Positions 1 through 64,000 of a DNA stretch of 64,000 bases are shown one piece after another; within the stretch, counting starts at the first letter, position 1; every line of letters starts with the position of its first letter. Location: the IMG/VR virus record IMGVR_UViG_3300028859_000011, positions 61,547 to 125,546 of that record; one strand, given 5' to 3'. The position numbers and the translations under genes are program-made. Source of the DNA: a virus. The notes under the pieces are model-generated. The model did no database searches. It saw only the letters and a list, made by a program, of their open reading frames with translations, and was not told the DNA's origin.

Positions 1-711
1 TCAAAATATTCAATATTTGATATTGATGATAATTTACTTATTATGAATACGCCTTTACATTTTCAACATTTTGAAAATGGTAAATGGACAAATAAAGATG
101 TCTCAATTCAAGATTTTTCTAAAATACGTTCTAAATATCCGACAAACTATATTGACAACAATGAATGGAAAGCAGATACTAAATATACATTTTCTGAATT
201 TAGTGATAATGGGACAAGAGTAGATAACGCACTTGTCTATGATATTAAAAAAGCAATAAATAATAAAAATTTTGGACCATCATGGGAATCATTTTTAACA
301 ACTCTAAAAGAAGGTAGATTATTCTCTATTATAACAACAAGAGGACATGAACCTAATACAATTCGTTCAGCAGTTAAATATATAATAGATAGTGTATTAG
401 ATGAGAATTATAAAAATATTATGCTTACAAATATTCAAAAATATAATCAACTATTCAAATTTGAATCAACTGATCAAATAGAAAATTATTTAGATTGCTG
501 CTATTTTATTGGATTAATGTCTCAAGCATTTAAAGATGAATTTTATTTTACTCCAACAATGAAAACAAAAAATCAAGCTATACAAGATTCTACTAACAAA
601 TTTTCAAATTACGTTAAAGAAATTTCACCTGGTGCAATAGATAAATTTATGAGTTTGGAAAAATCATTAGATTTTCCAGAATTTTTTATGATATCTAATT
701 CTAAAAGTTAA
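1..711 (+). CDS. HAD-superfamily hydrolase, 5' end outside the window
   Basis: The frame is open from the first base, so the gene begins upstream; starting at the ATG at 43 would remove the catalytic loop. Read from base 1 it gives IFDIDDNLL, which fits HAD motif I (hhhDxD), and about 85 residues later SIITTRGHEP, which fits motif II (a hydrophobic strand ending in Thr). HAD enzymes form a phospho-aspartate on the first Asp and usually remove phosphate from small molecules or nucleic acid ends. 236 codons are visible. The substrate cannot be read from the sequence. A strong hairpin terminator follows at once. Confidence 0.7.
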   Translation, partial: SKYSIFDIDDNLLIMNTPLHFQHFENGKWTNKDVSIQDFSKIRSKYPTNYIDNNEWKADTKYTFSEFSDNGTRVDNALVYDIKKAINNKNFGPSWESFLTTLKEGRLFSIITTRGHEPNTIRSAVKYIIDSVLDENYKNIMLTNIQKYNQLFKFESTDQIENYLDCCYFIGLMSQAFKDEFYFTPTMKTKNQAIQDSTNKFSNYVKEISPGAIDKFMSLEKSLDFPEFFMISNSKS

Positions 712-730
712 AAAATAATATTTTCATAAA

Positions 731-770
731 AAATATCTTGAATAATTTTTTTATTCAAGATATTTTTTTT
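731..770 (+). terminator. Rho-independent terminator
   Basis: A perfect 15-bp stem (731-745 with 751-765) and a 5-nt T loop run into an uninterrupted T tract ending at 770. It ends the HAD gene transcript. Its T tract supplies the first base of the next promoter. Confidence 0.85.
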
Positions 771-780
771 ATCTTTGTAT
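770..780 (+). promoter_or_regulatory. Bacteroidota-type promoter (-7 box) for the ligase gene
   Basis: TATCTTTG at 770-777 matches the Bacteroidota primary-sigma -7 element TAnnTTTG. No clear -33 TTTG is present because the terminator occupies that place. The ligase start codon is 32 bases downstream. Confidence 0.7.
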
Positions 781-808
781 TCTATAAACAACATAAAAAT
801 ATAAAAAT

Positions 809-2707
809 ATGACTTTATCAGAAATTTATAAATTGTTAGATAATAACAAATTTAACGAAGCTTCAATCGAAGTTAAAAAACTAAATCAGAAATATCGTAA
901 TGGAGAACCTGAAATAACTGATCCTGAATATGATAAGTTGATTTTAACATTTCAAAAATTAAATCCAGATAATGAAATATTTGAATCTGGCGTTATTGAA
1001 GATAGTGAAGATGTAAATCCAGATAGAAAAGAATCTTTGAAATATCCAATGTATTCATTGGATAAATACCATACAATTGAAGAAATTCATAAATGGTTAA
1101 AAAATAAAGGACTACCTTTAGAAACAGAATTAGTCTGTACATCAAAATATGATGGAATGTCAATCCTTAAAGATGAATATAACCAACTTGCTTGGTCAAG
1201 AGGTGACGGTATAACTGGGGAATCAATGCACTTGCATTACACTAAGCTTAGAGATAAAGGAGAACGAATTAATTTGTTCACTATTGGAGAAATGATTTTT
1301 CCAAAACCAGTTTTTAATAGTCATACCTTTTATAGAGACAACGGAGAACCATTTAAAAATGCTCGTAATATGATCGCAGGACTTAAAAATTCTGATACAC
1401 CATCAGAAGATTTAAAATTTGCTAAACATATTCGTTATGGATATGCAAGTGAAGATTTCACTCAAGATAAATCTGAACAATTAAAATTTATTAATGAAAA
1501 TTTTTCTGATGTACCATATAAAATATTTAAAGCAAAAGATTTGGACTTTGATGAGTTGAATGAAATATTTATTGAATGGGGTAAAGAGTATGATATTGAT
1601 GGACTTGTTTTTGATATTAATGATAAAGATATCAGAAAGAAACTTGGAAGAGAAACTAATAATAATCCTGCATATGCAAGAGCATATAAAAATCCTCAAT
1701 GGTCTGAAACCGCTGAAACAACAATTCTTGAAATTGTTAAAGAAGTCTCTAAGCAATCCTATCTGAAACCAGTTGCTCTCATAACTCCTGTGTTATTGGA
1801 TGGCGCTCTTATATCTAGAGTGACATTAAATAACTATAAGTTTGTAAAAGATAATGGCTTGGGTATCAATAGTTTAATAGAAATTACACGCAGCGGGGGT
1901 GTCATTCCTAAGTTGATTAGAGTGTTAAAATCAACTGGATTTGAAATGCCAACCTTTGGATCATCAAAAGTATTTTGGAATGAAACAGGTGTAGAATTAA
2001 TGGTTGAAGGAACTGAAGAACAAGAGATAAAAAAACTCATTTCATTCTTTGAAATTCTTGGTGCTGAAAATGTATCAGAAGGTATAATTAATCAATTATA
2101 TAATGCTGGGTATAAAACTGTTAAACAAATACTAGAATTATCAAAAGAAGATTTAGAATCATTAGACCGCTTTGGAGATCGGAAATCATCTATAGTTTTT
2201 CAATCCATACATAAAGCAGTTACAAATGTTAAATTATCAAAATTGATGCACGCTTCAAATTTCTTTAAGAATCTTGGTAGTAAAAAGATTGAATTGCTGA
2301 TGCATCTTGATTATAAACCATCACTTGATGAAATTTTAGCAATCAAAGGATTCTCAGATAAATCAGCACATGCATATCTTGATGCTTATGATACTTTTTA
2401 TGAATGGCTTCAAGACAAACCTCAAATAACAATTGAAACAAAACAATTAAAAAATAATATTATGAAAAATAAAGATTTAGAAGGACAAATTTTTGTATTC
2501 ACAGGCTTTAGGCTTAAAAAAGGTAGTGAAGAAGAAAATTTATTTATTAAACATGGTGGAAAAGAAGGGTCATCAATTTCAAAAAATACAACACATTTAG
2601 TTTGCAGTGATATTTCAAGTTCAAGTTCCAAGATGAATAAAGCAAAAGAATTCGGTGTGAAGATAATGTCTATTAGTGATTTTTATGAAATGCTTAAAAA
2701 CTTATAA
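809..2707 (+). CDS. ligA: NAD+-dependent DNA ligase
   Basis: Seals nicks using NAD+ through a lysyl-AMP intermediate; in a phage it would serve replication and repair. The domain order fits LigA: an NAD-binding Ia region (EITDPEYDKL, residues 35-44), the adenylation motif SKYDG with catalytic Lys113, an OB-fold (LITPVLLDGALISRVTL), helix-hairpin-helix repeats, and a C-terminal BRCT domain (from about residue 555, QIFVFTGFRLKKG). At 632 residues it is slightly short for the family. The four cysteines of the usual zinc finger are missing: where LigA has CPxCG...CxNxxCPAQ this protein reads FWNETGVEL with no Cys. The start is the first ATG after the promoter. Its stop overlaps the convergent gene by 6 bases. 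Confidence 0.95.
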   Translation: MTLSEIYKLLDNNKFNEASIEVKKLNQKYRNGEPEITDPEYDKLILTFQKLNPDNEIFESGVIEDSEDVNPDRKESLKYPMYSLDKYHTIEEIHKWLKNKGLPLETELVCTSKYDGMSILKDEYNQLAWSRGDGITGESMHLHYTKLRDKGERINLFTIGEMIFPKPVFNSHTFYRDNGEPFKNARNMIAGLKNSDTPSEDLKFAKHIRYGYASEDFTQDKSEQLKFINENFSDVPYKIFKAKDLDFDELNEIFIEWGKEYDIDGLVFDINDKDIRKKLGRETNNNPAYARAYKNPQWSETAETTILEIVKEVSKQSYLKPVALITPVLLDGALISRVTLNNYKFVKDNGLGINSLIEITRSGGVIPKLIRVLKSTGFEMPTFGSSKVFWNETGVELMVEGTEEQEIKKLISFFEILGAENVSEGIINQLYNAGYKTVKQILELSKEDLESLDRFGDRKSSIVFQSIHKAVTNVKLSKLMHASNFFKNLGSKKIELLMHLDYKPSLDEILAIKGFSDKSAHAYLDAYDTFYEWLQDKPQITIETKQLKNNIMKNKDLEGQIFVFTGFRLKKGSEEENLFIKHGGKEGSSISKNTTHLVCSDISSSSSKMNKAKEFGVKIMSISDFYEMLKNL

Positions 2708-4057
2708 TGATTTTTTACTTTTTTTCACATAATCTTTTATATTATTCTCCAATAGTTCATATAACCAACCTTTTTTATAGGCTGAGTTATATGCACCAGG
2801 AGCATTTTTTCTAAAATCACCGTGAGTTTTATATTTCCTGATTTCTTCTAAACATTTATCATATGTCCAATAAAGTATTATTCCGCCTATTGAACCTGTT
2901 TTGTTTTTATTTAAAGCTTTCCAATTGTTAGTTTTATATTCATTTAAGATAATTTCTTCCATTTTTACAGCATCTTTAACATCTAAATAATCACTTTTTA
3001 TTATAAAATTAGGTTGAATATTTGTATTCTTTATATATTTATAAATAGAATCTTTATCATCATTTAAATGTTGATAGTGTCGTCTATTTAAATCACATGT
3101 CAATCCAACATAACAAGTATTATCGGAAAATTCATAAACATACAATGCTCTTTTATAAAAATTTGGCATTTTTTTCATATGTTCTAATAATTCACTCCAG
3201 CCATTATTATTTATTCTATAATAAGCGCCACCATTATCTTTTCTGAAATCTTTTAAATTGTCATATTTTAGTGCAACATCTTTACATTTATCATATGTCC
3301 AATAATTGGGTGGTTTTTGTTCTCTCAATTTTTCAATTATATCTAACCAACTATGCCTATATATAGCATCAACTGCTCCAGGATATTTCTTATTGAAATC
3401 TTTTAAAGTTTTAAATTTTTTAGAATATTTTTTGCACTCATCATATGTCCATTCATTTTTAATCTTACATTTCATATTATTAAGAATATCGTACCATTTA
3501 TTTTTAAGTATTGATGTGTATGCACTTGAAGAATATTTTTTTAAATCATATTTATATTCATATTTTAGTGATTCTTCTACACATTTATCATACGTCCATA
3601 TTTTTGCATTTGGCATATGATTTAATAATTCGTTCCAATTATTTTTAAAAATTTTCCTATATACAGCCGAATGGTTTTTACTTAATTCTGTTCTATTTGA
3701 ATAATTAGATGCAATATTTTTACATTCATCATAAGACCATCCACCAATTTTTATAGTATAAAAGTCTTCAAGTAAATCGTTCCATTTATTATTTAAAATA
3801 ACTTTATATATCCATTTGTTTTTAAATTCTGCGAGTTTTTTATATTTGGCTAACTCTGTTTTACATTTCTCATAAGTAGTACAGTATCCGTTAATTTTTC
3901 TAATATCAATAAAATGTTTCGCCAATTCTATCCATTTATTTTTATAAATCAAGTTATATGCTGTTCCATATTTTTTTCTTAGTTCTTCTTTAGTATTACA
4001 TTCTAACGCAGCTTCTTTACATTTTTCATATGTCCAATATCCATTTGGTTTCTTCAT
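2702..4057 (-). CDS. GIY-YIG endonuclease with seven WTY(D/E)KC repeats
   Basis: Probably a homing or host-DNA endonuclease. A GIY-YIG nuclease fold is visible near residues 300-350 (ALYVYEF, then CYVGLT, then the catalytic-helix region DLNRRHYQH). It is embedded in seven repeats of about 47 residues with consensus WTYDKCxxxAxKYxxxxDFxKxxxxAYxxxxKxxWxxLL; six precede the nuclease and one follows it. The repeats are probably DNA-recognition modules, by analogy with the multi-module tails of other GIY-YIG enzymes; that role is inference. It lies two bases downstream of a small RHH gene on the same strand, and its 3' end overlaps the ligase gene tail to tail. Confidence 0.8.
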   Translation of the reverse strand: MKKPNGYWTYEKCKEAALECNTKEELRKKYGTAYNLIYKNKWIELAKHFIDIRKINGYCTTYEKCKTELAKYKKLAEFKNKWIYKVILNNKWNDLLEDFYTIKIGGWSYDECKNIASNYSNRTELSKNHSAVYRKIFKNNWNELLNHMPNAKIWTYDKCVEESLKYEYKYDLKKYSSSAYTSILKNKWYDILNNMKCKIKNEWTYDECKKYSKKFKTLKDFNKKYPGAVDAIYRHSWLDIIEKLREQKPPNYWTYDKCKDVALKYDNLKDFRKDNGGAYYRINNNGWSELLEHMKKMPNFYKRALYVYEFSDNTCYVGLTCDLNRRHYQHLNDDKDSIYKYIKNTNIQPNFIIKSDYLDVKDAVKMEEIILNEYKTNNWKALNKNKTGSIGGIILYWTYDKCLEEIRKYKTHGDFRKNAPGAYNSAYKKGWLYELLENNIKDYVKKSKKSL

Positions 4058-4059
4058 AT

Positions 4060-4218
4060 TTACAATTTTATTTTTTTAATTCTATCATCTGTATATTTTA
4101 CATTAAGATCATTATATACCAGCCATTCTATATACTTTGATTTATTTGAAATTAGTTTTAGCATTAAGTTATCTAAGTCTTTATTTACCGTTATTCTTAT
4201 ATTTACTTTTTTATCCAT
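4060..4218 (-). CDS. Small ribbon-helix-helix-like protein
   Basis: A 52-residue frame starting at ATG 4218. KVNIRITVNKDLDNLMLKL followed by NKSKYIEWLVYNDL fits the beta strand plus two helices of an RHH (CopG/Arc-type) DNA-binding domain, and it resembles the divergent neighbour at 4321 (KISITLNRDLDVIL, SRSKYIENLIKSDM). It ends two bases before the GIY-YIG start, so the two genes probably share a transcript and it may regulate the endonuclease. Its promoter would lie in the 102-base gap between the two divergent RHH genes. Confidence 0.6.
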   Translation of the reverse strand: MDKKVNIRITVNKDLDNLMLKLISNKSKYIEWLVYNDLNVKYTDDRIKKIKL

Positions 4219-4225
4219 GATATTT

Positions 4226-4246
4226 TTTATTCTATATATAAATATA
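4226..4246 (-). promoter_or_regulatory. Candidate late-type promoter motif
   Basis: On the minus strand this reads ATTTATATATAGAAT, the same AT-rich motif found before the fibre and tagged genes at a similar distance (10-20 bases) from the start codon. The genome is very AT-rich, so the call is tentative. Confidence 0.3.
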
Positions 4247-4320
4247 TTAAGGTCATAAAAATGATTTTTTAGTGATTTAACAAACTATTTTAAAATATTT
4301 TTATATTATAAATAAAAACT

Positions 4321-4512
4321 ATGTCGAGACACAAATTATCAGAAGATATTAAGAAGCCTAAAATAAGCATAACATTAAATAGAGATTTGGATGTTATTTT
4401 ACAAGATTATATAAAAGAGAATGATTTAAGTCGTTCAAAATATATTGAAAATCTCATAAAGAGTGATATGGAAAAACGGGGATATAAAATAAAGGAAGAT
4501 TTTGAGAAATAA
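4321..4512 (+). CDS. Ribbon-helix-helix DNA-binding protein
   Basis: 63 residues. The strand KISITLNRDLD and two helices ending SRSKYIENLIKSDM fit the RHH_1 (CopG-like) fold, which binds DNA as a dimer through the strand pair. It is divergent from the RHH gene at 4060-4218, so the gap between them is a plausible shared operator for auto-regulation. Such proteins act as antitoxins or as phage repressors; no toxin gene lies beside it here. Confidence 0.75.
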   Translation: MSRHKLSEDIKKPKISITLNRDLDVILQDYIKENDLSRSKYIENLIKSDMEKRGYKIKEDFEK

Positions 4513-4513
4513 A

Positions 4514-4545
4514 TTTGGTAGGTATAAATAAATATATTATCTTTG
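4514..4545 (+). promoter_or_regulatory. Bacteroidota-type promoter, first of a tandem pair
   Basis: TTTG at 4514-4517 and TATCTTTG at 4538-4545, separated by 20 bp. The surrounding 40 bases are nearly repeated 68 bases downstream. Confidence 0.75.
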
Positions 4546-4581
4546 TTGATATAAAAATAAACAAAAATATTGAACAATTAA

Positions 4582-4613
4582 TTTGGTAATTAGAAATAAA
4601 TATATTATCTTTG
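4582..4613 (+). promoter_or_regulatory. Bacteroidota-type promoter, second of a tandem pair
   Basis: TTTG at 4582-4585 and TATCTTTG at 4606-4613, again with 20 bp between them. It stands directly before the gene at 4633. With the copy at 4514 it forms a duplicated promoter with no gene between the two. Confidence 0.8.
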
Positions 4614-4632
4614 TTGATATAAAAATATAATT

Positions 4633-4935
4633 ATGGGTTGGGGAACAGATTTTACAGCAAATGTATATCTTAATAGAATGTCTTTTGAGGCTATTGAAGA
4701 TGTAAGAAATAAAATTGATGAGAATATTAATGTTATTAATGATGCAAAGCAAAAAATAAAAATGTTTGTATCTTCTACTCCTATTGGTATTATACCAGAT
4801 GAATGGAAAGAAGAGCCAATTAATTGGCTAAATTCAGAAATTGATATTTTATTTGAAATAATAGATGAATCAATTAAAGAAAATGTAATACTATATCAAT
4901 ATGTTAAATATTTAGAAAATAAATCTAGTTTATAA
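4633..4935 (+). CDS. Unknown protein, 100 residues
   Basis: I do not recognise this protein. It starts MGWGTDFTANVYLNR, then has charged helical sequence (IEDVRNKIDENINVINDAKQ) and a second helical stretch ending LYQYVKYLENK, so a small helical-bundle protein is likely. It is read from the tandem promoters just upstream, and its stop codon lies within the 5' arm of the structured element at 4931-5018. Confidence 0.7.
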   Translation: MGWGTDFTANVYLNRMSFEAIEDVRNKIDENINVINDAKQKIKMFVSSTPIGIIPDEWKEEPINWLNSEIDILFEIIDESIKENVILYQYVKYLENKSSL

Positions 4936-5018
4936 TAAGAAGTCTGCCGATTCAGGTTAAGATATACATATTTGGAGGGTGCACCCCCGCTATCAGAGAT
5001 AGAAGACTACTTATTATA
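4931..5018. ncRNA. Candidate structured RNA or regulatory element
   Basis: An 88-base element, markedly richer in G+C than its surroundings. Its ends pair almost perfectly: 4931-4945 with 5004-5018, 14 of 15 positions. Inside are a G+C hairpin (GGAGGG, loop TGCA, CCCCC; 4974-4988) and a second hairpin (CTATC, loop AGA, GATAG; 4990-5002). This gives a closed multi-branch junction. It follows one gene and lies 54 bases before the next, so it could be a small RNA, a leader element for 5073, or a processing signal. It does not fold as a tRNA and matches no riboswitch I know. Confidence 0.45.
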
Positions 5019-5072
5019 AACTTATTATAAACTTATTGTTTTTCTTTTAGTATATAAGAAAAAATTAAATTT

Positions 5073-5270
5073 ATGAATTATAATATAATAGTTTATCTTG
5101 ATGATGAAACAGAAATAACAATACCTACTGAGTATGAAAATGAATACACATTAAGGCAAAATGTGACAGGAATAGGAAATAATGGAGTATGGCAACAATT
5201 TGATAAAGATTTCTTATTTATACCATCACATAGAATATTAAAAATCGAAGTAAAAGAAGATAAAAAATAA
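5073..5270 (+). CDS. Unknown protein, 65 residues
   Basis: Beta-rich sequence (NIIVYLDDETEITIPTEYE, then FLFIPSHRILKIEVKED). No recognised family. It is first of three closely spaced acidic genes (5073-5901) that probably share a transcript; the structured element at 4931-5018 lies in its leader. Confidence 0.65.
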   Translation: MNYNIIVYLDDETEITIPTEYENEYTLRQNVTGIGNNGVWQQFDKDFLFIPSHRILKIEVKEDKK

Positions 5271-5280
5271 AAAATAAAAT

Positions 5281-5517
5281 ATGAAAAAAAAGGAATATAA
5301 AATTCAAATGACTCTTTCAATTGAATCGGAAGACGCTGATTATGAAAGAGTAGAACAATATGCACAAGAACTTTCAGAAAGTATTATGCAGGATAATACA
5401 TTAGTGTATGATGATATAGAAATTGTAGAAACTGTAGTATCTGATGTACAAGATCTTAATGATGATGAAGATATCAATAATTCATATAAAGAAGACGACG
5501 AAGAAGAAGGATATTAA
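5281..5517 (+). CDS. Small acidic protein, 78 residues
   Basis: Begins with a strand-like segment (YKIQMTLSIESED) and ends in a strongly acidic tail (NDDEDINNSYKEDDEEEGY). The pattern of an ordered N-terminus and an Asp/Glu tail recalls DNA mimics and small binding partners, but no function can be assigned. It lies ten bases after the previous stop. Confidence 0.65.
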   Translation: MKKKEYKIQMTLSIESEDADYERVEQYAQELSESIMQDNTLVYDDIEIVETVVSDVQDLNDDEDINNSYKEDDEEEGY

Positions 5518-5559
5518 TTAAAAATATATTAAACAATAAAAAATTATAAATAAAAAATT

Positions 5560-5901
5560 ATGAACATTACAGAAAAATTATCAGAATTAACTGATCCAAC
5601 AACTGAAAATCAAAAAGAATTTCTTAATGAGGTTAAAGAAATTAAAATTTTTGATCTTAGTGAAACTGACAAATTAGCATTAATTGATTTCCTTTGTGAA
5701 AAAGCTGATCAAGATTTAGCTATTGATTATCTTTATCATGTGTTGGATAATGAAATTTCATATCCAATTGATGATGAAAAAGTAAAATCTCTTTTCTCAG
5801 ACGAAAGAATGCAGAAATTGAAAGATGTTATGCTATCACAACTTAATGATGAAGAAGAAGGAACAGAAGTTGAATCTGAAGATGAAACAACAGAAGCCTA
5901 A
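5560..5901 (+). CDS. Acidic unknown protein, 113 residues
   Basis: Helical and acidic throughout, ending in a Glu-rich tail (NDEEEGTEVESEDETTEA). No recognised domain. It is last of the three-gene acidic run and is followed by a long inverted repeat that closes the operon. Confidence 0.7.
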   Translation: MNITEKLSELTDPTTENQKEFLNEVKEIKIFDLSETDKLALIDFLCEKADQDLAIDYLYHVLDNEISYPIDDEKVKSLFSDERMQKLKDVMLSQLNDEEEGTEVESEDETTEA

Positions 5902-5919
5902 TTAAAAAATCATTATAAT

Positions 5920-5971
5920 AAACCTATAATTATCAAGTGCATTATACAATTTACTTGATAATTATAGGTTT
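5920..5971 (+). terminator. Long inverted repeat, likely terminator
   Basis: A perfect 19-bp inverted repeat (5920-5938 with 5953-5971) with a 14-base loop. No long T tract follows, so it may also protect the 3' end or work in both directions. Confidence 0.65.
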
Positions 5972-5993
5972 ATTTAAAAAATATTGAGTTTCC

Positions 5994-6024
5994 TTTGGTA
6001 ATTCAAAAACTTTCCTTATCTTTG
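5994..6024 (+). promoter_or_regulatory. Bacteroidota-type promoter for the ClpP-like gene
   Basis: TTTGGTA begins at 5994 and TATCTTTG lies at 6017-6024 with a 19-bp gap. The start codon is 38 bases downstream. Confidence 0.8.
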
Positions 6025-6061
6025 TATCTAATCAATTAAATAATAACTAAAATATTAAATT

Positions 6062-6811
6062 ATGCAGAAAAACGATTTCAAAAACTACGCTACTAAGCAT
6101 TTACGTATGAATTCAACAGTGGTAGATAATGCAATAAAATATCAAATTAAGAATTATGGACTAACCCCTATGATATTAGAAGAAAGAAAATTAAATGTTA
6201 CACAATTATCTGTGTTTGATAGATTGCTTTTAGATAGAATTTTATGGGTCTCTGGAGAAGTAGATGATGTTATGTCAGATATTATTCAAGCACAATTGTT
6301 ATATTTGGATAATGCAGAACCTGGAAAGGATATTACAATGCAAATTTCAAGTCCAGGCGGGTCAGTTATACAAGGACTTGGTATCATTGATGTAATGAAC
6401 TGGATTAAGTCTGATGTGTCTACAGTCAATTTAGCAATGTGCGCGTCAATGGGGTCTGTTCTACTTTCTTCTGGTGAAAAAGGTAAACGTTCATCACTAA
6501 TTAATGCTACCGTTATGTTACATCATGTTGCTGCTGGAACTAGTGGTAAAGTAGATGACACTCGTATTAGTCAAATGGAGACTGAAAAATATAATTTTTT
6601 ATTATTCAAGATTCTTTCTCAAAATACTGGAAAGCCGTTTGAAGAAATCCACAATTTTTGTCAAAGAGATAAATGGTTAAATTCAGATCAAGCAGTACAA
6701 TATGGTTTGATCGATACTATTATTGGATTAAAAGATGATAATTCAAATTCAATTACCACTATGATGGATGGATTTAATGATTATTATGATAAATATGTAT
6801 TAGATAAATAA
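6062..6811 (+). CDS. clpP: ClpP-like serine protease
   Basis: A self-compartmentalising serine peptidase of the ClpP/crotonase fold. The core aligns with ClpP: the oxyanion strand ISSPGGSV (96-102), catalytic Ser129 in CASMGS, catalytic His154 in MLHHVAAG, and Asp203 in RDKWLNSDQAVQYGLID. It is longer at the N-terminus (249 residues against about 200) by roughly 40 residues without similarity. In phages such proteins can act as head-maturation proteases or partner host ClpX. No scaffold or capsid gene is adjacent, so its role is open. If it is the prohead protease, it would be a candidate for cutting the N-terminal tags at 16-33 kb. Confidence 0.9.
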   Translation: MQKNDFKNYATKHLRMNSTVVDNAIKYQIKNYGLTPMILEERKLNVTQLSVFDRLLLDRILWVSGEVDDVMSDIIQAQLLYLDNAEPGKDITMQISSPGGSVIQGLGIIDVMNWIKSDVSTVNLAMCASMGSVLLSSGEKGKRSSLINATVMLHHVAAGTSGKVDDTRISQMETEKYNFLLFKILSQNTGKPFEEIHNFCQRDKWLNSDQAVQYGLIDTIIGLKDDNSNSITTMMDGFNDYYDKYVLDK

Positions 6812-6818
6812 AATTATT

Positions 6819-7343
6819 ATGACTGAAAAATTAGATAACTATTTAGTTAAAAAATATCCAAAAATTTTCATAGATCGTTATGAAGGTATGACTAAGACTG
6901 CAATGTGTTGGGGATTTGAACATGGTGATGGTTGGTTTTGGATATTAGATCAGTTATGTTATTCTATTCAAAATTATATAGATAATAATAACGAATATAG
7001 ATCTGATGATAAAAAAATCTCTCAAGTTGTTGCAACTCAAGTTAAAGAAAAATTTGGAACTTTAAGTTTCTATTTTAATGGAGGCGATGAACAAATAGAT
7101 GGTATGGTAAGATTTGCTGAAAATATGTCTGCAAATACTTGTGAATTTTGTGGATCAACTGAAAATATTGGATTTACAAAAGGATGGATATCAACAATTT
7201 GTAAATCTTGTTATGATAATTCAGACGATAGAATTAAAAATAGAATATGGTCTGAACATAAAAACAATCTATCTTATAGTGATACAATAAAAGCAGTAAG
7301 AAAAATTAAACTTGATAAAATAGACAACATTAAAAAAATATAA
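6819..7343 (+). CDS. Unknown phage protein with a four-cysteine zinc site
   Basis: 174 residues. The N-terminal half is aromatic-rich (MCWGFEHGDGWFWILDQLC). The C-terminal half carries CEFCG and, after 16 residues, CKSC, a typical zinc ribbon. I have the impression of a widespread small phage family but cannot name a function. It starts seven bases after the ClpP-like gene, so the two are probably co-transcribed. Confidence 0.75.
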   Translation: MTEKLDNYLVKKYPKIFIDRYEGMTKTAMCWGFEHGDGWFWILDQLCYSIQNYIDNNNEYRSDDKKISQVVATQVKEKFGTLSFYFNGGDEQIDGMVRFAENMSANTCEFCGSTENIGFTKGWISTICKSCYDNSDDRIKNRIWSEHKNNLSYSDTIKAVRKIKLDKIDNIKKI

Positions 7344-7483
7344 GTCTTATAATCTATCAATGATATTATAGAATTTTAATCAATAATATAGAAAAATATT
7401 ATATTAAACTTTATTTTATATTATTTATATATAGTACAAAGATACAAATATATTTTGATTAAACCAAATAATTATTGAATTTA

Positions 7484-8935
7484 ATGATCAAATCTTATAA
7501 ATTTATCACCAACGCAAATGATATTAAAACAAAACACATTCAGGATAAATTATATCCAGAGTGGCGTAGAGTAGCTGAAGTGTTAATAAATAAACATATG
7601 AATCATTACTATAAATATAATTCAATTTGTATTGATAACTCGCTCTACAAAGACGTTTATACATTTCTAACTGAACGTTATAAAGATGCAATAAATAGAC
7701 AAGTAGTTGGATTGTTTAAATCTAAAGTCAGTAATTTCAAGCGTAAATTCAACAAGATTGTACTATCAAGTAACTTAAGTAACGAAATAAAGAAAGATTT
7801 ATGTTTAGTAAATAAAAGGAATTTATTTTTCATTAATGAAGACATTCATGGTAAAAATCACAAGGTAAATTACGAAACAATTAAACTTGGTCGTTGGATA
7901 TTCAAGAACTTCTTTGGTAAATTACCATCATGCAAAAATATTAACATGGTACTTCAGTATAAAATTGCCGTCATTGAAACACCAACTGGCTTAAATTCTA
8001 ATATAAAATATGTAATTAAATTATCATCAGGAAAAAAAAATATCAAAGGTAAATTTTATTACATTCCTTTACTAAATAATAAATACGCTGACAAATTTGA
8101 AGGTAAACTTAATACTTCTTGTACATTAATATTCAAAGATCATAAATTCAATAGTGTATTGATAACTAAAGAATTAGATATTATTAAACCAGAATTAAGT
8201 AAAGTTAAATTATCGTTTGACATTGGATTAAATATTCTGTTAGCAACAAATAATGGAGAAACCTACGGTAAATGGTACTTGAAAAAGTTAAAGAAATTAG
8301 ATGATCAATTAATGATATTAACTAATCATTTGAAAGAAATTCATGGTAAGTATGTAAAGTTATCTGAGTTTAGTGAATATAATAAATTAGTTAATATGAT
8401 TAGAGATTTCAGTAAAAACGAGATCAATCGGATATTTAATAAAATTTATAAAAAATATAAACCAGAAACCTTAATCATGGAAGATTTAGATTTTAAAGGT
8501 AGTAACATTGGCAAAAAGAATAATCGTTTACTCCATAGATTTGGATTAAGTATTATCAAGAGTAAACTTAATCAATTAAAAATAGATTACGGAGTTAAAA
8601 TTAAATTTATTGATGCAGCTTACTCAAGCCAGACTTGTAGTAAATGTGGATATATAGACAAAAATAATAGAAAATCACAGAAAGAATTTGAATGTCTTTG
8701 CTGTGGTAAAAAAATAAATGCTGATGTTAATGCAGGTAAAACATTATATAATTTCGAAGAACGTTTCGGCGAAAAATTGTTTTACACAGTTAATGACAGG
8801 AATAAGAAAAGAACCCTTTTGATCAATGATTTTATTGACAGTAAGGTATGGACGGATAATGAGAGGCTTATCCAAGCATTAAATAATAATCCTTACAAAA
8901 AAGATTATTATTTAATACTCCGTGAAAAATTATAA
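7484..8935 (+). CDS. tnpB: TnpB-type RNA-guided nuclease (IS605/OrfB family), stand-alone
   Basis: 483 residues from ATG 7484; an in-frame TTG at 7475 is an alternative start. The RuvC nuclease residues are all present: Asp246 (SFDIGL), Glu333 (MEDLDF) and Asp414 (NADVNAGKTL). The zinc ribbon (CSKCG at 385, CLCCG at 404) sits between the second and third. TnpB proteins cut DNA guided by an RNA encoded at the 3' end of the gene and help IS200/IS605 elements persist. No TnpA transposase gene is next to it, so it is a TnpB-only element or a captured homing-type nuclease. About 50 residues follow the RuvC-III motif; this stretch and the following bases are where a guide RNA scaffold would be expected. 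Confidence 0.9.
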   Translation: MIKSYKFITNANDIKTKHIQDKLYPEWRRVAEVLINKHMNHYYKYNSICIDNSLYKDVYTFLTERYKDAINRQVVGLFKSKVSNFKRKFNKIVLSSNLSNEIKKDLCLVNKRNLFFINEDIHGKNHKVNYETIKLGRWIFKNFFGKLPSCKNINMVLQYKIAVIETPTGLNSNIKYVIKLSSGKKNIKGKFYYIPLLNNKYADKFEGKLNTSCTLIFKDHKFNSVLITKELDIIKPELSKVKLSFDIGLNILLATNNGETYGKWYLKKLKKLDDQLMILTNHLKEIHGKYVKLSEFSEYNKLVNMIRDFSKNEINRIFNKIYKKYKPETLIMEDLDFKGSNIGKKNNRLLHRFGLSIIKSKLNQLKIDYGVKIKFIDAAYSSQTCSKCGYIDKNNRKSQKEFECLCCGKKINADVNAGKTLYNFEERFGEKLFYTVNDRNKKRTLLINDFIDSKVWTDNERLIQALNNNPYKKDYYLILREKL

Positions 8936-9030
8936 AATTATAAATATTTATATAATTTTCTATATTTTTTACAACTCTCCTGACTTATATCAAAAAATAT
9001 AATCTAAATTAAAATTATAAAATAATTATT

Positions 9031-9534
9031 ATGAGTTATGAAGATATATTAAATGCAATAGAACAATCTAAAGGAAGTTATATTGAGTTAATTATGGATT
9101 CTATCAGTAAATCTTTTTTAATAATGATCAAAAAAGATTTTATTAAATTTGGATATAGAATAATAATAGGCACAGAATATTTATCAGATATCGAAAAATT
9201 AAATAATTTCATAAAAAATATTAATGAAAAAACAATAATTTTTTTTGATAGTATTTTTGTTCCAAAAAATAATGTAAAATTAAATTTATTTCTTAATTCT
9301 AGTTGTATTATAATATTTTTAAGTAAATACTCTAATAGTAAGCATAATTTTAATTTTAATTATACATTATCATTTATGACATCATTAATAATATCAATAG
9401 TATCAAATAATTTAAGAGTATTAAAATCAAGATATACAAATACATATAACAATGAAATTTTAAATATTACCATATTATTAAGAAAAAATAAATTAGAAGA
9501 ACTTGAGTATAACATAAAAAATAATAAAATATGA
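9031..9534 (+). CDS. Unknown protein, 167 residues
   Basis: Very rich in Ile, Asn, Lys and Phe; several hydrophobic runs look like strands of a globular domain rather than clear membrane segments. It ends LLRKNKLEELEYN, a version of the basic RKxKLxKL tail shared by many small proteins of this genome. The stop overlaps the next start by four bases (ATGA). Confidence 0.65.
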   Translation: MSYEDILNAIEQSKGSYIELIMDSISKSFLIMIKKDFIKFGYRIIIGTEYLSDIEKLNNFIKNINEKTIIFFDSIFVPKNNVKLNLFLNSSCIIIFLSKYSNSKHNFNFNYTLSFMTSLIISIVSNNLRVLKSRYTNTYNNEILNITILLRKNKLEELEYNIKNNKI

Positions 9535-9929
9535 AAAACGTAAAAGAATTTGTAGAACAATTAGTTAAAATTGAGTTGATGGACGGTGAAGAATGTTATG
9601 GACATTATCCATTTCAATTATTTGTAGAAACCAGTGATGGTAAATTTGAAATGAATGCATTAGCATTGGGAGGAGATGTTGAATCTTGTTATAATAGAGC
9701 TAAAAAATATTTTAATGAAGGTGCAAAAAAAGTATTTATGTCATTAGATTTTCCTGAATCAATAGACATTAATAATGATTTTGTTTGTATATACTCTATT
9801 GTAGATGGTGAATTTGATGTGTATGCAATTCCATATAATTTTGAAACAGGAGAAATATATGATGAGATTCATGAAAGTGAAATATTGGATAAAATACTAG
9901 AAGATTTTAAATCAATTTGTTTAAAATAA
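9531..9929 (+). CDS. Unknown acidic protein, 132 residues
   Basis: Balanced alpha/beta sequence with an acidic character (MDGEECYGHYPFQLFVETSD near the start). No family recognised. Translationally coupled to the gene before it through a four-base overlap, and closed by the hairpin at 9933. Confidence 0.7.
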   Translation: MKNVKEFVEQLVKIELMDGEECYGHYPFQLFVETSDGKFEMNALALGGDVESCYNRAKKYFNEGAKKVFMSLDFPESIDINNDFVCIYSIVDGEFDVYAIPYNFETGEIYDEIHESEILDKILEDFKSICLK

Positions 9930-9932
9930 AAA

Positions 9933-9972
9933 TAAATTCCTGAAGTTATAAAATTTCAGGAATTTCTTTTTT
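9933..9972. terminator. Bidirectional terminator between convergent genes
   Basis: An 11-bp perfect stem (9933-9943 with 9954-9964) followed by a T tract on the plus strand and preceded by A residues, so it can serve both the plus gene ending at 9929 and the minus gene ending at 9946. Confidence 0.75.
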
Positions 9973-10737
9973 TAATACATTATATATGTGATAATGTTTA
10001 ATTCTCATCATAGCAACATTTTTTATTTCATTTTTCCAATTTGTATTCGATAAAACTTCAATGATTCTACTTTTCAATTTATCATTATGTATAAATATTT
10101 TATATTCTCCAGCATATCTTTTATCATCTTTTGATAATATTTTTCCTGCACATCCTGATCCCCAATATACCATTCTCAAATCAAAATTATCAATATCATT
10201 ATAGCCTTTATAAGTTTCTCTTATTATAGTCAAGTCCTTCATTTTAAAATCAGGCTTAGAATTTAATCCTTTTTCTGGCCTTTTATAAATATTTAAAACA
10301 CAATGAATATTTCTATCTGTATAATACTGTAAACCTAAATCTTCACTATGAATAAGATCAAATTCATATAAGCTTGCAACGTTATTTAATTGAGAAATTG
10401 GTAAAATAAAAGATATATAATCTCCAAGTTCTATTGATTTTTTAAAAAATTTATTAGCTAAAAACATTTTAGTACCATAAGGAGGATTACCAATAATTAA
10501 TCTACCTTTTTTATATGGTATATTTAATTGTAGATAATCTTGATTAATTATATTTTTAGATTCTGGTTCAATATCATATGCAGTACAATTTAATTGATTA
10601 GAAAAAGAGCCATTACCAGCACTTGGTTCAATAATATCTGTAATAATATCATTATTAAGTATTTCAAATGTTTTATCAATACAATATTTAGAAATTTCTA
10701 TTGGGGTATAATACTTATCGTTCTCTATTTTAGACAT
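9946..10737 (-). CDS. DNA adenine N6-methyltransferase
   Basis: SAM-dependent methyltransferase. Motif I (IIEPSAGNGSFS, from residue 35) binds AdoMet. Motif IV NPPYG (84-88) is the catalytic signature of N6-adenine (and N4-cytosine) enzymes. At 263 residues it carries a small target-recognition region. No restriction enzyme gene is adjacent, so it is more likely an orphan enzyme that protects or marks phage DNA than part of a restriction-modification pair. Confidence 0.85.
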   Translation of the reverse strand: MSKIENDKYYTPIEISKYCIDKTFEILNNDIITDIIEPSAGNGSFSNQLNCTAYDIEPESKNIINQDYLQLNIPYKKGRLIIGNPPYGTKMFLANKFFKKSIELGDYISFILPISQLNNVASLYEFDLIHSEDLGLQYYTDRNIHCVLNIYKRPEKGLNSKPDFKMKDLTIIRETYKGYNDIDNFDLRMVYWGSGCAGKILSKDDKRYAGEYKIFIHNDKLKSRIIEVLSNTNWKNEIKNVAMMRIKHYHIYNVLKKEIPEIL

Positions 10738-10782
10738 TCAATAAATTATTTTAATTTATTATATGAAAAATAATGAAAAATG

Positions 10783-10814
10783 TTTGGTAAATAAAATAAT
10801 ATGTATTATCTTTG
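10783..10814 (+). promoter_or_regulatory. Bacteroidota-type promoter for the SPFH lipoprotein gene
   Basis: TTTGGTAA begins at 10783 and TATCTTTG lies at 10807-10814, with a 20-bp gap. It is divergent from the methyltransferase gene. Confidence 0.85.
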
Positions 10815-10866
10815 TATCCTCAATTAAACATAAATAATAATTATTAAAAACAAAAAACAAAAAAGT

Positions 10867-11817
10867 ATGAAAAAACAATTGATTTTAGTATGTGTGCTTG
10901 TAGTATCATTAATGTCATCCTGTATGAAACCTTATCAAAAGCAGAAAATCGTTGAGGTTAAACCTAACGAAACAGCTTACCTTATTCCATTGGAGAATGG
11001 AACTCAAACTAATCAAACTAAATTAAAATCTCAGGATTATTTGGAAAAGAACAAAGTAGTTGCAAAACGAATTTACATTCCTACACAATGGCAAAAAACT
11101 GGTAGAGGTAATAATTCTGGTTATTGGATGCCTTCTGATACAGTTATTATTGTAAATAGAACTCCTGTTACACGTGAATGGAATCAAGCAGGTGGAGGTT
11201 CGAATAAAACTTCAAATGATGCAATTAAAGTAGAGTCTAGAGAATCAATCGGATTTGAAGTTTGTATAACTGCAACTGCATCAATTCCAGAAGAATGGGC
11301 TACATTATTCTTATATTCTTATAGTGGAAGATCTTTATCAGATTTGATGGATAGTGATGTTCGAGCATATGTTCAAACTTGCTTAACTACAGCATTTGGA
11401 GATAGAACGTTAACACAAGGACAAAATGAACGAAGTGTAGTATTTTCTCAAATGGCTAAAGATGTATCTGCACATTTTGCCTTATATGGTATTAAAATTA
11501 TGAATATTGGTTCTGCTGGACAATTCTCATATGAAAATAAAGCTATTCAAGATGCTATTGATGAAAAATATTCTTCTGAAATGAATATACAAACTGCTCA
11601 GAATAAAGTAATTTCAGCCAATAAGTTTGCACAAGCAAAAGCAGCTATTGAAGCTCAGAGTCATCTTGATGCAGATATTGCAATTAAATTAGCATTTGCT
11701 GATGCACTTAAAAATGGTAAACTTCAAGTGCCAAGTACAATCGCTGGTGGAAATTTCTCACTTCTTGAATTGTATGGCTTAACTAGTATGAGTAACACAT
11801 CAAAAACAAAACGATAA
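10867..11817 (+). CDS. SPFH/band-7 (prohibitin-like) lipoprotein
   Basis: 316 residues. A lipoprotein signal peptide is clear: MKKQ, a hydrophobic core, and the lipobox LMSSC with Cys19. The body resembles SPFH/band-7 proteins: VKPNETAYLIPLENGT early in the domain, and a C-terminal Ala/Gln-rich helix (NIQTAQNKVISANKFAQAKA). SPFH proteins assemble into ring or cage-like membrane scaffolds. A phage copy anchored in the host envelope could affect membrane integrity or exclude other phages; that is inference. It overlaps the next gene by one base (TAATG). Confidence 0.8.
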   Translation: MKKQLILVCVLVVSLMSSCMKPYQKQKIVEVKPNETAYLIPLENGTQTNQTKLKSQDYLEKNKVVAKRIYIPTQWQKTGRGNNSGYWMPSDTVIIVNRTPVTREWNQAGGGSNKTSNDAIKVESRESIGFEVCITATASIPEEWATLFLYSYSGRSLSDLMDSDVRAYVQTCLTTAFGDRTLTQGQNERSVVFSQMAKDVSAHFALYGIKIMNIGSAGQFSYENKAIQDAIDEKYSSEMNIQTAQNKVISANKFAQAKAAIEAQSHLDADIAIKLAFADALKNGKLQVPSTIAGGNFSLLELYGLTSMSNTSKTKR

Positions 11818-12134
11818 TGAAAAATAAATTATTTAAATCTTTATTGGTTTTTATTCTTTTGATTTTTCTCGGAGTATCACATGAGTTAATCTCACGTAAA
11901 GCATCACAAGATTATTCAGCAGCAGCTGCTCAGCAATTTACTAATGATAATGCATATTATACATTACAGACTCAACATTCAACAATTAATTTTATCGATG
12001 TGGTATTTGTTGCTGCTTCTCTTACTTCTTTAAGTCTATTCTACTTTATTTGGAAAACAAAAAAAGAAGATGAAATACCTAATATAGAAGAATTAAAAGA
12101 AGATGAACTACCTGATATAGAAGAAAAAGTTTAA
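11817..12134 (+). CDS. Small membrane protein coupled to the SPFH lipoprotein
   Basis: 105 residues with two likely membrane segments (about 7-24 and 57-80) around a periplasm-sized loop, and an acidic tail (EDEIPNIEELKEDELPDIEE) expected in the cytoplasm. The one-base overlap with the SPFH gene implies coupled translation and probably a shared membrane complex. Confidence 0.75.
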   Translation: MKNKLFKSLLVFILLIFLGVSHELISRKASQDYSAAAAQQFTNDNAYYTLQTQHSTINFIDVVFVAASLTSLSLFYFIWKTKKEDEIPNIEELKEDELPDIEEKV

Positions 12135-12154
12135 AATAATATGAAAATAAATGA

Positions 12155-12188
12155 AAAAGTCCTTGCTTATGTGAGGACTTTTTTTTAT
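12155..12188 (+). terminator. Rho-independent terminator
   Basis: A nine-bp stem (12155-12163 with 12174-12182) running into an eight-base T tract. It ends the SPFH operon and merges with the next promoter. Confidence 0.85.
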
Positions 12189-12196
12189 CTTTGTAT
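12186..12196 (+). promoter_or_regulatory. Bacteroidota-type promoter (-7 box)
   Basis: TATCTTTG at 12186-12193 directly after the terminator T tract. It serves the small-gene run beginning at 12230. Confidence 0.7.
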
Positions 12197-12229
12197 TCAA
12201 TATTTTATTCAAATTAAAAACTATAAATT

Positions 12230-12301
12230 ATGTCAGCAATAATAGCAATATGTGCACTTTTAATTGTAGAGTCTATCATTTATATTATGATTGATGAATA
12301 A
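12230..12301 (+). CDS. Single-span membrane micropeptide, 23 residues
   Basis: ATG to TAA frame whose product is almost wholly one hydrophobic helix (SAIIAICALLIVESIIYIMI) with an acidic end. It is the first frame after a promoter, 37 bases from the -7 box, which supports translation. Function unknown; single-span micropeptides in phages can be membrane-active or bind host membrane enzymes. Confidence 0.5.
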   Translation: MSAIIAICALLIVESIIYIMIDE

Positions 12302-12327
12302 ATTTATGAAACGTAAATAAAAATTGT

Positions 12328-12531
12328 ATGCAAATAGATTTTAGAAAAAATAAGAATTTTGGTGATCATGGAGACGTAAGATTAATAACTAAATTTTTAT
12401 GGTACCCATTAATTTTAAAAGGTAGAATGATTTGGATGGAAACCGCAACAATTCAACAAATATGTTTTACTAATCCTTCATATTTATATACCAAAACATT
12501 TTGGATTAATGACTGCTTTGTAAAACAATAA
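12328..12531 (+). CDS. Unknown protein, 67 residues
   Basis: Contains an FGDHGDVRLITKF segment and is unusually rich in aromatic residues for this genome. No family recognised. Second frame after the promoter at 12186. Confidence 0.55.
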   Translation: MQIDFRKNKNFGDHGDVRLITKFLWYPLILKGRMIWMETATIQQICFTNPSYLYTKTFWINDCFVKQ

Positions 12532-12544
12532 ATTACAATAAAAT

Positions 12545-12760
12545 ATGAAAAGTAAAATACAAATAATTGATAATCAAGAAGTTATTGTTACACATATAAC
12601 AGAAAAAGATTTCAAAAAAGCAATTAGTCTCATAATTAATAGATGTGATACAATTAAAGATATTTTTAATGAAACATCTTGGTTGTTTTCACCTGCTGAA
12701 GATATTAGTCAGCTATTAGTAGTAACTGAAAAAATAACACATATCAAAAACAAAAAATGA
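12545..12760 (+). CDS. Unknown protein, 71 residues
   Basis: Starts MKSKIQIIDNQEVIVTHITEKDF, likely a small alpha/beta domain. No recognised family. It overlaps the next gene by four bases (ATGA), so the two are translationally coupled. Confidence 0.6.
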   Translation: MKSKIQIIDNQEVIVTHITEKDFKKAISLIINRCDTIKDIFNETSWLFSPAEDISQLLVVTEKITHIKNKK

Positions 12761-12981
12761 GCAAGAGTAAAATTACAAAAGAATTGATAGATAAAGTAAA
12801 AATACTTTATCCTGATTGCGATGTTTTTAAATCAAGAATTAAACATAACTATATTTGTATTCGTAAATTGTTAGGTCAATCAATATACTATAGAGATGAA
12901 AATAGAACATTTGAATATGATAATACAGAAATTGAATATTTATATGTAGCAGAAGCTATATTAGAAATTAATAAACTATAA
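12757..12981 (+). CDS. Unknown protein, 74 residues
   Basis: Basic N-terminus (MSKSKITKELIDKVKILYP) and an acidic Tyr-rich C-terminal half. Coupled to the gene before it and one base before the next. No function can be assigned. Confidence 0.6.
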   Translation: MSKSKITKELIDKVKILYPDCDVFKSRIKHNYICIRKLLGQSIYYRDENRTFEYDNTEIEYLYVAEAILEINKL

Positions 12982-12982
12982 T

Positions 12983-13324
12983 ATGACAACTAAAAAATTA
13001 AATAATAAAACCTTTATTTTTAAAGATTATAAAGATCCAAAATATAAAGAAATTGTATATGATGGTAAAAAATATCAATATCATCAAGTTGAAGATAATT
13101 GTGGTGAAAAAACATATTTTTACTATAATACTACTTATGCTAGTCATCCTAAATATTTAATATTTGGCCCTATAATTATAAAAACAATTCCAAAATTTAT
13201 ATTCCAAATATATGGTCATATTGAATCTGAAATATTTTCTAAAGATGATATAAGAATGAAGATTCATGAAAAAGTAAATATCATAAATAGAAGAAAAGAA
13301 ATAAAAAGAGGAGAAATAATTTAA
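12983..13324 (+). CDS. Unknown protein, 113 residues
   Basis: Lys/Tyr-rich and probably beta-rich (NKTFIFKDYKDPKYKEIVY). The C-terminus is helical and basic (NIINRRKEIKRGEII), a loose version of the basic tails seen elsewhere. No family recognised. Confidence 0.6.
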   Translation: MTTKKLNNKTFIFKDYKDPKYKEIVYDGKKYQYHQVEDNCGEKTYFYYNTTYASHPKYLIFGPIIIKTIPKFIFQIYGHIESEIFSKDDIRMKIHEKVNIINRRKEIKRGEII

Positions 13325-13342
13325 TATAAAAATATATTAATC

Positions 13343-13561
13343 ATGACATCAAAAGATATTGTAAATAAAATTTTATTTAATGATAATAGAATATTTTACC
13401 TTAACGTAATGCTAAATAGTAATAGATTGATTGATAAAGAATATGTTAATTTAATATATCGTAAATTTGAACTCAAAAAAGAAAATAATATACTTTATAA
13501 AAAATTAGAAGAAAATAGATTAAGAATCGAAAAATTGAAAGAATTAAATAATATATCATGA
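13343..13561 (+). CDS. Small helical protein with basic KL tail
   Basis: 72 residues, predominantly helical with heptad-like leucines at the end (YKKLEENRLRIEKLKELNNI), so a coiled coil is likely. The tail RIEKLKELN recurs almost unchanged in the next, broken frame, suggesting tandem duplication. The stop overlaps the next ATG (ATGA). Confidence 0.6.
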   Translation: MTSKDIVNKILFNDNRIFYLNVMLNSNRLIDKEYVNLIYRKFELKKENNILYKKLEENRLRIEKLKELNNIS

Positions 13562-13773
13562 AATTTAAAGATATTGAAAATGAAATTGTATTTTTAGAGA
13601 AAAAAAGTTTATCTTTGGAATGAATACTTTATAATATAAGTTATAATACAATCGAATTCATTGAGATACGGGAAAAATTTGATAAACTAAATATATATTT
13701 AAAAGAAATAAAAGAAAAATTTGAATTAAATAAATTAAGAATTGAAAAATTAAAAGAATTGAATGATATATGA
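13558..13773 (+). pseudogene. Paralogue of the preceding gene with an in-frame TGA
   Basis: The ATG at 13558 opens a frame that meets TGA at 13621-13623 after 21 codons. The same frame then runs on for 49 codons to a TGA at 13771-13773. The continued product ends NKLRIEKLKELNDI, nearly identical to the end of the gene before it, and its own stop overlaps the next ATG just as in an intact gene. Read through, it would be a 71-codon copy of 13343-13561. It is therefore a recently broken duplicate, a recoded stop or a sequence error. Confidence 0.6.
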
Positions 13774-14126
13774 TTGATTATAAAAAAGATGTAAAATTAT
13801 CAAATGAATTCAAAACAGTACACGAACAAATGCAAGATAAATTATATAAAAATGTAAGATTACTATGTAACGTCGAAACAAGACAAAAACAAATATACGT
13901 CACTTTATATAATGAAAAATATTTTAATTATGAATATCCTTATTTTGATGATCATGACTTGATATATAAAGTAGATAATGAAGATTTCTATGAAAATTTT
14001 AAAAAAATAAGAAAAATAAAAAGAGATTATAATAATTCTTATAAACCAATAAAGTTTAAAACTGAATTTGAATGCTTAAAATATTTGAAATCTATCGGAA
14101 TTGATGAAGTTGGTCCGAATAATTAA
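13770..14126 (+). CDS. Unknown protein, 118 residues
   Basis: Charged, Tyr- and Lys-rich protein with a C-terminal segment FKTEFECLKYLKSIGIDEVG that looks like a small helical hairpin. No recognised family. Its start overlaps the stop of the broken frame upstream. Confidence 0.65.
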   Translation: MIDYKKDVKLSNEFKTVHEQMQDKLYKNVRLLCNVETRQKQIYVTLYNEKYFNYEYPYFDDHDLIYKVDNEDFYENFKKIRKIKRDYNNSYKPIKFKTEFECLKYLKSIGIDEVGPNN

Positions 14127-14140
14127 TTAAAAATAAAAAT

Positions 14141-14362
14141 ATGAAACAAAAAATTTTAGAAATATTAGGTAAGAATCATACTACGCCATGCGTATTCACA
14201 AATAACCAAGAAGTTGAAGCGATTTATACATATAAAAATGATGTATATTGCTTAGAAATGGGAGAAGATTTTCCTTTTGATGATGTTTCTGAAAAAGGAC
14301 AAAAAAAGATTCTTGATGCTATTGTAAATAATGAATATAAAAAAGATAAAACTTTTCAATAA
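14141..14362 (+). CDS. Unknown protein, 73 residues
   Basis: Small alpha/beta-looking protein (TYKNDVYCLEMGEDFPFDDV). It is the last gene of the small-gene run before the tRNA operon promoter, and no terminator separates them. Confidence 0.65.
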   Translation: MKQKILEILGKNHTTPCVFTNNQEVEAIYTYKNDVYCLEMGEDFPFDDVSEKGQKKILDAIVNNEYKKDKTFQ

Positions 14363-14366
14363 AAAG

Positions 14367-14398
14367 TTTGGTGAATTGAAAACTTTTCCGTACTTTTG
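14367..14398 (+). promoter_or_regulatory. Bacteroidota-type promoter of the leucine-tRNA operon
   Basis: TTTGGTG begins at 14367 and TACTTTTG (a TAnnTTTG box) lies at 14391-14398, with a 20-bp gap. Transcription would start about 50 bases before the leader peptide. Confidence 0.8.
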
Positions 14399-14452
14399 TA
14401 CTACATAATAAAAATAGAAAAAAATCATATTTTTTAAAGAATATATACTGAT

Positions 14453-14545
14453 ATGAAAAACTACAATAACATAATGAACTTGCTACTCTTAAACCTATTA
14501 TTACAAAATAATCGGACTGAGAGTACTATGTCATATCTATTGTAA
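14453..14545 (+). CDS. Leucine-rich leader peptide, 30 residues
   Basis: ATG to TAA frame with nine Leu in 30 residues, seven of them in the block LLLLNLLL. The Leu codons are TTG, CTA, CTC, TTA, CTA, TTA and TTA in the block, then CTA and TTG at the end. These nearly match the codons read by the tRNAs encoded just downstream. It lies between the promoter and an intrinsic terminator that precedes the tRNA genes, which is the arrangement of the leader peptides of amino-acid operons such as leu, ilv and his. A shorter start at 14474 is possible. The likely role is to sense charged tRNA-Leu, not to make a working protein. Confidence 0.75.
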   Translation: MKNYNNIMNLLLLNLLLQNNRTESTMSYLL

Positions 14546-14602
14546 CAAATAATATAAGCATATTAAAAAGACCTCAGTCATTTATTTGATTGAGGTTTTT
14601 CT
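14484..14602 (+). promoter_or_regulatory. Transcription attenuator with alternative stems
   Basis: Four segments can pair in the classical alternative way. Segment 1 (TACTCTTA, 14484-14491, inside the Leu codons) pairs with segment 2 (TGAGAGTA, 14518-14525). Segment 2 extended upstream (GACTGAG, 14515-14521) pairs perfectly with segment 3 (CTCAGTC, 14573-14579). Segment 3 (14571-14580) pairs with segment 4 (14587-14596) to form the terminator. A ribosome stalled at Leu codons would cover segment 1, free segment 2 to pair with 3, and let transcription reach the tRNAs. Confidence 0.65.
14571..14602 (+). terminator. Intrinsic terminator between leader peptide and tRNAs
   Basis: A ten-bp stem (ACCTCAGTCA, loop TTTATT, TGATTGAGGT, one G-T pair) followed by a T-rich tract (14596-14605). 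It stands before the tRNA genes it would switch off, so it is an attenuator and not the operon's end. Confidence 0.85.
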
Positions 14603-14615
14603 TTTATAATAAAAT

Positions 14616-14701
14616 GCTCTGGTGGTGAAACTGGCGAAACACGATACTTTTAAAAAGTATTACATTAAGAAACAATGCGGGTCCGAATCCCGCTCAGAGT
14701 A
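14616..14701 (+). tRNA. trnL: tRNA-Leu (anticodon TAA)
   Basis: Class II cloverleaf: acceptor GCTCTGG with TCAGAGT, a leucine-like D arm (TGGTGAAACTGGC), anticodon stem ATACT/AGTAT with loop TTTAAAA (anticodon TAA, reads UUA), a long variable arm, and T arm GCGGG/CCCGC with loop TCCGAAT. CCA is not encoded. First of five tRNA genes. Confidence 0.9.
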
Positions 14702-14709
14702 CAAAAAAT

Positions 14710-14792
14710 GTTCCTGTGATGAAATTGGTAGTACATAAATTTCTTAAAAGAATTTGCCCACTGGCGTGTCGGTTCGAGTCCGACCAGGAATA
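14710..14792 (+). tRNA. trnL: tRNA-Leu (anticodon TAA), second copy type
   Basis: Class II cloverleaf: acceptor GTTCCTG with CAGGAAT, anticodon loop CTTAAAA (TAA, reads UUA), a long variable arm, and T arm GTCGG/CCGAC with loop TTCGAGT. The body differs clearly from the first tRNA, so this is not a recent duplication. Confidence 0.85.
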
Positions 14793-14803
14793 CAATAAAA
14801 CAT

Positions 14804-14889
14804 GCTGATGTGGCGGAATGAATACGCGGCAGTCTAAGAAACTGTTTCTGAACAAAGTAAGAATGTGGGTTCAAGTCCCACCATCAGTA
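14804..14889 (+). tRNA. trnL: tRNA-Leu (anticodon AAG)
   Basis: Class II cloverleaf: acceptor GCTGATG with CATCAGT, anticodon stem GCAGT/ACTGT with loop CTAAGAA (anticodon AAG, reads CUU), a long variable arm, and T arm GTGGG/CCCAC. An A in the wobble position is rare in bacterial leucine tRNAs, and the D loop lacks the usual GG. Confidence 0.75.
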
Positions 14890-14896
14890 CAATAAT

Positions 14897-14970
14897 GACT
14901 GAGTGATGTAATTGGTAACCATGTCATCCTCAAAAGGTGAATTTTGTGGGTTCGACTCCCATCTCAGTTA
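14897..14970 (+). tRNA. Class I tRNA with anticodon CAA (leucine codon UUG)
   Basis: 74-base cloverleaf: acceptor GACTGAG with CTCAGTT, D loop with TTGGTA, anticodon stem TCATC/GGTGA with loop CTCAAAA (CAA), a short variable loop, and T arm with loop TTCGACT. CAA reads the leucine codon UUG, but the short variable arm is not that of a bacterial tRNA-Leu. Identity is therefore given by anticodon only. Confidence 0.75.
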
Positions 14971-14978
14971 CAATACAT

Positions 14979-15068
14979 GTTCCAGTGGCGAAACTTGGTT
15001 GAGACGCGTTAGATTTAGGATCTAATACAGTTAATGACACACTGCGGGTCCAAATCCCGCCTGGAATA
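14979..15068 (+). tRNA. trnL: tRNA-Leu (anticodon TAG)
   Basis: Class II cloverleaf: acceptor GTTCCAG with CTGGAAT, anticodon stem TTAGA/TCTAA with loop TTTAGGA (anticodon TAG, reads CUA), a long variable arm, and T arm GCGGG/CCCGC. It is not an amber suppressor, which would need anticodon CTA. Confidence 0.9.
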
Positions 15069-15070
15069 CA

Positions 15071-15115
15071 AAGTGTGAGCCAATTTTATTAAAAAAATTG
15101 ACTCACACTTTTTTA
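15071..15115 (+). terminator. Terminator of the tRNA operon
   Basis: A 17-bp stem with one C-A mismatch (15071-15087 with 15094-15110) followed by a short T run. It starts two bases after the last tRNA discriminator base. Confidence 0.85.
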
Positions 15116-15136
15116 TATATACAATAAAAAAAGTAT

Positions 15137-16075
15137 ATGAATAAATATAATAAAGAAAAATTTGAAGAAGTTATTAAAAAATCATTTTCTTATTCAAGCA
15201 CTTGCAAGAATATTGGATTAGTGCCAGTAGGAGGAAATATTCTCACAGTAAAAAAATATATTAAATTATATAATATAAACATTGATCATTTTACTGGGCA
15301 AGGATGGAATTTTGGAGATAATTATAAGCAAACAAAAAATGCTATACCATTAAATGACATATTAGATGGTTTGCATCCATCATATGGCACAACTCATTTA
15401 AAGAAAAGATTAATTAAAGATAGACTAAAAGAAAATAGATGTGAAGAATGCGGGTTGACAGAATGGAATAATATGCCAATTGCTTTACAATTACATCATA
15501 AAGATGGTGATAGTACAAATCATAAATTTGAAAATTTAAAAATATTATGTCCAAATTGTCACACACAAACAGATACATATGGATCTAAAAATAAAGGAAC
15601 AGAGAAAACATATGATAAGATACAATTATTGGAATCTATTTCCAATTCCAAAAATTACAGTGAAGTCAAAATAAAAATAGGATTAAAAAGAGGAGGTGAT
15701 AATAATGTAATAAAAAATATCATGTTTGAATATGATATAAATTTTAATGACAGTGAAAAAATAAAAAGTATAATTTTAGAAGAAAAAGAATTAATAGAAA
15801 AAGAATTAATAGAAAAAGAAGAAATTCAAAATAAATCAACAAAAAAAATTAAAATTAGAAAAAAATATCCATCAATAAAAAATATTTGCTCATGCGGCAA
15901 AGAAATTCAAACCAGATCAAATCAGTGCAATGAGTGTTATAGATTATCTGAAAGAAAAGTAATGAACAGACCAACTAAAGATGAATTAAGATTAATGATA
16001 TCTGATACAAGTTTAGAAGCTGTTGGTAGAGTTTATGGTGTGACTGGCAATACAGTTAAGAAGTGGCTAAAATAA
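15137..16075 (+). CDS. HNH homing-type endonuclease
   Basis: 312 residues. The HNH motif is complete near residues 98-142: CEECG, then LQLHHKDGDSTNHKFENL, then CPNCHTQT, so a zinc-stabilised HNH nuclease that cuts DNA. The C-terminus adds a four-cysteine site (CSCGKEIQTRSNQCNEC) and a helix-turn-helix-like end (SLEAVGRVYGVTGNTVKKWL), the modular make-up of free-standing homing endonucleases. It sits directly after the tRNA terminator and is followed by a broken tRNA end, which suggests it moved into the tRNA cluster. Confidence 0.85.
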   Translation: MNKYNKEKFEEVIKKSFSYSSTCKNIGLVPVGGNILTVKKYIKLYNINIDHFTGQGWNFGDNYKQTKNAIPLNDILDGLHPSYGTTHLKKRLIKDRLKENRCEECGLTEWNNMPIALQLHHKDGDSTNHKFENLKILCPNCHTQTDTYGSKNKGTEKTYDKIQLLESISNSKNYSEVKIKIGLKRGGDNNVIKNIMFEYDINFNDSEKIKSIILEEKELIEKELIEKEEIQNKSTKKIKIRKKYPSIKNICSCGKEIQTRSNQCNECYRLSERKVMNRPTKDELRLMISDTSLEAVGRVYGVTGNTVKKWLK

Positions 16076-16101
16076 TGTCTTATATTGAAATGTCTAAATG
16101 A

Positions 16102-16126
16102 GATGGTTCGACTCCCACCTAAGTTA
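16102..16126 (+). pseudogene. 3' remnant of a tRNA gene
   Basis: The sequence TTCGACTCCCAC and the following CTAAGTTA match the T loop, T stem and acceptor end of the class I tRNA at 14897-14970 at 20 of 22 positions. No 5' half is present; the HNH gene lies where it would be. The minus-strand gene next door uses the TTA at its end as its stop codon. Confidence 0.65.
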
Positions 16127-16667
16127 CAAATTAAATTTCTTTGATGCTATAATTGATTCCATATCAATTATAGAACTTGACCAATACTTCATTGATCCAT
16201 CATCAGTTTTAACAATTCCTGGTCCGTCGTGAGGTCCAGGATTCATTTTTTTAACTTCATAATCAATTGAAGCCCATCTAAAATTTTCAATTCTTTCTTT
16301 CTTTATTACTTTACACAATTCAGTATTATTCCAACCAAGTAAGCAATAATCTCCAATAGATGGTAGATTTTCCAGATCTTCAATTTTTTTAGAATAGCTT
16401 TTTATTTGTTCACGTTTAACTAAAAAATTGTTATTCCACAATTCATATTTATCAAATTTAACGTTATAGTATTCTGTGTGTTTCTATAGATATTATTTTA
16501 CCTATTCTATATTTATAGTCAGTATCGTTTTTTCTAGGGGTAAAATATTCAGGTATTTTAGATTCATAGAAATCTTCGTTGAGTCTGACGTAATCATTTA
16601 TTTCTGGTTCTGAATCACGTGTAAATTCTTTTGTATTGTAGAATTCAATTTTTTTAATATGTTTCAT
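16124..16667 (-). pseudogene. Tagged-family gene split by a frameshift
   Basis: The frame starting at 16667 (MKHIKKIEFYNTKEF) ends early at 16464. The rest continues in another frame to a stop at 16124, ending ASKKFNL, the C-terminal tag of this gene block. The switch point is an ACACACA run near 16474-16481: one extra CA would join the halves into one protein of about 180 residues. The two halves carry related segments (PEINDYVRL...IGKIISIE and PSIGDYCLL...CKVIKKE). A two-base deletion, slippage or sequence error are all possible. Confidence 0.6.
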
Positions 16668-16670
16668 ATG

Positions 16671-17036
16671 TTATATTTTTTTGCATGTATTTTTAGTTTG
16701 AATATCGTCATATATATCATCAAATGATATAGCTAAAAAATCATCAACTGATAGCATATTTTGCATGTAATCTATTCCATCACCCCAACCTCTTGTAGAA
16801 ACAGAACTGATAGATATTGAATATTCTGAATATTTTGAAACCTCAACAATTATTGCATAATAGCCTGGAGTTTTAACATTCCTTCTTATAGTATGTTCGT
16901 CATTATAACTTAGATTATATGTTTTGAGTTTATCAATAAGTTGTTCTGTTTGTTCGTCTGTTATGCCTTCAATATTTATTGCAAATCTGAATTTATTTTT
17001 AGAACTTTCATTAATGAATTGATTATATTTTTTCAT
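16671..17036 (-). CDS. Capsid-tag family protein, 121 residues
   Basis: Starts MKKYNQFINESS, the N-terminal tag of this block, with a likely protease cut after INE. The body (FRFAINIEGITDEQTEQLIDK, later VSTRGWGDGIDYMQN) is clearly related to the protein at 17422-17856 (FRFAVDITNITDDQIDKLFD, TTPRWGAGYTYMEC). It lacks the KFN C-terminal tag. Its start overlaps the stop of the upstream gene (ATGA). Confidence 0.75.
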   Translation of the reverse strand: MKKYNQFINESSKNKFRFAINIEGITDEQTEQLIDKLKTYNLSYNDEHTIRRNVKTPGYYAIIVEVSKYSEYSISISSVSTRGWGDGIDYMQNMLSVDDFLAISFDDIYDDIQTKNTCKKI

Positions 17037-17425
17037 AGGTTAAATTTATTTGCGTCATTTTTTAATTTAAAATAATTTTCAACTCCATCTAATCCAACCA
17101 ACAAAAATTCTTCTAATGATATTAAATTTACTTTTACTGAACTACCGAAATCTATACCTGAAATTTTAATATAATTAGTATTATTTATATCATAATACAA
17201 TGATATCTCCTATGAATATTTTGTTGATATTAAAAATTCTTCATTCCAAGAATATAATTTAACATGTTTTTTTATTTCATTTATTGCGGATTTTTTCTTA
17301 TCAATTGTATTATTTGTACTTTTATCAATAACAAATGTAATATTAGGCTCTGATTCAGGTATCATATCTTTACTATCAATTAATATGTAATTATTTTCAT
17401 TAATGAATTGGTTATATTTTTTCAT
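17033..17425 (-). pseudogene. Capsid-tag family gene with an in-frame amber codon
   Basis: The frame opens at 17425 with MKKYNQFINENN and meets TAG at 17210-17212 after 71 codons. The same frame runs on for 58 more codons to TGA at 17033-17035. The continuation contains NLISLEEFLLVGLDGVENYF and ends KNDANKFNL, matching the ends of its intact paralogues (LIISLDNFLIIGLEGVETLY, KKDANKFNL). Read through, the protein would be about 130 residues with both tags. It is either a fresh nonsense mutation, a leaky stop or a sequence error. No amber-suppressor tRNA is in the window. Confidence 0.65.
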
Positions 17426-17856
17426 ATATTAAATTTATTTGCATCTTTTTTCATGTTGATAATTTCTTCTTTTGCTTTGACAAGTTCTTCAGCTCCTTCA
17501 AATCCAACTTTAAAGAATTCATCTAACGATAATATACATTCCATATAAGTATATCCTGCTCCCCAACGTGGTGTTGTAACTGTTGATATATCTATTCTAC
17601 AACGATTAAAATAATCAGTAATCTCGAATCCTAAAGCCCAAGGAAAGAAAGAATTACTTCCAAAAATATCCTTTTTGTATCTAAGACTCAATAATTCTGA
17701 TTTTCCAAATTCTGAATATTCATCATAATTTACAGATTTTTTGTAAATCATATCAAATAATTTATCAATTTGATCATCTGTGATATTTGTTATATCAACA
17801 GCAAATCTGAATTTATCAGAAATACTTTCATTGATGAATTGTTTATATTTTTTCAT
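17422..17856 (-). CDS. Capsid-tag family protein with both tags, 144 residues
   Basis: N-terminal tag MKKYKQFINES (cut expected after INE) and C-terminal tag KKDANKFNI. The body is paralogous to 16671-17036; the shared parts are the N-terminal strand and helix and the R-W-G-x-G segment. The start overlaps the upstream stop by four bases, as in the whole block. Probable internal head protein; no enzymatic motif seen. Confidence 0.75.
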   Translation of the reverse strand: MKKYKQFINESISDKFRFAVDITNITDDQIDKLFDMIYKKSVNYDEYSEFGKSELLSLRYKKDIFGSNSFFPWALGFEITDYFNRCRIDISTVTTPRWGAGYTYMECILSLDEFFKVGFEGAEELVKAKEEIINMKKDANKFNI

Positions 17857-18293
17857 AGGTTAAATTTATTTGCATCTTTCTTAATTTTATAAAGTGTTTC
17901 AACTCCTTCTAATCCAATTATAAGGAAATTATCTAATGAAATTATAAGGTTATTCTCACCTCTCATCTCATCAGATCTCAGTTTTAAAAAATCTATTGTA
18001 TCTCTTGGTATTGCAGAATTGCCCCAACTTTCATATACTTGAATATACCATACCCAGTAATTATTTTTATCTACTGAGAAACGTTTCCAATCAGTATCAT
18101 TATCTCTAATTAATAAACTTTTTATATTGTGAGTTTCTAATGTCACATATTTTCTAAATTCATCAAATGCTTCTTGTTGTCTTTTTTCATCTGCATCTTC
18201 CAATGATATGAAAAATTTAAAATCCATATTATTGGATGCATAATTTTCTCCATATGCTCTATTTTCGTTAATAAATTCTTTATATTTTTTCAT
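17853..18293 (-). CDS. Capsid-tag family protein with both tags, 146 residues
   Basis: Starts MKKYKEFINENRAYGEN and ends IKKDANKFNL. The C-terminal third (LIISLDNFLIIGLEGVETLY) matches the family consensus. The middle is rich in Asp, Arg and aromatic residues without a known motif. Coupled by four-base overlaps to the genes on both sides. Confidence 0.75.
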   Translation of the reverse strand: MKKYKEFINENRAYGENYASNNMDFKFFISLEDADEKRQQEAFDEFRKYVTLETHNIKSLLIRDNDTDWKRFSVDKNNYWVWYIQVYESWGNSAIPRDTIDFLKLRSDEMRGENNLIISLDNFLIIGLEGVETLYKIKKDANKFNL

Positions 18294-18757
18294 ATATTAA
18301 ATTTTTCAGCTTTTTTTATCATTAGATATTTTTGATATTGTTTTGGATATTCATCTATTATTTTCTTTTTATCATTAAGTTGTAAATATGTCAAAAAATC
18401 ATTACCAAGATTGTCTTTTAGATTCCAATTCGCATTAGATTCTATTAATACTTTTACTATATTAATATTTTCTCTTAATGTAGCATACTGTAATGCGGTT
18501 CTATCATATATATCTTGATAGTTTATATCAGCGCCTTTTTCTATTAAATACTCAACCACGTCTATTCTATTATTATCTGCTGCTAATATTAATGGTGTAT
18601 AATTATTATTTTCTATAATATTTATATCAATTTTTTCAACTTCTATATATTCTTTAACAACTTCTAAATCTCCCCTTCTACAAGCTTCAAATATACTAAT
18701 ATCACTATTGAAAAAGATATCAGAATATCTATCTTCAAATGTTTTTATAAATTTCAT
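18290..18757 (-). CDS. Ankyrin-repeat protein with both tags
   Basis: 155 residues. N-terminal tag MKFIKTFED, then ankyrin repeats from about residue 22: ACRRGDLEVVKEYIE, TPLILAADNNRIDVVEYLIEKGADI and TALQYATLRENINIVKVLIE. It ends KKAEKFNI, the block's C-terminal tag. Ankyrin repeats bind other proteins. With capsid-type tags this could be an effector carried in the virion, which is inference. Confidence 0.8.
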   Translation of the reverse strand: MKFIKTFEDRYSDIFFNSDISIFEACRRGDLEVVKEYIEVEKIDINIIENNNYTPLILAADNNRIDVVEYLIEKGADINYQDIYDRTALQYATLRENINIVKVLIESNANWNLKDNLGNDFLTYLQLNDKKKIIDEYPKQYQKYLMIKKAEKFNI

Positions 18758-19371
18758 ACCGCAGTTTTATTTTTTAATTTTGAAATTGCTTGTTTTATAA
18801 TATCTATTGTTAAGTTATTAATTTCAAATATATTAAAATCTCCTTCAATTTCTGTATTATGAGGATGTTCAATTTTAATTGACACTTTACTTAATGGTTT
18901 ACTCCCAATAACTTTTTGAGAGTCTTCTACTAATATATCAACAAATTTCCATTTATCACTTGATGAATTAACAAATATTATATCATCATATTTGAAACCA
19001 TAATGATCTAACCATTTTTTAGCAGCATTTTTAGATTCTTCAGTTGGTTGTTTAGTTATAATGTTTAATGTATATCCATAAGTTTTCACAAAGTCATATA
19101 TATTATTAACTGTATCAACTGCTCCTTTATATGGTTGAGCTATATCAAACACTTCAGCTTTTTTATTATTGAACCAAGTTTTAGATGATTCACCGTTATA
19201 ATCCATAGTTTCATACCAATGCCAATTTTGATCACTAGTTATTTCTTTATCAGGAAAATATCTTTTATATAGTGTATTATAAGAATTAACAAAATCACAT
19301 ATAGTACCATCAATATCGATTCCTATTGTTACTTTATTAGTAAATGTTTCAAATAATTTTAGATGTTTCAT
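18754..19371 (-). CDS. HAD-type 5'(3')-nucleotidase-like protein with N-terminal tag
   Basis: 205 residues. Tag MKHLKLFET, then HAD motif I GIDIDGTICDF (residues 17-27), motif II NIITKQP and motif III/IV region DKWKFVDILVEDS. The layout and size fit deoxyribonucleotidase-like HAD enzymes that remove phosphate from nucleoside monophosphates. There is no KFN tail. It is the promoter-proximal gene of the 16.1-19.4 kb minus operon, preceded by the TTTATATATAA motif. Confidence 0.8.
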   Translation of the reverse strand: MKHLKLFETFTNKVTIGIDIDGTICDFVNSYNTLYKRYFPDKEITSDQNWHWYETMDYNGESSKTWFNNKKAEVFDIAQPYKGAVDTVNNIYDFVKTYGYTLNIITKQPTEESKNAAKKWLDHYGFKYDDIIFVNSSSDKWKFVDILVEDSQKVIGSKPLSKVSIKIEHPHNTEIEGDFNIFEINNLTIDIIKQAISKLKNKTAV

Positions 19372-19384
19372 ATTTTAATTAAAA

Positions 19385-19409
19385 TTTTATATATTATATA
19401 TAAATTTTT
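19385..19409 (-). promoter_or_regulatory. Candidate late-type promoter motif
   Basis: The minus strand reads AAATTTATATATAATATA, ending 14 bases before the start codon of the nucleotidase-like gene. It matches the motif before other tagged and fibre genes. Confidence 0.45.
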
Positions 19410-19443
19410 AAGCTAAGATTTATTTTAAAAATGAGTTATATTT

Positions 19444-19462
19444 TTTTATATATAATATAATA
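19444..19462 (+). promoter_or_regulatory. Candidate late-type promoter motif
   Basis: TTTTATATATAATATAATA, ending 19 bases before the ATG at 19481. It is divergent from the copy at 19385-19409. Confidence 0.45.
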
Positions 19463-19480
19463 AAAAACAACTTAACTATA

Positions 19481-19675
19481 ATGAAAACAAAACTAGAAAA
19501 CCTATTAAGTTTTACTGATTTTACTGGTAACTATAATTCACAGCAAGCAACTAAAACTAAAAGAACAGACACTGGAGTAGATGTCATAAAAGAAAATAAT
19601 GAAGAGAATATCGAAGATAATATTGAAGATAAAGATTATTCTACTGAATTTGATTCTGAACTTGAAAAAGATTAA
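19481..19675 (+). CDS. Small acidic protein, 64 residues
   Basis: MKTKLENLLSFTDFTGNYNS followed by a Lys/Thr patch and a Glu/Asp-rich tail. The N-terminus loosely recalls the tag of the minus-strand block, but the spacing differs. No function assigned. Confidence 0.6.
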   Translation: MKTKLENLLSFTDFTGNYNSQQATKTKRTDTGVDVIKENNEENIEDNIEDKDYSTEFDSELEKD

Positions 19676-19711
19676 TATATATTTAATTAACAAAAAAATA
19701 TAGAATTGAAA

Positions 19712-19870
19712 TTATTCTATATTTTTATATAATTCACATATTGCTATTCCAGTTATTATATCATATGATATTATTTCTCCTATGATTTCAGTTAAATTTT
19801 CTTCTGATACAACTGTGCCTATAACATCATCCATTATTAATTTTTTTTCAAGTTGAATTTTTATTTCCAT
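19712..19870 (-). CDS. Small unknown protein, 52 residues
   Basis: ATG at 19870 directly follows the stop of the gene at 19871-20062 on the same strand. The product (MEIKIQLEKKLIMDDVIGTV at the start) is acidic with hydrophobic strands. The tight junction supports co-translation. No family recognised. Confidence 0.5.
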   Translation of the reverse strand: MEIKIQLEKKLIMDDVIGTVVSEENLTEIIGEIISYDIITGIAICELYKNIE

Positions 19871-20062
19871 TTAATATTCATTTAATTTTTTAAGTTTTAA
19901 TTTTCTTAATTCTGATTGATCATAATAGAATATAGCAATAGTTATATAATCATCATCTTGAGTTTGAGTGACATTGAATATTTCAATATTACTAGTAGAC
20001 AACCATTCATTTATTTTTTCTTCTAATGTAGTTTTATTAGAATTTATAATCTTACATTTCAT
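19871..20062 (-). CDS. Small protein with basic RKLKLKKLNE tail
   Basis: 63 residues. Ends SELRKLKLKKLNEY, the basic tail found on many small plus-strand proteins at 42-45, 52-53 and 60-61 kb, here on the opposite strand and without an overlapping ATG downstream. That shows the tail is conserved for its own sake. Body unknown. Confidence 0.6.
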   Translation of the reverse strand: MKCKIINSNKTTLEEKINEWLSTSNIEIFNVTQTQDDDYITIAIFYYDQSELRKLKLKKLNEY

Positions 20063-20142
20063 TATTTAAAAATATTTTTATACATTATATATTATAAGTT
20101 ATGCATTCAAATTAAAAATTAACTCATATTTATAATAATAAA

Positions 20143-20160
20143 AAATTATATATAATTAAA
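20143..20160 (+). promoter_or_regulatory. Candidate late-type promoter motif
   Basis: AAATTATATATAATTAAA ending 16 bases before the ATG at 20176. Confidence 0.4.
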
Positions 20161-20175
20161 ATATAAAAAATATCA

Positions 20176-20439
20176 ATGAGTAAAAATAATTTAATTTTAA
20201 TTTCTAAACCTAATACCACCAAATATTACATTAATTTTTTAAAGACTACTGGAAAAATAGCATTAGAAATTGATAATAATGAAATTTATATGTTATCAGA
20301 AGATAATAATTTTTTAATAATGGAGAATGGCTCATATGAATTAAATGAAATTTATAATAATGAAATTTATATGTTATCAGAAGATAATAATTTTTTAATA
20401 ATGGAGAATGGCTCATATGAATTAAAAGAAATTTTATAA
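20176..20439 (+). CDS. Unknown protein with an internal 27-residue duplication
   Basis: 87 residues. The last two thirds are two nearly identical 27-residue units (NNEIYMLSEDNNFLIMENGS then YEL(N/K)EI), produced by an in-frame 81-bp tandem duplication. It precedes the fibre genes and may be a small structural or assembly protein; no motif supports a firmer call. Confidence 0.65.
   Translation: MSKNNLILISKPNTTKYYINFLKTTGKIALEIDNNEIYMLSEDNNFLIMENGSYELNEIYNNEIYMLSEDNNFLIMENGSYELKEIL
20281..20432 (+). repeat. 81-bp in-frame tandem duplication
   Basis: GAAATTTATATG recurs at 20281 and 20362, and the following bases are almost identical, giving two copies with period 81. The similarity implies a recent duplication. 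Confidence 0.8.
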
Positions 20440-20463
20440 TTGATAAAATTTATTTTAATTATA

Positions 20464-20484
20464 AAATTTATATATAATATAAAA
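20464..20484 (+). promoter_or_regulatory. Candidate late-type promoter motif
   Basis: AAATTTATATATAATATAAA ending 14 bases before the ATG at 20498, the first gene of the fibre operon. Confidence 0.45.
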
Positions 20485-20497
20485 TAATTAACAAAAT

Positions 20498-20938
20498 ATG
20501 AATAGCGAAAAACAATCAAAATTATGGATAAATAATAACTGGGTATATTTCAAAATAAAAATTGGTACGTACACTAATATTATCACATTTTTAGATGATA
20601 ATAATATATCTTTTATTAAATATAATTATATTGATTTTACTAAAATTCCAAGTGTTATATATGGTTACGGTAAGAGTACAAATTTATTAGAATATTTATC
20701 TAATAATAATAACAATGGAAATTTAATAATATCATTTTTAAATTATTTTTTAAATAGTTTAAAATTTAGTTATATTGATGGATCAGCAATAAGAATATTA
20801 ATGGTGAATAATATAGATTGGAAAATTTCAAATGTAATAGTTATAAAAAATAATTGGAAGTATTTTACAGTTGATACATCATTTTTTACCGCAGATAATA
20901 GTATAATTACAGCAGATAAAACAATTATTACAATATAA
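20498..20938 (+). CDS. Unknown structural-module protein, 146 residues
   Basis: Asn/Ile-rich and beta-rich, with a Thr/Ala-rich end (TVDTSFFTADNSIITADKTI) of irregular repeats like those in fibre shafts. It stands directly before the fibre genes and is probably part of the same operon. No family recognised. Confidence 0.65.
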   Translation: MNSEKQSKLWINNNWVYFKIKIGTYTNIITFLDDNNISFIKYNYIDFTKIPSVIYGYGKSTNLLEYLSNNNNNGNLIISFLNYFLNSLKFSYIDGSAIRILMVNNIDWKISNVIVIKNNWKYFTVDTSFFTADNSIITADKTIITI

Positions 20939-20962
20939 TTATTTCATAAAAAATAAAAAAAT

Positions 20963-23992
<3,030 letters not shown>

Positions 23993-23996
23993 AAAT

Positions 23997-24026
23997 AAAA
24001 GAGTAGATTTTAAATCTACTCTTTTT
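23997..24026. terminator. Bidirectional terminator
   Basis: A 12-bp stem (AAAAGAGTAGAT, 23997-24008, with 24014-24025) with T tracts on both strands, between convergent genes ending at 23992 (+) and 24025 (-). Confidence 0.85.
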
Positions 24027-24612
24027 ACATATTAAATTTTTTAGAATCTCTATATAAAGGATAATATTTAGTATTAATTTCATCATATTCTTTCCAACTC
24101 GTTTGAAATATATATCCAAAATTTTCTACATATTTATTATTTTTAGCCATATCTATAAATAGTTTGTGATAATTTATACATCTATTAATAAAAAATTCCC
24201 CTTTCCCTATAATAGAGCTAATTAAATCTAAATAACCATCATCTGATGGCATAAAGGCTGAATATTTATTATCTAGCCAAGTAGGTTTAAAATATAAATA
24301 AAGTTCTTCTATTAACTTATCATATTCATTTTTAAAATTCATAAGAGTATTATATTCAAAATTTTTGAATACTCTTATTTTCAATTTTAATTCTTCTTCT
24401 TTATCTTTATTTTCAAATTCATCCTTAGTTTTAATTATTTTATTCCAATCAACTACACGTATAAAATTCCAAAAATCATCACTATAATTATTAACATTAG
24501 GCTTATTAATTCTAATAATATCACCGTTACTAGTTATAGTTATCAAATTACCATTTTTATCATAATGCTCATTGTACTCTATATTTTCAAATATTTTAAA
24601 AATTGTTATCAT
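24025..24612 (-). CDS. Capsid-tag family protein with both tags, 195 residues
   Basis: N-terminal tag MITIFKIFENIEYN (cut expected after IFE) and C-terminal tag YRDSKKFNM. The middle is charged and helical with many aromatic residues and no recognisable motif. It is the last gene of the 24.0-27.4 kb minus operon; its stop lies in the shared terminator. Confidence 0.7.
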   Translation of the reverse strand: MITIFKIFENIEYNEHYDKNGNLITITSNGDIIRINKPNVNNYSDDFWNFIRVVDWNKIIKTKDEFENKDKEEELKLKIRVFKNFEYNTLMNFKNEYDKLIEELYLYFKPTWLDNKYSAFMPSDDGYLDLISSIIGKGEFFINRCINYHKLFIDMAKNNKYVENFGYIFQTSWKEYDEINTKYYPLYRDSKKFNM

Positions 24613-24616
24613 ATTA

Positions 24617-25771
24617 TTACATATTAAATTTATTTGTATCTACGATAAACATATATTGTTTAAATTCTTTTTTAATTTCTGAATCTAATATGAAATTAGA
24701 ATTTAGTTTTTTTAACGCATCAGCTATCAAATCACCTTTTTCTTCTTCTGTACTATCATCATAACCGTTTTCTTTTACATATTCTTTTATATATCTTTTT
24801 TGAAATTCATATTCATCTGAAATATCATCATTATGCTCATCTTTATCTTCAAATATTTCAAAAAGTAACAATGTAAGATTATCTGAATCATTAAAATTAT
24901 CCATTAAATAATGTTGTATTTCTATGCTATTTGCAATTTGATATTTTATCCAATCAGATTTAGTATCATCATTTTCAAATTTTTTATAATTTTTTACAAG
25001 TTTATCATCATCTATATATGAACTAAAATTTTGATAAAATTTTTTAGGAGTCATATCTTTAATAAGTTCTGATAAATTATCTACACAATATATTTCTACT
25101 AATAGTTCGGTAAAATATCTACCTTCATATCTATCTCTGATCATTTCATCAAAAAAATCTACTTCATCAGTATATTCTTGTATTACATATTTTAATTGAT
25201 CTGAATCTAAATCATCTATCATATCAGAATCATATTCCACATCATTACTTTTTGCAATAATAGTATCATAACTAATTTCATCTCCATCTTCAACCAAAAT
25301 AAAAAAATTATTAGGTATTTCATATTCCTCAGTAGAATCACCTTCAGTTATTACAATTTTTCGTATATCATCATTTTCTATAATAGAAACTATTCCATCA
25401 TATTCAGTTTTTATAATTTTTTCACTATCATTATTTTCACAATAATATTCAATTATTTTATTCTCCATTTCTATAGTTAAATGATTTTCTATATAATCTT
25501 TAAATTCTTGATCATCAAAATCATCCATTGATGAATTATTAATTTCATTTTTTATAGTATCTTCAACATATTTATCACTATCAAAAACTCCAGATATTAT
25601 ATTTGGATCATTTGTTATTATATCAATAATATCACTCTCATTATAATTAGTCAAATAGTGTTCATCATAATAATTTGATATATAATCATTATCTAAAAAT
25701 TCATTTACTAATTCATATTTTGAGCTATCTGCACTCTCAAATAATTTAAATTTTTTAAAACTTACTATCAT
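24617..25771 (-). CDS. Large acidic capsid-tag protein with both tags, 384 residues
   Basis: Starts MIVSFKKFKLFESADSS (cut after LFE) and ends IVDTNKFNM. Strikingly rich in Asp and Glu (for example DEHNDDISDEYEF), so the mature protein is strongly acidic. T4 internal proteins are mostly basic, so an acidic one would be unusual and could be a DNA mimic or counter-charge. No enzyme motif seen. Confidence 0.7.
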   Translation of the reverse strand: MIVSFKKFKLFESADSSKYELVNEFLDNDYISNYYDEHYLTNYNESDIIDIITNDPNIISGVFDSDKYVEDTIKNEINNSSMDDFDDQEFKDYIENHLTIEMENKIIEYYCENNDSEKIIKTEYDGIVSIIENDDIRKIVITEGDSTEEYEIPNNFFILVEDGDEISYDTIIAKSNDVEYDSDMIDDLDSDQLKYVIQEYTDEVDFFDEMIRDRYEGRYFTELLVEIYCVDNLSELIKDMTPKKFYQNFSSYIDDDKLVKNYKKFENDDTKSDWIKYQIANSIEIQHYLMDNFNDSDNLTLLLFEIFEDKDEHNDDISDEYEFQKRYIKEYVKENGYDDSTEEEKGDLIADALKKLNSNFILDSEIKKEFKQYMFIVDTNKFNM

Positions 25772-25895
25772 ATTTTTTATTTTGTTATATCTTTAATTTT
25801 TATTATGATTAAATGCTATTTTAATAATATCTATTGATATTAATTATAATAGATGATGAAACTATTCATTATATAAATACAACTCTTAAAACTCA

Positions 25896-26720
25896 TTATA
25901 TGTTGAATTTACTGGTATCATTAATAATACTCCATTCATTATAGTATTCATCTGATAATAAATTAGAAAAATCATCTATTGTTTTATATAATTCATTTTT
26001 AAATATAAAGAATTTTTTCAATTCTTCAATTTTATATTCTCTATCTGCAATAAATTTTTTATTTTTATTTTTATCAATATTTTGTAAAAAAATATTAGAG
26101 TCAAATAAATATTCATTAAATATTATACTATATTTGAATAATTTTGTTCTTAAATTATAAAATTGATGAATAGATATAAAATTAGGTATTTTACCAGTAT
26201 ATACATTTTTAATATGTGCTGAATTAAAATTGATATTATCTATTTCAAAATAACCATAAGTATCTTTTGTAAAATTATTAGTTTTTCTAATGAGTTTATC
26301 AAAAACATCTACATAACGTGATTTTATTTTTGCACTATTAAAATATTTTGATATATTTTTATCTTTACTAATATATAACATAATATTATATAATTCTGAT
26401 GAATACATTTTATTTTGAATATCAGTTATTTCTGAATCATATTCTTTTAATATTCTATCATTTTCTTCTTCTTTAAATTTTTCACGTCCTATTTTTTTAA
26501 TATGATTTATTCGTTCTTTCTCTATAATATCTAATTTTTTTCTATATTCAGGATCAAATTCTTCATATTTTTGTTTAGCAATATTAAGTCCTTTGTTACC
26601 AATTAAATTTAAAAATTTAGTATATAACTCTGAATTCTCTTTTTTTACCTTATCTAAAAACTTAACATTTTCTTTATCTTGTAGTATATCAAATACTTTA
26701 AATTCAAATATTTTTTTCAT
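25896..26720 (-). CDS. Capsid-tag family protein with both tags, 274 residues
   Basis: Starts MKKIFEFKVFDILQDKEN and ends INDTSKFNI. Lys-rich and predominantly helical (a charged stretch around RKKLDIIEKERINHIKKIG suggests coiled coil). Function unknown. 124 bases separate it from the next gene of the operon, with no clear signal in that gap. Confidence 0.7.
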   Translation of the reverse strand: MKKIFEFKVFDILQDKENVKFLDKVKKENSELYTKFLNLIGNKGLNIAKQKYEEFDPEYRKKLDIIEKERINHIKKIGREKFKEEENDRILKEYDSEITDIQNKMYSSELYNIMLYISKDKNISKYFNSAKIKSRYVDVFDKLIRKTNNFTKDTYGYFEIDNINFNSAHIKNVYTGKIPNFISIHQFYNLRTKLFKYSIIFNEYLFDSNIFLQNIDKNKNKKFIADREYKIEELKKFFIFKNELYKTIDDFSNLLSDEYYNEWSIINDTSKFNI

Positions 26721-26723
26721 TTA

Positions 26724-27062
26724 TTATAAATTAAAATTTTTAGTGTCATTAGTAAATTCTGGAACATTAAAATATTCAAGAAAAATTGGAAATCTATTAT
26801 AATTAACATTAAACTCTTGTAGATTTTCATTATCATCGAACATAAGAACTTTATGAATACATTCAATCGGCAAATAATTTAAGACATATTTATTTATTGC
26901 TGCTTCTGTATCACCATAATATCCAGAAACCTTATAATATACCCCTTTTTTAAAATTTATAACTTCATTAGTTGATTTTTTATGATAATTTTTTATGCAT
27001 ATTACATTATCATCTATTCTCCTCAAATCTGGATTATTATAATTTTCAAATATAGTTATCAT
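26724..27062 (-). CDS. Capsid-tag family protein with both tags, 112 residues
   Basis: Starts MITIFENYNNPDLRR (cut after IFE) and ends TNDTKNFNL. The segment IKNYHKKSTNEVINFKKGVY looks beta-rich. It overlaps the upstream gene by four bases. No known motif. Confidence 0.7.
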   Translation of the reverse strand: MITIFENYNNPDLRRIDDNVICIKNYHKKSTNEVINFKKGVYYKVSGYYGDTEAAINKYVLNYLPIECIHKVLMFDDNENLQEFNVNYNRFPIFLEYFNVPEFTNDTKNFNL

Positions 27063-27400
27063 AAATTAAATTTATTTGTATCTAATATTAAAAGATATTC
27101 TTTTTTTGCATCTTTAATATTATCATATGATGATTTAACATAAATTTCATAAATATATAATATATCAGTTAATTTACATTCAAAACTTAAATCATCTGGA
27201 TTCCACATATAAATTTCAAGATTAACACTATAATATGAATTAACACTAATAAATTTAGCAAGATAATAATCTTCTTTATATTTAAATATTACATATTTAT
27301 CATAATATTTTTTATAGTCCAATGCTTTTTTAGCCATCTTTTCATTACATTTTTTTATTGAATCTTCAATAGTATTTTCAAAATGTTTAATATACTTCAT
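27059..27400 (-). CDS. Capsid-tag family protein with both tags, 113 residues
   Basis: Starts MKYIKHFENTIEDS (cut after HFE) and ends ILDTNKFNL. Tyr- and Lys-rich beta-type body. It is the first gene of the 24.0-27.4 kb operon and is preceded at the usual distance by the TTTATATATAA-type motif. Confidence 0.7.
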   Translation of the reverse strand: MKYIKHFENTIEDSIKKCNEKMAKKALDYKKYYDKYVIFKYKEDYYLAKFISVNSYYSVNLEIYMWNPDDLSFECKLTDILYIYEIYVKSSYDNIKDAKKEYLLILDTNKFNL

Positions 27401-27414
27401 TTAATATAAATATA

Positions 27415-27433
27415 ATTTATAATATATATAAAA
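27415..27433 (-). promoter_or_regulatory. Candidate late-type promoter motif
   Basis: The minus strand reads TTTTATATATATTATAAAT, ending 15 bases before the start codon at 27400. Confidence 0.45.
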
Positions 27434-27532
27434 ATAAAATAACGCAAACTTTTATAATTATTATTTATATAATAAATAAAAAAATATGCAAACAGTTTGT
27501 TTTTAATTCATCAGATAAAACTACTATTTTAT

Positions 27533-27667
27533 ATGAAGGTTAGATTAGGTTATTATGAAATAATGCAAAAAAAAGAAATATCTAATTATAGCAATGGAAA
27601 AAATGTTACGTTTTCAGTGGCCAGATTACCTATTTCTAATACCAATATGATAATAAAAAATGAATAA
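27533..27667 (+). CDS. Possible short gene or gene fragment, 44 residues
   Basis: The only sign of coding in the 27401-27698 gap. The frame starts MKVRLGYYEIMQKKEISNYS. A matching upstream piece lies in another frame (KQFVFNSSDKTTILYEG, from about 27487), so this may be the end of a frameshifted gene. There is no promoter or neighbour on this strand. The rest of the gap is AT-rich sequence without visible structure apart from the promoter motif at 27415. Confidence 0.3.
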   Translation: MKVRLGYYEIMQKKEISNYSNGKNVTFSVARLPISNTNMIIKNE

Positions 27668-27698
27668 ATATTATATAAATATTATATAAATATTATAT

Positions 27699-28283
27699 TT
27701 ATAAATTAAAAATATTTGCATCTCTTTTCATTTCCCATTCTTCTTTATATTGCGGAAATCTATCTGTTATATATTTTTCAATATTATCAATAAACTCATT
27801 TTTATGATCATTAATTTTTTTATATTTCATAATATAATCATAAAAATTTTCATCGTAATTATTTTTTTTATCAAGATTAAATCCATGACTTAAAAATTTA
27901 TTTAATATTATAATAAATGTTCCTGAATCATAAATATATTGTACATAATATACTAATGCTGAATTATCATTAATATCTCTAATATTAACATCTGCTTTTG
28001 CATTTAATAATTTATTAATAACTAATAATGTAGACGCCATCATTAATGCTGTCATTTTGTGCTTATCAGTAGCATTAACATCAGCATTTCCTTCTATTAA
28101 TGCATCAACAACAAATGGAAATTTAATAGCGTGCATTAATGCTGTTCTACCATCAGAATCTTTCATATTAATTTCAACATTTTCTTTTATCGCTTGCTTT
28201 ACCGCATTTGTATTTCCTCTTTTTGCTGCTGATATAAAAGGATGCTCTTTTACTGATTTTTCAAATAATTTTAAATATTTCAT
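27699..28283 (-). CDS. Ankyrin-repeat protein with both tags, 194 residues
   Basis: Tag MKYLKLFEKSVKE, then ankyrin repeats: FISAAKRGNTNAVKQAIKE, GRTALMHAIKFPFVVDALIE, TALMMASTLLVINKLLNAKA. It ends KRDANIFNL. Same design as the ankyrin protein at 18290, from a different operon. Likely packaged with the virion and able to bind a host or phage protein; partner unknown. Confidence 0.8.
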   Translation of the reverse strand: MKYLKLFEKSVKEHPFISAAKRGNTNAVKQAIKENVEINMKDSDGRTALMHAIKFPFVVDALIEGNADVNATDKHKMTALMMASTLLVINKLLNAKADVNIRDINDNSALVYYVQYIYDSGTFIIILNKFLSHGFNLDKKNNYDENFYDYIMKYKKINDHKNEFIDNIEKYITDRFPQYKEEWEMKRDANIFNL

Positions 28284-28302
28284 TTTTAATATTTGATTTT
28301 TT

Positions 28303-28328
28303 TATTATAAACTATATATAATTTTTTT
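28303..28328 (-). promoter_or_regulatory. Candidate late-type promoter motif
   Basis: The minus strand reads AATTATATATAGTTTATAA, about 20 bases before the start codon at 28283. Confidence 0.4.
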
Positions 28329-28336
28329 AAAAAATA

Positions 28337-28362
28337 AAAAATCCTGATTTCTCAGGATTTTT
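28337..28362 (-). terminator. Terminator of the VWA/MoxR operon
   Basis: An 11-bp stem (28337-28347 with 28352-28362) just beyond the stop at 28367, with a T tract on the minus strand. Confidence 0.8.
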
Positions 28363-28366
28363 ATTT

Positions 28367-29863
28367 TTATTTGTCTATAAACAATTTATTATCAGGTGGC
28401 CATTGTATATCTGGAGCTTCTTGCGCTTCAGTAATTACCCATAATATTTTATCATAATATTTAGGAATTTGATATTTAAATTTATTTGGTGGAACACCAT
28501 GAGAATCTGTAAAATATATAACAAACGAAGGAACTGTTCCTTTTTTAATCATATTATTTTCAATCCATTGAAACGGCGGAATAAAACTTGTTCCTCCTCC
28601 ACCTATTGCTTTAAAATGTTTAGCAAGAATTTCTTTAAATTTACCTTCATTCATAGAATCTCCACTCTTTGTTTTAAGATCTATTTTTTCTATTCCTTTT
28701 ATATCAGCATCACACCATATAATTATAGCTTCTTCTATTTTTTTTGAACCAAAAATACCATAAATTTCTGCTGCAAATTTACCAAGTGTATCATCTCCAA
28801 TTGAGCCAGATGTATCAACACATAATACAATTTTTCTAAATCCACTATCCTTAGGAAATTTTAATCCTGGTAAATACATTGGATCATCTTGACCTATAAA
28901 TCTCTTATTAAAATAACCATATTTAGGATTACTAGCAAAGCATTTATTCATAAATTTAATTAATGTCGCTTTCCAATTAACTTTTGGTTTACCAATTTTA
29001 TTAAACCATCTATTCAATGTTGCTGAACCAGTTCCTTGATTTTTACTTTTAGCATCATTTAATATCTTACCCCATTCTCTAGCTAAATCTGTAACATCTT
29101 CTACTTTTGCTAATTCATCATTACCTTCAAATAATGTTGGTCCTTTTTTATCAGTTAAACTACCTGGCTCTCTTAAATCATTTGTTCCTGGTATTGAACC
29201 TCCTCCATCTCCTCCTGGACCTCCTCCATCTCCTCCTGGACCTCCTTCATCTCCTCCTGGACCTCCTCCTGGACCTCCTCCATCTCCTCCTGGACCTCCT
29301 CCATCTCCTCCTTTTTTAGGTTTTTTAGGATTATTTTTTTCTTCTGTTTCAAGAATCACATAAATTTGTTCAGCACTCATACCTCTATATTTTTCATCTA
29401 ATAAAATATTTTGTGGTACACTCAATATATTAACAACAGATGCTGCACCTTCAGGCTTTTCTTTACTCATATCAGCTATTTGAATATTAATAGCATAATC
29501 AGTTGCTTGATTCCACAATGAATGATCTCTATCTCCTTGTCTTAAAAAGTGAAGATTTGCGTTATGCATAACTTCATGTATCAGCACAAATGCTACTTCC
29601 TCAGTATTTCTTAATACTTCATTTACAAATTTAGGACTATATAAAATACTTTTACCATCAGTTGCCATAGTGTCAATTCCACTATTTGGAGATGCTTCTG
29701 CGATAGTCAATTGAAAAAATAAATCAGCAAAGAAATTATAATACGACATAGTAGATGCTAATGCTGCTCTAACTCTACCTTTTGCTAATTTATTTAAATT
29801 TGGATCATTTAAATCTTCATTTGTACTTAATAAATTAAATATGTTAAATTTTTTTATCATCAT
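28367..29863 (-). CDS. Metallopeptidase-VWA protein (DUF2201/COG3864-like)
   Basis: Start chosen at the MM pair (29863/29860) because MIKKFNIFNLLSTNE then gives the block's N-terminal tag; a longer frame reaches back to 29914 inside the upstream gene. The N-terminal half has the zinc-peptidase helix LIHEVMHNANLH (HExxH). A Gly/Pro/Asp linker follows (repeats of GGDGGGPGG), then a VWA domain with MIDAS motif CVDTSGSIGDD. Such proteins pair with MoxR AAA+ ATPases, and two lie directly upstream. In bacteria the pair remodels or activates partner proteins. No KFN tail. Confidence 0.85.
   Translation of the reverse strand: MMIKKFNIFNLLSTNEDLNDPNLNKLAKGRVRAALASTMSYYNFFADLFFQLTIAEASPNSGIDTMATDGKSILYSPKFVNEVLRNTEEVAFVLIHEVMHNANLHFLRQGDRDHSLWNQATDYAINIQIADMSKEKPEGAASVVNILSVPQNILLDEKYRGMSAEQIYVILETEEKNNPKKPKKGGDGGGPGGDGGGPGGGPGGDEGGPGGDGGGPGGDGGGSIPGTNDLREPGSLTDKKGPTLFEGNDELAKVEDVTDLAREWGKILNDAKSKNQGTGSATLNRWFNKIGKPKVNWKATLIKFMNKCFASNPKYGYFNKRFIGQDDPMYLPGLKFPKDSGFRKIVLCVDTSGSIGDDTLGKFAAEIYGIFGSKKIEEAIIIWCDADIKGIEKIDLKTKSGDSMNEGKFKEILAKHFKAIGGGGTSFIPPFQWIENNMIKKGTVPSFVIYFTDSHGVPPNKFKYQIPKYYDKILWVITEAQEAPDIQWPPDNKLFIDK
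29195..29315 (-). repeat. Gly-rich linker minisatellite
   Basis: Imperfect repeats of CTCCTCCTGGACCTCCTCCA and close variants encode the Gly/Pro/Asp linker between the peptidase and VWA domains. Confidence 0.75.
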
Positions 29864-29874
29864 TTTTATTTTTT

Positions 29875-31413
29875 TTATTTTCCTACCATAGTTTTTTGGA
29901 ATACAGAATGCCATTTTTTAGCAAATTCTGTCCATATAGGTAAATATTCTTTTTTAATATATGGATGAGCTTTTAAGAAATAAGATCCTATTGTTACAAT
30001 TGCCTCATTTTCTTTACCCATAGTAGCGAAATCATATACATTTTTTACTTCATCAGCAGTCAAATGTTTACCTTGTTTAAAAGTTGCAATAGCAATTGAA
30101 CAAGCTCTAATTTGGTCTTGTCTTGTAGGCCATTTTACTTTTTTAGATTCTGCATTACCATCATATATATCTTGAATATCTTTTTCACTAAAGAACTCTT
30201 GTAATTTCATATAATTAATAAAATCTAATGTAGGTTCTAATCCTACATATTTAGTGTATATTTTTTGAATTTGAGGATATGTTAATTTTTTAGACCAATC
30301 TTCACCTCTATAATTATATTCATCTTGTGAAGCCATTTCCCAAGATCTTGGAGATGCCCATACTGGACTACCAGATTCTAGATCTAATCTATGAAAGTAA
30401 TTAGGATGATATTGTAAATATGAAATAAGAAATGGATTAATATCTTTTTTAGTTAATGCCCATTTAACCCAATCATCAACAGTTGGAGTATAATTAACAT
30501 GAGCAAAACGATTCCACAAAATTGGATCATCAGTCAAATCAGTTGTATTTATATCATCTTTTCTATTACCTGCTGCAATAATAATCCATCTTGGAGGTAA
30601 ATCATAATCACCATGTTTACCACTTAATGCTAATGCTAATGATGCACTTAATACCATTTGTGGTGCTCTATTCATTTCATCAAAAAACATAATACCACCT
30701 TTTCCATTACCATCACTTGTAGGAAATATTGCTGGTAATTTAGAAACAGTTTGATTATTTTCAATTTTAGGAACTCCTCTAAAGTCAGTAGGTTCAATTT
30801 GGGATAAATGCCATTCTTGAACAACAATATCTAATTCTTTAGCTACCTGATGTAAAATTTCAGTTTTACCAATACCAGGAGCGCCCCAAATAAACAATGC
30901 ATGTGTTTTTTTTCTGGCAAATTCAGAGGTTCTTTCATAATTATCTTGTTCATGCTTAGTTGCTCTATGTAAATTCATATTATAAACTCTTTTGATTCTA
31001 TCTTTAAGCTCATCAACATTTATATTTCTCATTACTTCTTCATCACCACTTGGATATTTTAAAGTTACAAATGCTTCATCTACAGGCATTTCTTTTTTTA
31101 TTTTTTCTCCTTTTTCATCAAATCTTGAACGTATTTCATTTTCTATATCTTCTGCTGTAGGAACTTTAACACCAGATTTCATTCTATCAAAATAATTATT
31201 TGGAATAATCACTTCAACTACATCTCTAGTTTTACCATCTTCATCTACATATGTTGGAATTTCACCTTTTTCTTTTAAATATTTAGCATAATATAACCAT
31301 GAATTTTTACCAAATTTTTTATTGAAAAAATTAGATACCACATTCCATGCGTTTTTTAACACATTTTCATTTAATTTATATTCTTCAGAATAACTATCAT
31401 ATTTCTTTATCAT
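29875..31413 (-). CDS. MoxR-family AAA+ ATPase with N-terminal tag
   Basis: 512 residues. Tag MIKKYDSYSEEYKLNE (cut expected after LNE). A domain with FFNKKFGKNSWLYYAKYLKE is shared with the next paralogue. The AAA+ core has Walker A WGAPGIGKTE, Walker B GGIMFFDEMNRAP and sensor region IIIAAGNR, ending in a helical lid. MoxR ATPases act as chaperones for VWA proteins; the adjacent VWA/peptidase gene is the obvious partner. No KFN tail. Confidence 0.9.
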   Translation of the reverse strand: MIKKYDSYSEEYKLNENVLKNAWNVVSNFFNKKFGKNSWLYYAKYLKEKGEIPTYVDEDGKTRDVVEVIIPNNYFDRMKSGVKVPTAEDIENEIRSRFDEKGEKIKKEMPVDEAFVTLKYPSGDEEVMRNINVDELKDRIKRVYNMNLHRATKHEQDNYERTSEFARKKTHALFIWGAPGIGKTEILHQVAKELDIVVQEWHLSQIEPTDFRGVPKIENNQTVSKLPAIFPTSDGNGKGGIMFFDEMNRAPQMVLSASLALALSGKHGDYDLPPRWIIIAAGNRKDDINTTDLTDDPILWNRFAHVNYTPTVDDWVKWALTKKDINPFLISYLQYHPNYFHRLDLESGSPVWASPRSWEMASQDEYNYRGEDWSKKLTYPQIQKIYTKYVGLEPTLDFINYMKLQEFFSEKDIQDIYDGNAESKKVKWPTRQDQIRACSIAIATFKQGKHLTADEVKNVYDFATMGKENEAIVTIGSYFLKAHPYIKKEYLPIWTEFAKKWHSVFQKTMVGK

Positions 31414-31459
31414 TTTATTTTTTTTATTTTTTTATAATTTATTATTTTAGGTTTTTTAA

Positions 31460-32878
31460 TTATTCTGGTGTTCCCTTCTTTTTTCTTCTTTCTTCATCTT
31501 TCTTTCTTTCTTCTTCACGTTCTTTCTCATCTATTTTTTGCAACCAGTTAACAAATGCGGTAGCACTTGCATATCCAACAAAATCTTCATATATATTTTT
31601 TACTTCATTATATGGTAATTTATTTTTCCAATCAAATCCTCTTTCAAAATAATCTTCTTCTGATGCCATCTCCCAAGTTCTTGGAGATGTCCAATTTGGA
31701 GCTTGACTAACAGTATTTAATCTATGATAATATTCTGGATTTTCAGTAATAAATTGTATAAGTTTAGGATTAACTGATTTTATATTTTTTGCATATCCAA
31801 TCCAATCAGAAGGTCTTGGAGAAAAATTAATATGCTGAAATCTATTCCATAAAATTTTATCATCAGTTAAATCACCTGTACTTAAATCTGATCCTCTATT
31901 ACCTGCAGCAATAACTATCCAATATTGAGGTAATTCATAAGTACCATGTTTACCACTTAATGCTAATGATAATGATGCATCAAGTACCATTTGTGGTGCT
32001 CTATTCATTTCATCAAAAAACATAATACCACCTTTTCCATTTTTACCATTACTGGTAGGAAAAATTGATGGTAATTTCCAAACTGTTCTTTCATCTTTTG
32101 AATCATCAGATCCAATAATATTTTCAATTTTAGGAATTCCTCTAAAGTCAGTAGGCTCAATTTGTGATAAATGCCATTCTATTACGGCAATATCTAATTC
32201 TTTAGCTACCTGATGTAAAATTTCAGTTTTTCCAATTCCAGGTGCACCCCAAATAAATATCGCATTAGTTTTTTTTCTACCAAATTCATTAGATTTTTCT
32301 CCTTCTTCTTGATGCCTACCTGCTCTAAGAGCATTCATATTATAAAGTCTTTTTACTTCTTCTTTTAATTCAGCAACATCTTCATTAACTACATTTGGAT
32401 CTGGATGATCTAAACTTACAAAATCTTGATTATCATCAAGTAAACTTTCATTCAAATATATTTTTGTTAAACTTTCTTTAACTTTTTCTAATTCTTCTAT
32501 TTCATTATCAACTTTATTTTCTTCTTGATTTTCATCATCTTTAAGTCCAGGAATTTCATTTTCTTTTTCATCTTCAACTGTTTCATTATCAACAGGTTCA
32601 ACATCAGATTGAATTTGAGAATCTTCAATTTCTTTATCAGTTGGTATATCTGATATGTTAGCATATGTTGGAGGACATATTAATTCAATACCTTTTGGTA
32701 GTTTTCCTTTTTTCTGTAAATATAATGCATAATATATCCAAGCGTGTTTTCCAAAATGATTTTTGAAAAAAGAAATTACTTTATTAAAAATATCAGAAAA
32801 GACATTTTCATTGATTTTTGCACTTTCATTTGCTCTATATTCTTTAGAAAAATGATCATAATTTTTTAATGTTTTCAT
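31460..32878 (-). CDS. MoxR-family AAA+ ATPase paralogue with N-terminal tag
   Basis: 472 residues. Starts MKTLKNYDHFSKEYRANES with a likely cut after KINE, then the same HFGKHAWIYYALYLQKKG domain as its neighbour, an acidic insert (DNETVEDEKENEIPGLKDDE), Walker A WGAPGIGKTE, Walker B GGIMFFDEMNRAP and sensor VIAAGNR. The two ATPases may form a mixed ring. The C-terminus is highly charged. It is first in the operon, after the TTTATATATAA motif. Confidence 0.9.
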   Translation of the reverse strand: MKTLKNYDHFSKEYRANESAKINENVFSDIFNKVISFFKNHFGKHAWIYYALYLQKKGKLPKGIELICPPTYANISDIPTDKEIEDSQIQSDVEPVDNETVEDEKENEIPGLKDDENQEENKVDNEIEELEKVKESLTKIYLNESLLDDNQDFVSLDHPDPNVVNEDVAELKEEVKRLYNMNALRAGRHQEEGEKSNEFGRKKTNAIFIWGAPGIGKTEILHQVAKELDIAVIEWHLSQIEPTDFRGIPKIENIIGSDDSKDERTVWKLPSIFPTSNGKNGKGGIMFFDEMNRAPQMVLDASLSLALSGKHGTYELPQYWIVIAAGNRGSDLSTGDLTDDKILWNRFQHINFSPRPSDWIGYAKNIKSVNPKLIQFITENPEYYHRLNTVSQAPNWTSPRTWEMASEEDYFERGFDWKNKLPYNEVKNIYEDFVGYASATAFVNWLQKIDEKEREEERKKDEERRKKKGTPE

Positions 32879-32895
32879 TCTTTGAAATTATTTTT

Positions 32896-32913
32896 ATTTT
32901 ATATATAAATTTT
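32896..32913 (-). promoter_or_regulatory. Candidate late-type promoter motif
   Basis: The minus strand reads AAAATTTATATATAAAAT, 18 bases before the start codon of the upstream MoxR gene. Confidence 0.45.
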
Positions 32914-32939
32914 TCAATTTCCTTTTTTTATTCAAAAAT

Positions 32940-33599
32940 TTATATATTATTTTGTTTGCTCTCTGATGAATATTTTGCTTGTCTCCATCTAATATCATTC
33001 ATTGTACCCCAACCTGTTTTATATGAACCTCCATAAATTTTAGGATTAGTACCTGCAGCTATTTTTACGGCTTTTTCTTTGGCATTCATTAAATGCCACA
33101 ATTTTTCTCTTTCTGGTACATTTTCTGATCCTGTATAATCTTCAATAGAAACTAAATCTTCTACATCAAAATCTACATCAGAATTATAATAATCATCAAT
33201 ATCATTACTAAATTTAGTTTTTACTATTTCACCATCTTTTTTAACTACTTCGATTCTCCAATCATTATTAAAAATTTTAATATTTAATTCATTTTCAATT
33301 TTTCTAATTATTGATTTAAATAATAATATATTTGGATAAATCCAAAAAGATATAATTTTACTTTTAGTCCATAATCTTCCAGGATAACTCGGATTCTCTA
33401 CATCATAACCTGCATTAAAATGTGAATCTTGATAATCACCAAAATAAACATTTATTACATTTGTGTGATTATCATTAACTTCACAATAAAAAGGTTTAGA
33501 ATCTTTATCATCCATATCACATACTTTTTTACCATTCTCATCACGTATATAACTCGGATTTTCTTTTATTAATTTAAATTCTTTAAATTCTTTAATCAT
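32940..33599 (-). CDS. Unknown protein with N-terminal tag, 219 residues
   Basis: Starts MIKEFKEFKLIKENPSY (cut expected after IKE). Mixed alpha/beta body with several Trp residues (PGRLWTKSKIISFWIYPN) and an end GTMNDIRWRQAKYSSESKQ. No motif recognised. By its tag it belongs with the proposed internal head proteins; it lacks the KFN tail. Confidence 0.7.
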   Translation of the reverse strand: MIKEFKEFKLIKENPSYIRDENGKKVCDMDDKDSKPFYCEVNDNHTNVINVYFGDYQDSHFNAGYDVENPSYPGRLWTKSKIISFWIYPNILLFKSIIRKIENELNIKIFNNDWRIEVVKKDGEIVKTKFSNDIDDYYNSDVDFDVEDLVSIEDYTGSENVPEREKLWHLMNAKEKAVKIAAGTNPKIYGGSYKTGWGTMNDIRWRQAKYSSESKQNNI

Positions 33600-33608
33600 A
33601 ATTTCTAA

Positions 33609-33824
33609 TTATACTTTAATAGGCTTATCATATTTTACTGTTCTTGGATCAAAACTTGTATAAACTCCACATGGATAATACTCCTCAACAAAAAAATGTA
33701 AAGCTTGTAATAATGCATACTTACTTTTAACATAAGTATATATAACAGGAGCAACTCCTTTTTCTCCATGTTTTGATGCTACTTTATTCGAATATATAAA
33801 AGTAACATTAGTATATTTCCACAT
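33609..33824 (-). CDS. Unknown protein, 71 residues
   Basis: MWKYTNVTFIYSNKVASKHG and later FFVEEYYPCGVYTSFDP. Short alpha/beta protein without either tag. First gene of the minus block when read from its promoter side. Confidence 0.65.
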   Translation of the reverse strand: MWKYTNVTFIYSNKVASKHGEKGVAPVIYTYVKSKYALLQALHFFVEEYYPCGVYTSFDPRTVKYDKPIKV

Positions 33825-33838
33825 TGTAAAATAATTAT

Positions 33839-33860
33839 TTTTTCTATATATAAATTTACA
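33839..33860 (-). promoter_or_regulatory. Candidate late-type promoter motif
   Basis: The minus strand reads TAAATTTATATATAGAAAA, 15 bases before the start codon at 33824. Confidence 0.45.
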
Positions 33861-33920
33861 AAATGTTTTTTTATTTGAATTATTATCCTTATATTTACAT
33901 TAAATAAAAAATATAAATAT

Positions 33921-34523
33921 ATGAATGAAAATATGATTAAAAAATTAGGAACATTTAATACTGAAAGTGACGAATTAAGAATAACAGATCCATGTTATGA
34001 AAAAACTGTATGGTGCTGTGAAACTTTAAAAAATTGTAATATTGGAGAATGGACTTCATTTATAAAATATAATGAAGGTGATAATAGAGTAGCAGAAATT
34101 ATTACTACTTTTGGAAATGATAGTGTTGATATATTAGATATTATAGAAGAATCAAAATGGATAGATTCAGGAATTGATGTTGGAGTTGATTCTGGACAAT
34201 GTGGTATTTTTGACGATTCAAAATATCCAAAAACTAAAGAAGAACTTGGCGAATGGGGAGATGAATCATCTTTTTATGGTAAATGTTGTGATCTTACTGA
34301 TACTTATGAAAAAGGCGGATTGCTAGATTTTGGAGCAGTATCAAGTTCAGGATACGGAGATGGTTCATATACTTGTTTATATGCTGAAAAAAATGATAAA
34401 ATTTCTACAATAAGAATAATATTTATTCCTGATGATGAAGATGAAGATGAAGAATATGAAGATTCTGATAACGAAATAGATTTTGAAGATGAAAAAGATG
34501 ATAGTACATTTTTAAAAATTTAA
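33921..34523 (+). CDS. Unknown phage protein, 200 residues, acidic tail
   Basis: ITDPCYEK near the start and GVDSGQCGIFDDSKYP in the middle resemble a widespread family of phage and bacterial proteins of unknown role (similar in feel to DUF4241, which I cannot confirm). The C-terminus is a run of Asp/Glu (DDEDEDEEYEDSDNE). Divergent from the minus block, so the 97-base gap holds promoters for both. Confidence 0.7.
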   Translation: MNENMIKKLGTFNTESDELRITDPCYEKTVWCCETLKNCNIGEWTSFIKYNEGDNRVAEIITTFGNDSVDILDIIEESKWIDSGIDVGVDSGQCGIFDDSKYPKTKEELGEWGDESSFYGKCCDLTDTYEKGGLLDFGAVSSSGYGDGSYTCLYAEKNDKISTIRIIFIPDDEDEDEEYEDSDNEIDFEDEKDDSTFLKI

Positions 34524-34570
34524 CATAGTTGTAACATGTTTTTCCTTTATAAAAATTTTTTAACAGTAGT

Positions 34571-34590
34571 TTATTTTTATATATAATTTC
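34571..34590 (+). promoter_or_regulatory. Candidate late-type promoter motif
   Basis: TTATTTTTATATATAATTTC, 57 bases before the thioredoxin ATG, so the leader would be longer than for the other copies. Confidence 0.35.
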
Positions 34591-34646
34591 TCCAATATAT
34601 TTCAAACTATTAAACTAAGTTTGAATATAAAAAAATAAAATAAATT

Positions 34647-34982
34647 ATGACTGAACATTTAACATTAGAAACTTTCAAGGAAAAAATTATGGATTTTGAT
34701 ACACAAAAATTCAAAAATGATAAACCTATAGCTTTAAAATTTAGTGCATCCTGGTGTCTGCCATGCAGATCTTACACTCCAATATTTGAAAATGTTTCAA
34801 ATGAAGTTAACGATATGAATTTTTATTCAGTAGATGTAGAAGATGAAATGGAAATTTCAGAATTATTTTCTATAAAAAGCATTCCAACTACTATTATAAT
34901 TAATAAAAAAGGTGAAAAAATTGCATATAGTGGAATGATTCAAAAAAGTAAATTAGTTGAAATGATAAATAATAATTTATAA
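34647..34982 (+). CDS. Thioredoxin
   Basis: 111 residues with the full thioredoxin fold: active site SASWCLPC (Cys37, Cys40), the cis-proline loop SIPTTIIIN and a C-terminal helix. It reduces disulfides in target proteins; phage thioredoxins may serve a phage ribonucleotide reductase or a polymerase, neither of which is in the window. A ferredoxin:thioredoxin-reductase-like protein is encoded at 48.2 kb. It overlaps the convergent endonuclease gene by six bases. Confidence 0.9.
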   Translation: MTEHLTLETFKEKIMDFDTQKFKNDKPIALKFSASWCLPCRSYTPIFENVSNEVNDMNFYSVDVEDEMEISELFSIKSIPTTIIINKKGEKIAYSGMIQKSKLVEMINNNL

Positions 34983-35723
34983 TATTATAGGTTTATCTAA
35001 TTTTATTACATTTAATATATAATCATTATCAAATTCATTATTTATTAAATTATTAATATTAATTGCTCTAGTATTTATACCAGAACAATTAATATTTTTA
35101 ATATATTCTTTAAGATTATCACGACCAAAAAAAGTCAATTCTTGTTTGTCTAATAATGTTAAAATATATTTTTTATGATAACATTTTTTTCCTTTATTCC
35201 AAGGTTCTATTCCAGTTTTTAATCCTTTATTCCATGCTAATTTACCTTTTAATCCATCTGAACAATGTTTAATTCTTTCTGCACTATATTTTTTACCTAA
35301 TCCAGCAATTCTTCTTTTTTCTTTTTCTATATCTGAGTTATCTCCATATATTTCTTCATATGTTTTTCCTTTTCTTTTTAAAATCATTATTTCTCCTGCT
35401 TTTTTACAACCTAATCTATGAAGTTCTTTAGATTCTTCTGATGCTAGCGTTCCTGACCCACCTTTACCTCCTTCTGCCATATTATAATATTCCGATGATT
35501 TTACTGCATCATATAATTCTATATAATATTTTTCTCTTTGAAATAGGAATTCATTATTATCATTTTCTTCTATAACTTCTTTTATAAAATTTTCTCTACC
35601 ATATTTTTTAAGTGCTAATTTAATAGATTTACCTGAACCAAAATAATTTTTATTATTATTTGTGTCTACTCCAATATATTTTCTATTATTAATTTTATTT
35701 GTAATTAAATAAACAATACCCAT
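34977..35723 (-). CDS. GIY-YIG homing endonuclease with NUMOD3 motifs
   Basis: 248 residues. The GIY-YIG domain is at the N-terminus (GIVYLITNKINNRKYIG, then YFGSGKSIKLALKKYG). The C-terminal half holds the DNA-binding NUMOD3-type repeats GKLAWNKGLKTG and GIEPWNKGKK. This is the standard layout of phage seg/I-TevI-like homing endonucleases. It lies on the opposite strand from its surroundings, tail to tail with thioredoxin. Confidence 0.9.
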   Translation of the reverse strand: MGIVYLITNKINNRKYIGVDTNNNKNYFGSGKSIKLALKKYGRENFIKEVIEENDNNEFLFQREKYYIELYDAVKSSEYYNMAEGGKGGSGTLASEESKELHRLGCKKAGEIMILKRKGKTYEEIYGDNSDIEKEKRRIAGLGKKYSAERIKHCSDGLKGKLAWNKGLKTGIEPWNKGKKCYHKKYILTLLDKQELTFFGRDNLKEYIKNINCSGINTRAININNLINNEFDNDYILNVIKLDKPIIL

Positions 35724-35810
35724 TTTTAATATTTTTTATAATATTATATTAATAAAAAATAAAAAAGATTATAAAATATTAATTTTTCATGTAAATAATA
35801 AAATAATTAT

Positions 35811-35821
35811 TATCTTTGTAT
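35811..35821 (+). promoter_or_regulatory. Bacteroidota-type promoter (-7 box)
   Basis: TATCTTTG at 35811-35818, 34 bases before the ATG at 35845. No clear -33 TTTG. Confidence 0.65.
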
Positions 35822-35844
35822 TTAAATTTATAAATATTAAATAT

Positions 35845-36468
35845 ATGAAGCATATAATTCAGTACAATAAGAATATTGATTATAAAATTGATATTTTTAC
35901 TATTAAAGAAGCAGGTGATTTTTATAATAAATTTATTAAGAATAATGACTATTATGATTATGATAATGGTTATGAAAAATATAATTTAAAGAAAAAAATT
36001 CTTTACTTTGATTATAATGATATACAATCATCTTATGGTGGATCAAAGGAATATAATAATACATGTAGATTGATTATTGCTCATGATAATAAAGATATAT
36101 TAGGAATTTGTAAATTTGCATATTGGGGGTCAACTCAATCATATAGTATAAGTTATTTATCGACCAATAATGATTTTTTTAATATGGGGGTTTCAAAAAA
36201 ATTACTTGAAAAAATGTTTGAATATTTCTCAAAAACTTATCCAAATGATATATTATCATTTTCTGGCTATTCAATAGATGGTTGGAAATATTTAAGAAAA
36301 TCTATTTTAGAATTCTCCAAAAAATATAATGTTAAAATAACAGAAAAATGGATACAATATCCAGGATTAAGTGGCAAATTTTCTGAAGAAGAATATAAAT
36401 TAATGGATAAAAGTAAGGAAGAAATTAGGCAAACATACGGGTATAAAAAAGATATATGGGAATATTAA
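35845..36468 (+). CDS. GNAT-like acetyltransferase (tentative)
   Basis: 207 residues. The middle (ILGICKFAYWGSTQSYSI, then FFNMGVSKKLLEKMFEYF) has the order of a GNAT fold: a strand with a bulge, then a helix beginning near the acyl-CoA pyrophosphate loop. The loop signature is weak, so the call rests on pattern only. Single-gene unit between a promoter and a terminator. Confidence 0.5.
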   Translation: MKHIIQYNKNIDYKIDIFTIKEAGDFYNKFIKNNDYYDYDNGYEKYNLKKKILYFDYNDIQSSYGGSKEYNNTCRLIIAHDNKDILGICKFAYWGSTQSYSISYLSTNNDFFNMGVSKKLLEKMFEYFSKTYPNDILSFSGYSIDGWKYLRKSILEFSKKYNVKITEKWIQYPGLSGKFSEEEYKLMDKSKEEIRQTYGYKKDIWEY

Positions 36469-36512
36469 GAATTTATATATTTATAGTATATATCATGATC
36501 TTGCATCTTTTT

Positions 36513-36545
36513 AAATCATTTATCTAAAAATAAATGATTTTTCTT
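36513..36545 (+). terminator. Rho-independent terminator
   Basis: A ten-bp stem (AAATCATTTA, 36513-36522, with 36531-36540) followed by T residues. Confidence 0.75.
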
Positions 36546-36575
36546 TGTTTATATCAAAAATTATTATTATCTTTG
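36544..36575 (+). promoter_or_regulatory. Bacteroidota-type promoter
   Basis: TTTG at 36544-36547 and TATCTTTG at 36568-36575, with 20 bp between, directly after the terminator and 23 bases before the ATG. Confidence 0.8.
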
Positions 36576-36597
36576 GTGAAAATATTATAATATACAT

Positions 36598-37461
36598 ATG
36601 AAAATAAAAGATTTTATATCAAGAAGCATTCAAACTTATCCGACATTATACAAATGTGATAATTATTATAATTCAAAACTTAAAGTATTGAATCAAATTT
36701 TTTTTACAATAGGTAATGGATATGAAGTTGCAGAAACTAAAATACCAGAAGAAGGTGGTTATGTAGTTGAAGAAAAATATAAAAGAAATAAAAAAACTGA
36801 TGATTATATTAGAATTAAAGATAAACCATACGGTAAGGAAAAATATAAAGAACTACCTACAGATTACTTCGATACTATTATTTATAAAGTAAGTTCACTT
36901 AAATCTCCAATTGAAGTTATAAATAATGGTGAAGATAATGTTTATTATAGATATGATAAAGATATAGAAGATTGTGAAGATTTTTATAAGCCTAAATTAA
37001 GAAAAATAATTAGTAATTATCCATTTATTCCATATCCATTTAGTAAAAATTATTCATTAATTTGTGATATGTATTATAAAAATGAATTCATGCAACAAGA
37101 TTGGATTGATGAATCAATTATATTATGTAAAGAAACTTTAAAATATTTTTTAAATGAAGAATTATACAAAAAAAATTCATATTATCCTACTGAAAATAGT
37201 ATAAAAAGCGATTTAAAACAATTTCAGGAAAGTTTCAATCAAGGAATAAAAGAAGGAAAAAAACTACGTAAAATTTGGGGATATAAGGATTCTGATATTT
37301 GTCCTGACATAGAGGAAATTACAATTAGAAAATGGGAATCATGGACAGATTTTCATAAAAGACAAATTGATTTTTTGAATAATTTTTTATCAAAATTTGA
37401 TAAAAATTTTTCTTCTAATATTTTTTATAATGAGAACTTTGTTAAAATTGAAAAGAAATAA
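36598..37461 (+). CDS. Unknown protein, 287 residues
   Basis: Lys/Tyr-rich, alpha/beta. Features seen: an N-terminal DFISRSIQTYPTLYKCDNYY, a charged GKEKYKELPTDYFDTI segment, and a C-terminal helical part with WESWTDFHKRQIDFLNNFL. No recognised family. Confidence 0.7.
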   Translation: MKIKDFISRSIQTYPTLYKCDNYYNSKLKVLNQIFFTIGNGYEVAETKIPEEGGYVVEEKYKRNKKTDDYIRIKDKPYGKEKYKELPTDYFDTIIYKVSSLKSPIEVINNGEDNVYYRYDKDIEDCEDFYKPKLRKIISNYPFIPYPFSKNYSLICDMYYKNEFMQQDWIDESIILCKETLKYFLNEELYKKNSYYPTENSIKSDLKQFQESFNQGIKEGKKLRKIWGYKDSDICPDIEEITIRKWESWTDFHKRQIDFLNNFLSKFDKNFSSNIFYNENFVKIEKK

Positions 37462-37580
37462 CTTCTAAAAGAAGAAATTCAAAAGAAATAAACTATGCTA
37501 GATATATATTATGTCAGTTTTTCATTATGGTTATCAAAATAAATGTGAAAGAATATAATTCATTATAATAAATAAAAATT

Positions 37581-37733
37581 ATGAAAGAAGAAATAGAATT
37601 TACTAAATGGTGCTTCAATAATCATAAATATGTTTATGATTTAAGAGAAGATACATGGTTTCATATAAAATCATTTAAGACGTATACATGGGAAGAGATT
37701 CATGATATTTATACTAAATCTATCAAAAAATGA
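37581..37733 (+). CDS. Small unknown protein, 50 residues
   Basis: MKEEIEFTKWCFNNHKYVYD, later DTWFHIKSFKTYTWEEIHDI. Aromatic-rich. The stop overlaps the next ATG by four bases, which supports translation. The 119 bases before it show no signal. Confidence 0.55.
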   Translation: MKEEIEFTKWCFNNHKYVYDLREDTWFHIKSFKTYTWEEIHDIYTKSIKK

Positions 37734-37915
37734 ATAAGAAAATTTATAATAAAAATAAATTTGTATTTTTGTGTGAATATAATACAAAAATAGAGAATAA
37801 TTATGAACCACGTTATTATTATAGGCACGAATTTAGATTTATTAGATATTTTCCTTTTATTAAAAAAGAATTTATAGAATATAAATTTGTCGCTGGCTAT
37901 TGGATTGAACAATAA
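37730..37915 (+). CDS. Small basic aromatic protein, 61 residues
   Basis: Basic and aromatic (EPRYYYRHEFRFIRYFPFIK). Coupled to the preceding gene by an ATGA overlap. No family recognised. Confidence 0.55.
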   Translation: MNKKIYNKNKFVFLCEYNTKIENNYEPRYYYRHEFRFIRYFPFIKKEFIEYKFVAGYWIEQ

Positions 37916-37928
37916 AAATATATTTACT

Positions 37929-38474
37929 ATGAAAAATTATAAAATAATTGGTATTGATGGTAATGAATATTATGTACATCGTAATATAGGAGTAGCTGGA
38001 TTTATATTTAGATATCATGAAGGAAATTTACAAGTATTAGCTAATCAAAGAGGTTCTGGTACATCGAATCATAAATATTTATGGAATTGTCCTTGCGGAC
38101 ATTTAGATTATGACGAGACTCTTAAAATGGCTTGTTCAAGAGAGACAAAAGAAGAATGTAGATTAGAAATTAATGCAAAAAAATTTATATCTATTGAAAT
38201 TAACGATTCTCCATCAGCATATTTACAAAATGTCACGCATAGATTTTATGTATTATTAAACAATAAAGATAATACTGATGATATTGGAATTGGACTTGAA
38301 GGTGAATTATATGAAGTGAATAATGTTAAATGGATTAATGTTTTTGATATAGATAATTATAAATGGGCATTTGAACATAATGATATAATAAAAAATATCT
38401 GCAAATCTAAAATAAAATTAAGTAAATTATATCAATACTTATATAAATTTTATTATAAATTTTTCGGATTTTGA
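37929..38474 (+). CDS. NUDIX hydrolase
   Basis: 181 residues from ATG 37929; an upstream TTG at 37887 would overlap the preceding gene and is unlikely. The NUDIX box is clear: GHLDYDETLKMACSRETKEE matches Gx5Ex7REUxEE. NUDIX enzymes cleave nucleoside diphosphates linked to another group, such as oxidised nucleotides, NAD or RNA caps. The substrate is unknown. Confidence 0.88.
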   Translation: MKNYKIIGIDGNEYYVHRNIGVAGFIFRYHEGNLQVLANQRGSGTSNHKYLWNCPCGHLDYDETLKMACSRETKEECRLEINAKKFISIEINDSPSAYLQNVTHRFYVLLNNKDNTDDIGIGLEGELYEVNNVKWINVFDIDNYKWAFEHNDIIKNICKSKIKLSKLYQYLYKFYYKFFGF

Positions 38475-38525
38475 TTAAATAAAAATTTAATAATTTAAAA
38501 AAATATATAGCCTAAAAAACTGTAT

Positions 38526-39392
38526 ATGAGAAAGGAAAAAATGATAAACTGGATAATAGACACAAATTTATGGGATGAATACGAAGATCGTTTAGTTGAA
38601 TCCATAAAAAAATCAGGAGCAAATGTATATTTTTATGATGAGATAAAAAATTTATCATTTAAAAAATATATTCTTAGTAATTTTCAATCTAATAATGATG
38701 TAAATATATTTCATGGATCATTAGGTCATGGAAGACAATTAACTCATTTACCAATTTATCCAGGTGTATTTTTAACTATTGATAATTATGAATGTTATAA
38801 TTATTATGGATATTTCGGTGATTATCTTCTTAATGAAGATTATATGATGATGGCTTTAAATGATGTATTAAGAAATAAAGAAAAAATATTTAATAATTTT
38901 ATTAATACCAGTATATTTATTAGACCTTCAAATGGATATAAATCTTTTCCTGGACAAATGTTATCAAATCATAATTTTGATTCAGATTTTAATTCATTAA
39001 TTCATTCATATTGCGGATTAGATATGAATACATTAGTATTAATCGCAGATAAACAATTATTAAAAGAAGAATATAGATTTATTGTTGTTGATGGAGAAGT
39101 AATATCTGGTTCACAATATTTTGATGAAAAAAATATAAATACATTTAATCCTTATTATGATAGAATTTGTCAAGATCAAAATGCAACAGATTTTGCAATT
39201 AAAATGTCAAAGATATATCAACCAGATTTAGCATATACTATAGATGTTTGCAAAACAAATAATGATGAATATAAATTACTTGAACTTAACTCATTTAATT
39301 GTGCATCAATGTATGGCAATGATTATGAAAAAGTAGTTAATGCGATTAATAAATTAGCAGTAAATGAGCATAATAGTTTATTTAAAAATTAA
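38526..39392 (+). CDS. ATP-grasp domain protein
   Basis: 288 residues. The C-terminal half shows ATP-grasp features: EYRFIVVDGEVISGSQYF, then YTIDVCKTNNDEYKLLELNS, where the E-L-N end binds Mg-ATP. It resembles the DUF4343-type ATP-grasp proteins of phages. ATP-grasp enzymes join a carboxylate to an amine or thiol through an acyl phosphate. The substrate cannot be read. Confidence 0.75.
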   Translation: MRKEKMINWIIDTNLWDEYEDRLVESIKKSGANVYFYDEIKNLSFKKYILSNFQSNNDVNIFHGSLGHGRQLTHLPIYPGVFLTIDNYECYNYYGYFGDYLLNEDYMMMALNDVLRNKEKIFNNFINTSIFIRPSNGYKSFPGQMLSNHNFDSDFNSLIHSYCGLDMNTLVLIADKQLLKEEYRFIVVDGEVISGSQYFDEKNINTFNPYYDRICQDQNATDFAIKMSKIYQPDLAYTIDVCKTNNDEYKLLELNSFNCASMYGNDYEKVVNAINKLAVNEHNSLFKN

Positions 39393-39402
39393 CATATAAA
39401 TC

Positions 39403-39636
39403 ATGAAATATAAACAATGTGTAGTATATGTGTATGACGATTGTCATAAAGCAGATGGTGCTGATTGCAATTTTAATACTTGTAAAATTCGTTTAACTAA
39501 AGAAAAAGAAATTATAAATAATACGATAAAAAGACGTACTGAATTTAAAAATTTATCAAAAAAAGAACAAGATAAATGGTGTAGTAAATGTGGTTGTGAA
39601 GGTGGTTGTGATTTATGTAAAAATATAAATGATTAA
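39403..39636 (+). CDS. Cysteine-rich zinc-binding protein, 77 residues
   Basis: Ten Cys, including CGCEGGCDLC after a WCSK start, so one or two zinc sites are likely. Small phage proteins of this type may bind nucleic acid or host proteins. Two bases separate its stop from the next start. Confidence 0.65.
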   Translation: MKYKQCVVYVYDDCHKADGADCNFNTCKIRLTKEKEIINNTIKRRTEFKNLSKKEQDKWCSKCGCEGGCDLCKNIND

Positions 39637-39638
39637 AA

Positions 39639-39944
39639 ATGAAAATAGGAGATGAATTGTTATGTAAATGTAAATTTGGTTATAAAATTACATCTGCTGG
39701 AATATTCAAAAAAAATAAAAATTATATAATCAAAGACATAATATATCGAACAAATTATAATTGTGATGATAAGACAATAACAACAATTAAAAATTTTATG
39801 ATTAATGATAATTATTATTCTGAATATTTTGTAAATACACATTTTTATTCTGAACAAGAAATTAGAAAATTAAAATTAGAAAAAATAGAAATAAATGAAA
39901 ATAGAAATAGAAAAAATAATAGAAGAAATATCAGAGTTAAATAA
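39639..39944 (+). CDS. SH3-like small protein with basic tail
   Basis: 101 residues. KIGDELLCKC at the start and KNKNYIIKDII match the pattern of the paralogues at 53291 and 60674-61639 (KxGDxVICIN, then KxYxIxEI), and the end holds IRKLKLEKIEINE. It overlaps the MazG-like gene by 50 bases; the last residues (ENRNRKNNRRN) are probably just read-through sequence of that overlap. Confidence 0.6.
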   Translation: MKIGDELLCKCKFGYKITSAGIFKKNKNYIIKDIIYRTNYNCDDKTITTIKNFMINDNYYSEYFVNTHFYSEQEIRKLKLEKIEINENRNRKNNRRNIRVK

Positions 39945-40407
39945 ATTAGATGGTAAAAAATTTCTTGAAAGATTTATTAAATATAATGAAGAGTATGGAG
40001 AATTTTCAGCAGAAGTTTGTAAGCTTATCGGAATAACACAAAAACCATATGATAAAGATCACTTGATTGAAGAAATGGCTGATGCCATTCAAAATCAATT
40101 ATCAGTTTATTTAAATGTATGTGAAATAGGAAACTTTTTAATTGAAGATGTTTTTAACGAAATTCTTGTAAAAAATCAAAAGTGGAGAGAATGTTATCCA
40201 AAATACACAAATAAACAAACTAACCTTCATTCTTCAATTTTATCAAAAATTAGAGAATCTGATATTGTTTATGTAAATAATAAAACAATAAAAGATAGAT
40301 TTAATAATCCAGATATACTTGAATATAATATATTATCTGATGATAATTATGATATTGTCTCATTAGATCCAAATAAAAGAATATTAAAACTTGTAACAAT
40401 TATTTAA
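39895..40407 (+). CDS. MazG-like nucleotide pyrophosphohydrolase
   Basis: 170 residues. The all-alpha NTP-PPase signature is visible: KYNEEYGEFSAEV (an ExxE pair) and, 25 residues later, HLIEEMADAIQNQLSVY (an ExxD pair), which bind Mg. MazG-like enzymes hydrolyse (d)NTPs or alarmones, and phage copies may tune nucleotide pools. The C-terminal 60 residues are extra. Confidence 0.8.
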   Translation: MKIEIEKIIEEISELNKLDGKKFLERFIKYNEEYGEFSAEVCKLIGITQKPYDKDHLIEEMADAIQNQLSVYLNVCEIGNFLIEDVFNEILVKNQKWRECYPKYTNKQTNLHSSILSKIRESDIVYVNNKTIKDRFNNPDILEYNILSDDNYDIVSLDPNKRILKLVTII

Positions 40408-40409
40408 AT

Positions 40410-40895
40410 ATGAATGAAGATATAAAATATCCTGCTCATGCAGTTTGTATTACTTGTGGTTCAACAAAAAAAAATGATGAAACATCTTGTTGCATAAATG
40501 GACATGATGATTGGCTTGAAGATATAGATGATGTTCATATATTTTATCATGCTACTATTAAATTAGGTGTATCATTAAAAACTATCATGGACGCATTTGA
40601 TAATAACACAGATATTATAAAAGAAGATATTATGTCAAATAAAAAAACTAAAATAAAAAATAACGCAATTCGTTATAAATTAGCATTAGATAAGGAAATT
40701 CAAGATAATCCTGATTATTGTTTTTGTCAAGAATTATTGGGATTAGAACCTGATGTTGATTTTGAAAATGATAAAGAAATAGGAAAAACAGATCCTATTG
40801 ACGGATTTCCATATTGGAATTCAATTGGTTATACATTACCTATTTATATATGTAAAAGATGTGGTAAAAAAGTAACTCTAAGTACGGTATATTAA
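40410..40895 (+). CDS. Unknown protein with terminal zinc sites, 161 residues
   Basis: CITCGSTKKNDETSCCINGH at the N-terminus and CKRCGKKVTL at the C-terminus give two Cys pairs that could form one zinc ribbon. The centre is helical. It follows the MazG-like gene by two bases. Function unknown. Confidence 0.65.
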   Translation: MNEDIKYPAHAVCITCGSTKKNDETSCCINGHDDWLEDIDDVHIFYHATIKLGVSLKTIMDAFDNNTDIIKEDIMSNKKTKIKNNAIRYKLALDKEIQDNPDYCFCQELLGLEPDVDFENDKEIGKTDPIDGFPYWNSIGYTLPIYICKRCGKKVTLSTVY

Positions 40896-40899
40896 AATT

Positions 40900-41517
40900 A
40901 TGAAGTATACCGCAGAAGAAATTTGTAATGAATTACATTTAGATATAAATGATATATTAAACATATATCCATATGGTTCAAGAGTATATTTATCAAATGA
41001 TGAATATTCCGATTATGATTATATCATAGTTTATAAGAAATCATTATTACCGAGTGGATCATTTAAAGATAATGCAATATCATCAGTTGATAAAGAAATT
41101 CAAGGTTCTTGTTATTCAAAAGGCGGATTCTTAGATGCAATAAATAATTATCAAATGCCAGTATTGGAATGTTTATTCTTACCTGAAGATATGATAGTTA
41201 AAAAAACTTTTGATTTTAAAATTTCTAAATTTGAAGAAAAAGAATTTATTAAAAAAGTAATATCATTAGCATCATCAAGTTGGCATAATGCAATACTATC
41301 ATATAAAGATGATAATTTTGAATATGTTTCAAAAAATATTTATCACGCATTAAGAATATTAGATTTTGGTATTCAAATAAAAGAAATTGGTATAATATCA
41401 AATTTTAGTTCAATGAATAAAATTAAATTACAAATATATGATGATGAAAATATTTGTACTCCAAAAAATTGGTATGATATGTTTATTGAATTAAGTAATA
41501 AACTAAAAAATAATTAA
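40900..41517 (+). CDS. Nucleotidyltransferase-fold protein
   Basis: 205 residues. IYPYGSRVYLSNDEYSDYDY has the G-S and D-x-D signatures of the polymerase beta-like nucleotidyltransferase fold (hG[GS]...DxD), followed by a helical domain. Such enzymes add a nucleotide to proteins, tRNA or drugs; the target here is unknown. Family use in toxin-antitoxin and tRNA end repair is known, but no partner is seen next to it. Confidence 0.75.
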   Translation: MKYTAEEICNELHLDINDILNIYPYGSRVYLSNDEYSDYDYIIVYKKSLLPSGSFKDNAISSVDKEIQGSCYSKGGFLDAINNYQMPVLECLFLPEDMIVKKTFDFKISKFEEKEFIKKVISLASSSWHNAILSYKDDNFEYVSKNIYHALRILDFGIQIKEIGIISNFSSMNKIKLQIYDDENICTPKNWYDMFIELSNKLKNN

Positions 41518-41519
41518 AA

Positions 41520-41852
41520 ATGAGCTTAATAAGTAAAATTTTTGGTAAAAAACAAATAATAAAAGGACGACGAGGTTTTTATCGTGAAGAACTTGAAATA
41601 AAATCTGCATATCGAAAGAATGTTGTTATTTTATATGTTATAGAAATAGAAAGATTTGAAAATAATTTATCTAAAGTAGCATTGGAATATATAGAAATTG
41701 AAGCATGTGATGATCCTGATAAAATTGATTGGTTAAAAAATTACGCAAAAAAGAAATTTATATCAATTGTTAAAACCGATAAAGTGGAATGGTTAATTCC
41801 TACATTAAAAAATGATAGAAAAGATAAAATTTTAGAGATAAATAAAAAATAA
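41520..41852 (+). CDS. Unknown protein, 110 residues
   Basis: Paralogue of the following gene: both have a strand-rich centre (IEIERFENNLSKVALEYIEI here, EIDKYKNGISKIKLIDIEVL there), a V-E-W-L or I-E-W-L box, and a tail DRKDKILEINK. No recognised family. Confidence 0.65.
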   Translation: MSLISKIFGKKQIIKGRRGFYREELEIKSAYRKNVVILYVIEIERFENNLSKVALEYIEIEACDDPDKIDWLKNYAKKKFISIVKTDKVEWLIPTLKNDRKDKILEINKK

Positions 41853-41854
41853 TT

Positions 41855-42208
41855 ATGAAGAAAAAACAAAAATATCCTCAAGAATATTATAATATTACTA
41901 CTACACTTTGTAAGACAGCAGATGATGATAATAAAACAGAATATAAATCTAGAGTATATGTTGAAGAAATTGATAAATATAAAAATGGAATATCTAAAAT
42001 TAAATTAATAGACATAGAAGTATTGTCTGGCTTTGGTATATTTCAATATGATTATGTCAAAAAAGCTATAAAATTAAAATTTTCATTCATTAAAAATACT
42101 TCTGAAATTGAATGGTTAGTAAGTGAAAATGAGTTAAAAACAGAAAGAAAAGAAAAACTTGATGAAATAAATAATAAAAATTTTATACAAAGATTATTTT
42201 CAAAATGA
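41855..42208 (+). CDS. Unknown protein, 117 residues, paralogue of the preceding one
   Basis: Matches 41520-41852 in order: EIDKYKNGISKIKLIDIEVL, then SEIEWLVSENELKTERKEKL. Overlaps the next gene by four bases. No known motif. Confidence 0.65.
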   Translation: MKKKQKYPQEYYNITTTLCKTADDDNKTEYKSRVYVEEIDKYKNGISKIKLIDIEVLSGFGIFQYDYVKKAIKLKFSFIKNTSEIEWLVSENELKTERKEKLDEINNKNFIQRLFSK

Positions 42209-42393
42209 AACCTAAATATTTTTCTTTAATTATGTTTTTAACTATATTAATGATGATTGTAATTTCATCATATTTTAAATCATTAAATATAACATTAAGC
42301 TCAACTGGATTTGTATTATCAGTTATTGATGTTATATTATGTTGCATTATTTCTTACACATCATGCATAGTTAATGATATATGGATAAAATAG
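42205..42393 (+). CDS. Small membrane protein, two spans
   Basis: 62 residues with two hydrophobic stretches (about 8-22 and 34-56) and short polar ends. Coupled by overlaps to both neighbours. Function unknown. Confidence 0.6.
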   Translation: MKPKYFSLIMFLTILMMIVISSYFKSLNITLSSTGFVLSVIDVILCCIISYTSCIVNDIWIK

Positions 42394-42581
42394 ATTTGAT
42401 TAAATTAGCATATGCTCTCATTAATGATGCAGCATTTAAAAATACATCTGTAAATAATATTATACATACTATACAACGATCTTGTATTTATGAAAAAATG
42501 AATTTTGAAGAATTAAAAATATATTTAAATATAGTTCAACGAAAGAGAAAATTGATAGAAATTAATAAAAAATATGGATAG
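42381..42581 (+). CDS. Small helical protein with basic tail, 66 residues
   Basis: Ends IVQRKRKLIEINKKYG, a member of the group of small proteins with R-K-x-K-L tails. It overlaps the genes on both sides by 8-13 bases. Function unknown. Confidence 0.6.
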   Translation: MDKIDLIKLAYALINDAAFKNTSVNNIIHTIQRSCIYEKMNFEELKIYLNIVQRKRKLIEINKKYG

Positions 42582-42777
42582 AAAAATATTAAAATTATTA
42601 GCAAGTAGAATAATAAAAGAGTTCTTTGTTAAAGATAATTTAAATGCTCTTGAAGTTTTATATAAATTACAAACATTTAATAATTTTAGTGAATCTGATT
42701 TTTCTGAATTAAAAAAACAAATAATTATAGAAGAAAGAAAATATAAATTAATAAAATTAAATGAAACCGAATATTGA
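42574..42777 (+). CDS. Small protein of a tandem family, 67 residues
   Basis: First of three tandem paralogues. Shared parts are a helical start, F-N-N-(F/Y) in the middle and the end EERKYKLIKLNETEY. The DNA encoding the tail overlaps the next ATG. Confidence 0.6.
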   Translation: MDRKILKLLASRIIKEFFVKDNLNALEVLYKLQTFNNFSESDFSELKKQIIIEERKYKLIKLNETEY

Positions 42778-42958
42778 TATCCCAGGACTAGCTAAATTTA
42801 TTGCTAAAGAAATGTTTGTTTTTAATAAAACAGATTCATTTGATGATTTGAAAAAATTAGGTGCGTTTAATAATTATGATATTAGTAAATTAGAAAAAGA
42901 AATAATTATAGAATTACGAAAATATAAATTAATAAAATTAAATGAAACCGAATATTGA
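42761..42958 (+). CDS. Small protein of a tandem family, 65 residues
   Basis: MKPNIDIPGLAKFIAKEMFV, nearly identical to the start of the next gene; the two starts are 181 bases apart, so this is a recent duplication. It ends ELRKYKLIKLNETEY. Confidence 0.65.
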   Translation: MKPNIDIPGLAKFIAKEMFVFNKTDSFDDLKKLGAFNNYDISKLEKEIIIELRKYKLIKLNETEY

Positions 42959-43151
42959 TATTCCAGGACTAGCTAAATTTATTTCTAAAGAAATTTTTGT
43001 TTTTAATAAAATAAATGTAATTGATGAATTTGATGAATTAGGTACATTTAATAACTTTTGTTCTGATGATTGGATTGAACTATGCAAACTAATAAGTTTA
43101 GAAATAAGAAAATATAAATTAATAAAATTAAATAATGAAAACGAATTATAA
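42942..43151 (+). CDS. Small protein of a tandem family, 69 residues
   Basis: MKPNIDIPGLAKFISKEIFV at the start and EIRKYKLIKLNNENEL at the end. Third intact member of the tandem array. An ATG in its tail (43136) opens the short frame MKTNYKFFLKGEFRLKD, which looks like the start of a fourth, broken copy. Confidence 0.65.
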   Translation: MKPNIDIPGLAKFISKEIFVFNKINVIDEFDELGTFNNFCSDDWIELCKLISLEIRKYKLIKLNNENEL

Positions 43152-43163
43152 ATTTTTCCTTAA

Positions 43164-43610
43164 AGGAGAATTCAGATTAAAAGATTAATAAAAAAAATAA
43201 TAAGTTTAATAAAAACTTCAAATAATAAAAAATTTATAATAGTTTTAGGACAGAATTCTATATCTGATGTTCCAACTGATATTCCAACTGATGTTCCAAC
43301 TGATGTTCCAACTGATGTTCCAACTGATGTTCCAACTGATGATATACCTCACGATATACCTATACCTGAATCTACGTCTGAAAATAATATTAAGGAAATT
43401 GATAGATTAGCGTATAATTTTTATGTTCAAGATTATATGACAATATATCGATATCATGATGATAAAGGTCCAGCGACTATGATAAATATTATAAATCATT
43501 ATAAACAAAGAGGAAATTTATATCATCAACATGATTCAATAGATGAATATTATGAGCAAGCAAATCAAATTTTAAGAAAACAAAAATTAGAAAAATTAAA
43601 TAATTTATGA
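43164..43610 (+). pseudogene. DVPT-repeat gene without a normal start codon
   Basis: The frame is open for 148 codons but has no ATG, GTG or TTG before the repeats; ATT codons at 43170 and 43176 follow an AAAGGAG sequence, rare here. It encodes a hydrophobic-basic start (RLIKKIISLIK), then six 12-bp units giving DVPT repeats, then a domain of the IDDIAYxLY family (EIDRLAYNFY) and the tail ILRKQKLEKLNNL. The start may be a non-ATG codon, or the gene may have lost its 5' end by a frameshift from the ATG at 43136. Confidence 0.5.
43266..43337 (+). repeat. 12-bp tandem repeat (6 units) encoding DVPT
   Basis: Six units of GATGTTCCAACT, the second with one change (GATATT). In frame with the surrounding coding sequence. 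Likely to vary in copy number. Confidence 0.9.
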
Positions 43611-43819
43611 TAGAGCATAATATTTATGATGATGAGTTAGATAATTGTGCATATGCATGTTATAAAAAATATTATAAAAAAAGAAATCATGATAGTACTT
43701 CTATAATAGATAAAGATTTCTTTATACGTCATAGAAAAATTTTATCTGAATATTATAAACAAGCAGAAAAAATTTTAAGAAAAAAGAAATTAGAAAAAAT
43801 AATAAATCATGTTCAATAA
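43607..43819 (+). CDS. IDDIAYxLY-family small protein, 70 residues
   Basis: Layout of the family: a short N-terminal acidic motif (DDELDNCAYACYKKYY), a variable middle and the helical tail EYYKQAEKILRKKKLEKI. Its start overlaps the previous stop. No known function; the family occurs in at least three loci of this window. Confidence 0.6.
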   Translation: MIEHNIYDDELDNCAYACYKKYYKKRNHDSTSIIDKDFFIRHRKILSEYYKQAEKILRKKKLEKIINHVQ

Positions 43820-44006
43820 TAAAATTGAAAATATAGATGATATTGCATATAAATTATATGCAAAAAAGAATTTCATATGTGGTAATATTACACGTAGTCT
43901 TTCTAAAATTATTTTTGAAATTAGTTATGATAATGATTCTGAATATTATAAAAAAGCAGAAATTATTATAAAAAATAAAAAACTTATTATAAGAAAAAAA
44001 AATTAG
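43809..44006 (+). pseudogene. IDDIAYxLY-family copy, likely frameshifted near its end
   Basis: Starts MFNNKIENIDDIAYKLY, identical at DNA level to the start of the gene at 44294. The frame ends at TAG 44004-44006 after RKKN. One more A in the nine-A run near 43992-44001 would restore the usual tail RKKKLEKINRIEKINNI. A homopolymer indel, natural or artefactual, is the simplest reading. Confidence 0.5.
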
Positions 44007-44040
44007 AAAAAATTAATAGAATAGAAAAAATTAATAATAT

Positions 44041-44304
44041 ATGTTCAAATTTAAGAAGAAAAAATGAAAATATAGATGATATTGCATATAAATTATATAT
44101 ATCTGATATCAAAGAAATAACTGGAGATAATTATTCTATATATTTAGATATGAATTATAAGTTGCTCAGTATAAACCTATTTGTAGCTTATCGTCATGAT
44201 GTATTATTTGGTGATTATTATTATAAAAAACAGAAAATATTATAAGAAAAAATAAATTAGAAAAAATTAATAGAATAGAAAAAATAATAAATCATGTTCA
44301 ATAA
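44041..44304 (+). pseudogene. Broken IDDIAYxLY-family copy
   Basis: Carries ENIDDIAYKLYISDIKEITG and a family-like middle, but no start codon in that frame (the ATG at 44041 ends after eight codons). The tail is out of frame: restoring one G before CAGAAAATATT would give the family ending AENIIRKNKLEKINR. It fills the stretch between 44007 and 44293. Confidence 0.55.
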
Positions 44305-44530
44305 TAAAATTGAAAATATAGATGATATTGCATATAAATTATATGTTACTAATATTACAAATATATATTTAGAACAGCATATTTATAGAAGTGTTATATA
44401 TCTTGATTTTAATTCTTTTATTTTTGATTCAATTTTTGAAAATAACTATGAAATTTATTATAAAATTTATTATGATAAAGCAAAAAATATTATTAGAAAA
44501 AGAAAAATAAAAAAATTAAATGATATTTAA
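44294..44530 (+). CDS. IDDIAYxLY-family small protein, 78 residues
   Basis: MFNNKIENIDDIAYKLYVTN, then a Phe/Ile-rich middle and the tail KAKNIIRKRKIKKLNDI. About 60 bases around its start are identical to those around 43809, 485 bases away, so the copies are recent. Confidence 0.6.
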   Translation: MFNNKIENIDDIAYKLYVTNITNIYLEQHIYRSVIYLDFNSFIFDSIFENNYEIYYKIYYDKAKNIIRKRKIKKLNDI

Positions 44531-44762
44531 TAAAAATATAGGAAATTGGTATAAAAAATCTACATATTTAGATGATGTAGTTTACCAATTATATTTAGAT
44601 GAAATAAAAAATACTAACGATGAAAATTATCCTGGTTATCAAGAATATTTAATTGCTGTTCATATTAAATATAAAAATAATCAAATTGAGAATGCATATA
44701 ATATAGCAAAAAATATTATAAGAAAAGAAAAAATTGAAAAATTGAATGAAGAAAATATTTAA
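44520..44762 (+). CDS. IDDIAYxLY-family small protein, 80 residues
   Basis: Adds an N-terminal FNKNIGNWYKKS box (like DKSIGNW in 52755 and 52996) before LDDVVYQLYLDE, and ends AKNIIRKEKIEKLNEENI. Overlaps both neighbours. Confidence 0.6.
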   Translation: MIFNKNIGNWYKKSTYLDDVVYQLYLDEIKNTNDENYPGYQEYLIAVHIKYKNNQIENAYNIAKNIIRKEKIEKLNEENI

Positions 44763-44952
44763 ATATACAGAATTAGAATATATTGCATATGAATTATATA
44801 GAACAGATGAAAAAATATTAGATATTAAAACTTTAAATATTAAAATATTTACAATTTGCCATGATATATTTAAATTTGAAAATGAATATTATAAAAAAGC
44901 TGAACATATTTTAAGAAATAAAAAATTAAAAAAATTAAAAAATGAAAATTAA
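44746..44952 (+). CDS. IDDIAYxLY-family small protein, 68 residues
   Basis: KYTELEYIAYELYRTDE, then a variable middle and EYYKKAEHILRNKKLKKLKN. Last of the tandem family at this locus; overlaps the next gene by 11 bases. Confidence 0.6.
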   Translation: MKKIFKYTELEYIAYELYRTDEKILDIKTLNIKIFTICHDIFKFENEYYKKAEHILRNKKLKKLKNEN

Positions 44953-45247
44953 AAGAGAACAATACGATAAGTTATGTAATGAAAATGGGAATTTTTACAT
45001 AGATGATTTTCCAATTAGTTCAAATCAAGATATTATGTTTGAACTGTTTAATCATTTACCTTCACATGAGAAATCATTAGCAATCGAATGGGGATTTAAT
45101 GATACAGTATTTAAAGATAATGTTTTTGAAATATTATGTAAATCTCAATTAGGAATGACTTGCGTAGAATATTATAATAGTGATATCTGTAAAAATTATT
45201 TAGATAACGGAGAATTAATAGAATTAAATTTTAAAAAAATTAAATGA
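44942..45247 (+). CDS. Unknown protein, 101 residues
   Basis: Alpha/beta, with SSNQDIMFELFNHLPSHEKS and a helical end. Not a member of the tandem family, though it overlaps it. The stop overlaps the next ATG by four bases. Confidence 0.65.
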   Translation: MKIKREQYDKLCNENGNFYIDDFPISSNQDIMFELFNHLPSHEKSLAIEWGFNDTVFKDNVFEILCKSQLGMTCVEYYNSDICKNYLDNGELIELNFKKIK

Positions 45248-45681
45248 TGATTGATCAAGAAATAATAGAAAATGAAAAACTCATATCTGATTTCATGAAA
45301 GTTGAAAATGTATTTCCTTATATTTGCAAAAATGAATATTTTGGTATGTATATAGCTGAGGATGAATATGGAACAATTGACTATACTCATAATGGAATAA
45401 ATTGGTTAAATTATAAATCTTGGGTAAATATAATGTCAGTCGTTGAAAATATTGAAAGTGTTTTTGAAACTGAAATGAGTAAAGAATCAATTGATATTAC
45501 ATCACATTATGTTTCATATTCACATTATAATGATAATTTTGAATGTGAATTTAAAATAATTGTAGGTTGTTATTTAGAATCTTCAGAAAAAATAAAAGCA
45601 TCATCAAAATTAGAAGCTGTTTACATAGTTGTAACTGAATTTATTAAATGGTATACAAAAAAATATAATACTTTTAATTAA
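45244..45681 (+). CDS. Unknown protein, 145 residues
   Basis: Acidic N-terminal helix, then a beta-rich centre (DYTHNGINWLNYKSWVNIMS) and a C-terminal helix. No recognised domain. Coupled to the gene before it. Confidence 0.65.
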   Translation: MMIDQEIIENEKLISDFMKVENVFPYICKNEYFGMYIAEDEYGTIDYTHNGINWLNYKSWVNIMSVVENIESVFETEMSKESIDITSHYVSYSHYNDNFECEFKIIVGCYLESSEKIKASSKLEAVYIVVTEFIKWYTKKYNTFN

Positions 45682-45723
45682 ACGTTATATAAAATATTTA
45701 ATATATATTGATAAAAATTATTT

Positions 45724-46212
45724 ATGTATATAAAATTATTTTTATTAATATTATGTTTATTTTCATTAAATACAATAATATGTTCACAAACATATATAAC
45801 ATTTACACCATCTTTAACAACAATACAAGGTACTATATTAGATAAAGGAAATTTATCATTTGAAGTAGGACATCAATTTGATGTTTTTAGTGTAGGTGCA
45901 GTTTACGGTAAATCATCATTAGCTAGTGAAAAAAAAGATACCACATCTTATTTTGAAATTAGAACTAATTTAAATATTTTTCAGCAAGGTAAATTTACGA
46001 ATACATTTACTATTGGCGCAGGATATATACCTTTAGCAAAAAATAATTTTTTGACTGAAGTAACATATACAATAGAATATTCATTATCTGAAACATTTCA
46101 CATTAATATATTAGCTGGAAATTATTTGTATAGTGGATTAAAAACAACAAGTTCTGAGCCTTTTGTTGGTATATCTTTAACTTATTATTTTAAACCATTT
46201 GTTCAAAAATAA
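45724..46212 (+). CDS. Secreted beta-barrel-like outer membrane protein
   Basis: 162 residues. A clear signal peptide (MYIKLFLLILCLFSLNTII, cut near residue 20-21) precedes an all-beta body of alternating hydrophobic residues, such as LSFEVGHQFDVFSVGAVYG. The end VGISLTYYFKPF places aromatic residues as in outer membrane barrels. A phage gene for an outer membrane protein suggests host-surface change during infection, for example superinfection exclusion; that is inference. Confidence 0.7.
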   Translation: MYIKLFLLILCLFSLNTIICSQTYITFTPSLTTIQGTILDKGNLSFEVGHQFDVFSVGAVYGKSSLASEKKDTTSYFEIRTNLNIFQQGKFTNTFTIGAGYIPLAKNNFLTEVTYTIEYSLSETFHINILAGNYLYSGLKTTSSEPFVGISLTYYFKPFVQK

Positions 46213-46270
46213 ATATTTTAAAATTTATAAAAAAACTTCAAAAATATTTTTTTATATCAAATAGTTTTAT

Positions 46271-46281
46271 TATATTTGCAC
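46271..46281 (+). promoter_or_regulatory. Bacteroidota-type promoter (-7 box)
   Basis: TATATTTG at 46271-46278, 32 bases before the ATG at 46310; no clear -33 box. Confidence 0.5.
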
Positions 46282-46309
46282 TCAATATATTTATTAAAAA
46301 ATTAAACAT

Positions 46310-46666
46310 ATGAGAAATATTAATTGCATTGATTGGAATAAATTTATATTTATCTCAAAAGGAGATTTTTTTGTTAAAAATAGTGAATCATTTTGCAAAT
46401 TAATTTATAATACATATAAATTATCAGATACAGTAGAAAATACATTTGGATTATTTGTGGGAGTTATTTATGAAAATAATGATAAGGTTAGAGGTTTAAA
46501 TAAACATAAATTTTGTCATAATGATTTAATCGTAAATGATGAACTTAATTATATTAAAATTGAAGATGCTTGCAGATTTACTGATTTTGATGTATATTAT
46601 AACGGAGTTATTGTTAATGAATTAAGTTATCTTGAACTTTTCAAATTATCTGAATCTATCGATTAA
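46310..46666 (+). CDS. Unknown protein, 118 residues
   Basis: Mixed alpha/beta with three Cys (INCIDWNKFIFISKGDFFVK near the start). No recognised family. First gene after the promoter at 46271. Confidence 0.65.
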   Translation: MRNINCIDWNKFIFISKGDFFVKNSESFCKLIYNTYKLSDTVENTFGLFVGVIYENNDKVRGLNKHKFCHNDLIVNDELNYIKIEDACRFTDFDVYYNGVIVNELSYLELFKLSESID

Positions 46667-46692
46667 TATTAACATTTTAAAAATTAAAAACT

Positions 46693-47097
46693 ATGATATT
46701 ATTTTTTATTATTTTATTATCTGCTATTATATTATTTGCTATACCATTTTTCGTAGACGATACATGGTATTTATCCATATTTGGAATATTATTATTAATT
46801 TTTGGAATTGGTATCGGATGTGCTATTAGATATGATAAAAATCCTGATGATGATACTTATATTGGTTTAGAAGATGAATATAATTATGCAACATCTCATG
46901 ATTCCATTCCATTTAAATTTAAATCAGATTTATATAATAAATGCTCAGATTTTAATAAAACTTTAGATAGTTATGACAACTTACATGATAATATTTGGAT
47001 AGGTTTTTATTATCCTGATCTTGGCAAAAAAAGAGATACGATGAAATATTTTAATTTAAAAAAATACAATAATTATGATAGAATTAGAGAAATATGA
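46693..47097 (+). CDS. Membrane-anchored protein, 134 residues
   Basis: Two hydrophobic segments at the N-terminus (about 2-20 and 28-45) followed by a 90-residue soluble acidic domain (DKNPDDDTYIGLEDEYNY). Probably anchored with the domain in the cytoplasm. Overlaps the next gene by 23 bases. Confidence 0.65.
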   Translation: MILFFIILLSAIILFAIPFFVDDTWYLSIFGILLLIFGIGIGCAIRYDKNPDDDTYIGLEDEYNYATSHDSIPFKFKSDLYNKCSDFNKTLDSYDNLHDNIWIGFYYPDLGKKRDTMKYFNLKKYNNYDRIREI

Positions 47098-47461
47098 AAA
47101 TGCTTTAAGAGAGTGCTTAATTAATGAATCAGGATTACCTTTTAATCAATGGTGTTCTCAAACTCGTTCAGAGTTAGCTCAAGAATCAATTGATAAAATT
47201 AAGTATTTTAACAATGAAATAACATTACATAAAAATGAATTAGTTATTGATTCATATAAAATTGTTAGGCTTGTAGATGTTGATGAAGATGCTTATGATT
47301 ATTATTGGGTATATGATGAATGGATAGGAATGATGAATAGTAAATTATATGAAGCATCATGTGTTGGCAAACATACATTATTAAAAGGCTTTTTACCTGA
47401 TAATGAATATAATGAATTAGTTAGAGTTTGGAATTTAAACCAGTCTGAAAAAGCAATATAA
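47075..47461 (+). CDS. Unknown protein, 128 residues
   Basis: Acidic, with a helical N-terminus and WVYDEWIGMMNSKLYEA in the second half. No family recognised. Probably translated from the same message as the membrane protein before it. Confidence 0.65.
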   Translation: MIELEKYENALRECLINESGLPFNQWCSQTRSELAQESIDKIKYFNNEITLHKNELVIDSYKIVRLVDVDEDAYDYYWVYDEWIGMMNSKLYEASCVGKHTLLKGFLPDNEYNELVRVWNLNQSEKAI

Positions 47462-47472
47462 ATATAAATTAT

Positions 47473-47676
47473 ATGAAAAAATTTATTACAGTAGAAATAC
47501 CAGAAAAAGATAACAATGGACACCGTCTTGCATGGTGGATGCCAGATATGTGTTTAACTATAATTGATATTTTAGAACAAGAAAATCCAGAATATGATTT
47601 TTTACAAATTGTTACTACTGGAAATTTAGCATGTAACATGAAATTTGCATTAATGAAACTTAAACCACTATTTTAA
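47473..47676 (+). CDS. Unknown protein, 67 residues
   Basis: FITVEIPEKDNNGHRLAWWM followed by two short helices. Small alpha/beta protein without a known family. Confidence 0.6.
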   Translation: MKKFITVEIPEKDNNGHRLAWWMPDMCLTIIDILEQENPEYDFLQIVTTGNLACNMKFALMKLKPLF

Positions 47677-47688
47677 AATAAAAACAAA

Positions 47689-48114
47689 ATGAAACTAGAT
47701 TTATTATATTTAATAAAAAAGGCAATGCTATCAAGAAATTCATTTGAATTAGGCGTGCTAAGATTGATGAAAACTGAATTTGTTAATTTCGAGAATTCCG
47801 CAAATGCAGCTAAATTAACTGAAGTAGAAGAATCAAAAATCATTATAAAAATGATAAAACAAAGAAAAGATTCAGTTGAACAATATAATAAAGCAAATCG
47901 TAGTGATTTAGCAGAAAAAGAACAAGCTGAAATTGTTTTTTTAAGTACATTTTTACCAAAAGAAGCATCAAAAGAAGATATTTCGGCATATGTAATTGAA
48001 GTTGTTTCTAAGGGCGGCGGTAATATGGGATATTATATAAAAGAAGTCAAATCTAAATTTCCAACATCAGATGGTAAATTTGTAGCAGAAGAAGTTAAGA
48101 AAAATATGATATAA
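47689..48114 (+). CDS. yqeY: GatB/YqeY-domain protein
   Basis: 141 residues, essentially a complete YqeY protein. Diagnostic segments are IKKAMLSRNSFELGVLRLMK, MIKQRKDSVEQYNKANRSDL, AEKEQAEIVFLSTFLPKEAS and GGGNMGYYIKEVKSKFP. The domain is related to the tail of GatB, which takes part in tRNA-dependent amidation, and is thought to bind tRNA; the role of free YqeY is not settled. With tRNA genes in the same genome it may act in translation. Confidence 0.88.
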   Translation: MKLDLLYLIKKAMLSRNSFELGVLRLMKTEFVNFENSANAAKLTEVEESKIIIKMIKQRKDSVEQYNKANRSDLAEKEQAEIVFLSTFLPKEASKEDISAYVIEVVSKGGGNMGYYIKEVKSKFPTSDGKFVAEEVKKNMI

Positions 48115-48123
48115 AAATAGTGA

Positions 48124-48153
48124 TATATAGGTCAACTAAAAATGACCTATATA
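48124..48153 (+). promoter_or_regulatory. Inverted repeat between genes
   Basis: A perfect 11-bp inverted repeat (TATATAGGTCA, 48124-48134, with 48143-48153), loop of eight. No T tract follows, so an operator or an mRNA hairpin over the start of the next gene is more likely than a terminator. Confidence 0.6.
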
Positions 48154-48155
48154 AA

Positions 48156-48362
48156 ATGAACTTGGAAAATACAGGAATGATTTTAAATCCAAATGAAAAT
48201 TTGGTAGCATTAATTAGAAAAAATTTAGAAAATAATTGTGGGTATTGTACTTGTGCACAACCTGACGTTTCTTTATTTGACACATTATGCCCTTGTAAAA
48301 ATTTAAGATTATATAATAAGTGTTATTGTAATCTTTATATAAAAAAAGAGAAAATAATTTAA
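48156..48362 (+). CDS. Ferredoxin:thioredoxin reductase catalytic-chain-like protein
   Basis: 68 residues from ATG 48156; a GTG at 48120 lies inside a hairpin and is less likely. The cysteines CGYCTC, then DTLCPCKNLRLYNKCYC, follow the FTR beta-chain pattern (CPC, CPC, CHC), which binds a 4Fe-4S cluster and reduces thioredoxin. The protein is shorter than the usual 90-110 residues. A phage thioredoxin at 34.6 kb could be its partner; that is inference. Confidence 0.65.
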   Translation: MNLENTGMILNPNENLVALIRKNLENNCGYCTCAQPDVSLFDTLCPCKNLRLYNKCYCNLYIKKEKII

Positions 48363-48378
48363 TTATTTTCTCTTTTTT
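48342..48378 (+). terminator. Rho-independent terminator
   Basis: An 18-base inverted repeat (48342-48359 with 48361-48378) ending in T residues; the innermost bases form the loop. Confidence 0.8.
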
Positions 48379-48401
48379 ATTGATAATTAAAATAATAACG
48401 T

Positions 48402-48412
48402 TATCTTTGTAT
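48402..48412 (+). promoter_or_regulatory. Bacteroidota-type promoter (-7 box)
   Basis: TATCTTTG at 48402-48409, 35 bases before the ATG at 48444. Confidence 0.7.
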
Positions 48413-48443
48413 TTGATAATTATAAACTAAAATATATAACATT

Positions 48444-48695
48444 ATGGAAGCAATTTATAGTACAAGTGATTACATTGAAATGATATTCATGTTAGTAATG
48501 ATGATAGTTTTAACAATTGTTATTAAATATATTCATGGTGATTTTTCAGCAGAATCAATTGAAATTGTCAGCAATGATGAATTATCAATCACAAATGATA
48601 AAGGAGATGTAATTGGTAAAAAATATATCAATACATATAAATATACATATAAAAATGGAAATGTTAAATATAAAACTAAAATTGTTAAATTATGA
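48444..48695 (+). CDS. Single-span membrane protein, 83 residues
   Basis: One hydrophobic segment (about 12-30, MIFMLVMMIVLTIVIKYI), then a soluble part ending in Lys/Tyr-rich strands. The stop overlaps the ATG of the broken copy that follows. Confidence 0.65.
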   Translation: MEAIYSTSDYIEMIFMLVMMIVLTIVIKYIHGDFSAESIEIVSNDELSITNDKGDVIGKKYINTYKYTYKNGNVKYKTKIVKL

Positions 48696-48914
48696 TAACA
48701 TCACCAACCAGATTAGATGATATAGCATATGAATTATATGTGAATAATAATATTTTTAAAAGACATGATCCACTATCATCAATTCATTTTCGATATAGTT
48801 ATTATAATAAAAAGGAATATAAGAGAAATATCTTATATAGATATTGAAAAAATTTATAATCGAGCAACAAAATATTTAAGAAAATTAAAACTAATTGAAT
48901 TAGAAAATGCCTAA
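48692..48914 (+). pseudogene. Frameshifted IDDIAYxLY-family copy
   Basis: MITSPTRLDDIAYELYVNNN opens the frame, which stops at TGA 48845-48847. The family's helical tail (NRATKYLRKLKLIELENA) follows in another frame and ends at 48914. One frameshift separates the two halves. Confidence 0.6.
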
Positions 48915-48925
48915 ATTATAATGAA

Positions 48926-49027
48926 ATGTATAACGATAGAAAATTAGATGATATCGCATATGAATTATTTTCAAATAGTTATATTAATATAGGATTACTT
49001 GTACCATTAGGAAAAGATAGTGTATGA
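48926..49027 (+). pseudogene. Truncated IDDIAYxLY-family copy
   Basis: MYNDRKLDDIAYELFSNSYI, then stops after 33 codons with no tail. Nothing recognisable follows until the gene at 49099, although short Lys-rich stretches suggest an eroded end. Confidence 0.55.
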
Positions 49028-49098
49028 GCTTATCTATTCTTAATTTTTTCTTCAGCCGCTCATTATAATAATAAGGATTTAAAAAAGAATAATAAAAT

Positions 49099-49296
49099 AT
49101 GAAAAATTTTAAAGGAATAATAGTAAAGATATCAGAATCAACAATTTATCCGACACCTTATGGATATGAATATAAAGCAAAAGGTTGTTATGTAAACAAA
49201 AAATTTCTAATTGTTGTTGGACATTTAGAACAAGATAATACAATAAGAATTAAATATCCAATGAAAGATATTATTAATATAGAAATTATAACATAG
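49099..49296 (+). CDS. Small beta-rich protein, 65 residues
   Basis: FKGIIVKISESTIYPTPYGY, then KFLIVVGHLEQDNTIRIKYP. Probably a compact beta barrel of SH3 type. Ends in TAG, which shows that TAG is used as a real stop in this genome. Confidence 0.6.
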   Translation: MKNFKGIIVKISESTIYPTPYGYEYKAKGCYVNKKFLIVVGHLEQDNTIRIKYPMKDIINIEIIT

Positions 49297-49298
49297 TT

Positions 49299-49448
49299 AT
49301 GAAAGCAAATAAACAAAATATAGAAACAGTAAATGGATTATCATTCAGGCACGCTGCACAAATTGTTAGACGTAAAATGATGTCTAAAATATATACTGAT
49401 AAAAATGATTATAATAGGAAAGATAAATCTTGGAAAAATTTACTTTAA
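49299..49448 (+). CDS. Small basic protein, 49 residues
   Basis: MKANKQNIETVNGLSFRHAA, then QIVRRKMMSKIYTDKNDYNR. Basic and helical. It lies two bases after the previous stop and before a terminator, which supports it as a real gene. Confidence 0.55.
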   Translation: MKANKQNIETVNGLSFRHAAQIVRRKMMSKIYTDKNDYNRKDKSWKNLL

Positions 49449-49466
49449 TTAATCATAAAAAACATT

Positions 49467-49505
49467 AAATAGCTGATTTATTTATATATAAATCAGCTAT
49501 TTTTT
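49467..49505 (+). terminator. Rho-independent terminator
   Basis: A 14-bp perfect stem (49467-49480 with 49489-49502) followed by T residues. Confidence 0.85.
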
Positions 49506-49507
49506 AT

Positions 49508-49518
49508 TACCTTTGTAC
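49508..49518 (+). promoter_or_regulatory. Bacteroidota-type promoter (-7 box)
   Basis: TACCTTTG at 49508-49515 straight after the terminator; the ATG at 49544 is 28 bases away. Confidence 0.65.
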
Positions 49519-49543
49519 TTGATAATTAAACATAAAAAATATT

Positions 49544-50293
49544 ATGGAAGATAATAAAATTTACTGCCCTGTATGTGGATCTGAATTAAAAGTCACTCAT
49601 CGTGATAATTATGAAGATATTCAAGATCATGTATCATGTGATGAATATAATACACCTTCTCTTAAAGATGGTTATCAATGTGTAAATAAAAATTGTTTAG
49701 CATCTGAATATGGTTTTACTTGGATCTCTGATGGAGATTTGTATATTAGAACTGATTTTTTTCCACCTGATGTCACTTATTATATGGCTAGTACAAGAAT
49801 AAAAGAATTATGTGAAAATGGAAATACTTATGCAAAAAATTCTTGGAATTATTATTATGAAAAAGGACGCAAAGCAGTCGAAAAAAGAACTATTAAGATT
49901 AATATTTTCAAATTAACAATTGATATTATACCAAAAACATATGGCTATAACTATCCAGATAATAAACGTGATATGCCACGTTTGATAGGATGGAAATTCG
50001 AATTTTGGAAAAAAACTGATGAATATAGTTATAGCTGTATTATTCCAATCAATAAAATGATAAAACATAACATTAGTGTTTTTAAGAGTACTTCAATAAG
50101 ATTAAAAAAAAGTAAAGATCCACTTAAAATGAAATCTGAAATTAAAGATGCTGCAAATATTATTAAATGTAATAATTTATGGGGTGTAAAAAATGATAAA
50201 AATTATGCAAAAATTTCATCTTTTATTATAAACACATTTTATAAAAGAACAGCTAATTATATATTAGAAGTAAATAAAATATTAGAAAAATAA
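49544..50293 (+). CDS. Zinc-ribbon protein, 249 residues
   Basis: The N-terminal 60 residues hold YCPVCGSELKV and later CVNKNCLASEYGF, a four-Cys zinc ribbon. The rest is alpha/beta with many aromatic and Lys residues (KRDMPRLIGWKFEFWKK). No known family. Single gene between two promoters. Confidence 0.7.
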   Translation: MEDNKIYCPVCGSELKVTHRDNYEDIQDHVSCDEYNTPSLKDGYQCVNKNCLASEYGFTWISDGDLYIRTDFFPPDVTYYMASTRIKELCENGNTYAKNSWNYYYEKGRKAVEKRTIKINIFKLTIDIIPKTYGYNYPDNKRDMPRLIGWKFEFWKKTDEYSYSCIIPINKMIKHNISVFKSTSIRLKKSKDPLKMKSEIKDAANIIKCNNLWGVKNDKNYAKISSFIINTFYKRTANYILEVNKILEK

Positions 50294-50310
50294 TTTACAA
50301 TAAACTACAA

Positions 50311-50337
50311 TTTTTATTATTATATATAATAATAAAA
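50311..50337 (+). promoter_or_regulatory. Candidate late-type promoter motif
   Basis: ATTATTATATATAATAATAA, ending within ten bases of the ATG at 50342. The HD-domain gene downstream has a tag-like N-terminus. Confidence 0.35.
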
Positions 50338-50341
50338 ACAT

Positions 50342-50830
50342 ATGACAAAATTTGATAAACGATTAGAAACGTCTAGATCTATATTAAACTCGTTAATATC
50401 ATTAGGTAAAATTACAATTAATTCAACAGATGAAACTATTGATAATTACGTGATATTATCAGTTGATATATCTGATAGACTTATTAATGAATTAACAACA
50501 GTAAATACTGAAGATAACTCAAAAATTATTAATGATAAATTTGATTATTATGAATTAGGAAATAATGAAGTTGATAGAATAATGAATCTTCCTTATGATA
50601 ATTTAATTGATATAAATTTAAAAGAAGAATTATTAAAAGAAAATATTAATATTGTAGAAAAATTTAAAGAAGACTATTATAGTCATTTAAATGCTCTTTT
50701 TTTAAATGTTATACTTAATAGATTACATAGTTATCCAAATCATAAAAATGCTGAAAATAGAGCATTTGAAGCTCGTCAAGCTACTTCTGATATTATATAT
50801 GATTTTAGAAATAAATTACAAAATAAATAA
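50342..50830 (+). CDS. Unknown helical protein, 162 residues
   Basis: Mostly helical (LNSLISLGKITINSTDETID near the start, a long acidic centre, and RAFEARQATSDIIYDFRNKL at the end). No recognised family. Co-transcribed with the HD protein. Confidence 0.7.
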   Translation: MTKFDKRLETSRSILNSLISLGKITINSTDETIDNYVILSVDISDRLINELTTVNTEDNSKIINDKFDYYELGNNEVDRIMNLPYDNLIDINLKEELLKENINIVEKFKEDYYSHLNALFLNVILNRLHSYPNHKNAENRAFEARQATSDIIYDFRNKLQNK

Positions 50831-50844
50831 TTTAACTAATTTTT

Positions 50845-51627
50845 ATGATAAAGAATTTTAATAAATTTACTGATAAATTATATGTAGATTATTTTTCATA
50901 TCTATATGAACTTTCACCAAAAGAATTGAAAGATTTAATAGACTCAACGAAAGAAGTAATGCAAAATGAAGTATGGCATCCAGAATATGACGTTTATGAA
51001 CATATTAAATTGGTAGTAAATAGATTACATAAAACATATAATGATATAAATTTAGATTTAGCAGGATTATATCATGATTTAGGAAAATCATCTACCACTG
51101 AGTGGAGTGATGAAAAAAAATCTTGGATTGCTCCTGGACATGAATATGTGTCTTGTGAAATGCTAGAAGATCAAGCAAATTTTGTAAAAGAAATGGTAGG
51201 AGATTATAAATTAATATATTATATAGTTGAGAATCATATGAAGATTAAATATTTAGATAATTTTAGAATTCAAAATAAAATTGAAATTTTAAATAATAAA
51301 TATTTTAACGAATTGATGAAATTTGATTCTGCTGATTTTGGTGGAGATGAACTTAATTGTAAGCCTATTAGAGATTTATCTGATATAAAAAAAGAGATTC
51401 AAGATTATAAATTAATTGAAATAGAAAATAAAGAAATTTCTAAAAAATTTAATGGAAATATAATAATGGAAATATATCCAGAATTAAAAGGTAAAGAGTT
51501 AGGTAATGCTATAACAAAATTTAAAGAATATATTTTTAATAAATTTAATATTAGTATTAGAAAATATATTTTAACTAATAAATCCAGTGATATATTAAAT
51601 GAATTTGATTTATTTATCAAAAAATAA
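50845..51627 (+). CDS. HD-domain phosphohydrolase
   Basis: 260 residues. Metal-binding HD residues are visible in order: the first His in EVWHPEYDVYEHI, the HD pair in AGLYHDLGKSS, later His residues in APGHEYVS and VENHMKIKYL, and Asp in FDSADFGGDE. The layout resembles the HD domain of bacterial tRNA nucleotidyltransferases, used as a phosphatase or phosphodiesterase. The start MIKNFNKFTDKLY loosely resembles the packaged-protein tag. Confidence 0.82.
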   Translation: MIKNFNKFTDKLYVDYFSYLYELSPKELKDLIDSTKEVMQNEVWHPEYDVYEHIKLVVNRLHKTYNDINLDLAGLYHDLGKSSTTEWSDEKKSWIAPGHEYVSCEMLEDQANFVKEMVGDYKLIYYIVENHMKIKYLDNFRIQNKIEILNNKYFNELMKFDSADFGGDELNCKPIRDLSDIKKEIQDYKLIEIENKEISKKFNGNIIMEIYPELKGKELGNAITKFKEYIFNKFNISIRKYILTNKSSDILNEFDLFIKK

Positions 51628-51646
51628 ATTTATTGTATTTAAATAA

Positions 51647-51677
51647 AAACCAAATAATTATATAATTATTTGGGTTT
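51647..51677 (+). terminator. Rho-independent terminator
   Basis: Inverted repeat 51647-51660 with 51663-51677 (one bulged G). The 3' arm contains the TTTG of the next promoter, so stem and promoter overlap. Confidence 0.65.
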
Positions 51678-51700
51678 ATCATTTATTTTATGTATATTTG
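51669..51700 (+). promoter_or_regulatory. Bacteroidota-type promoter overlapping a terminator
   Basis: TTTG at 51669-51672 and TATATTTG at 51693-51700 with 20 bp between; the ATG at 51733 is 32 bases on. Confidence 0.7.
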
Positions 51701-51732
51701 TAATACAAAAACAATAGTAAATATATTAACTT

Positions 51733-52080
51733 ATGATATTTAGAACTGAGATAATAGAATATGATTTATCATTTGATAAATATCGTGAAACCCGTAATAT
51801 GCCTTTAACATATAGATTAAGATTATATTTATATAATGGCGAATTAATATTAAAAAAACAATATTTTAAGTTTGGTGTCAATGACAATGAAAAATTGGAT
51901 GAATGGTGGATTTGTAAAAACGATTTTGATTTATTATGGATTTCTATTATAACTAGGAAATTTGATGATAATAAATATATGAAAGAATTGGAAACTAAAA
52001 TATTTGAAATATTTTATGATGAATCAGTTAAAATGACAGAAGAAATTAAAAAAGAAATTTTAAAACATACAAAAAAATGA
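51733..52080 (+). CDS. Unknown protein, 115 residues
   Basis: Strand-rich first half (LRLYLYNGELILKKQYFKFG) and helical second half. No family known. First gene of a long run of overlapping small genes to 54.4 kb. Confidence 0.65.
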   Translation: MIFRTEIIEYDLSFDKYRETRNMPLTYRLRLYLYNGELILKKQYFKFGVNDNEKLDEWWICKNDFDLLWISIITRKFDDNKYMKELETKIFEIFYDESVKMTEEIKKEILKHTKK

Positions 52081-52172
52081 ACAGTAAATTGTTTAATCAA
52101 AAAAAAATAATAAAGTTTGTTGATAAATTTAATAGAAGAAGAAAATTACAAAATATAAATAAAATAATATGA
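52077..52172 (+). CDS. Basic micropeptide, 31 residues
   Basis: Starts in the previous stop (ATGA) and ends in the next start (ATGA). Its second half, FNRRRKLQNINKII, is the basic tail of the local families on its own. It may be a real peptide or merely a coupling segment. Confidence 0.4.
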   Translation: MNSKLFNQKKIIKFVDKFNRRRKLQNINKII

Positions 52173-52369
52173 GTATAACAGCTAAAATGATTTGCAATCC
52201 AGGTGCAGGTAAATTTCGCATTAATGGTAGTTCATTTTCAGGTACAATTGAAAGCGCAAAAATGAATCCTTATCAAGCAGAATTATTATTGAAAGATATG
52301 AATATATCAGATATTGAAAGATTTTTAAGAAAAAATAAATTAAATAATATTAATAATATTAATAAATAA
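52169..52369 (+). CDS. Small protein with LRKNKL tail, 66 residues
   Basis: MSITAKMICNPGAGKFRING, then a helical end ISDIERFLRKNKLNNI. The tail resembles the next gene's (IKDVENFLRTKKLKNL), so the two may be paralogues in their C-terminal halves. Confidence 0.6.
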   Translation: MSITAKMICNPGAGKFRINGSSFSGTIESAKMNPYQAELLLKDMNISDIERFLRKNKLNNINNINK

Positions 52370-52371
52370 TT

Positions 52372-52563
52372 ATGCCACATAAATCATCTTGGACAACTGA
52401 AATTAGTAATGAAATTAATATGTCTACATCAGATAAAATTGAGAGATTTATTAACTATGCATCAAAAGAAGTAATCAATAATTTATTAGAAAAATTTGAT
52501 ATTAAAGATGTTGAAAATTTTTTAAGAACTAAAAAATTAAAAAATTTATCAAATGAATTATAA
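52372..52563 (+). CDS. Small protein with LRTKKL tail, 63 residues
   Basis: Helical second half, IKDVENFLRTKKLKNLSNEL. Overlaps the next gene by 11 bases. Function unknown. Confidence 0.6.
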   Translation: MPHKSSWTTEISNEINMSTSDKIERFINYASKEVINNLLEKFDIKDVENFLRTKKLKNLSNEL

Positions 52564-52768
52564 TTTAGAACATAATATAGATGAAATAGCATATGATTTA
52601 TATTTAAAATCATGTGGTAAGAATGAATTTACAATTGGATTTAGTTCTTATTTATATATTAGATATTATGGTAATAATTCAAGTAAAATAATACTCGATA
52701 ATTATATTAAAGCAAATAATATTTTAAGAAAATTAAAATTAGAAAAATTAGAAAATGTTAATAGATAA
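52553..52768 (+). CDS. IDDIAYxLY-family small protein, 71 residues
   Basis: NIDEIAYDLYLKS near the start and ANNILRKLKLEKLENVN at the end, the same design as the 43.6-45.0 kb family. Confidence 0.6.
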   Translation: MNYNLEHNIDEIAYDLYLKSCGKNEFTIGFSSYLYIRYYGNNSSKIILDNYIKANNILRKLKLEKLENVNR

Positions 52769-53012
52769 GTCAATAGGTAATTGGTGTGAAAAAGGAGAAT
52801 CAGATGATATAGATGATATTGCATTTCAGTTATATTTAAATTATTATTATGAAACATATAATTCATTCAGTCAAGCTGAACAATATATGTTTATGACATT
52901 AAGAAAAGACCAGCAACGTGATAATGCTAAATTATATCGATTTTATAAAAAAGCGTATAATATATTAAGAAAATTAAAATTAGAAAAATTAGAAAATGAG
53001 TACAAATTATGA
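52755..53012 (+). CDS. IDDIAYxLY-family small protein, 85 residues
   Basis: DKSIGNWCEKGESDDIDDIA at the start, a Tyr/Gln-rich middle and AYNILRKLKLEKLENE at the end. The SIGNW box links it to 44520 and 52996. Confidence 0.6.
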   Translation: MLIDKSIGNWCEKGESDDIDDIAFQLYLNYYYETYNSFSQAEQYMFMTLRKDQQRDNAKLYRFYKKAYNILRKLKLEKLENEYKL

Positions 53013-53301
53013 TGATATATATTCAAATCTTATTATAGATAAATCAATAGGAAAATGGTCTAATGATCGTTTATATTCTGAACTTGAAGATATGTTTTAT
53101 CAGATATATATTCATTGGTATTATCATGAATATATTATTGATAATCCTTATGACAATCATTCATTAGAATCTCAATCTTGGTTTATATCTTATTTAAATA
53201 CATCAGAACATAAAAATGATGGATCTTATGATTTATATTATAATAAAGCAAATAGCATATTAAGAAAAAATAAATTAGAAAAAATAAAAAATGCAGAATA
53301 A
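52996..53301 (+). CDS. IDDIAYxLY-family small protein, 101 residues
   Basis: Longest family member: DKSIGKWSNDRLYSELEDMF, a long variable middle, then YNKANSILRKNKLEKIKN. Overlaps neighbours at both ends. Confidence 0.6.
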   Translation: MSTNYDDIYSNLIIDKSIGKWSNDRLYSELEDMFYQIYIHWYYHEYIIDNPYDNHSLESQSWFISYLNTSEHKNDGSYDLYYNKANSILRKNKLEKIKNAE

Positions 53302-53533
53302 TTTCAAAACTGTTGATAAAGCAAATAATTTCAAACCTGGTGATAAAGTAATATGCATTAATATTCCAATAAATTCAAAATTAATTATTAGTGCATTATA
53401 CACAATATATGATGCGAATAACATTTATGTTAGATTAATTGAGGATGATAATAAAGGTTATTATAGATATTCAAGATTTAAACCAGATATTAAATCAAAC
53501 AGAAAATTAAAATTAAAAAAAATAAATGAATAG
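53291..53533 (+). CDS. SH3-like small protein with basic tail, 80 residues
   Basis: FKPGDKVICINIPINSKLII and the tail RKLKLKKINE. Same family as 39639 and the tandem genes at 60674-61639. Ends in TAG. Confidence 0.6.
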   Translation: MQNNFKTVDKANNFKPGDKVICINIPINSKLIISALYTIYDANNIYVRLIEDDNKGYYRYSRFKPDIKSNRKLKLKKINE

Positions 53534-53705
53534 CGAGGATGATTTAATTGAATATTTTATAAAAAAATTATATATAACATCTGGTGTACCAAAAAAATAT
53601 TTATATCCTGATCCACTTGATTCTATTAATTTTAATGTAATTTTAAAATATGTAAGAAAAAAGAAATTATATTATATAAAAAATAATAAATTGAATGATG
53701 AATAA
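53526..53705 (+). CDS. Small protein with KKKL tail, 59 residues
   Basis: MNSEDDLIEYFIKKLYITSG at the start and KYVRKKKLYYIKNNKLNDE at the end. Starts inside the previous gene and its end overlaps the next ATG. Probably a further relative of the local families. Confidence 0.5.
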   Translation: MNSEDDLIEYFIKKLYITSGVPKKYLYPDPLDSINFNVILKYVRKKKLYYIKNNKLNDE

Positions 53706-53859
53706 AAAATATGAAGAATTAGAAAAAATTAAATTGGAATTATCTGAATTGAAAATTAAATTCGAAAAATTAAAAAATGATTATGATTTTATTAAAGCTG
53801 AAAATAATAATCTAAAAAATGATATTGCAGTAAATTATTGTATTGATAATAAACTTTAA
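53698..53859 (+). CDS. Coiled-coil protein, 53 residues
   Basis: Heptad-like sequence almost from the start (YEELEKIKLELSELKIKFEK), so a parallel coiled coil is likely. It overlaps the previous gene by eight bases. Partner unknown. Confidence 0.55.
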   Translation: MNKKYEELEKIKLELSELKIKFEKLKNDYDFIKAENNNLKNDIAVNYCIDNKL

Positions 53860-53870
53860 ATATTTTTAAA

Positions 53871-54182
53871 ATGAAAAAAGAAGAAAAAATCAAATTAGAT
53901 GACGATGAATATAAAAATCATAAAGATGAACTTTTTGATATGTATTTTGTTAAAAATATAACAATTACTGAAATTAAAAATAAATTACAATTAACTAAAA
54001 CTAAAGTTTCAAATTTTATTTATAGATTGAAACATGAGTTTTCATCAATTTTCAAATATAATGAATATTATTTTATATGGAGTAAAGATGAAAATTATCC
54101 TACTACCTATTCAATTGGAATTAAAGGATATTCAAATAAATATGAGAATTTTACATATAGAGTATTAAATTTTAAAAAATAA
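53871..54182 (+). CDS. Helix-turn-helix-like protein, 103 residues
   Basis: NITITEIKNKLQLTKTKVSN followed by FIYRLKHEF reads as a helix-turn-helix with the recognition helix at KTKVSNFIYRLK. The C-terminal 40 residues are beta-rich and aromatic. Possible transcription regulator of the small-gene block. Confidence 0.55.
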   Translation: MKKEEKIKLDDDEYKNHKDELFDMYFVKNITITEIKNKLQLTKTKVSNFIYRLKHEFSSIFKYNEYYFIWSKDENYPTTYSIGIKGYSNKYENFTYRVLNFKK

Positions 54183-54183
54183 T

Positions 54184-54435
54184 ATGAATGATAAAAAATT
54201 ATCATTAATCTATGATAAAAAACAAAAAGATTTTGTAGTTAAATATCCACGTAGTTGTGATGGAGCACTAGTAATGAATCATATTTGCGATGATATTCTT
54301 AAATATACCATAAATAAAAAATATCCTTATAATTTTGATGTTACAAATTTCAAAAAAGAATTGGAAAATAGAGGGTATGATTTAACAACTTTAAAATTTA
54401 GCATCGAATTAAAAAAAGATATTAAAAATTTATAA
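54184..54435 (+). CDS. Unknown protein, 83 residues
   Basis: KLSLIYDKKQKDFVVKYPRS, then CDGALVMNHICDDI and a C-terminal ELENRGYDLTTLKFSIE. Its neat alpha/beta pattern resembles small conserved phage proteins, but I cannot name the family. Confidence 0.65.
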   Translation: MNDKKLSLIYDKKQKDFVVKYPRSCDGALVMNHICDDILKYTINKKYPYNFDVTNFKKELENRGYDLTTLKFSIELKKDIKNL

Positions 54436-54439
54436 AAAT

Positions 54440-54471
54440 TTTGGATTGTTTTTAAAATTATATTACCTTTG
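54440..54471 (+). promoter_or_regulatory. Bacteroidota-type promoter
   Basis: TTTG at 54440-54443 and TACCTTTG at 54464-54471, with 20 bp between; ATG at 54496. Confidence 0.75.
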
Positions 54472-54495
54472 TAAATAAAAATAAACTAAATAAAT

Positions 54496-54711
54496 ATGGA
54501 TTGGTTACTGATGATTTTAAGCTTGTATTCTTACTATTTAATTTGCAATAAAAAGAAAATTGGTTTTATTATAGGTTTAATTGGAAGTATAATTGGTATA
54601 ATATTTTTTATAAATATAAGTACGTCTCTTATTATTATGTATATATCTTTTTCAATATTAAATATTATTGGATATAAAAATTGGAATAAATCTAAAAAAA
54701 TTGGAATATGA
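54496..54711 (+). CDS. Small membrane protein, 71 residues
   Basis: Two to three hydrophobic spans over its length (about 1-17, 22-40, 43-62). Its stop overlaps the next ATG by four bases. Function unknown. Confidence 0.65.
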   Translation: MDWLLMILSLYSYYLICNKKKIGFIIGLIGSIIGIIFFINISTSLIIMYISFSILNIIGYKNWNKSKKIGI

Positions 54712-54896
54712 TAAAAGTTAAAGCAACTCAAGACGAAAACGGACATTGGTATGTTTTACCAAACGAAATAGTAGATGATTTTGAAAAAGATGGACAGAAT
54801 GAAGATTTTGTTGATTCTGGTAAATTTGATAATAAATATAATAAATATAGAACTGGAGGAGATTTAAATCTTATTCAGTTGTATGCTAATATATAA
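54708..54896 (+). CDS. Small phage protein, 62 residues
   Basis: IKVKATQDENGHWYVLPNEI, then FDNKYNKYRTGGDLN. A compact sequence typical of small conserved phage proteins that respond to host physiology, but without a named function. Confidence 0.6.
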   Translation: MIKVKATQDENGHWYVLPNEIVDDFEKDGQNEDFVDSGKFDNKYNKYRTGGDLNLIQLYANI

Positions 54897-54900
54897 ATAA

Positions 54901-54957
54901 ATGGCTAGTGAAACTGCAGTAATTGCAGATATAATCAGTGAAAAATGTGGCAAGTAG
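54901..54957 (+). CDS. Possible micropeptide, 18 residues
   Basis: MASETAVIADIISEKCGK, between two genes and overlapping the next start. Only its position supports it. Confidence 0.25.
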   Translation: MASETAVIADIISEKCGK

Positions 54958-55148
54958 GAATAAAAGTAGTTAGTAATGACAAATATTCAAAAGATATGAT
55001 AGGAATTATTTGGAAAATTACAGATGAAGCTATTCACGTTAAATTTGGTACTAATGAAGAAGATAATATTACATTTCAAAAGTTTTTTTTCAATCCAAAA
55101 CATCACATGCAATCAAATATATTAGATTTAAACTTATATAATAATTAA
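54945..55148 (+). CDS. Small beta-rich protein, 67 residues
   Basis: WQVGIKVVSNDKYSKDMIGI, then IWKITDEAIHVKFG: a likely SH3-like barrel. No function assigned. Confidence 0.55.
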   Translation: MWQVGIKVVSNDKYSKDMIGIIWKITDEAIHVKFGTNEEDNITFQKFFFNPKHHMQSNILDLNLYNN

Positions 55149-55159
55149 TTCATCAAAAA

Positions 55160-55447
55160 ATGGAAGAATCAATCGCTTTATTAACAATAATTGATATTTT
55201 TTCTAAAGAAGGTTTTATAATTAATGATAATAATGTCGTATTTTGTAAAGAAGTACCATCAATTGATGTTATTTTAAAATGCAGTGACATCAAAAAAAAT
55301 GGATCAATTTTTTTAATTTATACTTGTCATGTCTCCAGTAAAAATACTATATCAAAAAGAGAAGGAGTTAATATTTTTGATAAGGATGATCTTAAAGCAT
55401 TAGCATTTAAATATTCAAAAAGAGCATTATATAATTATTTAAAATAA
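55160..55447 (+). CDS. Unknown protein, 95 residues
   Basis: Alpha/beta (IIDIFSKEGFIINDNNVVFC, then SIFLIYTCHVSSKN). No recognised family. Six bases before the radical SAM gene, so probably co-expressed. Confidence 0.65.
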   Translation: MEESIALLTIIDIFSKEGFIINDNNVVFCKEVPSIDVILKCSDIKKNGSIFLIYTCHVSSKNTISKREGVNIFDKDDLKALAFKYSKRALYNYLK

Positions 55448-55453
55448 AAATTT

Positions 55454-56365
55454 ATGAACATTCAAAGTTTAAGCATAGTAGTTCCAACAAATAACAAGTG
55501 TGTAAATCATTGTAAATTTTGTGTAAGCAGAACTCACACAAATCCGTATATTGATAAAATAAGTTATGTAGTTAAAGAAGATGCTGAAGGTAGTGATACA
55601 ATTGAAAATTCTATTGAATATAAAGATTACTTCAATCGCTTACAATTTGCTAGAGATAATGGGTGTAATGTAGTTGTTCTTACTGGAACAGGTGAGCCAG
55701 TTCAAAATAAAAAATTTTTAGACTTTTTTTCTGAAATAAATTCTAAACTTCAGACCCCATTTAAAAGCATAGAAATTCAAACTACTGGCGTTCTATTAAC
55801 AGATGATTATCTTAAACATTTAAGAGAAATAGGGGTCACTACAATTTCTTTTTCAATTTCTAATATTTTTGATAATGATAAAAATTTAGAAATTATAGGT
55901 TGTAACGAGCAATTAAAATTTGATGTTTTTGATACTATTAAATTGGTTAAAAAATATGATTTCAATTTAAGATTATCATTAAATCTTGTAAATGATTATG
56001 ATAATTATTCGGTAGAACAAGTTCTATCAAAATGTAAAGAATTAGGAGCGGATCAAATTACATTTAGAAAATTATATAAATCAGAACTAAATAATGATAT
56101 TGATAAATGGATAGAAAATAACGCAAGTAAAATTTTCTATGATAGATTAATTTCATATATGAATGTATATGAAAATCGTAATGCAAATAAATTTTTAGGA
56201 ACTCTTCCTTTTGGCTCTAGAATTTATGACGTTTATGATATGTCTATCTGCATTGATAATGACTGCATGGCGTTAGATAAAAAGGATACATTTAAATATC
56301 TTATATTAAGAGAAAACGGAAAATTATATACAAATTGGATAAGTAAATCATCACTTGTTTTTTGA
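55454..56365 (+). CDS. Radical SAM protein
   Basis: 303 residues. The 4Fe-4S motif is CVNHCKFC (Cys16, Cys20, Cys23), and VVLTGTGEPVQNKKFLDFF supplies the SAM-binding GGEP-like loop of the TIM barrel. Radical SAM enzymes make a 5'-deoxyadenosyl radical for difficult modifications. There is no SPASM-type cysteine cluster at the end. Phage relatives often modify nucleic acid bases; that cannot be decided here. Confidence 0.85.
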   Translation: MNIQSLSIVVPTNNKCVNHCKFCVSRTHTNPYIDKISYVVKEDAEGSDTIENSIEYKDYFNRLQFARDNGCNVVVLTGTGEPVQNKKFLDFFSEINSKLQTPFKSIEIQTTGVLLTDDYLKHLREIGVTTISFSISNIFDNDKNLEIIGCNEQLKFDVFDTIKLVKKYDFNLRLSLNLVNDYDNYSVEQVLSKCKELGADQITFRKLYKSELNNDIDKWIENNASKIFYDRLISYMNVYENRNANKFLGTLPFGSRIYDVYDMSICIDNDCMALDKKDTFKYLILRENGKLYTNWISKSSLVF

Positions 56366-56382
56366 TATAAAAAATTAAAATT

Positions 56383-56520
56383 ATGAAAAATATAGAAATT
56401 ACAGAAATTACAAAACAAAATGAACTTGTGTTAAAAATTCACAATGAAATAGATACTGCTCAAGATAGATTATTAGAAAGAGCAAAAGATCAAAGATTAA
56501 ATATATCTAATATTAATTAA
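56383..56520 (+). CDS. Small helical protein, 45 residues
   Basis: MKNIEITEITKQNELVLKIH and a basic helix QDRLLERAKDQRLN. Its stop directly precedes the next ATG. Function unknown. Confidence 0.5.
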   Translation: MKNIEITEITKQNELVLKIHNEIDTAQDRLLERAKDQRLNISNIN

Positions 56521-56521
56521 T

Positions 56522-56866
56522 ATGAATATTATAAGACATAGAATAGGAGATAAAGTTGTAGCACTAACAAATCCTCAAAATAATCTTTGCCAGCCTAGAG
56601 TAAAAGGAACTGTTTATACTGTTATTGATTGTACATATTGTAGTAAATGTGGAGTACAATCTATTAATATTGGAGAAAGAACTGAAATAGAAGAAGGAGA
56701 ATGTAATTGTGGTTATATATCAAAGAATAATGGTAAATTTTGGACAGATTCAAAATATTTTGCGAATGTTACTAATATAGAAGAATCATTATCAGAAGCA
56801 ATAAAAGAAGAAAATTACGAATTAGCATCATCATTAAGAGATTTAAAATATGAAAAAAGTATTTAA
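56522..56866 (+). CDS. Zinc-ribbon/SH3-like protein, 114 residues
   Basis: IGDKVVALTNP and VKGTVYTVIDCTYC give an SH3-like start, followed by CSKCGVQSINIGE and CNCGYI (a four-Cys zinc site) and a helical end EEASL-like (EESLSEAIKEENYELASSLR). It is the intact paralogue of the gene interrupted by the mobile element just downstream. Confidence 0.7.
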   Translation: MNIIRHRIGDKVVALTNPQNNLCQPRVKGTVYTVIDCTYCSKCGVQSINIGERTEIEEGECNCGYISKNNGKFWTDSKYFANVTNIEESLSEAIKEENYELASSLRDLKYEKSI

Positions 56867-56987
56867 TATCGGAGATAAAGTAGTATCTTTATCAAACACA
56901 GCAAATAACAATAGTCAAATAAGAGTTGAAGGTAAAAAATATATCGTTAAAGATATAATGTTTTGTCCAAAATGCGGAATGCAGTGT
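56850..56987 (+). pseudogene. 5' part of a gene interrupted by an IS607-type element
   Basis: 46 codons, MKKVFNIGDKVVSLS ... FCPKCGMQC, aligned with the first half of the paralogue at 56522. After Cys46 the sequence enters the mobile element and soon stops. The 3' part resumes at 58898. Confidence 0.8.
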
Positions 56988-57066
56988 TTATATAGATATT
57001 ATTTTTTGTTGAATTTAATTTAATAAAAATAGAAAAAAATGATATTTTTCTATTAATATATACATT

Positions 57067-57663
57067 ATGTTTTATAAATTACGAGATTACGCTAAAAAAT
57101 TTAATGTCTGTTACAGGACTGCCTGGAATAGATTTAATAAAGGATTAATAACTGGAGCATTTAAGGACGAAATGGGTAACATTTTAATTCCAGTTAAAGA
57201 AATGGATCATAATAAAAATATTAACGTGGCTTTATATGCTAGAGTATCAAACAATTCAGCAAAGGAAAATCTTAATAGACAAATAGAAAAAATAGAAGAT
57301 TTTTCCATAAAAAATGGATATATAATAAAATATAAAGTGACTGAAATTGCATCAGGTATGAACGATACTAGACATAAATTATGTAAATTATTGTCTAAAG
57401 ATGATTGGGATATACTTATAGTTGAAAATAAAGATAGATTAACCAGATTTGGCTTTAATTATATAGAATTATTATTAAACTTAAACGGTAAAGAAATTAT
57501 AGTAATAAATCAAACTAATAAAGATAAAGACACTAAACAAGATTTAATATCGGACCTTGTTAGTATAGTTTATTCCTTTACTGCCAGAATATACGGATTA
57601 AGAAAAGGACGAGATAAAGGAAAGCAATTAAAAAATATAATAACAGATAATGTACCTGACTGA
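57067..57663 (+). CDS. tnpA: IS607-family serine recombinase
   Basis: 198 residues. N-terminal MerR-like helix-turn-helix (YKLRDYAKKFNVCYRTAWNR), then the serine resolvase catalytic domain with YARVSNN and nucleophile Ser61, and VENKDRLTRFGFNYIELLL, the conserved D-R-L-x-R active-site helix. It catalyses excision and insertion through a covalent phosphoserine link with little target preference. Length is normal for the family, and it looks intact. Confidence 0.92.
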   Translation: MFYKLRDYAKKFNVCYRTAWNRFNKGLITGAFKDEMGNILIPVKEMDHNKNINVALYARVSNNSAKENLNRQIEKIEDFSIKNGYIIKYKVTEIASGMNDTRHKLCKLLSKDDWDILIVENKDRLTRFGFNYIELLLNLNGKEIIVINQTNKDKDTKQDLISDLVSIVYSFTARIYGLRKGRDKGKQLKNIITDNVPD

Positions 57664-58840
57664 AATACATAATATAAAGAAAACAAATAAATTATATAAA
57701 GAAATAGATGATCTGTGTTTTTTGTCTAAAAACTTATATAACTCATGCCTTTATTCAGTTAGGCAATACTATTTTATCAATAAATTATACCTTAATTATA
57801 ATGCTGTAAATCGTATTTTTATTGATACTAATCAACCAGATTATATTAAATTACCAAGAAAGGTTTCTAATCATGTTTTACAACAAGTAGATAAGTCTTT
57901 TAAATCATTCTTTAAATTACTTAAGATTAAAGATAAATTAAATGGTAAGCCTAAAATACCTTATTATAAACATAAAACTAATGGCCGTAATATATTATCA
58001 TATGAATTAGGTGCTATTTCACACAAAGAATATCTGAATGGTTATATAAAACTATCAGGTACTAATATTATAATACCTTTTATAAATAAAGATAGAGGAA
58101 AATTAAAAGAAGCAAGGATAATTCCTTGTTTGAATTCATATAAGATAGAAATAATATATGAAGTCACTGAAAAAGAATTGATGATAAATGATAATAAAAT
58201 AGCTATTGATCTTGGAATTAATAATTTATGTGCAGTAACTAATAATATTAATGAAGAATATTTTATAATCAATGGTAAACCATTAAAATCAATAAATCAG
58301 TATTATAATAAAATGCTTGCAAAATATAAAAGTGATTTACCAAAGAATATTTATACATCTAATAAAATAAGGAAATTAACGAATAAGAGAAATGATAAGA
58401 TAAATTGTGAAATTCACAAGGTCACAAAATATCTTGTGAGCTGGTGTGAGGAGCACAACGTATCAAATATTATAATTGGATATAATAAAGAGTGGAAAAA
58501 TGAATGTAATATGGGTAAGAAAAACAATCAAAAGTTTATTCAAATACCATACCTTGATCTATTAAATACATTAAAGTATAAAGCAAGGTTAGTAGGAATA
58601 GATATAATATTGACGGAAGAATCTTTTACCAGTAAATGTTCGTTTTTTGATCATGAAGAGATGAAACATCATAATAATTATCTCGGAAAAAGAATTCATA
58701 GAGGACAGTTTAAAACAAACGAAGGATTTAAAATTAACGCAGATATGAATGGATCATTAAATATATTTAAAAAAGTAGTTCCCGAATTTATTGAAGGGAA
58801 TAGAGGGTTCGCAGTCAACCCAAGAAAAGTCACGTTATAG
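57650..58840 (+). CDS. tnpB: IS607-associated TnpB nuclease
   Basis: 396 residues. RuvC-I Asp187 (IAIDLGIN) and RuvC-III Asp365 (INADMNGSLNI) are present. The usual E-D-L of RuvC-II is replaced by IIGYNKEWKNECNMGKKNNQ, and a Glu pair in TEESFTSKCSFF (323-324) may supply the acidic residue, as in the TnpB group with a rearranged active site. The zinc ribbon is reduced to a single Cys. It resembles the TnpB branch common in IS607 elements. The start overlaps tnpA. Confidence 0.85.
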   Translation: MYLTEIHNIKKTNKLYKEIDDLCFLSKNLYNSCLYSVRQYYFINKLYLNYNAVNRIFIDTNQPDYIKLPRKVSNHVLQQVDKSFKSFFKLLKIKDKLNGKPKIPYYKHKTNGRNILSYELGAISHKEYLNGYIKLSGTNIIIPFINKDRGKLKEARIIPCLNSYKIEIIYEVTEKELMINDNKIAIDLGINNLCAVTNNINEEYFIINGKPLKSINQYYNKMLAKYKSDLPKNIYTSNKIRKLTNKRNDKINCEIHKVTKYLVSWCEEHNVSNIIIGYNKEWKNECNMGKKNNQKFIQIPYLDLLNTLKYKARLVGIDIILTEESFTSKCSFFDHEEMKHHNNYLGKRIHRGQFKTNEGFKINADMNGSLNIFKKVVPEFIEGNRGFAVNPRKVTL

Positions 58841-58897
58841 ACTTCCTAAAGTTTTTGATAGAAACTTTCTATAATTTTCTATTTAAAAACAAACTGT

Positions 58898-59101
58898 ATT
58901 AATATTGGAGAAGTAGCTAAATTTAAACAGGTTAGATGTGAATGTGGTGAATTCCAAGATAGTCGTAATAAAGCTTGGACCAATTCTATTAATTTTTCAG
59001 ATGTTGATCATATTGAAAAAGAACTGAATGAATCCGTTAAAGTAGAAGATTATGAAAATGTAGCATTTTTAATAGATATTATGATAAAAATGAATACATA
59101 A
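58898..59101 (+). pseudogene. 3' part of the interrupted zinc-ribbon gene
   Basis: 67 codons in frame with the 5' part at 56850: INIGEVAKFKQVRCECGEF, then WTNSINFSDVDHIEKELNES, matching the second half of the paralogue at 56522 (INIGERTEIEEGECNCG, FWTDSKYFANVTNIEESL). It has no start of its own. Confidence 0.8.
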
Positions 59102-59103
59102 TT

Positions 59104-59475
59104 ATGATAATATTTCATATTTGTACTATTATTTCTGATATATGTGCTATTATAACAATTCTTTTATGTAATGCCGCTATATTAAATAAATTAACAGAGC
59201 CACATGAAAATGTAGAATGTTTATATAAATATTCATATAATGAAAATTATTTAGGTTGTAAATGGTTTTATATTTTTATTGTGCTTAATGTAATATGTTA
59301 TTTGTTTTATAAAAAAATTAAAAAAATAAGATTACTAGATTATTATAAATATAAAATTAATTTTTATGAAGATTTATTAATTGATAAAGATTTTTATGAT
59401 AAAAATGAAATAAATATTTTTAATAAATATATTAGTAAATATAAAAGATTATTAAAATTAGAACAATTAAAATAA
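59104..59475 (+). CDS. Membrane protein, 123 residues
   Basis: Two hydrophobic spans (about 2-26 and 57-75) and a Lys/Tyr/Ile-rich helical tail ending KYKRLLKLEQLK, a version of the basic tail. Function unknown. Confidence 0.6.
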   Translation: MIIFHICTIISDICAIITILLCNAAILNKLTEPHENVECLYKYSYNENYLGCKWFYIFIVLNVICYLFYKKIKKIRLLDYYKYKINFYEDLLIDKDFYDKNEINIFNKYISKYKRLLKLEQLK

Positions 59476-59483
59476 ATTAAATT

Positions 59484-59864
59484 ATGAAAAAAGATAAATT
59501 GATACCATTTTTTAAAATAATTGGAACATTTCAATTAATATCATTATCAGCAATTGTCATGACATTTTTATTTAATGTTAATTATATTCAATCTAATTGT
59601 ATGTATTTTATTACGATTTCAGTAATAATTCAATTATCAATACTAATTATTTCAGCATTAGTTTGTATTATTGTATATTTTATGATGCAACTTTCAAATA
59701 ATAAATATGAGGAATTTAGAAAAAATATTCCTGAATATATTTATAAATCTGAAATATATTCAACTGAACCTATATCAGACAAATCAGAAAAAATAATCAT
59801 ATCAGATATAACTGATAACTGTTATATTAATGGATATGGAAATTATGATCCTAATAATCCTTAA
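59484..59864 (+). CDS. Membrane protein with a shared C-terminal domain, 126 residues
   Basis: Two membrane spans (about 10-30 and 42-70), then a 55-residue domain (PEYIYKSEIYSTEPISDKSE ... DNCYINGYGNYDP) that recurs as the whole of the next protein. The domain is probably on the cytoplasmic side. No function assigned. Confidence 0.65.
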   Translation: MKKDKLIPFFKIIGTFQLISLSAIVMTFLFNVNYIQSNCMYFITISVIIQLSILIISALVCIIVYFMMQLSNNKYEEFRKNIPEYIYKSEIYSTEPISDKSEKIIISDITDNCYINGYGNYDPNNP

Positions 59865-59867
59865 TTT

Positions 59868-60071
59868 ATGTCAAACAATAGTCCAGATTTACCTGAATAT
59901 GTTTATATTCATAATGTTGAATATAATACAATAACAGAATCATTACCATTAAAAAGTGATGATTTAATTGTCATTTCAATTAATCCGTTAAATGATAAAG
60001 CATTGAAAGTTAAATTGTCAACTATTAAAAAAAACTGTTATATTAATGGATATGGATATTATGAACCGTAA
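59868..60071 (+). CDS. Soluble version of the preceding protein's C-terminal domain
   Basis: 67 residues: PEYVYIHNVEYNTITESLPL ... KKNCYINGYGYYEP, matching the end of 59484-59864 closely. The pair gives a membrane-bound and a free copy of the same domain. Confidence 0.65.
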   Translation: MSNNSPDLPEYVYIHNVEYNTITESLPLKSDDLIVISINPLNDKALKVKLSTIKKNCYINGYGYYEP

Positions 60072-60088
60072 AAAAATAAAAAATAAAT

Positions 60089-60460
60089 ATGGAATATTGT
60101 AATGTTGAGATTCAAATTGATTTATTTGATTATAAACGAAGTTTTTTAAAAAATATAAATACTGATGATCTTGAATATGAATTAAAAAGGCGTAAAGAAG
60201 AAGATATTTACATTAATGATAAAAAAATATTATATCATGATATTGATATTGATTTAAGTGATTTTGAAACAGATATATTAGATAAATTATATAATGATGA
60301 ATTATCAAATGAATTGAAAAATAGAGGATTTATTGTACTTGGAAAAAATGAATATCCGCCGACAAATTTAGCAACAAAAAATGATATTTGTAAAATATTA
60401 GGATTGAGAGAATGGTCAACTAAAGAACAGATTCTTAATGAACTAAATAACATATTATAA
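60089..60460 (+). CDS. Unknown protein, 123 residues
   Basis: Acidic, with two similar segments (FLKNINTDDLEYELKRRKEE and ILDKLYNDELSNELKNRGFI) and a C-terminal helical end NDICKILGLREWSTKEQILN. It looks like a conserved phage family of unknown function. One base before the next gene. Confidence 0.7.
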   Translation: MEYCNVEIQIDLFDYKRSFLKNINTDDLEYELKRRKEEDIYINDKKILYHDIDIDLSDFETDILDKLYNDELSNELKNRGFIVLGKNEYPPTNLATKNDICKILGLREWSTKEQILNELNNIL

Positions 60461-60461
60461 T

Positions 60462-60689
60462 ATGTTTAAACAAGGAGATAAAATAGTTAATAAATCAGGT
60501 AATTTCAAAATTTATACATTTAAATCATATTATCACCATAATATAGAAGCTAATGCATTTCTTGTTTATGAAGATAATAGATTCCATTTCTTTGATGATT
60601 ATTTTAATGATATTAAATATGAGTATATTTTATTATCTGAATATAGAAAGCAGAAACTTAAAAAATTAAATATATGCTCACAAATTTAG
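60462..60689 (+). CDS. SH3-like small protein with basic tail, 75 residues
   Basis: FKQGDKIVNKSGNFKIYTFK, then a Tyr-rich middle and YRKQKLKKLNICS. First of five tandem genes of the same design. Its tail overlaps the next start. Confidence 0.6.
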   Translation: MFKQGDKIVNKSGNFKIYTFKSYYHHNIEANAFLVYEDNRFHFFDDYFNDIKYEYILLSEYRKQKLKKLNICSQI

Positions 60690-60925
60690 ATATTAAAAAA
60701 ATTAAAATAGGTGATAATGTTATTTGTATTAATATAGCTATTACCAGTAATCTTTTGAAATTAAATAAATCATATGAAATTCAAGAAATTCTTCTTAACA
60801 CCAGTGGTAATTATTTATTTAAATTAGTTGAAATCGATAAGTATCCTTTCTTAATTGAAAGATTTATACTTGATTTAAAAACGATAAGAAAAAATAAATT
60901 ATCTAAAATCTTAGCTAATGATTGA
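60674..60925 (+). CDS. SH3-like small protein of a tandem array, 83 residues
   Basis: IKIGDNVICINIAITSNLLK, then NKSYEIQEILL and RFILDLKTIRKNKLSKIL. The layout (K-x-G-D-x-V, Y-x-I-x-E-I, R-F-x-L-D-x-K, basic tail) is shared by the next three genes. Confidence 0.65.
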   Translation: MLTNLDIKKIKIGDNVICINIAITSNLLKLNKSYEIQEILLNTSGNYLFKLVEIDKYPFLIERFILDLKTIRKNKLSKILAND

Positions 60926-61157
60926 TATAGAAAATATTAAAATAGGTGATCTTGTTATTGTTATTGATAATAGTAATATTTTTTTGAAATTACATAAATC
61001 ATATGAAATTAAAGAAATTATACCTTTTTATGATATCGATGCTTATTTTCATTTTAATATTTTAAAAATGATGAACATATATTCAATTGATAGATTTATA
61101 TTTGATTTAAAAGCAATTAGAAAAAATAAATTATCTAAAATATTATATAATGCTTGA
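60918..61157 (+). CDS. SH3-like small protein of a tandem array, 79 residues
   Basis: IKIGDLVIVIDNSNIFLKLH, HKSYEIKEIIP and RFIFDLKAIRKNKLSKIL. Overlaps both neighbours by eight bases. Confidence 0.65.
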   Translation: MIDIENIKIGDLVIVIDNSNIFLKLHKSYEIKEIIPFYDIDAYFHFNILKMMNIYSIDRFIFDLKAIRKNKLSKILYNA

Positions 61158-61401
61158 TTCTAAAAATATTAAAATAGGTGATACCGTTATTTGTATTAAT
61201 AATACAAATAATGAAAATAAATTAACAATTAATAATAAATATACAATTAGTGAAATATTTGATATCAAATACTTAAATTATAATAGATATTTTGTAATAT
61301 TATTAGAAACTGGTAATATTAAATATTATTTATATAGATTTAAGTTAGATATTAAAACTATCAGAAAAAATAAATTATCTAAAATATTATCTAATGATTG
61401 A
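61150..61401 (+). CDS. SH3-like small protein of a tandem array, 83 residues
   Basis: IKIGDTVICINNTNNENKLT, NNKYTISEIFD and RFKLDIKTIRKNKLSKIL. Same spacing as the copies on both sides. Confidence 0.65.
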   Translation: MLDSKNIKIGDTVICINNTNNENKLTINNKYTISEIFDIKYLNYNRYFVILLETGNIKYYLYRFKLDIKTIRKNKLSKILSND

Positions 61402-61639
61402 TGTTAAAAATTTAAAAAAAGGCGATTATGTAGTTGTTATTAATAACAATAACACTATATTAGAATTAGATAAAACTTATAAAGTTAAACAAATTTTATA
61501 TAGTATTAAATTTGATAAATATTATATAACTTTGATTGGACATAATGATTTAATATATAGATTTAGAAGATTTAAATTAGATATTAAAACAGAAAGAAAA
61601 CATAAAATAGAAAAAATTAAAAATTATGAAAGTATATAA
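61394..61639 (+). CDS. SH3-like small protein of a tandem array, 81 residues
   Basis: LKKGDYVVVINNNNTILELD, DKTYKVKQILY and RFKLDIKTERKHKIEKIK. Last intact member of the array. Confidence 0.65.
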   Translation: MIDVKNLKKGDYVVVINNNNTILELDKTYKVKQILYSIKFDKYYITLIGHNDLIYRFRRFKLDIKTERKHKIEKIKNYESI

Positions 61640-61912
61640 AATTTATGAAACAGCATATAGATATGGTGATGAACAAGGTCCTGATGAAACAATTTTTTCA
61701 TCACCAGAAGTTAGAGATGATTATTTTAAAGAATTATTTAAAATGTCTAAAGAAAATAAGGATTTAACTGAGAGAGAAGTGAATTAGTTTGGTTAAAATA
61801 TTTAAATGTTACAGATAAACTTATAGAGCGTGAATATGAGTTTAAGTTATTTGGAGAAGTTATTTCTATATCATATAGTTATAATAAAAATATATATTCA
61901 AAAATTAAATAA
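61626..61912 (+). pseudogene. Small gene split by a frameshift
   Basis: MKVYKIYETAYRYGDEQGPD runs to TAG at 61785-61787 after DLTEREVN. The next frame carries on without a gap as ELVWLKYLNVTDKLIEREYE and ends at TAA 61910-61912. Joined near GAAGTGAATTAG it would give about 94 residues. The continuation has no start codon of its own. Confidence 0.55.
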
Positions 61913-61913
61913 T

Positions 61914-62111
61914 ATGGCCGCATCAAAAGATAAAGTTAAAATTGAAGATGGAGTATATAATTCAAATTGGACTGCATATAATTTAACAATATTATCTAAT
62001 GAAGATAATTCTGAATTAGTAACGGTAAAAACAATTATGGGAGTAAAAGGTATTAATATTCTTGAAAAAGTTGAAGTTAAAAACGGATTAGTATATTTTT
62101 GTTTTAAATGA
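61914..62111 (+). CDS. Small protein, 65 residues
   Basis: Start chosen at ATG 61914 (MAASKDKVKIEDGVYNSNWT), two bases after the previous stop; the frame reaches further back but only through the tail of the frameshifted gene. Beta-rich, probably a small barrel. Confidence 0.6.
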   Translation: MAASKDKVKIEDGVYNSNWTAYNLTILSNEDNSELVTVKTIMGVKGINILEKVEVKNGLVYFCFK

Positions 62112-62183
62112 AAATTATGATAAATAAAAAAGTTTAATATAAATATTTAACTATTTATTTTCATTTATATGATAAATATTTAC

Positions 62184-62194
62184 TATCTTCGTAA
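62184..62194 (+). promoter_or_regulatory. Weak Bacteroidota-type promoter (-7 box variant)
   Basis: TATCTTCG at 62184-62191 differs by one base from the usual TATCTTTG. It is the only candidate in the 129-base gap before the gene at 62241. Confidence 0.35.
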
Positions 62195-62240
62195 ATATGA
62201 AAATATTATATTAATAATAACTCATTAAATATTTATAATT

Positions 62241-62507
62241 ATGAAAACAAAAAAAACTAATTTTGTTTCCTCTCCTAATTTTATTTCTTCTATGAATTGC
62301 GGTCATCAAAATTCAGATGATGTATTTGATAATTATATAAAATCAAATAGTATTTGGATTAAATTCAAAAATAAAAATAAAATTCCAGCTAAATATATCA
62401 CAGATGAAAATAAAGATTTATTTATTTTCATGCTTAGTTCTGGAATGAACGCTGAACAAGTATTTTTAAGTAAAATTAAAGAATTAGAAAATATATGCAA
62501 AAAATAA
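62241..62507 (+). CDS. Unknown protein, 88 residues
   Basis: Ser/Asn-rich N-terminus (TNFVSSPNFISSMNCGHQNS) followed by a helical Lys/Asp-rich part. No family recognised. Confidence 0.6.
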   Translation: MKTKKTNFVSSPNFISSMNCGHQNSDDVFDNYIKSNSIWIKFKNKNKIPAKYITDENKDLFIFMLSSGMNAEQVFLSKIKELENICKK

Positions 62508-62662
62508 CAAGTTTATTGGATATCAATTATATTATAAATAATAGAGTTGATTTAAAGGATGATAAAGGTTATGTGATACCTTTTGTGAGATTTATGAGTT
62601 ACTCATTAATTCAAGTTGTGAGATTAATTAATACTGGAAATTACACTTATAATTTAAAATAA
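62495..62662 (+). CDS. Unknown small protein, 55 residues
   Basis: MQKITSLLDINYIINNRVDL, then VIPFVRFMSYSLIQVVRLIN. Overlaps the gene before it by 13 bases and ends two bases before the next. Function unknown. Confidence 0.5.
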   Translation: MQKITSLLDINYIINNRVDLKDDKGYVIPFVRFMSYSLIQVVRLINTGNYTYNLK

Positions 62663-62664
62663 AT

Positions 62665-63087
62665 ATGACAAAAGAACGATTAATATCATTTGAAACTGCA
62701 AATTTAGCAAAACAAAATGAATGTAATATTAAATGTAAAAACTATTTTGAAGATCTTACAGATTGTATTTTCAGCGGAGAAAATAAAGAAGATTCTATAT
62801 TTGATTGTAAATTTGATCACCCTAATATATATGCAAGACCTACTCAATCAGAGCTTCAATTGTGGTTCAGAGAGCATGAACAAATATTTATAGAAATTAA
62901 TACTGATTGTACTACAGAGCCTAAATTTTGTTTTAGTATTGATAAATTTATTGGTAATCCTTTAGATTTATCTGAACGAGAATGGTCTTGGTATCATCAT
63001 AAAGATGTTATATTTTATTTATATCGTAGTTATGAAGATACTTTAGAAGAAGCATTAAAAGAATCATTTAAAATAATTAACATTTAA
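62665..63087 (+). CDS. Unknown protein, 140 residues
   Basis: ERLISFETANLAKQNECNIK at the start, then YARPTQSELQLWFREHEQIF, and a C-terminal YRSYEDTLEEALKESFKI. Similar short proteins, about 140 residues with a TQSxLQKWLRE-like segment, occur in many phages and prophages; no activity is known. Confidence 0.7.
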   Translation: MTKERLISFETANLAKQNECNIKCKNYFEDLTDCIFSGENKEDSIFDCKFDHPNIYARPTQSELQLWFREHEQIFIEINTDCTTEPKFCFSIDKFIGNPLDLSEREWSWYHHKDVIFYLYRSYEDTLEEALKESFKIINI

Positions 63088-63101
63088 CACTTAGAAAAAA
63101 T

Positions 63102-63416
63102 ATGAAAACATTAAAAATTTATTGCGGAGTAACAATAGAAGATAAATGTAATATACAACGCCATCCACTAACTGAAGTACAAAACGCTACAAATCTTGTT
63201 CGTAATTTTAAAGATAATTCAGAAGAAATTGTGTATTCAAATTCACCAGATTTTGTTTCCATGATTAAATATTTATCACCTGAATATGAAATTGAAACTG
63301 AGTTCTTTCTTGACGGAATTTCTACTGGTGATGATATTGAAATGATTTTTGAAGATTTTAATAAAGCTTACGATTTAATGGATAAACTAATAGATAATGA
63401 CGAATATGAAAAATGA
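63102..63416 (+). CDS. Unknown protein, 104 residues
   Basis: Alpha/beta with an acidic end (DDIEMIFEDFNKAYDLMDKL). Coupled to a micropeptide frame by overlap. No recognised family. Confidence 0.65.
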   Translation: MKTLKIYCGVTIEDKCNIQRHPLTEVQNATNLVRNFKDNSEEIVYSNSPDFVSMIKYLSPEYEIETEFFLDGISTGDDIEMIFEDFNKAYDLMDKLIDNDEYEK

Positions 63417-63516
63417 ATTTGATTTAACAAAATTGCAAGAAGTAAGTAGTATTATAATGTTTATTTATTTATTAGTACTTACAAAAGAGACACATGATAA
63501 CAATAATAATGAATAA
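63406..63516 (+). CDS. Micropeptide with a hydrophobic core, 36 residues
   Basis: MKNEFDLTKLQEVSSIIMFI, then a short hydrophobic run and a polar Asn-rich end. Starts inside the previous gene. Last frame before the convergent terminator. Confidence 0.4.
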   Translation: MKNEFDLTKLQEVSSIIMFIYLLVLTKETHDNNNNE

Positions 63517-63544
63517 TATTAATTTTTAATAATATTTAAATAAA

Positions 63545-63572
63545 AAAGAGCAAAAATATTTGCTCTTTTTAT
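63545..63572. terminator. Bidirectional terminator
   Basis: Stem AAAGAGCAAA with TTTGCTCTTT around an AATA loop, with A and T tracts on the two sides, between the plus run ending at 63516 and the minus fibre gene ending at 63577. Confidence 0.8.
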
Positions 63573-63576
63573 TTAT

Positions 63577-64000
<424 letters not shown>

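Follow-up and report, generated by a model that had tools for sequence, protein, structure and literature searches.

A putative leucine attenuator ahead of a phage tRNA operon and similar leaders across a huge-phage lineage

The leucine leader and its tRNA genes

The window, that is, the whole stretch of 64,000 nucleotides analyzed here, comes from a phage with a GC content of 22-23% that encodes ClpB, a DnaJ-like protein, an NAD-dependent ligase, SbcC, and many HNH genes. Five tRNA-Leu genes, located at 14616-15069, are the sole tRNAs in the 125.5-kb record of this phage. A promoter, a leucine-rich leader open reading frame (ORF), and an intrinsic terminator precede them (Table 1). An earlier note on this DNA had described the promoter, a 30-codon leader with nine Leu codons, the terminator, and the five tRNA-Leu genes, and all of them are found in place. 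The nine leader codons (TTG CTA CTC TTA, CTA TTA TTA, and CTA TTG) can all be read by the operon's own five tRNAs. The promoter fits TAnnTTTG, which is the -7 box consensus in flavobacteria (PMC9723704), and transcription is predicted to start near 14403. It lies after the end of the upstream gene and before the leader. The probable terminator at the end of the operon was not scored in the terminator scan because its loop is too long for the scan.

Table 1. Features of the leucine element and tRNA operon (positions in the window)
Feature	Position	Strand	Basis
Promoter, Bacteroidota type: TTTG (14367-14370), 20 nt, TACTTTTG (14391-14398)	14367-14398	+	sequence; consensus; conservation
Leader ORF, 30 codons, 9 Leu, MKNYNNIMNLLLLNLLLQNNRTESTMSYLL	14453-14545	+	homologous Leu leaders in G001, L185, G014; translation inferred
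Regulatory Leu run, TTG CTA CTC TTA AAC CTA TTA TTA	14480-14503	+	sequence
Segment 1, TACTCTTA, partner of segment 2 (pause hairpin)	14484-14491	+	folding; weakly kept in relatives
Segment 2, TGAGAGTA for pairing with 1; GACTGAG for pairing with 3 (antiterminator)	14515-14525	+	
Intrinsic terminator, 3:4 hairpin (14 bp) then T run	14567-14600	+	folding; covariation
Segment 3, CTCAGTC, partner of 2 (antiterminator) or 4 (terminator)	14570-14580	+	
tRNA-Leu UAA	14616-14702	+	
tRNA-Leu UAA	14710-14793	+	
tRNA-Leu AAG	14804-14890	+	
tRNA-Leu CAA (75 nt)	14897-14971	+	
tRNA-Leu UAG	14979-15069	+	
Probable operon-end terminator, AAGTGTGAG ... CTCACACTTTTTT	about 15070-15115	+	read directly from sequence

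Four segments of the leader region can form the hairpins 1:2, 2:3, and 3:4, which are mutually exclusive; the pairings proposed in the earlier note were recovered base for base. When compared with dinucleotide shuffles, the 3:4 terminator folds at -18.3 kcal/mol (z -6.2), the 1:2 hairpin at -14.4 kcal/mol (z -2.4), and the 2:3 hairpin at -13.6 kcal/mol (z -2.5). The 2:3 duplex is also better than those obtained with a shuffled upstream region (z -3.7, p 0.003). Segment 2 is located within the last codons of the leader ORF. In an Rfam search over the region, only tRNA models reached the gathering score, and neither a T-box nor any other known leader family was found.

Several other features of this DNA were observed. 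Bacterial tRNA-Leu normally possesses a long variable arm. The tRNA-Leu genes at 14897-14971 of the window and at 11329-11402, 12411-12485, and 12581-12653 of contig L178 (anticodons CAA, UAG, and UAA) are only 73-75 nt, a length insufficient for such an arm, and may be fitted to phage LeuRS. Related HNH endonuclease genes sit beside or inside tRNA arrays in three phages (window 15137-16075; L178 11478-12242, minus strand; and L016, which is LR756502, at about 403.2 kb), as homing elements would. Over 43 bases, positions 57021-57063 of the window match the Leu leader's 5' untranslated region (14406-14448) at 88% identity, and the ORF pair just 3' of them, at 57067-58840, has by eye the look of an IS607-type recombinase and TnpB. 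At 16671-18293, small tandem paralogous proteins all share the N-terminus MKKYKQFINE.

Conservation of the leucine element in relatives

Relatives of the phage were recruited through its SbcC-like and DNA ligase proteins; a tblastn search with a 368-aa protein gave no phage match. Records L005-L010 are 99.98-100% identical to the window, represent the same phage, and were excluded from the evidence. By protein, the closest named relatives are uncultured phages with genomes of 634-735 kb, and these look like the huge genomes of PMC7162821, in which the largest members were predicted to replicate in Bacteroidetes. The window phage and its huge relatives probably infect Bacteroidota as well, as inferred from promoter type and kin; the host itself is not known.

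The 2-3-4 stem pattern was found in 13 stretches over all of IMG/VR, 9 of which carry the Leu leader. These nine comprise three contigs of the window's own phage and six contigs of three other leader types (G001, one type in four contigs, and G014). In every Leu-leader stretch scanned for tRNAs, only tRNA-Leu was present. The remaining four matches have neither the leader nor tRNA-Leu (L192 and L189-L191; four or five, depending on whether the identical contigs L189 and L190 are counted once). The same pattern gave 32 matches in GTDB genomes, none with a tRNA-Leu within 1.5 kb. This search ruled out a bacterial origin of this Leu element.

In the two closer leader types, the leader is nearly constant while the tRNAs differ. 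In G001, whose ligase shares 77% amino acid identity with that of the window, the promoter, leader, and terminator are kept, the leader almost unchanged, and the tRNA-Leu genes behind them differ. The leader is likewise nearly unchanged in the four-contig type. The promoter is also kept in L180, L185, L187, and L188. More distantly, G014 has the leader MKNNINTLVLLLNNLLLQSNRTGRVIQMC followed by seven tRNA-Leu genes, with an HNH gene within the array, and then LeuRS. Two further contigs were found through relatives of the G014 LeuRS. In L214, the leader MNNILHNNLLNLLLLLGIIGLGVLC precedes tRNA-Leu genes and LeuRS, so that the cassette runs into the LeuRS gene in two relatives. In L215, a Leu/Arg leader lies ahead of a mixed array of Leu and Arg tRNAs, and a second leader, MKTKNTLLLLLKE, stands with its own terminator directly before LeuRS. 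The leucine-rich frame and terminator that the earlier note proposed to search for ahead of tRNA-Leu genes in related phages do occur there (G001, the four-contig type, G014, and L214), and the Leu codons are conserved.

In the distant relatives, the Leu leader is retained and segments 2, 3, and 4 change together, in the triplets GACTGAG/CTCAGTC/GAYTGAG, GACTGGG/CCCAGTC/GACTGGG, and GATTGGG/CCCAATC/GATTGGG. Both alternative helices survive these changes. Fully in register, double changes occur at two pairs of 2:3 and three pairs of 3:4, in an alignment of four distinct rows. The register was set by hand: because MAFFT misaligned the distant terminators, the segments were excised and aligned by eye. 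Conservation is poorest for the 1:2 pairing, which shows a C.A mismatch in two of the close types and a bulge in G014. The paired changes that the earlier note proposed to look for are seen in 2:3 and 3:4 as triple compensatory changes. The 1:2 hairpin, which would free the terminator without translation, is present in the window and imperfect in relatives.

Leaders before tRNA arrays and synthetase genes

The earlier note concerned leucine only. This scope proved too narrow, since in the huge relatives the majority of tRNA operons, and a number of synthetase genes as well, are headed by elements of this design that specify other amino acids. The tRNA regions of LR756501, LR756502, LR745206, and the IMG/VR records G004-G013 were scanned with a rule blind to amino acid identity, namely an intrinsic terminator and, a short distance upstream, the stop of an ORF that starts with ATG. 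The first three look like the genomes of the largest phages in PMC7162821. A leader ORF was required to have at least 14 codons and a stop 15-38 nt before the stem, and a terminator was taken as tRNA-proximal if a tRNA lay within 150 nt downstream. Such an ORF is present at 53 of 54 distinct tRNA-proximal terminators and at 48 of 210 others (Fisher 4e-26; the sequences are related and less independent than they appear), and some of the latter 48 are synthetase leaders. The distance from leader stop to stem has a median of 24 nt (interquartile range 21-28).

The residues of these leaders correspond to the tRNAs behind them. Leader HKHFSKSNKWFS lies ahead of His, Phe, Lys, and Trp tRNAs; SSSSSSRSS ahead of Arg and Ser; SYYYEE ahead of Glu and Tyr; ISIAIIAGGAG ahead of Ile and Gly; QQQQQQQ ahead of Gln; NPQPQ..DQDP ahead of Asp and Pro; NLSLRSLLLRE ahead of Leu and Arg; and NLNMNLTLNVVNITLC ahead of Asn, Leu, Val, Ile, and Thr tRNAs. 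When leaders were shuffled among arrays (one leader per cluster, 12 clusters, 20,000 permutations), the match gave z 5.4 with p at its floor of 5e-5, which was reached in 20 of 20 draws; 30 of 31 isotypes occur in the leader of their own array, where 19.2 +/- 2.5 would be expected. A chance ORF was ruled out by this permutation and by the ORF counts above. As a hold-out, six new contigs were found by the HKFW leader alone, an earlier HKHFSK search pattern having been dropped as too degenerate. Five of the six reach far enough, and all five have that tRNA set next; one contig found in this way, L367, shows three matching leader/array pairs consecutively. A leader before Met/Gln tRNAs 270 nt away (L193) is a weak candidate.

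The match extends to codons. In arrays with tRNA-Arg UCU, the Arg codons of the leader are AGA in 11 of 14 cases, and in arrays with tRNA-Arg ACG they are CGN in 17 of 21 (AGR versus CGN, p 0.001). Ile leader codons are ATA in 16 of 23 cases in UAU arrays and ATY in 11 of 14 in GAU arrays (p 0.007). Both p values are too small because homologous leaders are not independent; several unrelated leader families, however, agree on the match. Since leader codons follow the isoacceptor encoded, what is sensed is suggested to be the supply of individual charged isoacceptors and not of leucine in general, and the inference points to feedback by the operon's own tRNAs.

The antiterminator is less uniform. 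Of 57 leaders, 53% have a 2:3 duplex that is better than shuffles at p<=0.05. Mutually exclusive 2:3 pairing with compensatory change is found in the Leu and HKFW families and is weaker in the Ser and Ile/Gly families. For the Ser/Arg and Ile/Gly families, the duplex is not clearly above shuffles (mean z -1.0 and -0.6), and another, unmodelled structure may be used.

Synthetase genes, too, have leaders immediately ahead of them that encode the matching amino acid: IIII before IleRS (two phages), VVVV and VVVNV before ValRS-like genes (that of L263 assigned by signature sequence only), LLLL, LLLPL, and LLLLL before LeuRS, NNRN before AsnRS, and DD before AspRS (three phages), the last being the weakest cases with two aspartates only. 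QQQQQ precedes tRNA-Gln and GlnRS. At 11057-12959 of L206, an HFHFHF leader is followed by a short HisRS-like protein and then by a PheS-related ligase above the cut-off for NF051887, "PheS-related mystery ligase SrmL"; judging from the leader, the substrate of this ligase in that phage may be phenylalanine. A leader 246 nt from a HisRS-like gene in L231 is a weak candidate. The class I synthetases of these phages are short (LeuRS 421-541 aa, ValRS 509, and IleRS about 740; L178 9775-11307, L276 1510-2772, L274 1465-2991, and L261 1426-3633), which is consistent with loss of their editing domains.

The pattern is absent from LR756508 (W04, 26 tRNAs), Lak-A1, Agrobacterium phage Atu_ph07, Sphingomonas phage PAU, Tenacibaculum phage pT24, and Bacteroides phage SJC03; where these phages were read, their tRNAs are not grouped by amino acid and lack leaders of this kind. 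Because of this absence, and because the GTDB stem matches are never near tRNA-Leu, the design appears to belong to huge phages of a single lineage or of a few lineages. The window comes from a member whose partial record shows the Leu cassette and no other. In phage pT24 (L347 1521, about 191.5 kb), ARAGORN called a CUA (amber) Pyl-type tRNA beside two tRNA-Ile UAU.

Attenuation as the proposed mechanism

The leucine element is very probably a ribosome-mediated transcription attenuator, in which a leader peptide senses charged tRNA-Leu and controls the phage tRNA-Leu operon, and it would be one of a set of switches across the huge-phage lineage; the support from sequence is strong, and no expression, ribosome-stalling, or termination data are available. 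When charged tRNA-Leu is plentiful for the leader codons, the ribosome would complete the leader, either it or segment 1 would cover segment 2, and the 3:4 terminator would form and end transcription short of the tRNA genes. If charged tRNA-Leu runs low, the ribosome would stall in the Leu run, on segment 1, leaving segment 2 to pair with 3, so that the terminator is blocked and the tRNAs are transcribed. Once charged, the new tRNAs would read the leader codons and close the switch, a feedback loop. Similar switches, each with its own amino acids, would control cassettes of tRNAs and aminoacyl-tRNA synthetases across the lineage. The anatomy, the conservation, the match of leader residues to tRNA isotype or synthetase, and the compensatory changes are observed; stalling, read-through, the sensed signal, and the feedback are inferred, without transcription, stalling, or leucine-response data. 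Within these bounds, the leucine attenuation proposed in the earlier note is supported by the conserved Leu codons and 2:3/3:4 stems and by relatives with varied tRNA-Leu sets, two of them with LeuRS.

A ribosome stalled by any cause would yield the identical RNA switch, and the leader might thus be a general sensor of ribosome activity or an arrest peptide, responding to drugs, collisions, or the nascent chain instead of a lack of charged tRNA. Conservation also extends to the latter half of the Leu leader (QNNRT). Neither a general sensor nor an arrest peptide, however, would need a leader residue that varies with the downstream tRNA or synthetase in many independent cassettes, and the tracking of isoacceptors by leader codons also opposes a general sensor; we consider this explanation very unlikely. 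Even less credit is given to a terminator that merely ends the upstream transcript, with an incidental ORF and tRNAs expressed from their own constitutive promoter. Short ORFs are common in such an AT-rich genome, and some stand before terminators that are not tRNA-proximal, but their near-universal presence at the tRNA-proximal ones, the residue-isotype match, the constancy of the leader while tRNAs change, and the consensus promoter between the upstream gene and the leader are all at odds with an incidental frame.

T-box riboswitches and protein antiterminators control synthetase operons in Firmicutes, and a T-box-like element or antiterminator reading uncharged tRNA directly might be imagined here. 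The Rfam result and the Leu-rich ORF, for which a T-box would have no need, leave this the most improbable of the explanations weighed. A broader form is likely, if less secure than the Leu case, in which a lineage of huge phages would run a genome-wide, isoacceptor-resolved set of such attenuators: tRNA genes are sorted into operons by amino acid set, each leader spells that set, and synthetases have leaders of their own, so that each cassette would be activated when the very charged tRNAs that it provides run short and silenced by what it makes.

Ribosome-mediated attenuators of amino acid operons are represented by the trp, his, leu, ilv, and thr leaders of enterobacteria. The phage elements share with them a short ORF in which the regulated residue is abundant, a terminator hairpin with a competing antiterminator, and a stop just before the terminator. 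In the phages, too, the downstream genes act on the leader's amino acids, but they are tRNA and synthetase genes and not biosynthesis genes; moreover, several phage leaders encode sets of 3-7 amino acids that correspond to the mixed tRNAs of the array, with codons that follow the isoacceptor. In E. coli, pheST is controlled by an attenuator with the leader pheM. Leader-peptide attenuation of a synthetase gene is thus common to both, but pheST is bacterial, its leader concerns a single amino acid, and its operon has no tRNA genes. A Leu-rich attenuator is known for S. aureus ilv-leu (PMC5794164), and attenuator candidates lie ahead of amino acid operons in Flavobacterium psychrophilum (PMC9723704). 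The tRNAs and synthetases of huge phages were described by Al-Shayeb et al. 2020 (PMC7162821), in whose text "attenuat" and "leader" do not occur and cis-control of these genes is not described. Full-text literature searches, with most subscription journals and preprints outside their scope, returned attenuation in bacterial biosynthesis operons, including those of flavobacteria, and none for phage tRNA or synthetase genes, in agreement with the earlier note, which knew of no phage tRNA operon so controlled. The mechanism is known in kind; what appears to be new is where it is used and its form, which is multi-residue and matched to isoacceptors. As far as these searches show, this would be the first leader-peptide attenuator reported for phage tRNA genes.

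Why phages carry tRNAs, and whether these are regulated, is an open question, and the attenuation reading makes it directly testable because, on that reading, the codons of each leader state what that leader measures. The leaders would also offer a route, from sequence alone, to predict the substrates of phage synthetases and to locate tRNA operons. If the attenuation reading holds, these phages do not produce tRNAs by default; they would gauge which charged isoacceptors the cell lacks, possibly through depletion, starvation, or a tRNA-cutting defence, and supply those.

Follow-up and report, generated by a model that had tools for sequence, protein, structure and literature searches.

N-terminal tags resembling the T4 capsid-targeting sequence on a MoxR-VWA metallopeptidase operon in a large-phage lineage

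We found an operon in a viral genome fragment that encodes two MoxR AAA+ ATPases and a VWA protein with a putative metallopeptidase domain, each beginning with a short N-terminal tag similar to the capsid-targeting sequence of phage T4. We consider the chances about even that this tagged trio is prohead-targeted cargo that is cleaved by the head protease, retained in the head, and most likely ejected to act in the host. The evidence is comparative, drawing on the catalytic motifs, a lineage-specific tag, a site in the capsid protein, and the T4-type head genes of two tagged phages, and from it we infer targeting, cleavage, packaging, and ejection.

Operon structure and protein families

The window is the whole 64,000-base stretch of DNA that was analysed. 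It runs from base 61547 to base 125546 of a virus record that totals 125,546 bases and is itself a fragment. Four genes follow one another along the direction of transcription on the minus strand. A 219-aa tagged protein (32940..33599; tag MIKEFKEFKLIKEN) precedes MoxR-1, an AAA+ ATPase of 472 aa (31460..32878; tag MKTLKNYDHFSKEYRANESAKINE, residues 1 to about 24, with the predicted cut before NV), which is followed by MoxR-2, an AAA+ ATPase of 512 aa (29875..31413; tag MIKKYDSYSEEYKLNE, residues 1-16, codons 31366..31413, predicted cut likewise before NV). The last gene encodes a DUF2201 putative metallopeptidase and VWA protein of 497 aa (28367..29860; tag MIKKFNIFNLLSTNE, predicted cut before D, with the codons of residues 1-16 at 29813..29860). 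This ORF had been called at 28367-29914, where it begins MAFCIPKN. Since its counterpart in the relative G001 begins MIKKFNAFNFLSINED, the start is most likely the ATG at 29860, and the tag therefore falls at the N-terminus of the VWA protein. With the corrected start, the intergenic gaps are 61, 46, and 14 bases, and a stem-loop of 11 pairs with a T tail on each strand, a candidate terminator at the operon end (28337..28362), lies just 3′ of the VWA gene, so that the arrangement fits a single operon. A scan of the sequence for sigma-70 promoters yielded no more sites than a scan of shuffled sequence. The position of the 219-aa tagged gene is kept in the two nearest relatives, G001 and L123.

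Both ATPases belong to AAA/AAA_5 (Pfam), and MoxR-1 and MoxR-2 each have an intact Walker A (GAPGIGKT), Walker B (FFDEMN), sensor 1 (AAGN), and SPRxW motif. They have the AAA+ core, the Walker A/B and sensor motifs, and the VWA partner gene that mark MoxR AAA+ proteins, with ATPase activity and a hexamer predicted. The VWA protein matches DUF2201_N (PF13203; 5.4e-35) and DUF2201 (PF09967; 4e-13), and its HEVMH and MIDAS motifs (DTSGS, GGTS, FTD) are intact; HExxH, the motif of the putative peptidase, is conserved in 7/7 aligned VWA proteins. The three genes are intact and real and lie in operon order, which bears out the sequence-only reading of this DNA as an operon of two MoxR AAA+ ATPases and an HExxH/VWA protein. 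PHROG annotates the VWA protein as "HNH endonuclease", which we rejected, given its Pfam assignment to DUF2201 and its intact HExxH and MIDAS motifs. phrog_1314 and many GenBank phage records label the DUF2201 metallopeptidase/VWA protein "HNH endonuclease" or "homing endonuclease", probably a propagated mislabel. A resemblance to the defence ATPase IetA (PADLOC) was also set aside, as the matches are confined to the ATP site and weak (E about 1e-4; 20 bits, where the cut-off is 510).

A single-chain model of MoxR-2 has a reasonable AAA+ core, with residues 1-16 disordered (pLDDT below 50) and followed by a helix. Its best structural matches in the PDB are NorQ, at the top, and NorQ-NorD VWA complexes. 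The model of the VWA protein is poor (pLDDT 60, pTM 0.38), and Foldseek recovers only its VWA domain; searching the PDB by sequence returned no more than generic AAA+ matches and nothing useful for the VWA protein. We propose that the trio would constitute a MoxR-VWA remodelling machine whose fold is nearest to that of NorQ/NorD.

The tag is kept across divergent lineages

The tag takes the form aromatic-x-x-aromatic followed by an acidic site, and this form occurs in the MoxR protein, the VWA protein, or both at L120, L123, L124, L125, L126, L128, L129/LR756500, and L265. A profile search of viral contigs identified full-length MoxR relatives, 30-46% identical and sharing this N-terminal region, in L123, L124, L125, L126, L128, and LR756500/L129; L265 was found to be tagged later, among the homologue controls. 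At least seven lineages retain the tag, although they have diverged deeply and are only about 30-80% identical to the window. In MoxR-2 numbering, N15-E16 is invariant in 11/11 aligned MoxR proteins and Y5 is nearly invariant; the LR756500 MoxR has a degenerate tag. The VWA proteins of tagged operons carry their own versions of the tag (MIKKYNNFINES, MLTKFNNYETLIALNE, and MKYIKSYENFIFEN).

The sequence-only reading had proposed a comparison with MoxR-VWA operons of related phages, and this comparison favours the tag in its absence elsewhere as well as in its retention. The tag is lacking in 78/79 MoxR homologues of other viral contigs, the one exception being L265, where the VWA partner of the tagged MoxR is also tagged. 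Among 86 VWA homologues from other viral contigs, only that of L265 and one doubtful protein are tagged, and in the cultured T4-like cyanophage S-TIM5 both MoxR and VWA are present and both are untagged. A search for a cultured isolate carrying a tagged MoxR-VWA pair found none. In trees of the catalytic cores built without the tag columns, the 11 tagged MoxR proteins form one clade against 45 others (SH-aLRT 100), as do the 7 tagged VWA proteins against 41 (SH-aLRT 99). MoxR-1 and MoxR-2 are sister paralogues on the tree, so the second ATPase arose in the window's lineage after its split from L123. The other tagged loci seen have a single MoxR each, and because the ATPase gene is duplicated only in the window's lineage, a mixed two-MoxR hexamer would be possible only there.

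Constraint on the tag differs between the two families. Between the window and G001, which are about 80-82% identical, the MoxR tags have 1 amino-acid change in 34 codons, against about 6 expected from the remainder of the genes; over the whole MoxR genes, 18-19% of amino acids are changed. The MoxR-2 tag codons have 0 amino-acid changes and 2 synonymous changes relative to the 82%-identical relative. Conservation is weaker in the VWA tag than in that of MoxR, with 4/16 codons changed, as in the remainder of the VWA gene. These comparisons use tag patterns that were written after the sequences had been seen, homologues that are not independent, and contigs that are fragments. Neither pattern serves for judging single proteins, since the strict T4 one is too narrow and the loose one, which matches 1.5-4% of internal Met sites, is too permissive, so the case for the tag rests on conservation and controls.

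G001 (235 kb) also encodes a second pair of a MoxR and a VWA-metallopeptidase, at L015:4210-5838 (+) and L015:8354-9625 (+), which lies near genes for a tail sheath, a ribonucleotide reductase, and a DnaB-like helicase. The second MoxR is untagged. The N-terminus of the second VWA protein, MTDFYKFVIPDQMHE (MTDFYKFVIPD), is ambiguous; because it matches the loose pattern, this VWA protein is not a clean untagged control, and the second MoxR is.

Capsid-type character of the tag

The T4 internal proteins IPI, IPII, and IPIII and the Alt protein carry a capsid-targeting sequence (CTS) that is cut by gp21. Ten residues of the T4 CTS suffice, with residues 4 and 7 for targeting and residues 8 and 10 governing processing; gp21 cleaves after [LI]-x-E, and foreign proteins fused to the CTS are packaged and delivered (PMC9026906). 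The tagged MoxR proteins show the same layout of spaced aromatics near the N-terminus and then [LI]-x-E, with a larger gap before the site. The VWA protein of L124 (MIKKYNNFINE) and the MoxR of L265 (YNFDEFVNE) fit the T4 CTS almost exactly, the VWA protein of the window fits it loosely (TNE), and short tags of this genome such as MKKYKQFINE are close to it. Strict matches to the T4 pattern at N-termini exceed expectation in G000 (6 vs 1.9), G001 (13 vs 2.0), and LR756500 (26 vs 3.3).

Two of the tagged phages have T4-type head genes. LR756500 (462 kb) encodes a T4-type major head protein, a head maturation protease, and a portal, with the tagged MoxR-VWA pair located between these T4-type head genes and the tail sheath. 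The 159-kb L124 contig carries a protease and a capsid protein alongside its tagged pair. A gp21-type prohead protease in the same phage as the tag was thus found in LR756500 and the L124 contig and not in the window's fragment. Searches of the window's contig and four relatives, all of them fragments, recovered no terminase, T4 capsid protein, or protease; several of these searches had no positive control, so the result does not establish that the genes are absent.

The capsid genes themselves provide a further connection. At non-redundant loci of relatives of the LR756500/L124-type capsid protein, the next gene downstream is tagged in 18/37 cases, compared with 14/568 other genes (Fisher 3.8e-16). 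The T4-like capsid proteins (L037-L116) have a conserved LNE[NS][VI] near residue 45 (about 40-50), which on sequence grounds is the probable cleavage site of their propeptide. The MoxR tag ends in the same form (LNEN, LNES, LNEG, INEN, MNEG), and such an LNE-type site occurs within the first 40 residues of only 5/269 G001 proteins, two of which are the MoxRs. Conservation of the tag, its T4-CTS logic, the site in common with the capsid protein, the tagged genes next to capsid genes, and the T4-type prohead proteases of two tagged phages all support the earlier description of the tag as capsid-type, and we consider it likely that it serves as a head-targeting propeptide. The tagged genes about 115 bases downstream of the capsid gene (L057-L112) mostly encode proteins of 320-590 aa, which have a second shared element after the tag (NENIGAALGSP[IV]KF, DEGITDIKGI.SNPIKY).

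Two explanations would dissociate the tag from the capsid. The tag could be a localisation or partner-binding signal common to many non-virion proteins, directing them for example to a membrane or a replication compartment. Dozens of small tagged proteins per genome, such as those behind the 26 strict matches in LR756500, would make a long list for virion cargo, but the T4-CTS pattern, the cleavage site common with the capsid protein, and the enrichment on capsid-adjacent genes make such a signal improbable. It is more doubtful still, to the point of being very hard to credit, that there is no signal at all and that these are ordinary Lys-rich amphipathic starts, alike by chance or through functionless inheritance. 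The permissiveness of the loose pattern and the common ancestry of the homologues would allow for this; however, the tag is kept through deep divergence, the MoxR tags have changed far less than expected, and a chance N-terminus is rejected on the homologue control, in which 0/78 untagged-lineage MoxR proteins match.

Possible sites of action

In the mechanism that we propose, each subunit of the MoxR-VWA machine would bear at its N-terminus a propeptide of T4 capsid-targeting type that directs it to the head, and this propeptide would bind the prohead core during head assembly. A T4-type prohead protease would cut after the conserved Glu, at [LIM]-N-E in MoxR and, in most VWA proteins, at [ILT]-x-E, and the subunits so released would remain within the head. 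They would most likely exit together with the DNA. In the new host, which offers both ATP and metal, they would assemble into a machine that remodels or degrades target proteins. The subunits would need to be ejected unfolded, because a folded MoxR hexamer would not fit through the tail tube. Loading into the head is probable because the tag is T4-like and kept in at least seven lineages, and we put the presence of MoxR-VWA proteins in mature virions at slightly better than an even chance. T4, which packages and delivers foreign proteins fused to its CTS, makes ejection plausible, and the earlier suggestion of packaging followed by delivery into the host would be plausible too.

Where the machine would mainly act can be judged only in graded terms. 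Main action in the newly infected host is a serious possibility that falls somewhat short of even, and main action in the prohead is a real but lesser one. The tags may bring MoxR-VWA into or onto the prohead in order to remodel scaffold or to process structural proteins with the metallopeptidase domain, with little or none of it needed in the mature virion or the next host. Such an assembly role, which we hold to be possible though on the unlikely side, agrees with the proposal by Iyer et al. 2021 (PMC7824862) of virion assembly and peptidolytic processing for jumbo-phage MoxR/VWA-metallopeptidase pairs, with the part of p618-p892 in tail development of the archaeal virus ATV, where p618 is a virion protein (PMC4124505), and with the location of the LR756500 pair between tail sheath and head genes; the tag fits it as well as it fits ejected cargo. 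However, many phages use untagged versions of the pair without any capsid tag. In addition, the untagged second MoxR of G001, which has its own VWA partner and is encoded close to tail and replication genes, could serve assembly, and the window's operon lies in a small variable tagged block and not among head genes; both observations tilt the balance slightly to ejection. The full scenario remains tentative, namely that a T4-headed large-phage lineage packages the whole MoxR-VWA-metallopeptidase machine via cleavable tags on every subunit and injects it to work at the start of infection, with two different ATPase subunits in the window's lineage.

Relation to known systems

Like the trio, the T4 internal proteins and Alt have a short N-terminal propeptide with two spaced aromatics and then [LI]-x-E on cargo unrelated in sequence, and a T4-type protease is present in phages related to the window's. 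Unlike them, the trio would be a multi-subunit AAA+ machine whose packaging is predicted from sequence, and the aromatic pair of the MoxR tag lies further from the cut site. The MoxR and VWA-metallopeptidase pairs of jumbo phages (Iyer et al. 2021 group 2.2), N4-like phages, and cyanophages consist of the same two families in adjacent genes with intact motifs (phrog_1297, phrog_1314/DUF2201), but those checked are without the tag and without the long N-terminal region of the tagged MoxRs. ATV likewise has a viral MoxR-VWA pair, p618 and p892, with the MoxR in the virion, of which it is a major component (PMC4124505). It differs in being archaeal, in its extracellular tail growth, and in having no known T4-type tag or protease, and its VWA partner p892 is without a peptidase domain according to Iyer et al. 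(PMC7824862). NorQ/NorD and RavA/ViaA also combine a MoxR AAA+ protein with a VWA partner; they are cellular metallo-enzyme or respiratory chaperones with neither tag nor metallopeptidase domain. An AAA-family ATPase was detected by MS in the Staphylococcus jumbo phage DC4 from one peptide, with the authors cautioning about co-purification (PMC10638138), and we do not count it as a virion precedent.

The sequence-only reading had considered that delivery of such a machine by a phage, if it is packaged, would be new. MoxR with a VWA-metallopeptidase in jumbo phages (PMC7824862) and a virion MoxR in ATV (PMC4124505) are both published, so the components are not new, and what appears to be new is the combination of the MoxR-VWA pair with T4-type capsid tags. 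We found no published lineage with such a tag on every MoxR-VWA subunit in the literature searched. Known T4-type cargo comprises small inhibitors, modifying enzymes, and, in giant phages, RNA polymerases, and a packaged AAA+ remodelling machine would, if true, add a new class to the activities that phages inject. Were the machine active in the prohead alone, a tag that indicates where it acts would still help to settle the role of phage MoxR-VWA. The tag also offers a rule by which the packaged proteins of uncultured huge phages can be predicted from sequence.

The neighbouring tagged block

The sequence-only reading had all three proteins start with the N-terminal tag of the gene block. This holds once the VWA start is placed at 29860, with the qualification that the operon proteins bear a longer subtype of it. 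The tagged operon sits among the small variable tagged genes of the window, away from head genes, but the trio is not simply one more set of block members, because it lacks the C-terminal tag (xKFN[ILM]) borne by many of its tagged neighbours.

The C-terminal tag consists of the last residues of the protein, [KRNH][FY]N[ILMV], and occurs on about 21 proteins in G000 (0.17 expected) and on 43 in G001; in LR756500 (L027-L036) it takes the form of ADDFGF(F)DN-like ends on 15 proteins (0.39 expected). Proteins bearing it are encoded in the window on the minus strand within 16124-28283 (e.g. 17422-17856, 18290-18757, and 27059-27400) and in G001 (L014-L026). Proteins with this tag tend to have the N-terminal tag as well (odds ratio 26-35, p below 1e-8), and since the codons of the C-terminal tag vary synonymously, selection on it acts at the protein level. 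In L126, protein ends read NANKMGLM or DANKLGL. The gene directly after the VWA gene (27699-28283, minus strand) encodes an ankyrin-repeat protein with the N-terminal tag MKYLKLFEK and a C-terminal NIFNL that resembles the C-terminal tag. Another repeated C-terminal motif, L[IR]RKxKLxKLN, is found on many small proteins at 42574-44762 and 52169-53533 (+) of the window and elsewhere.
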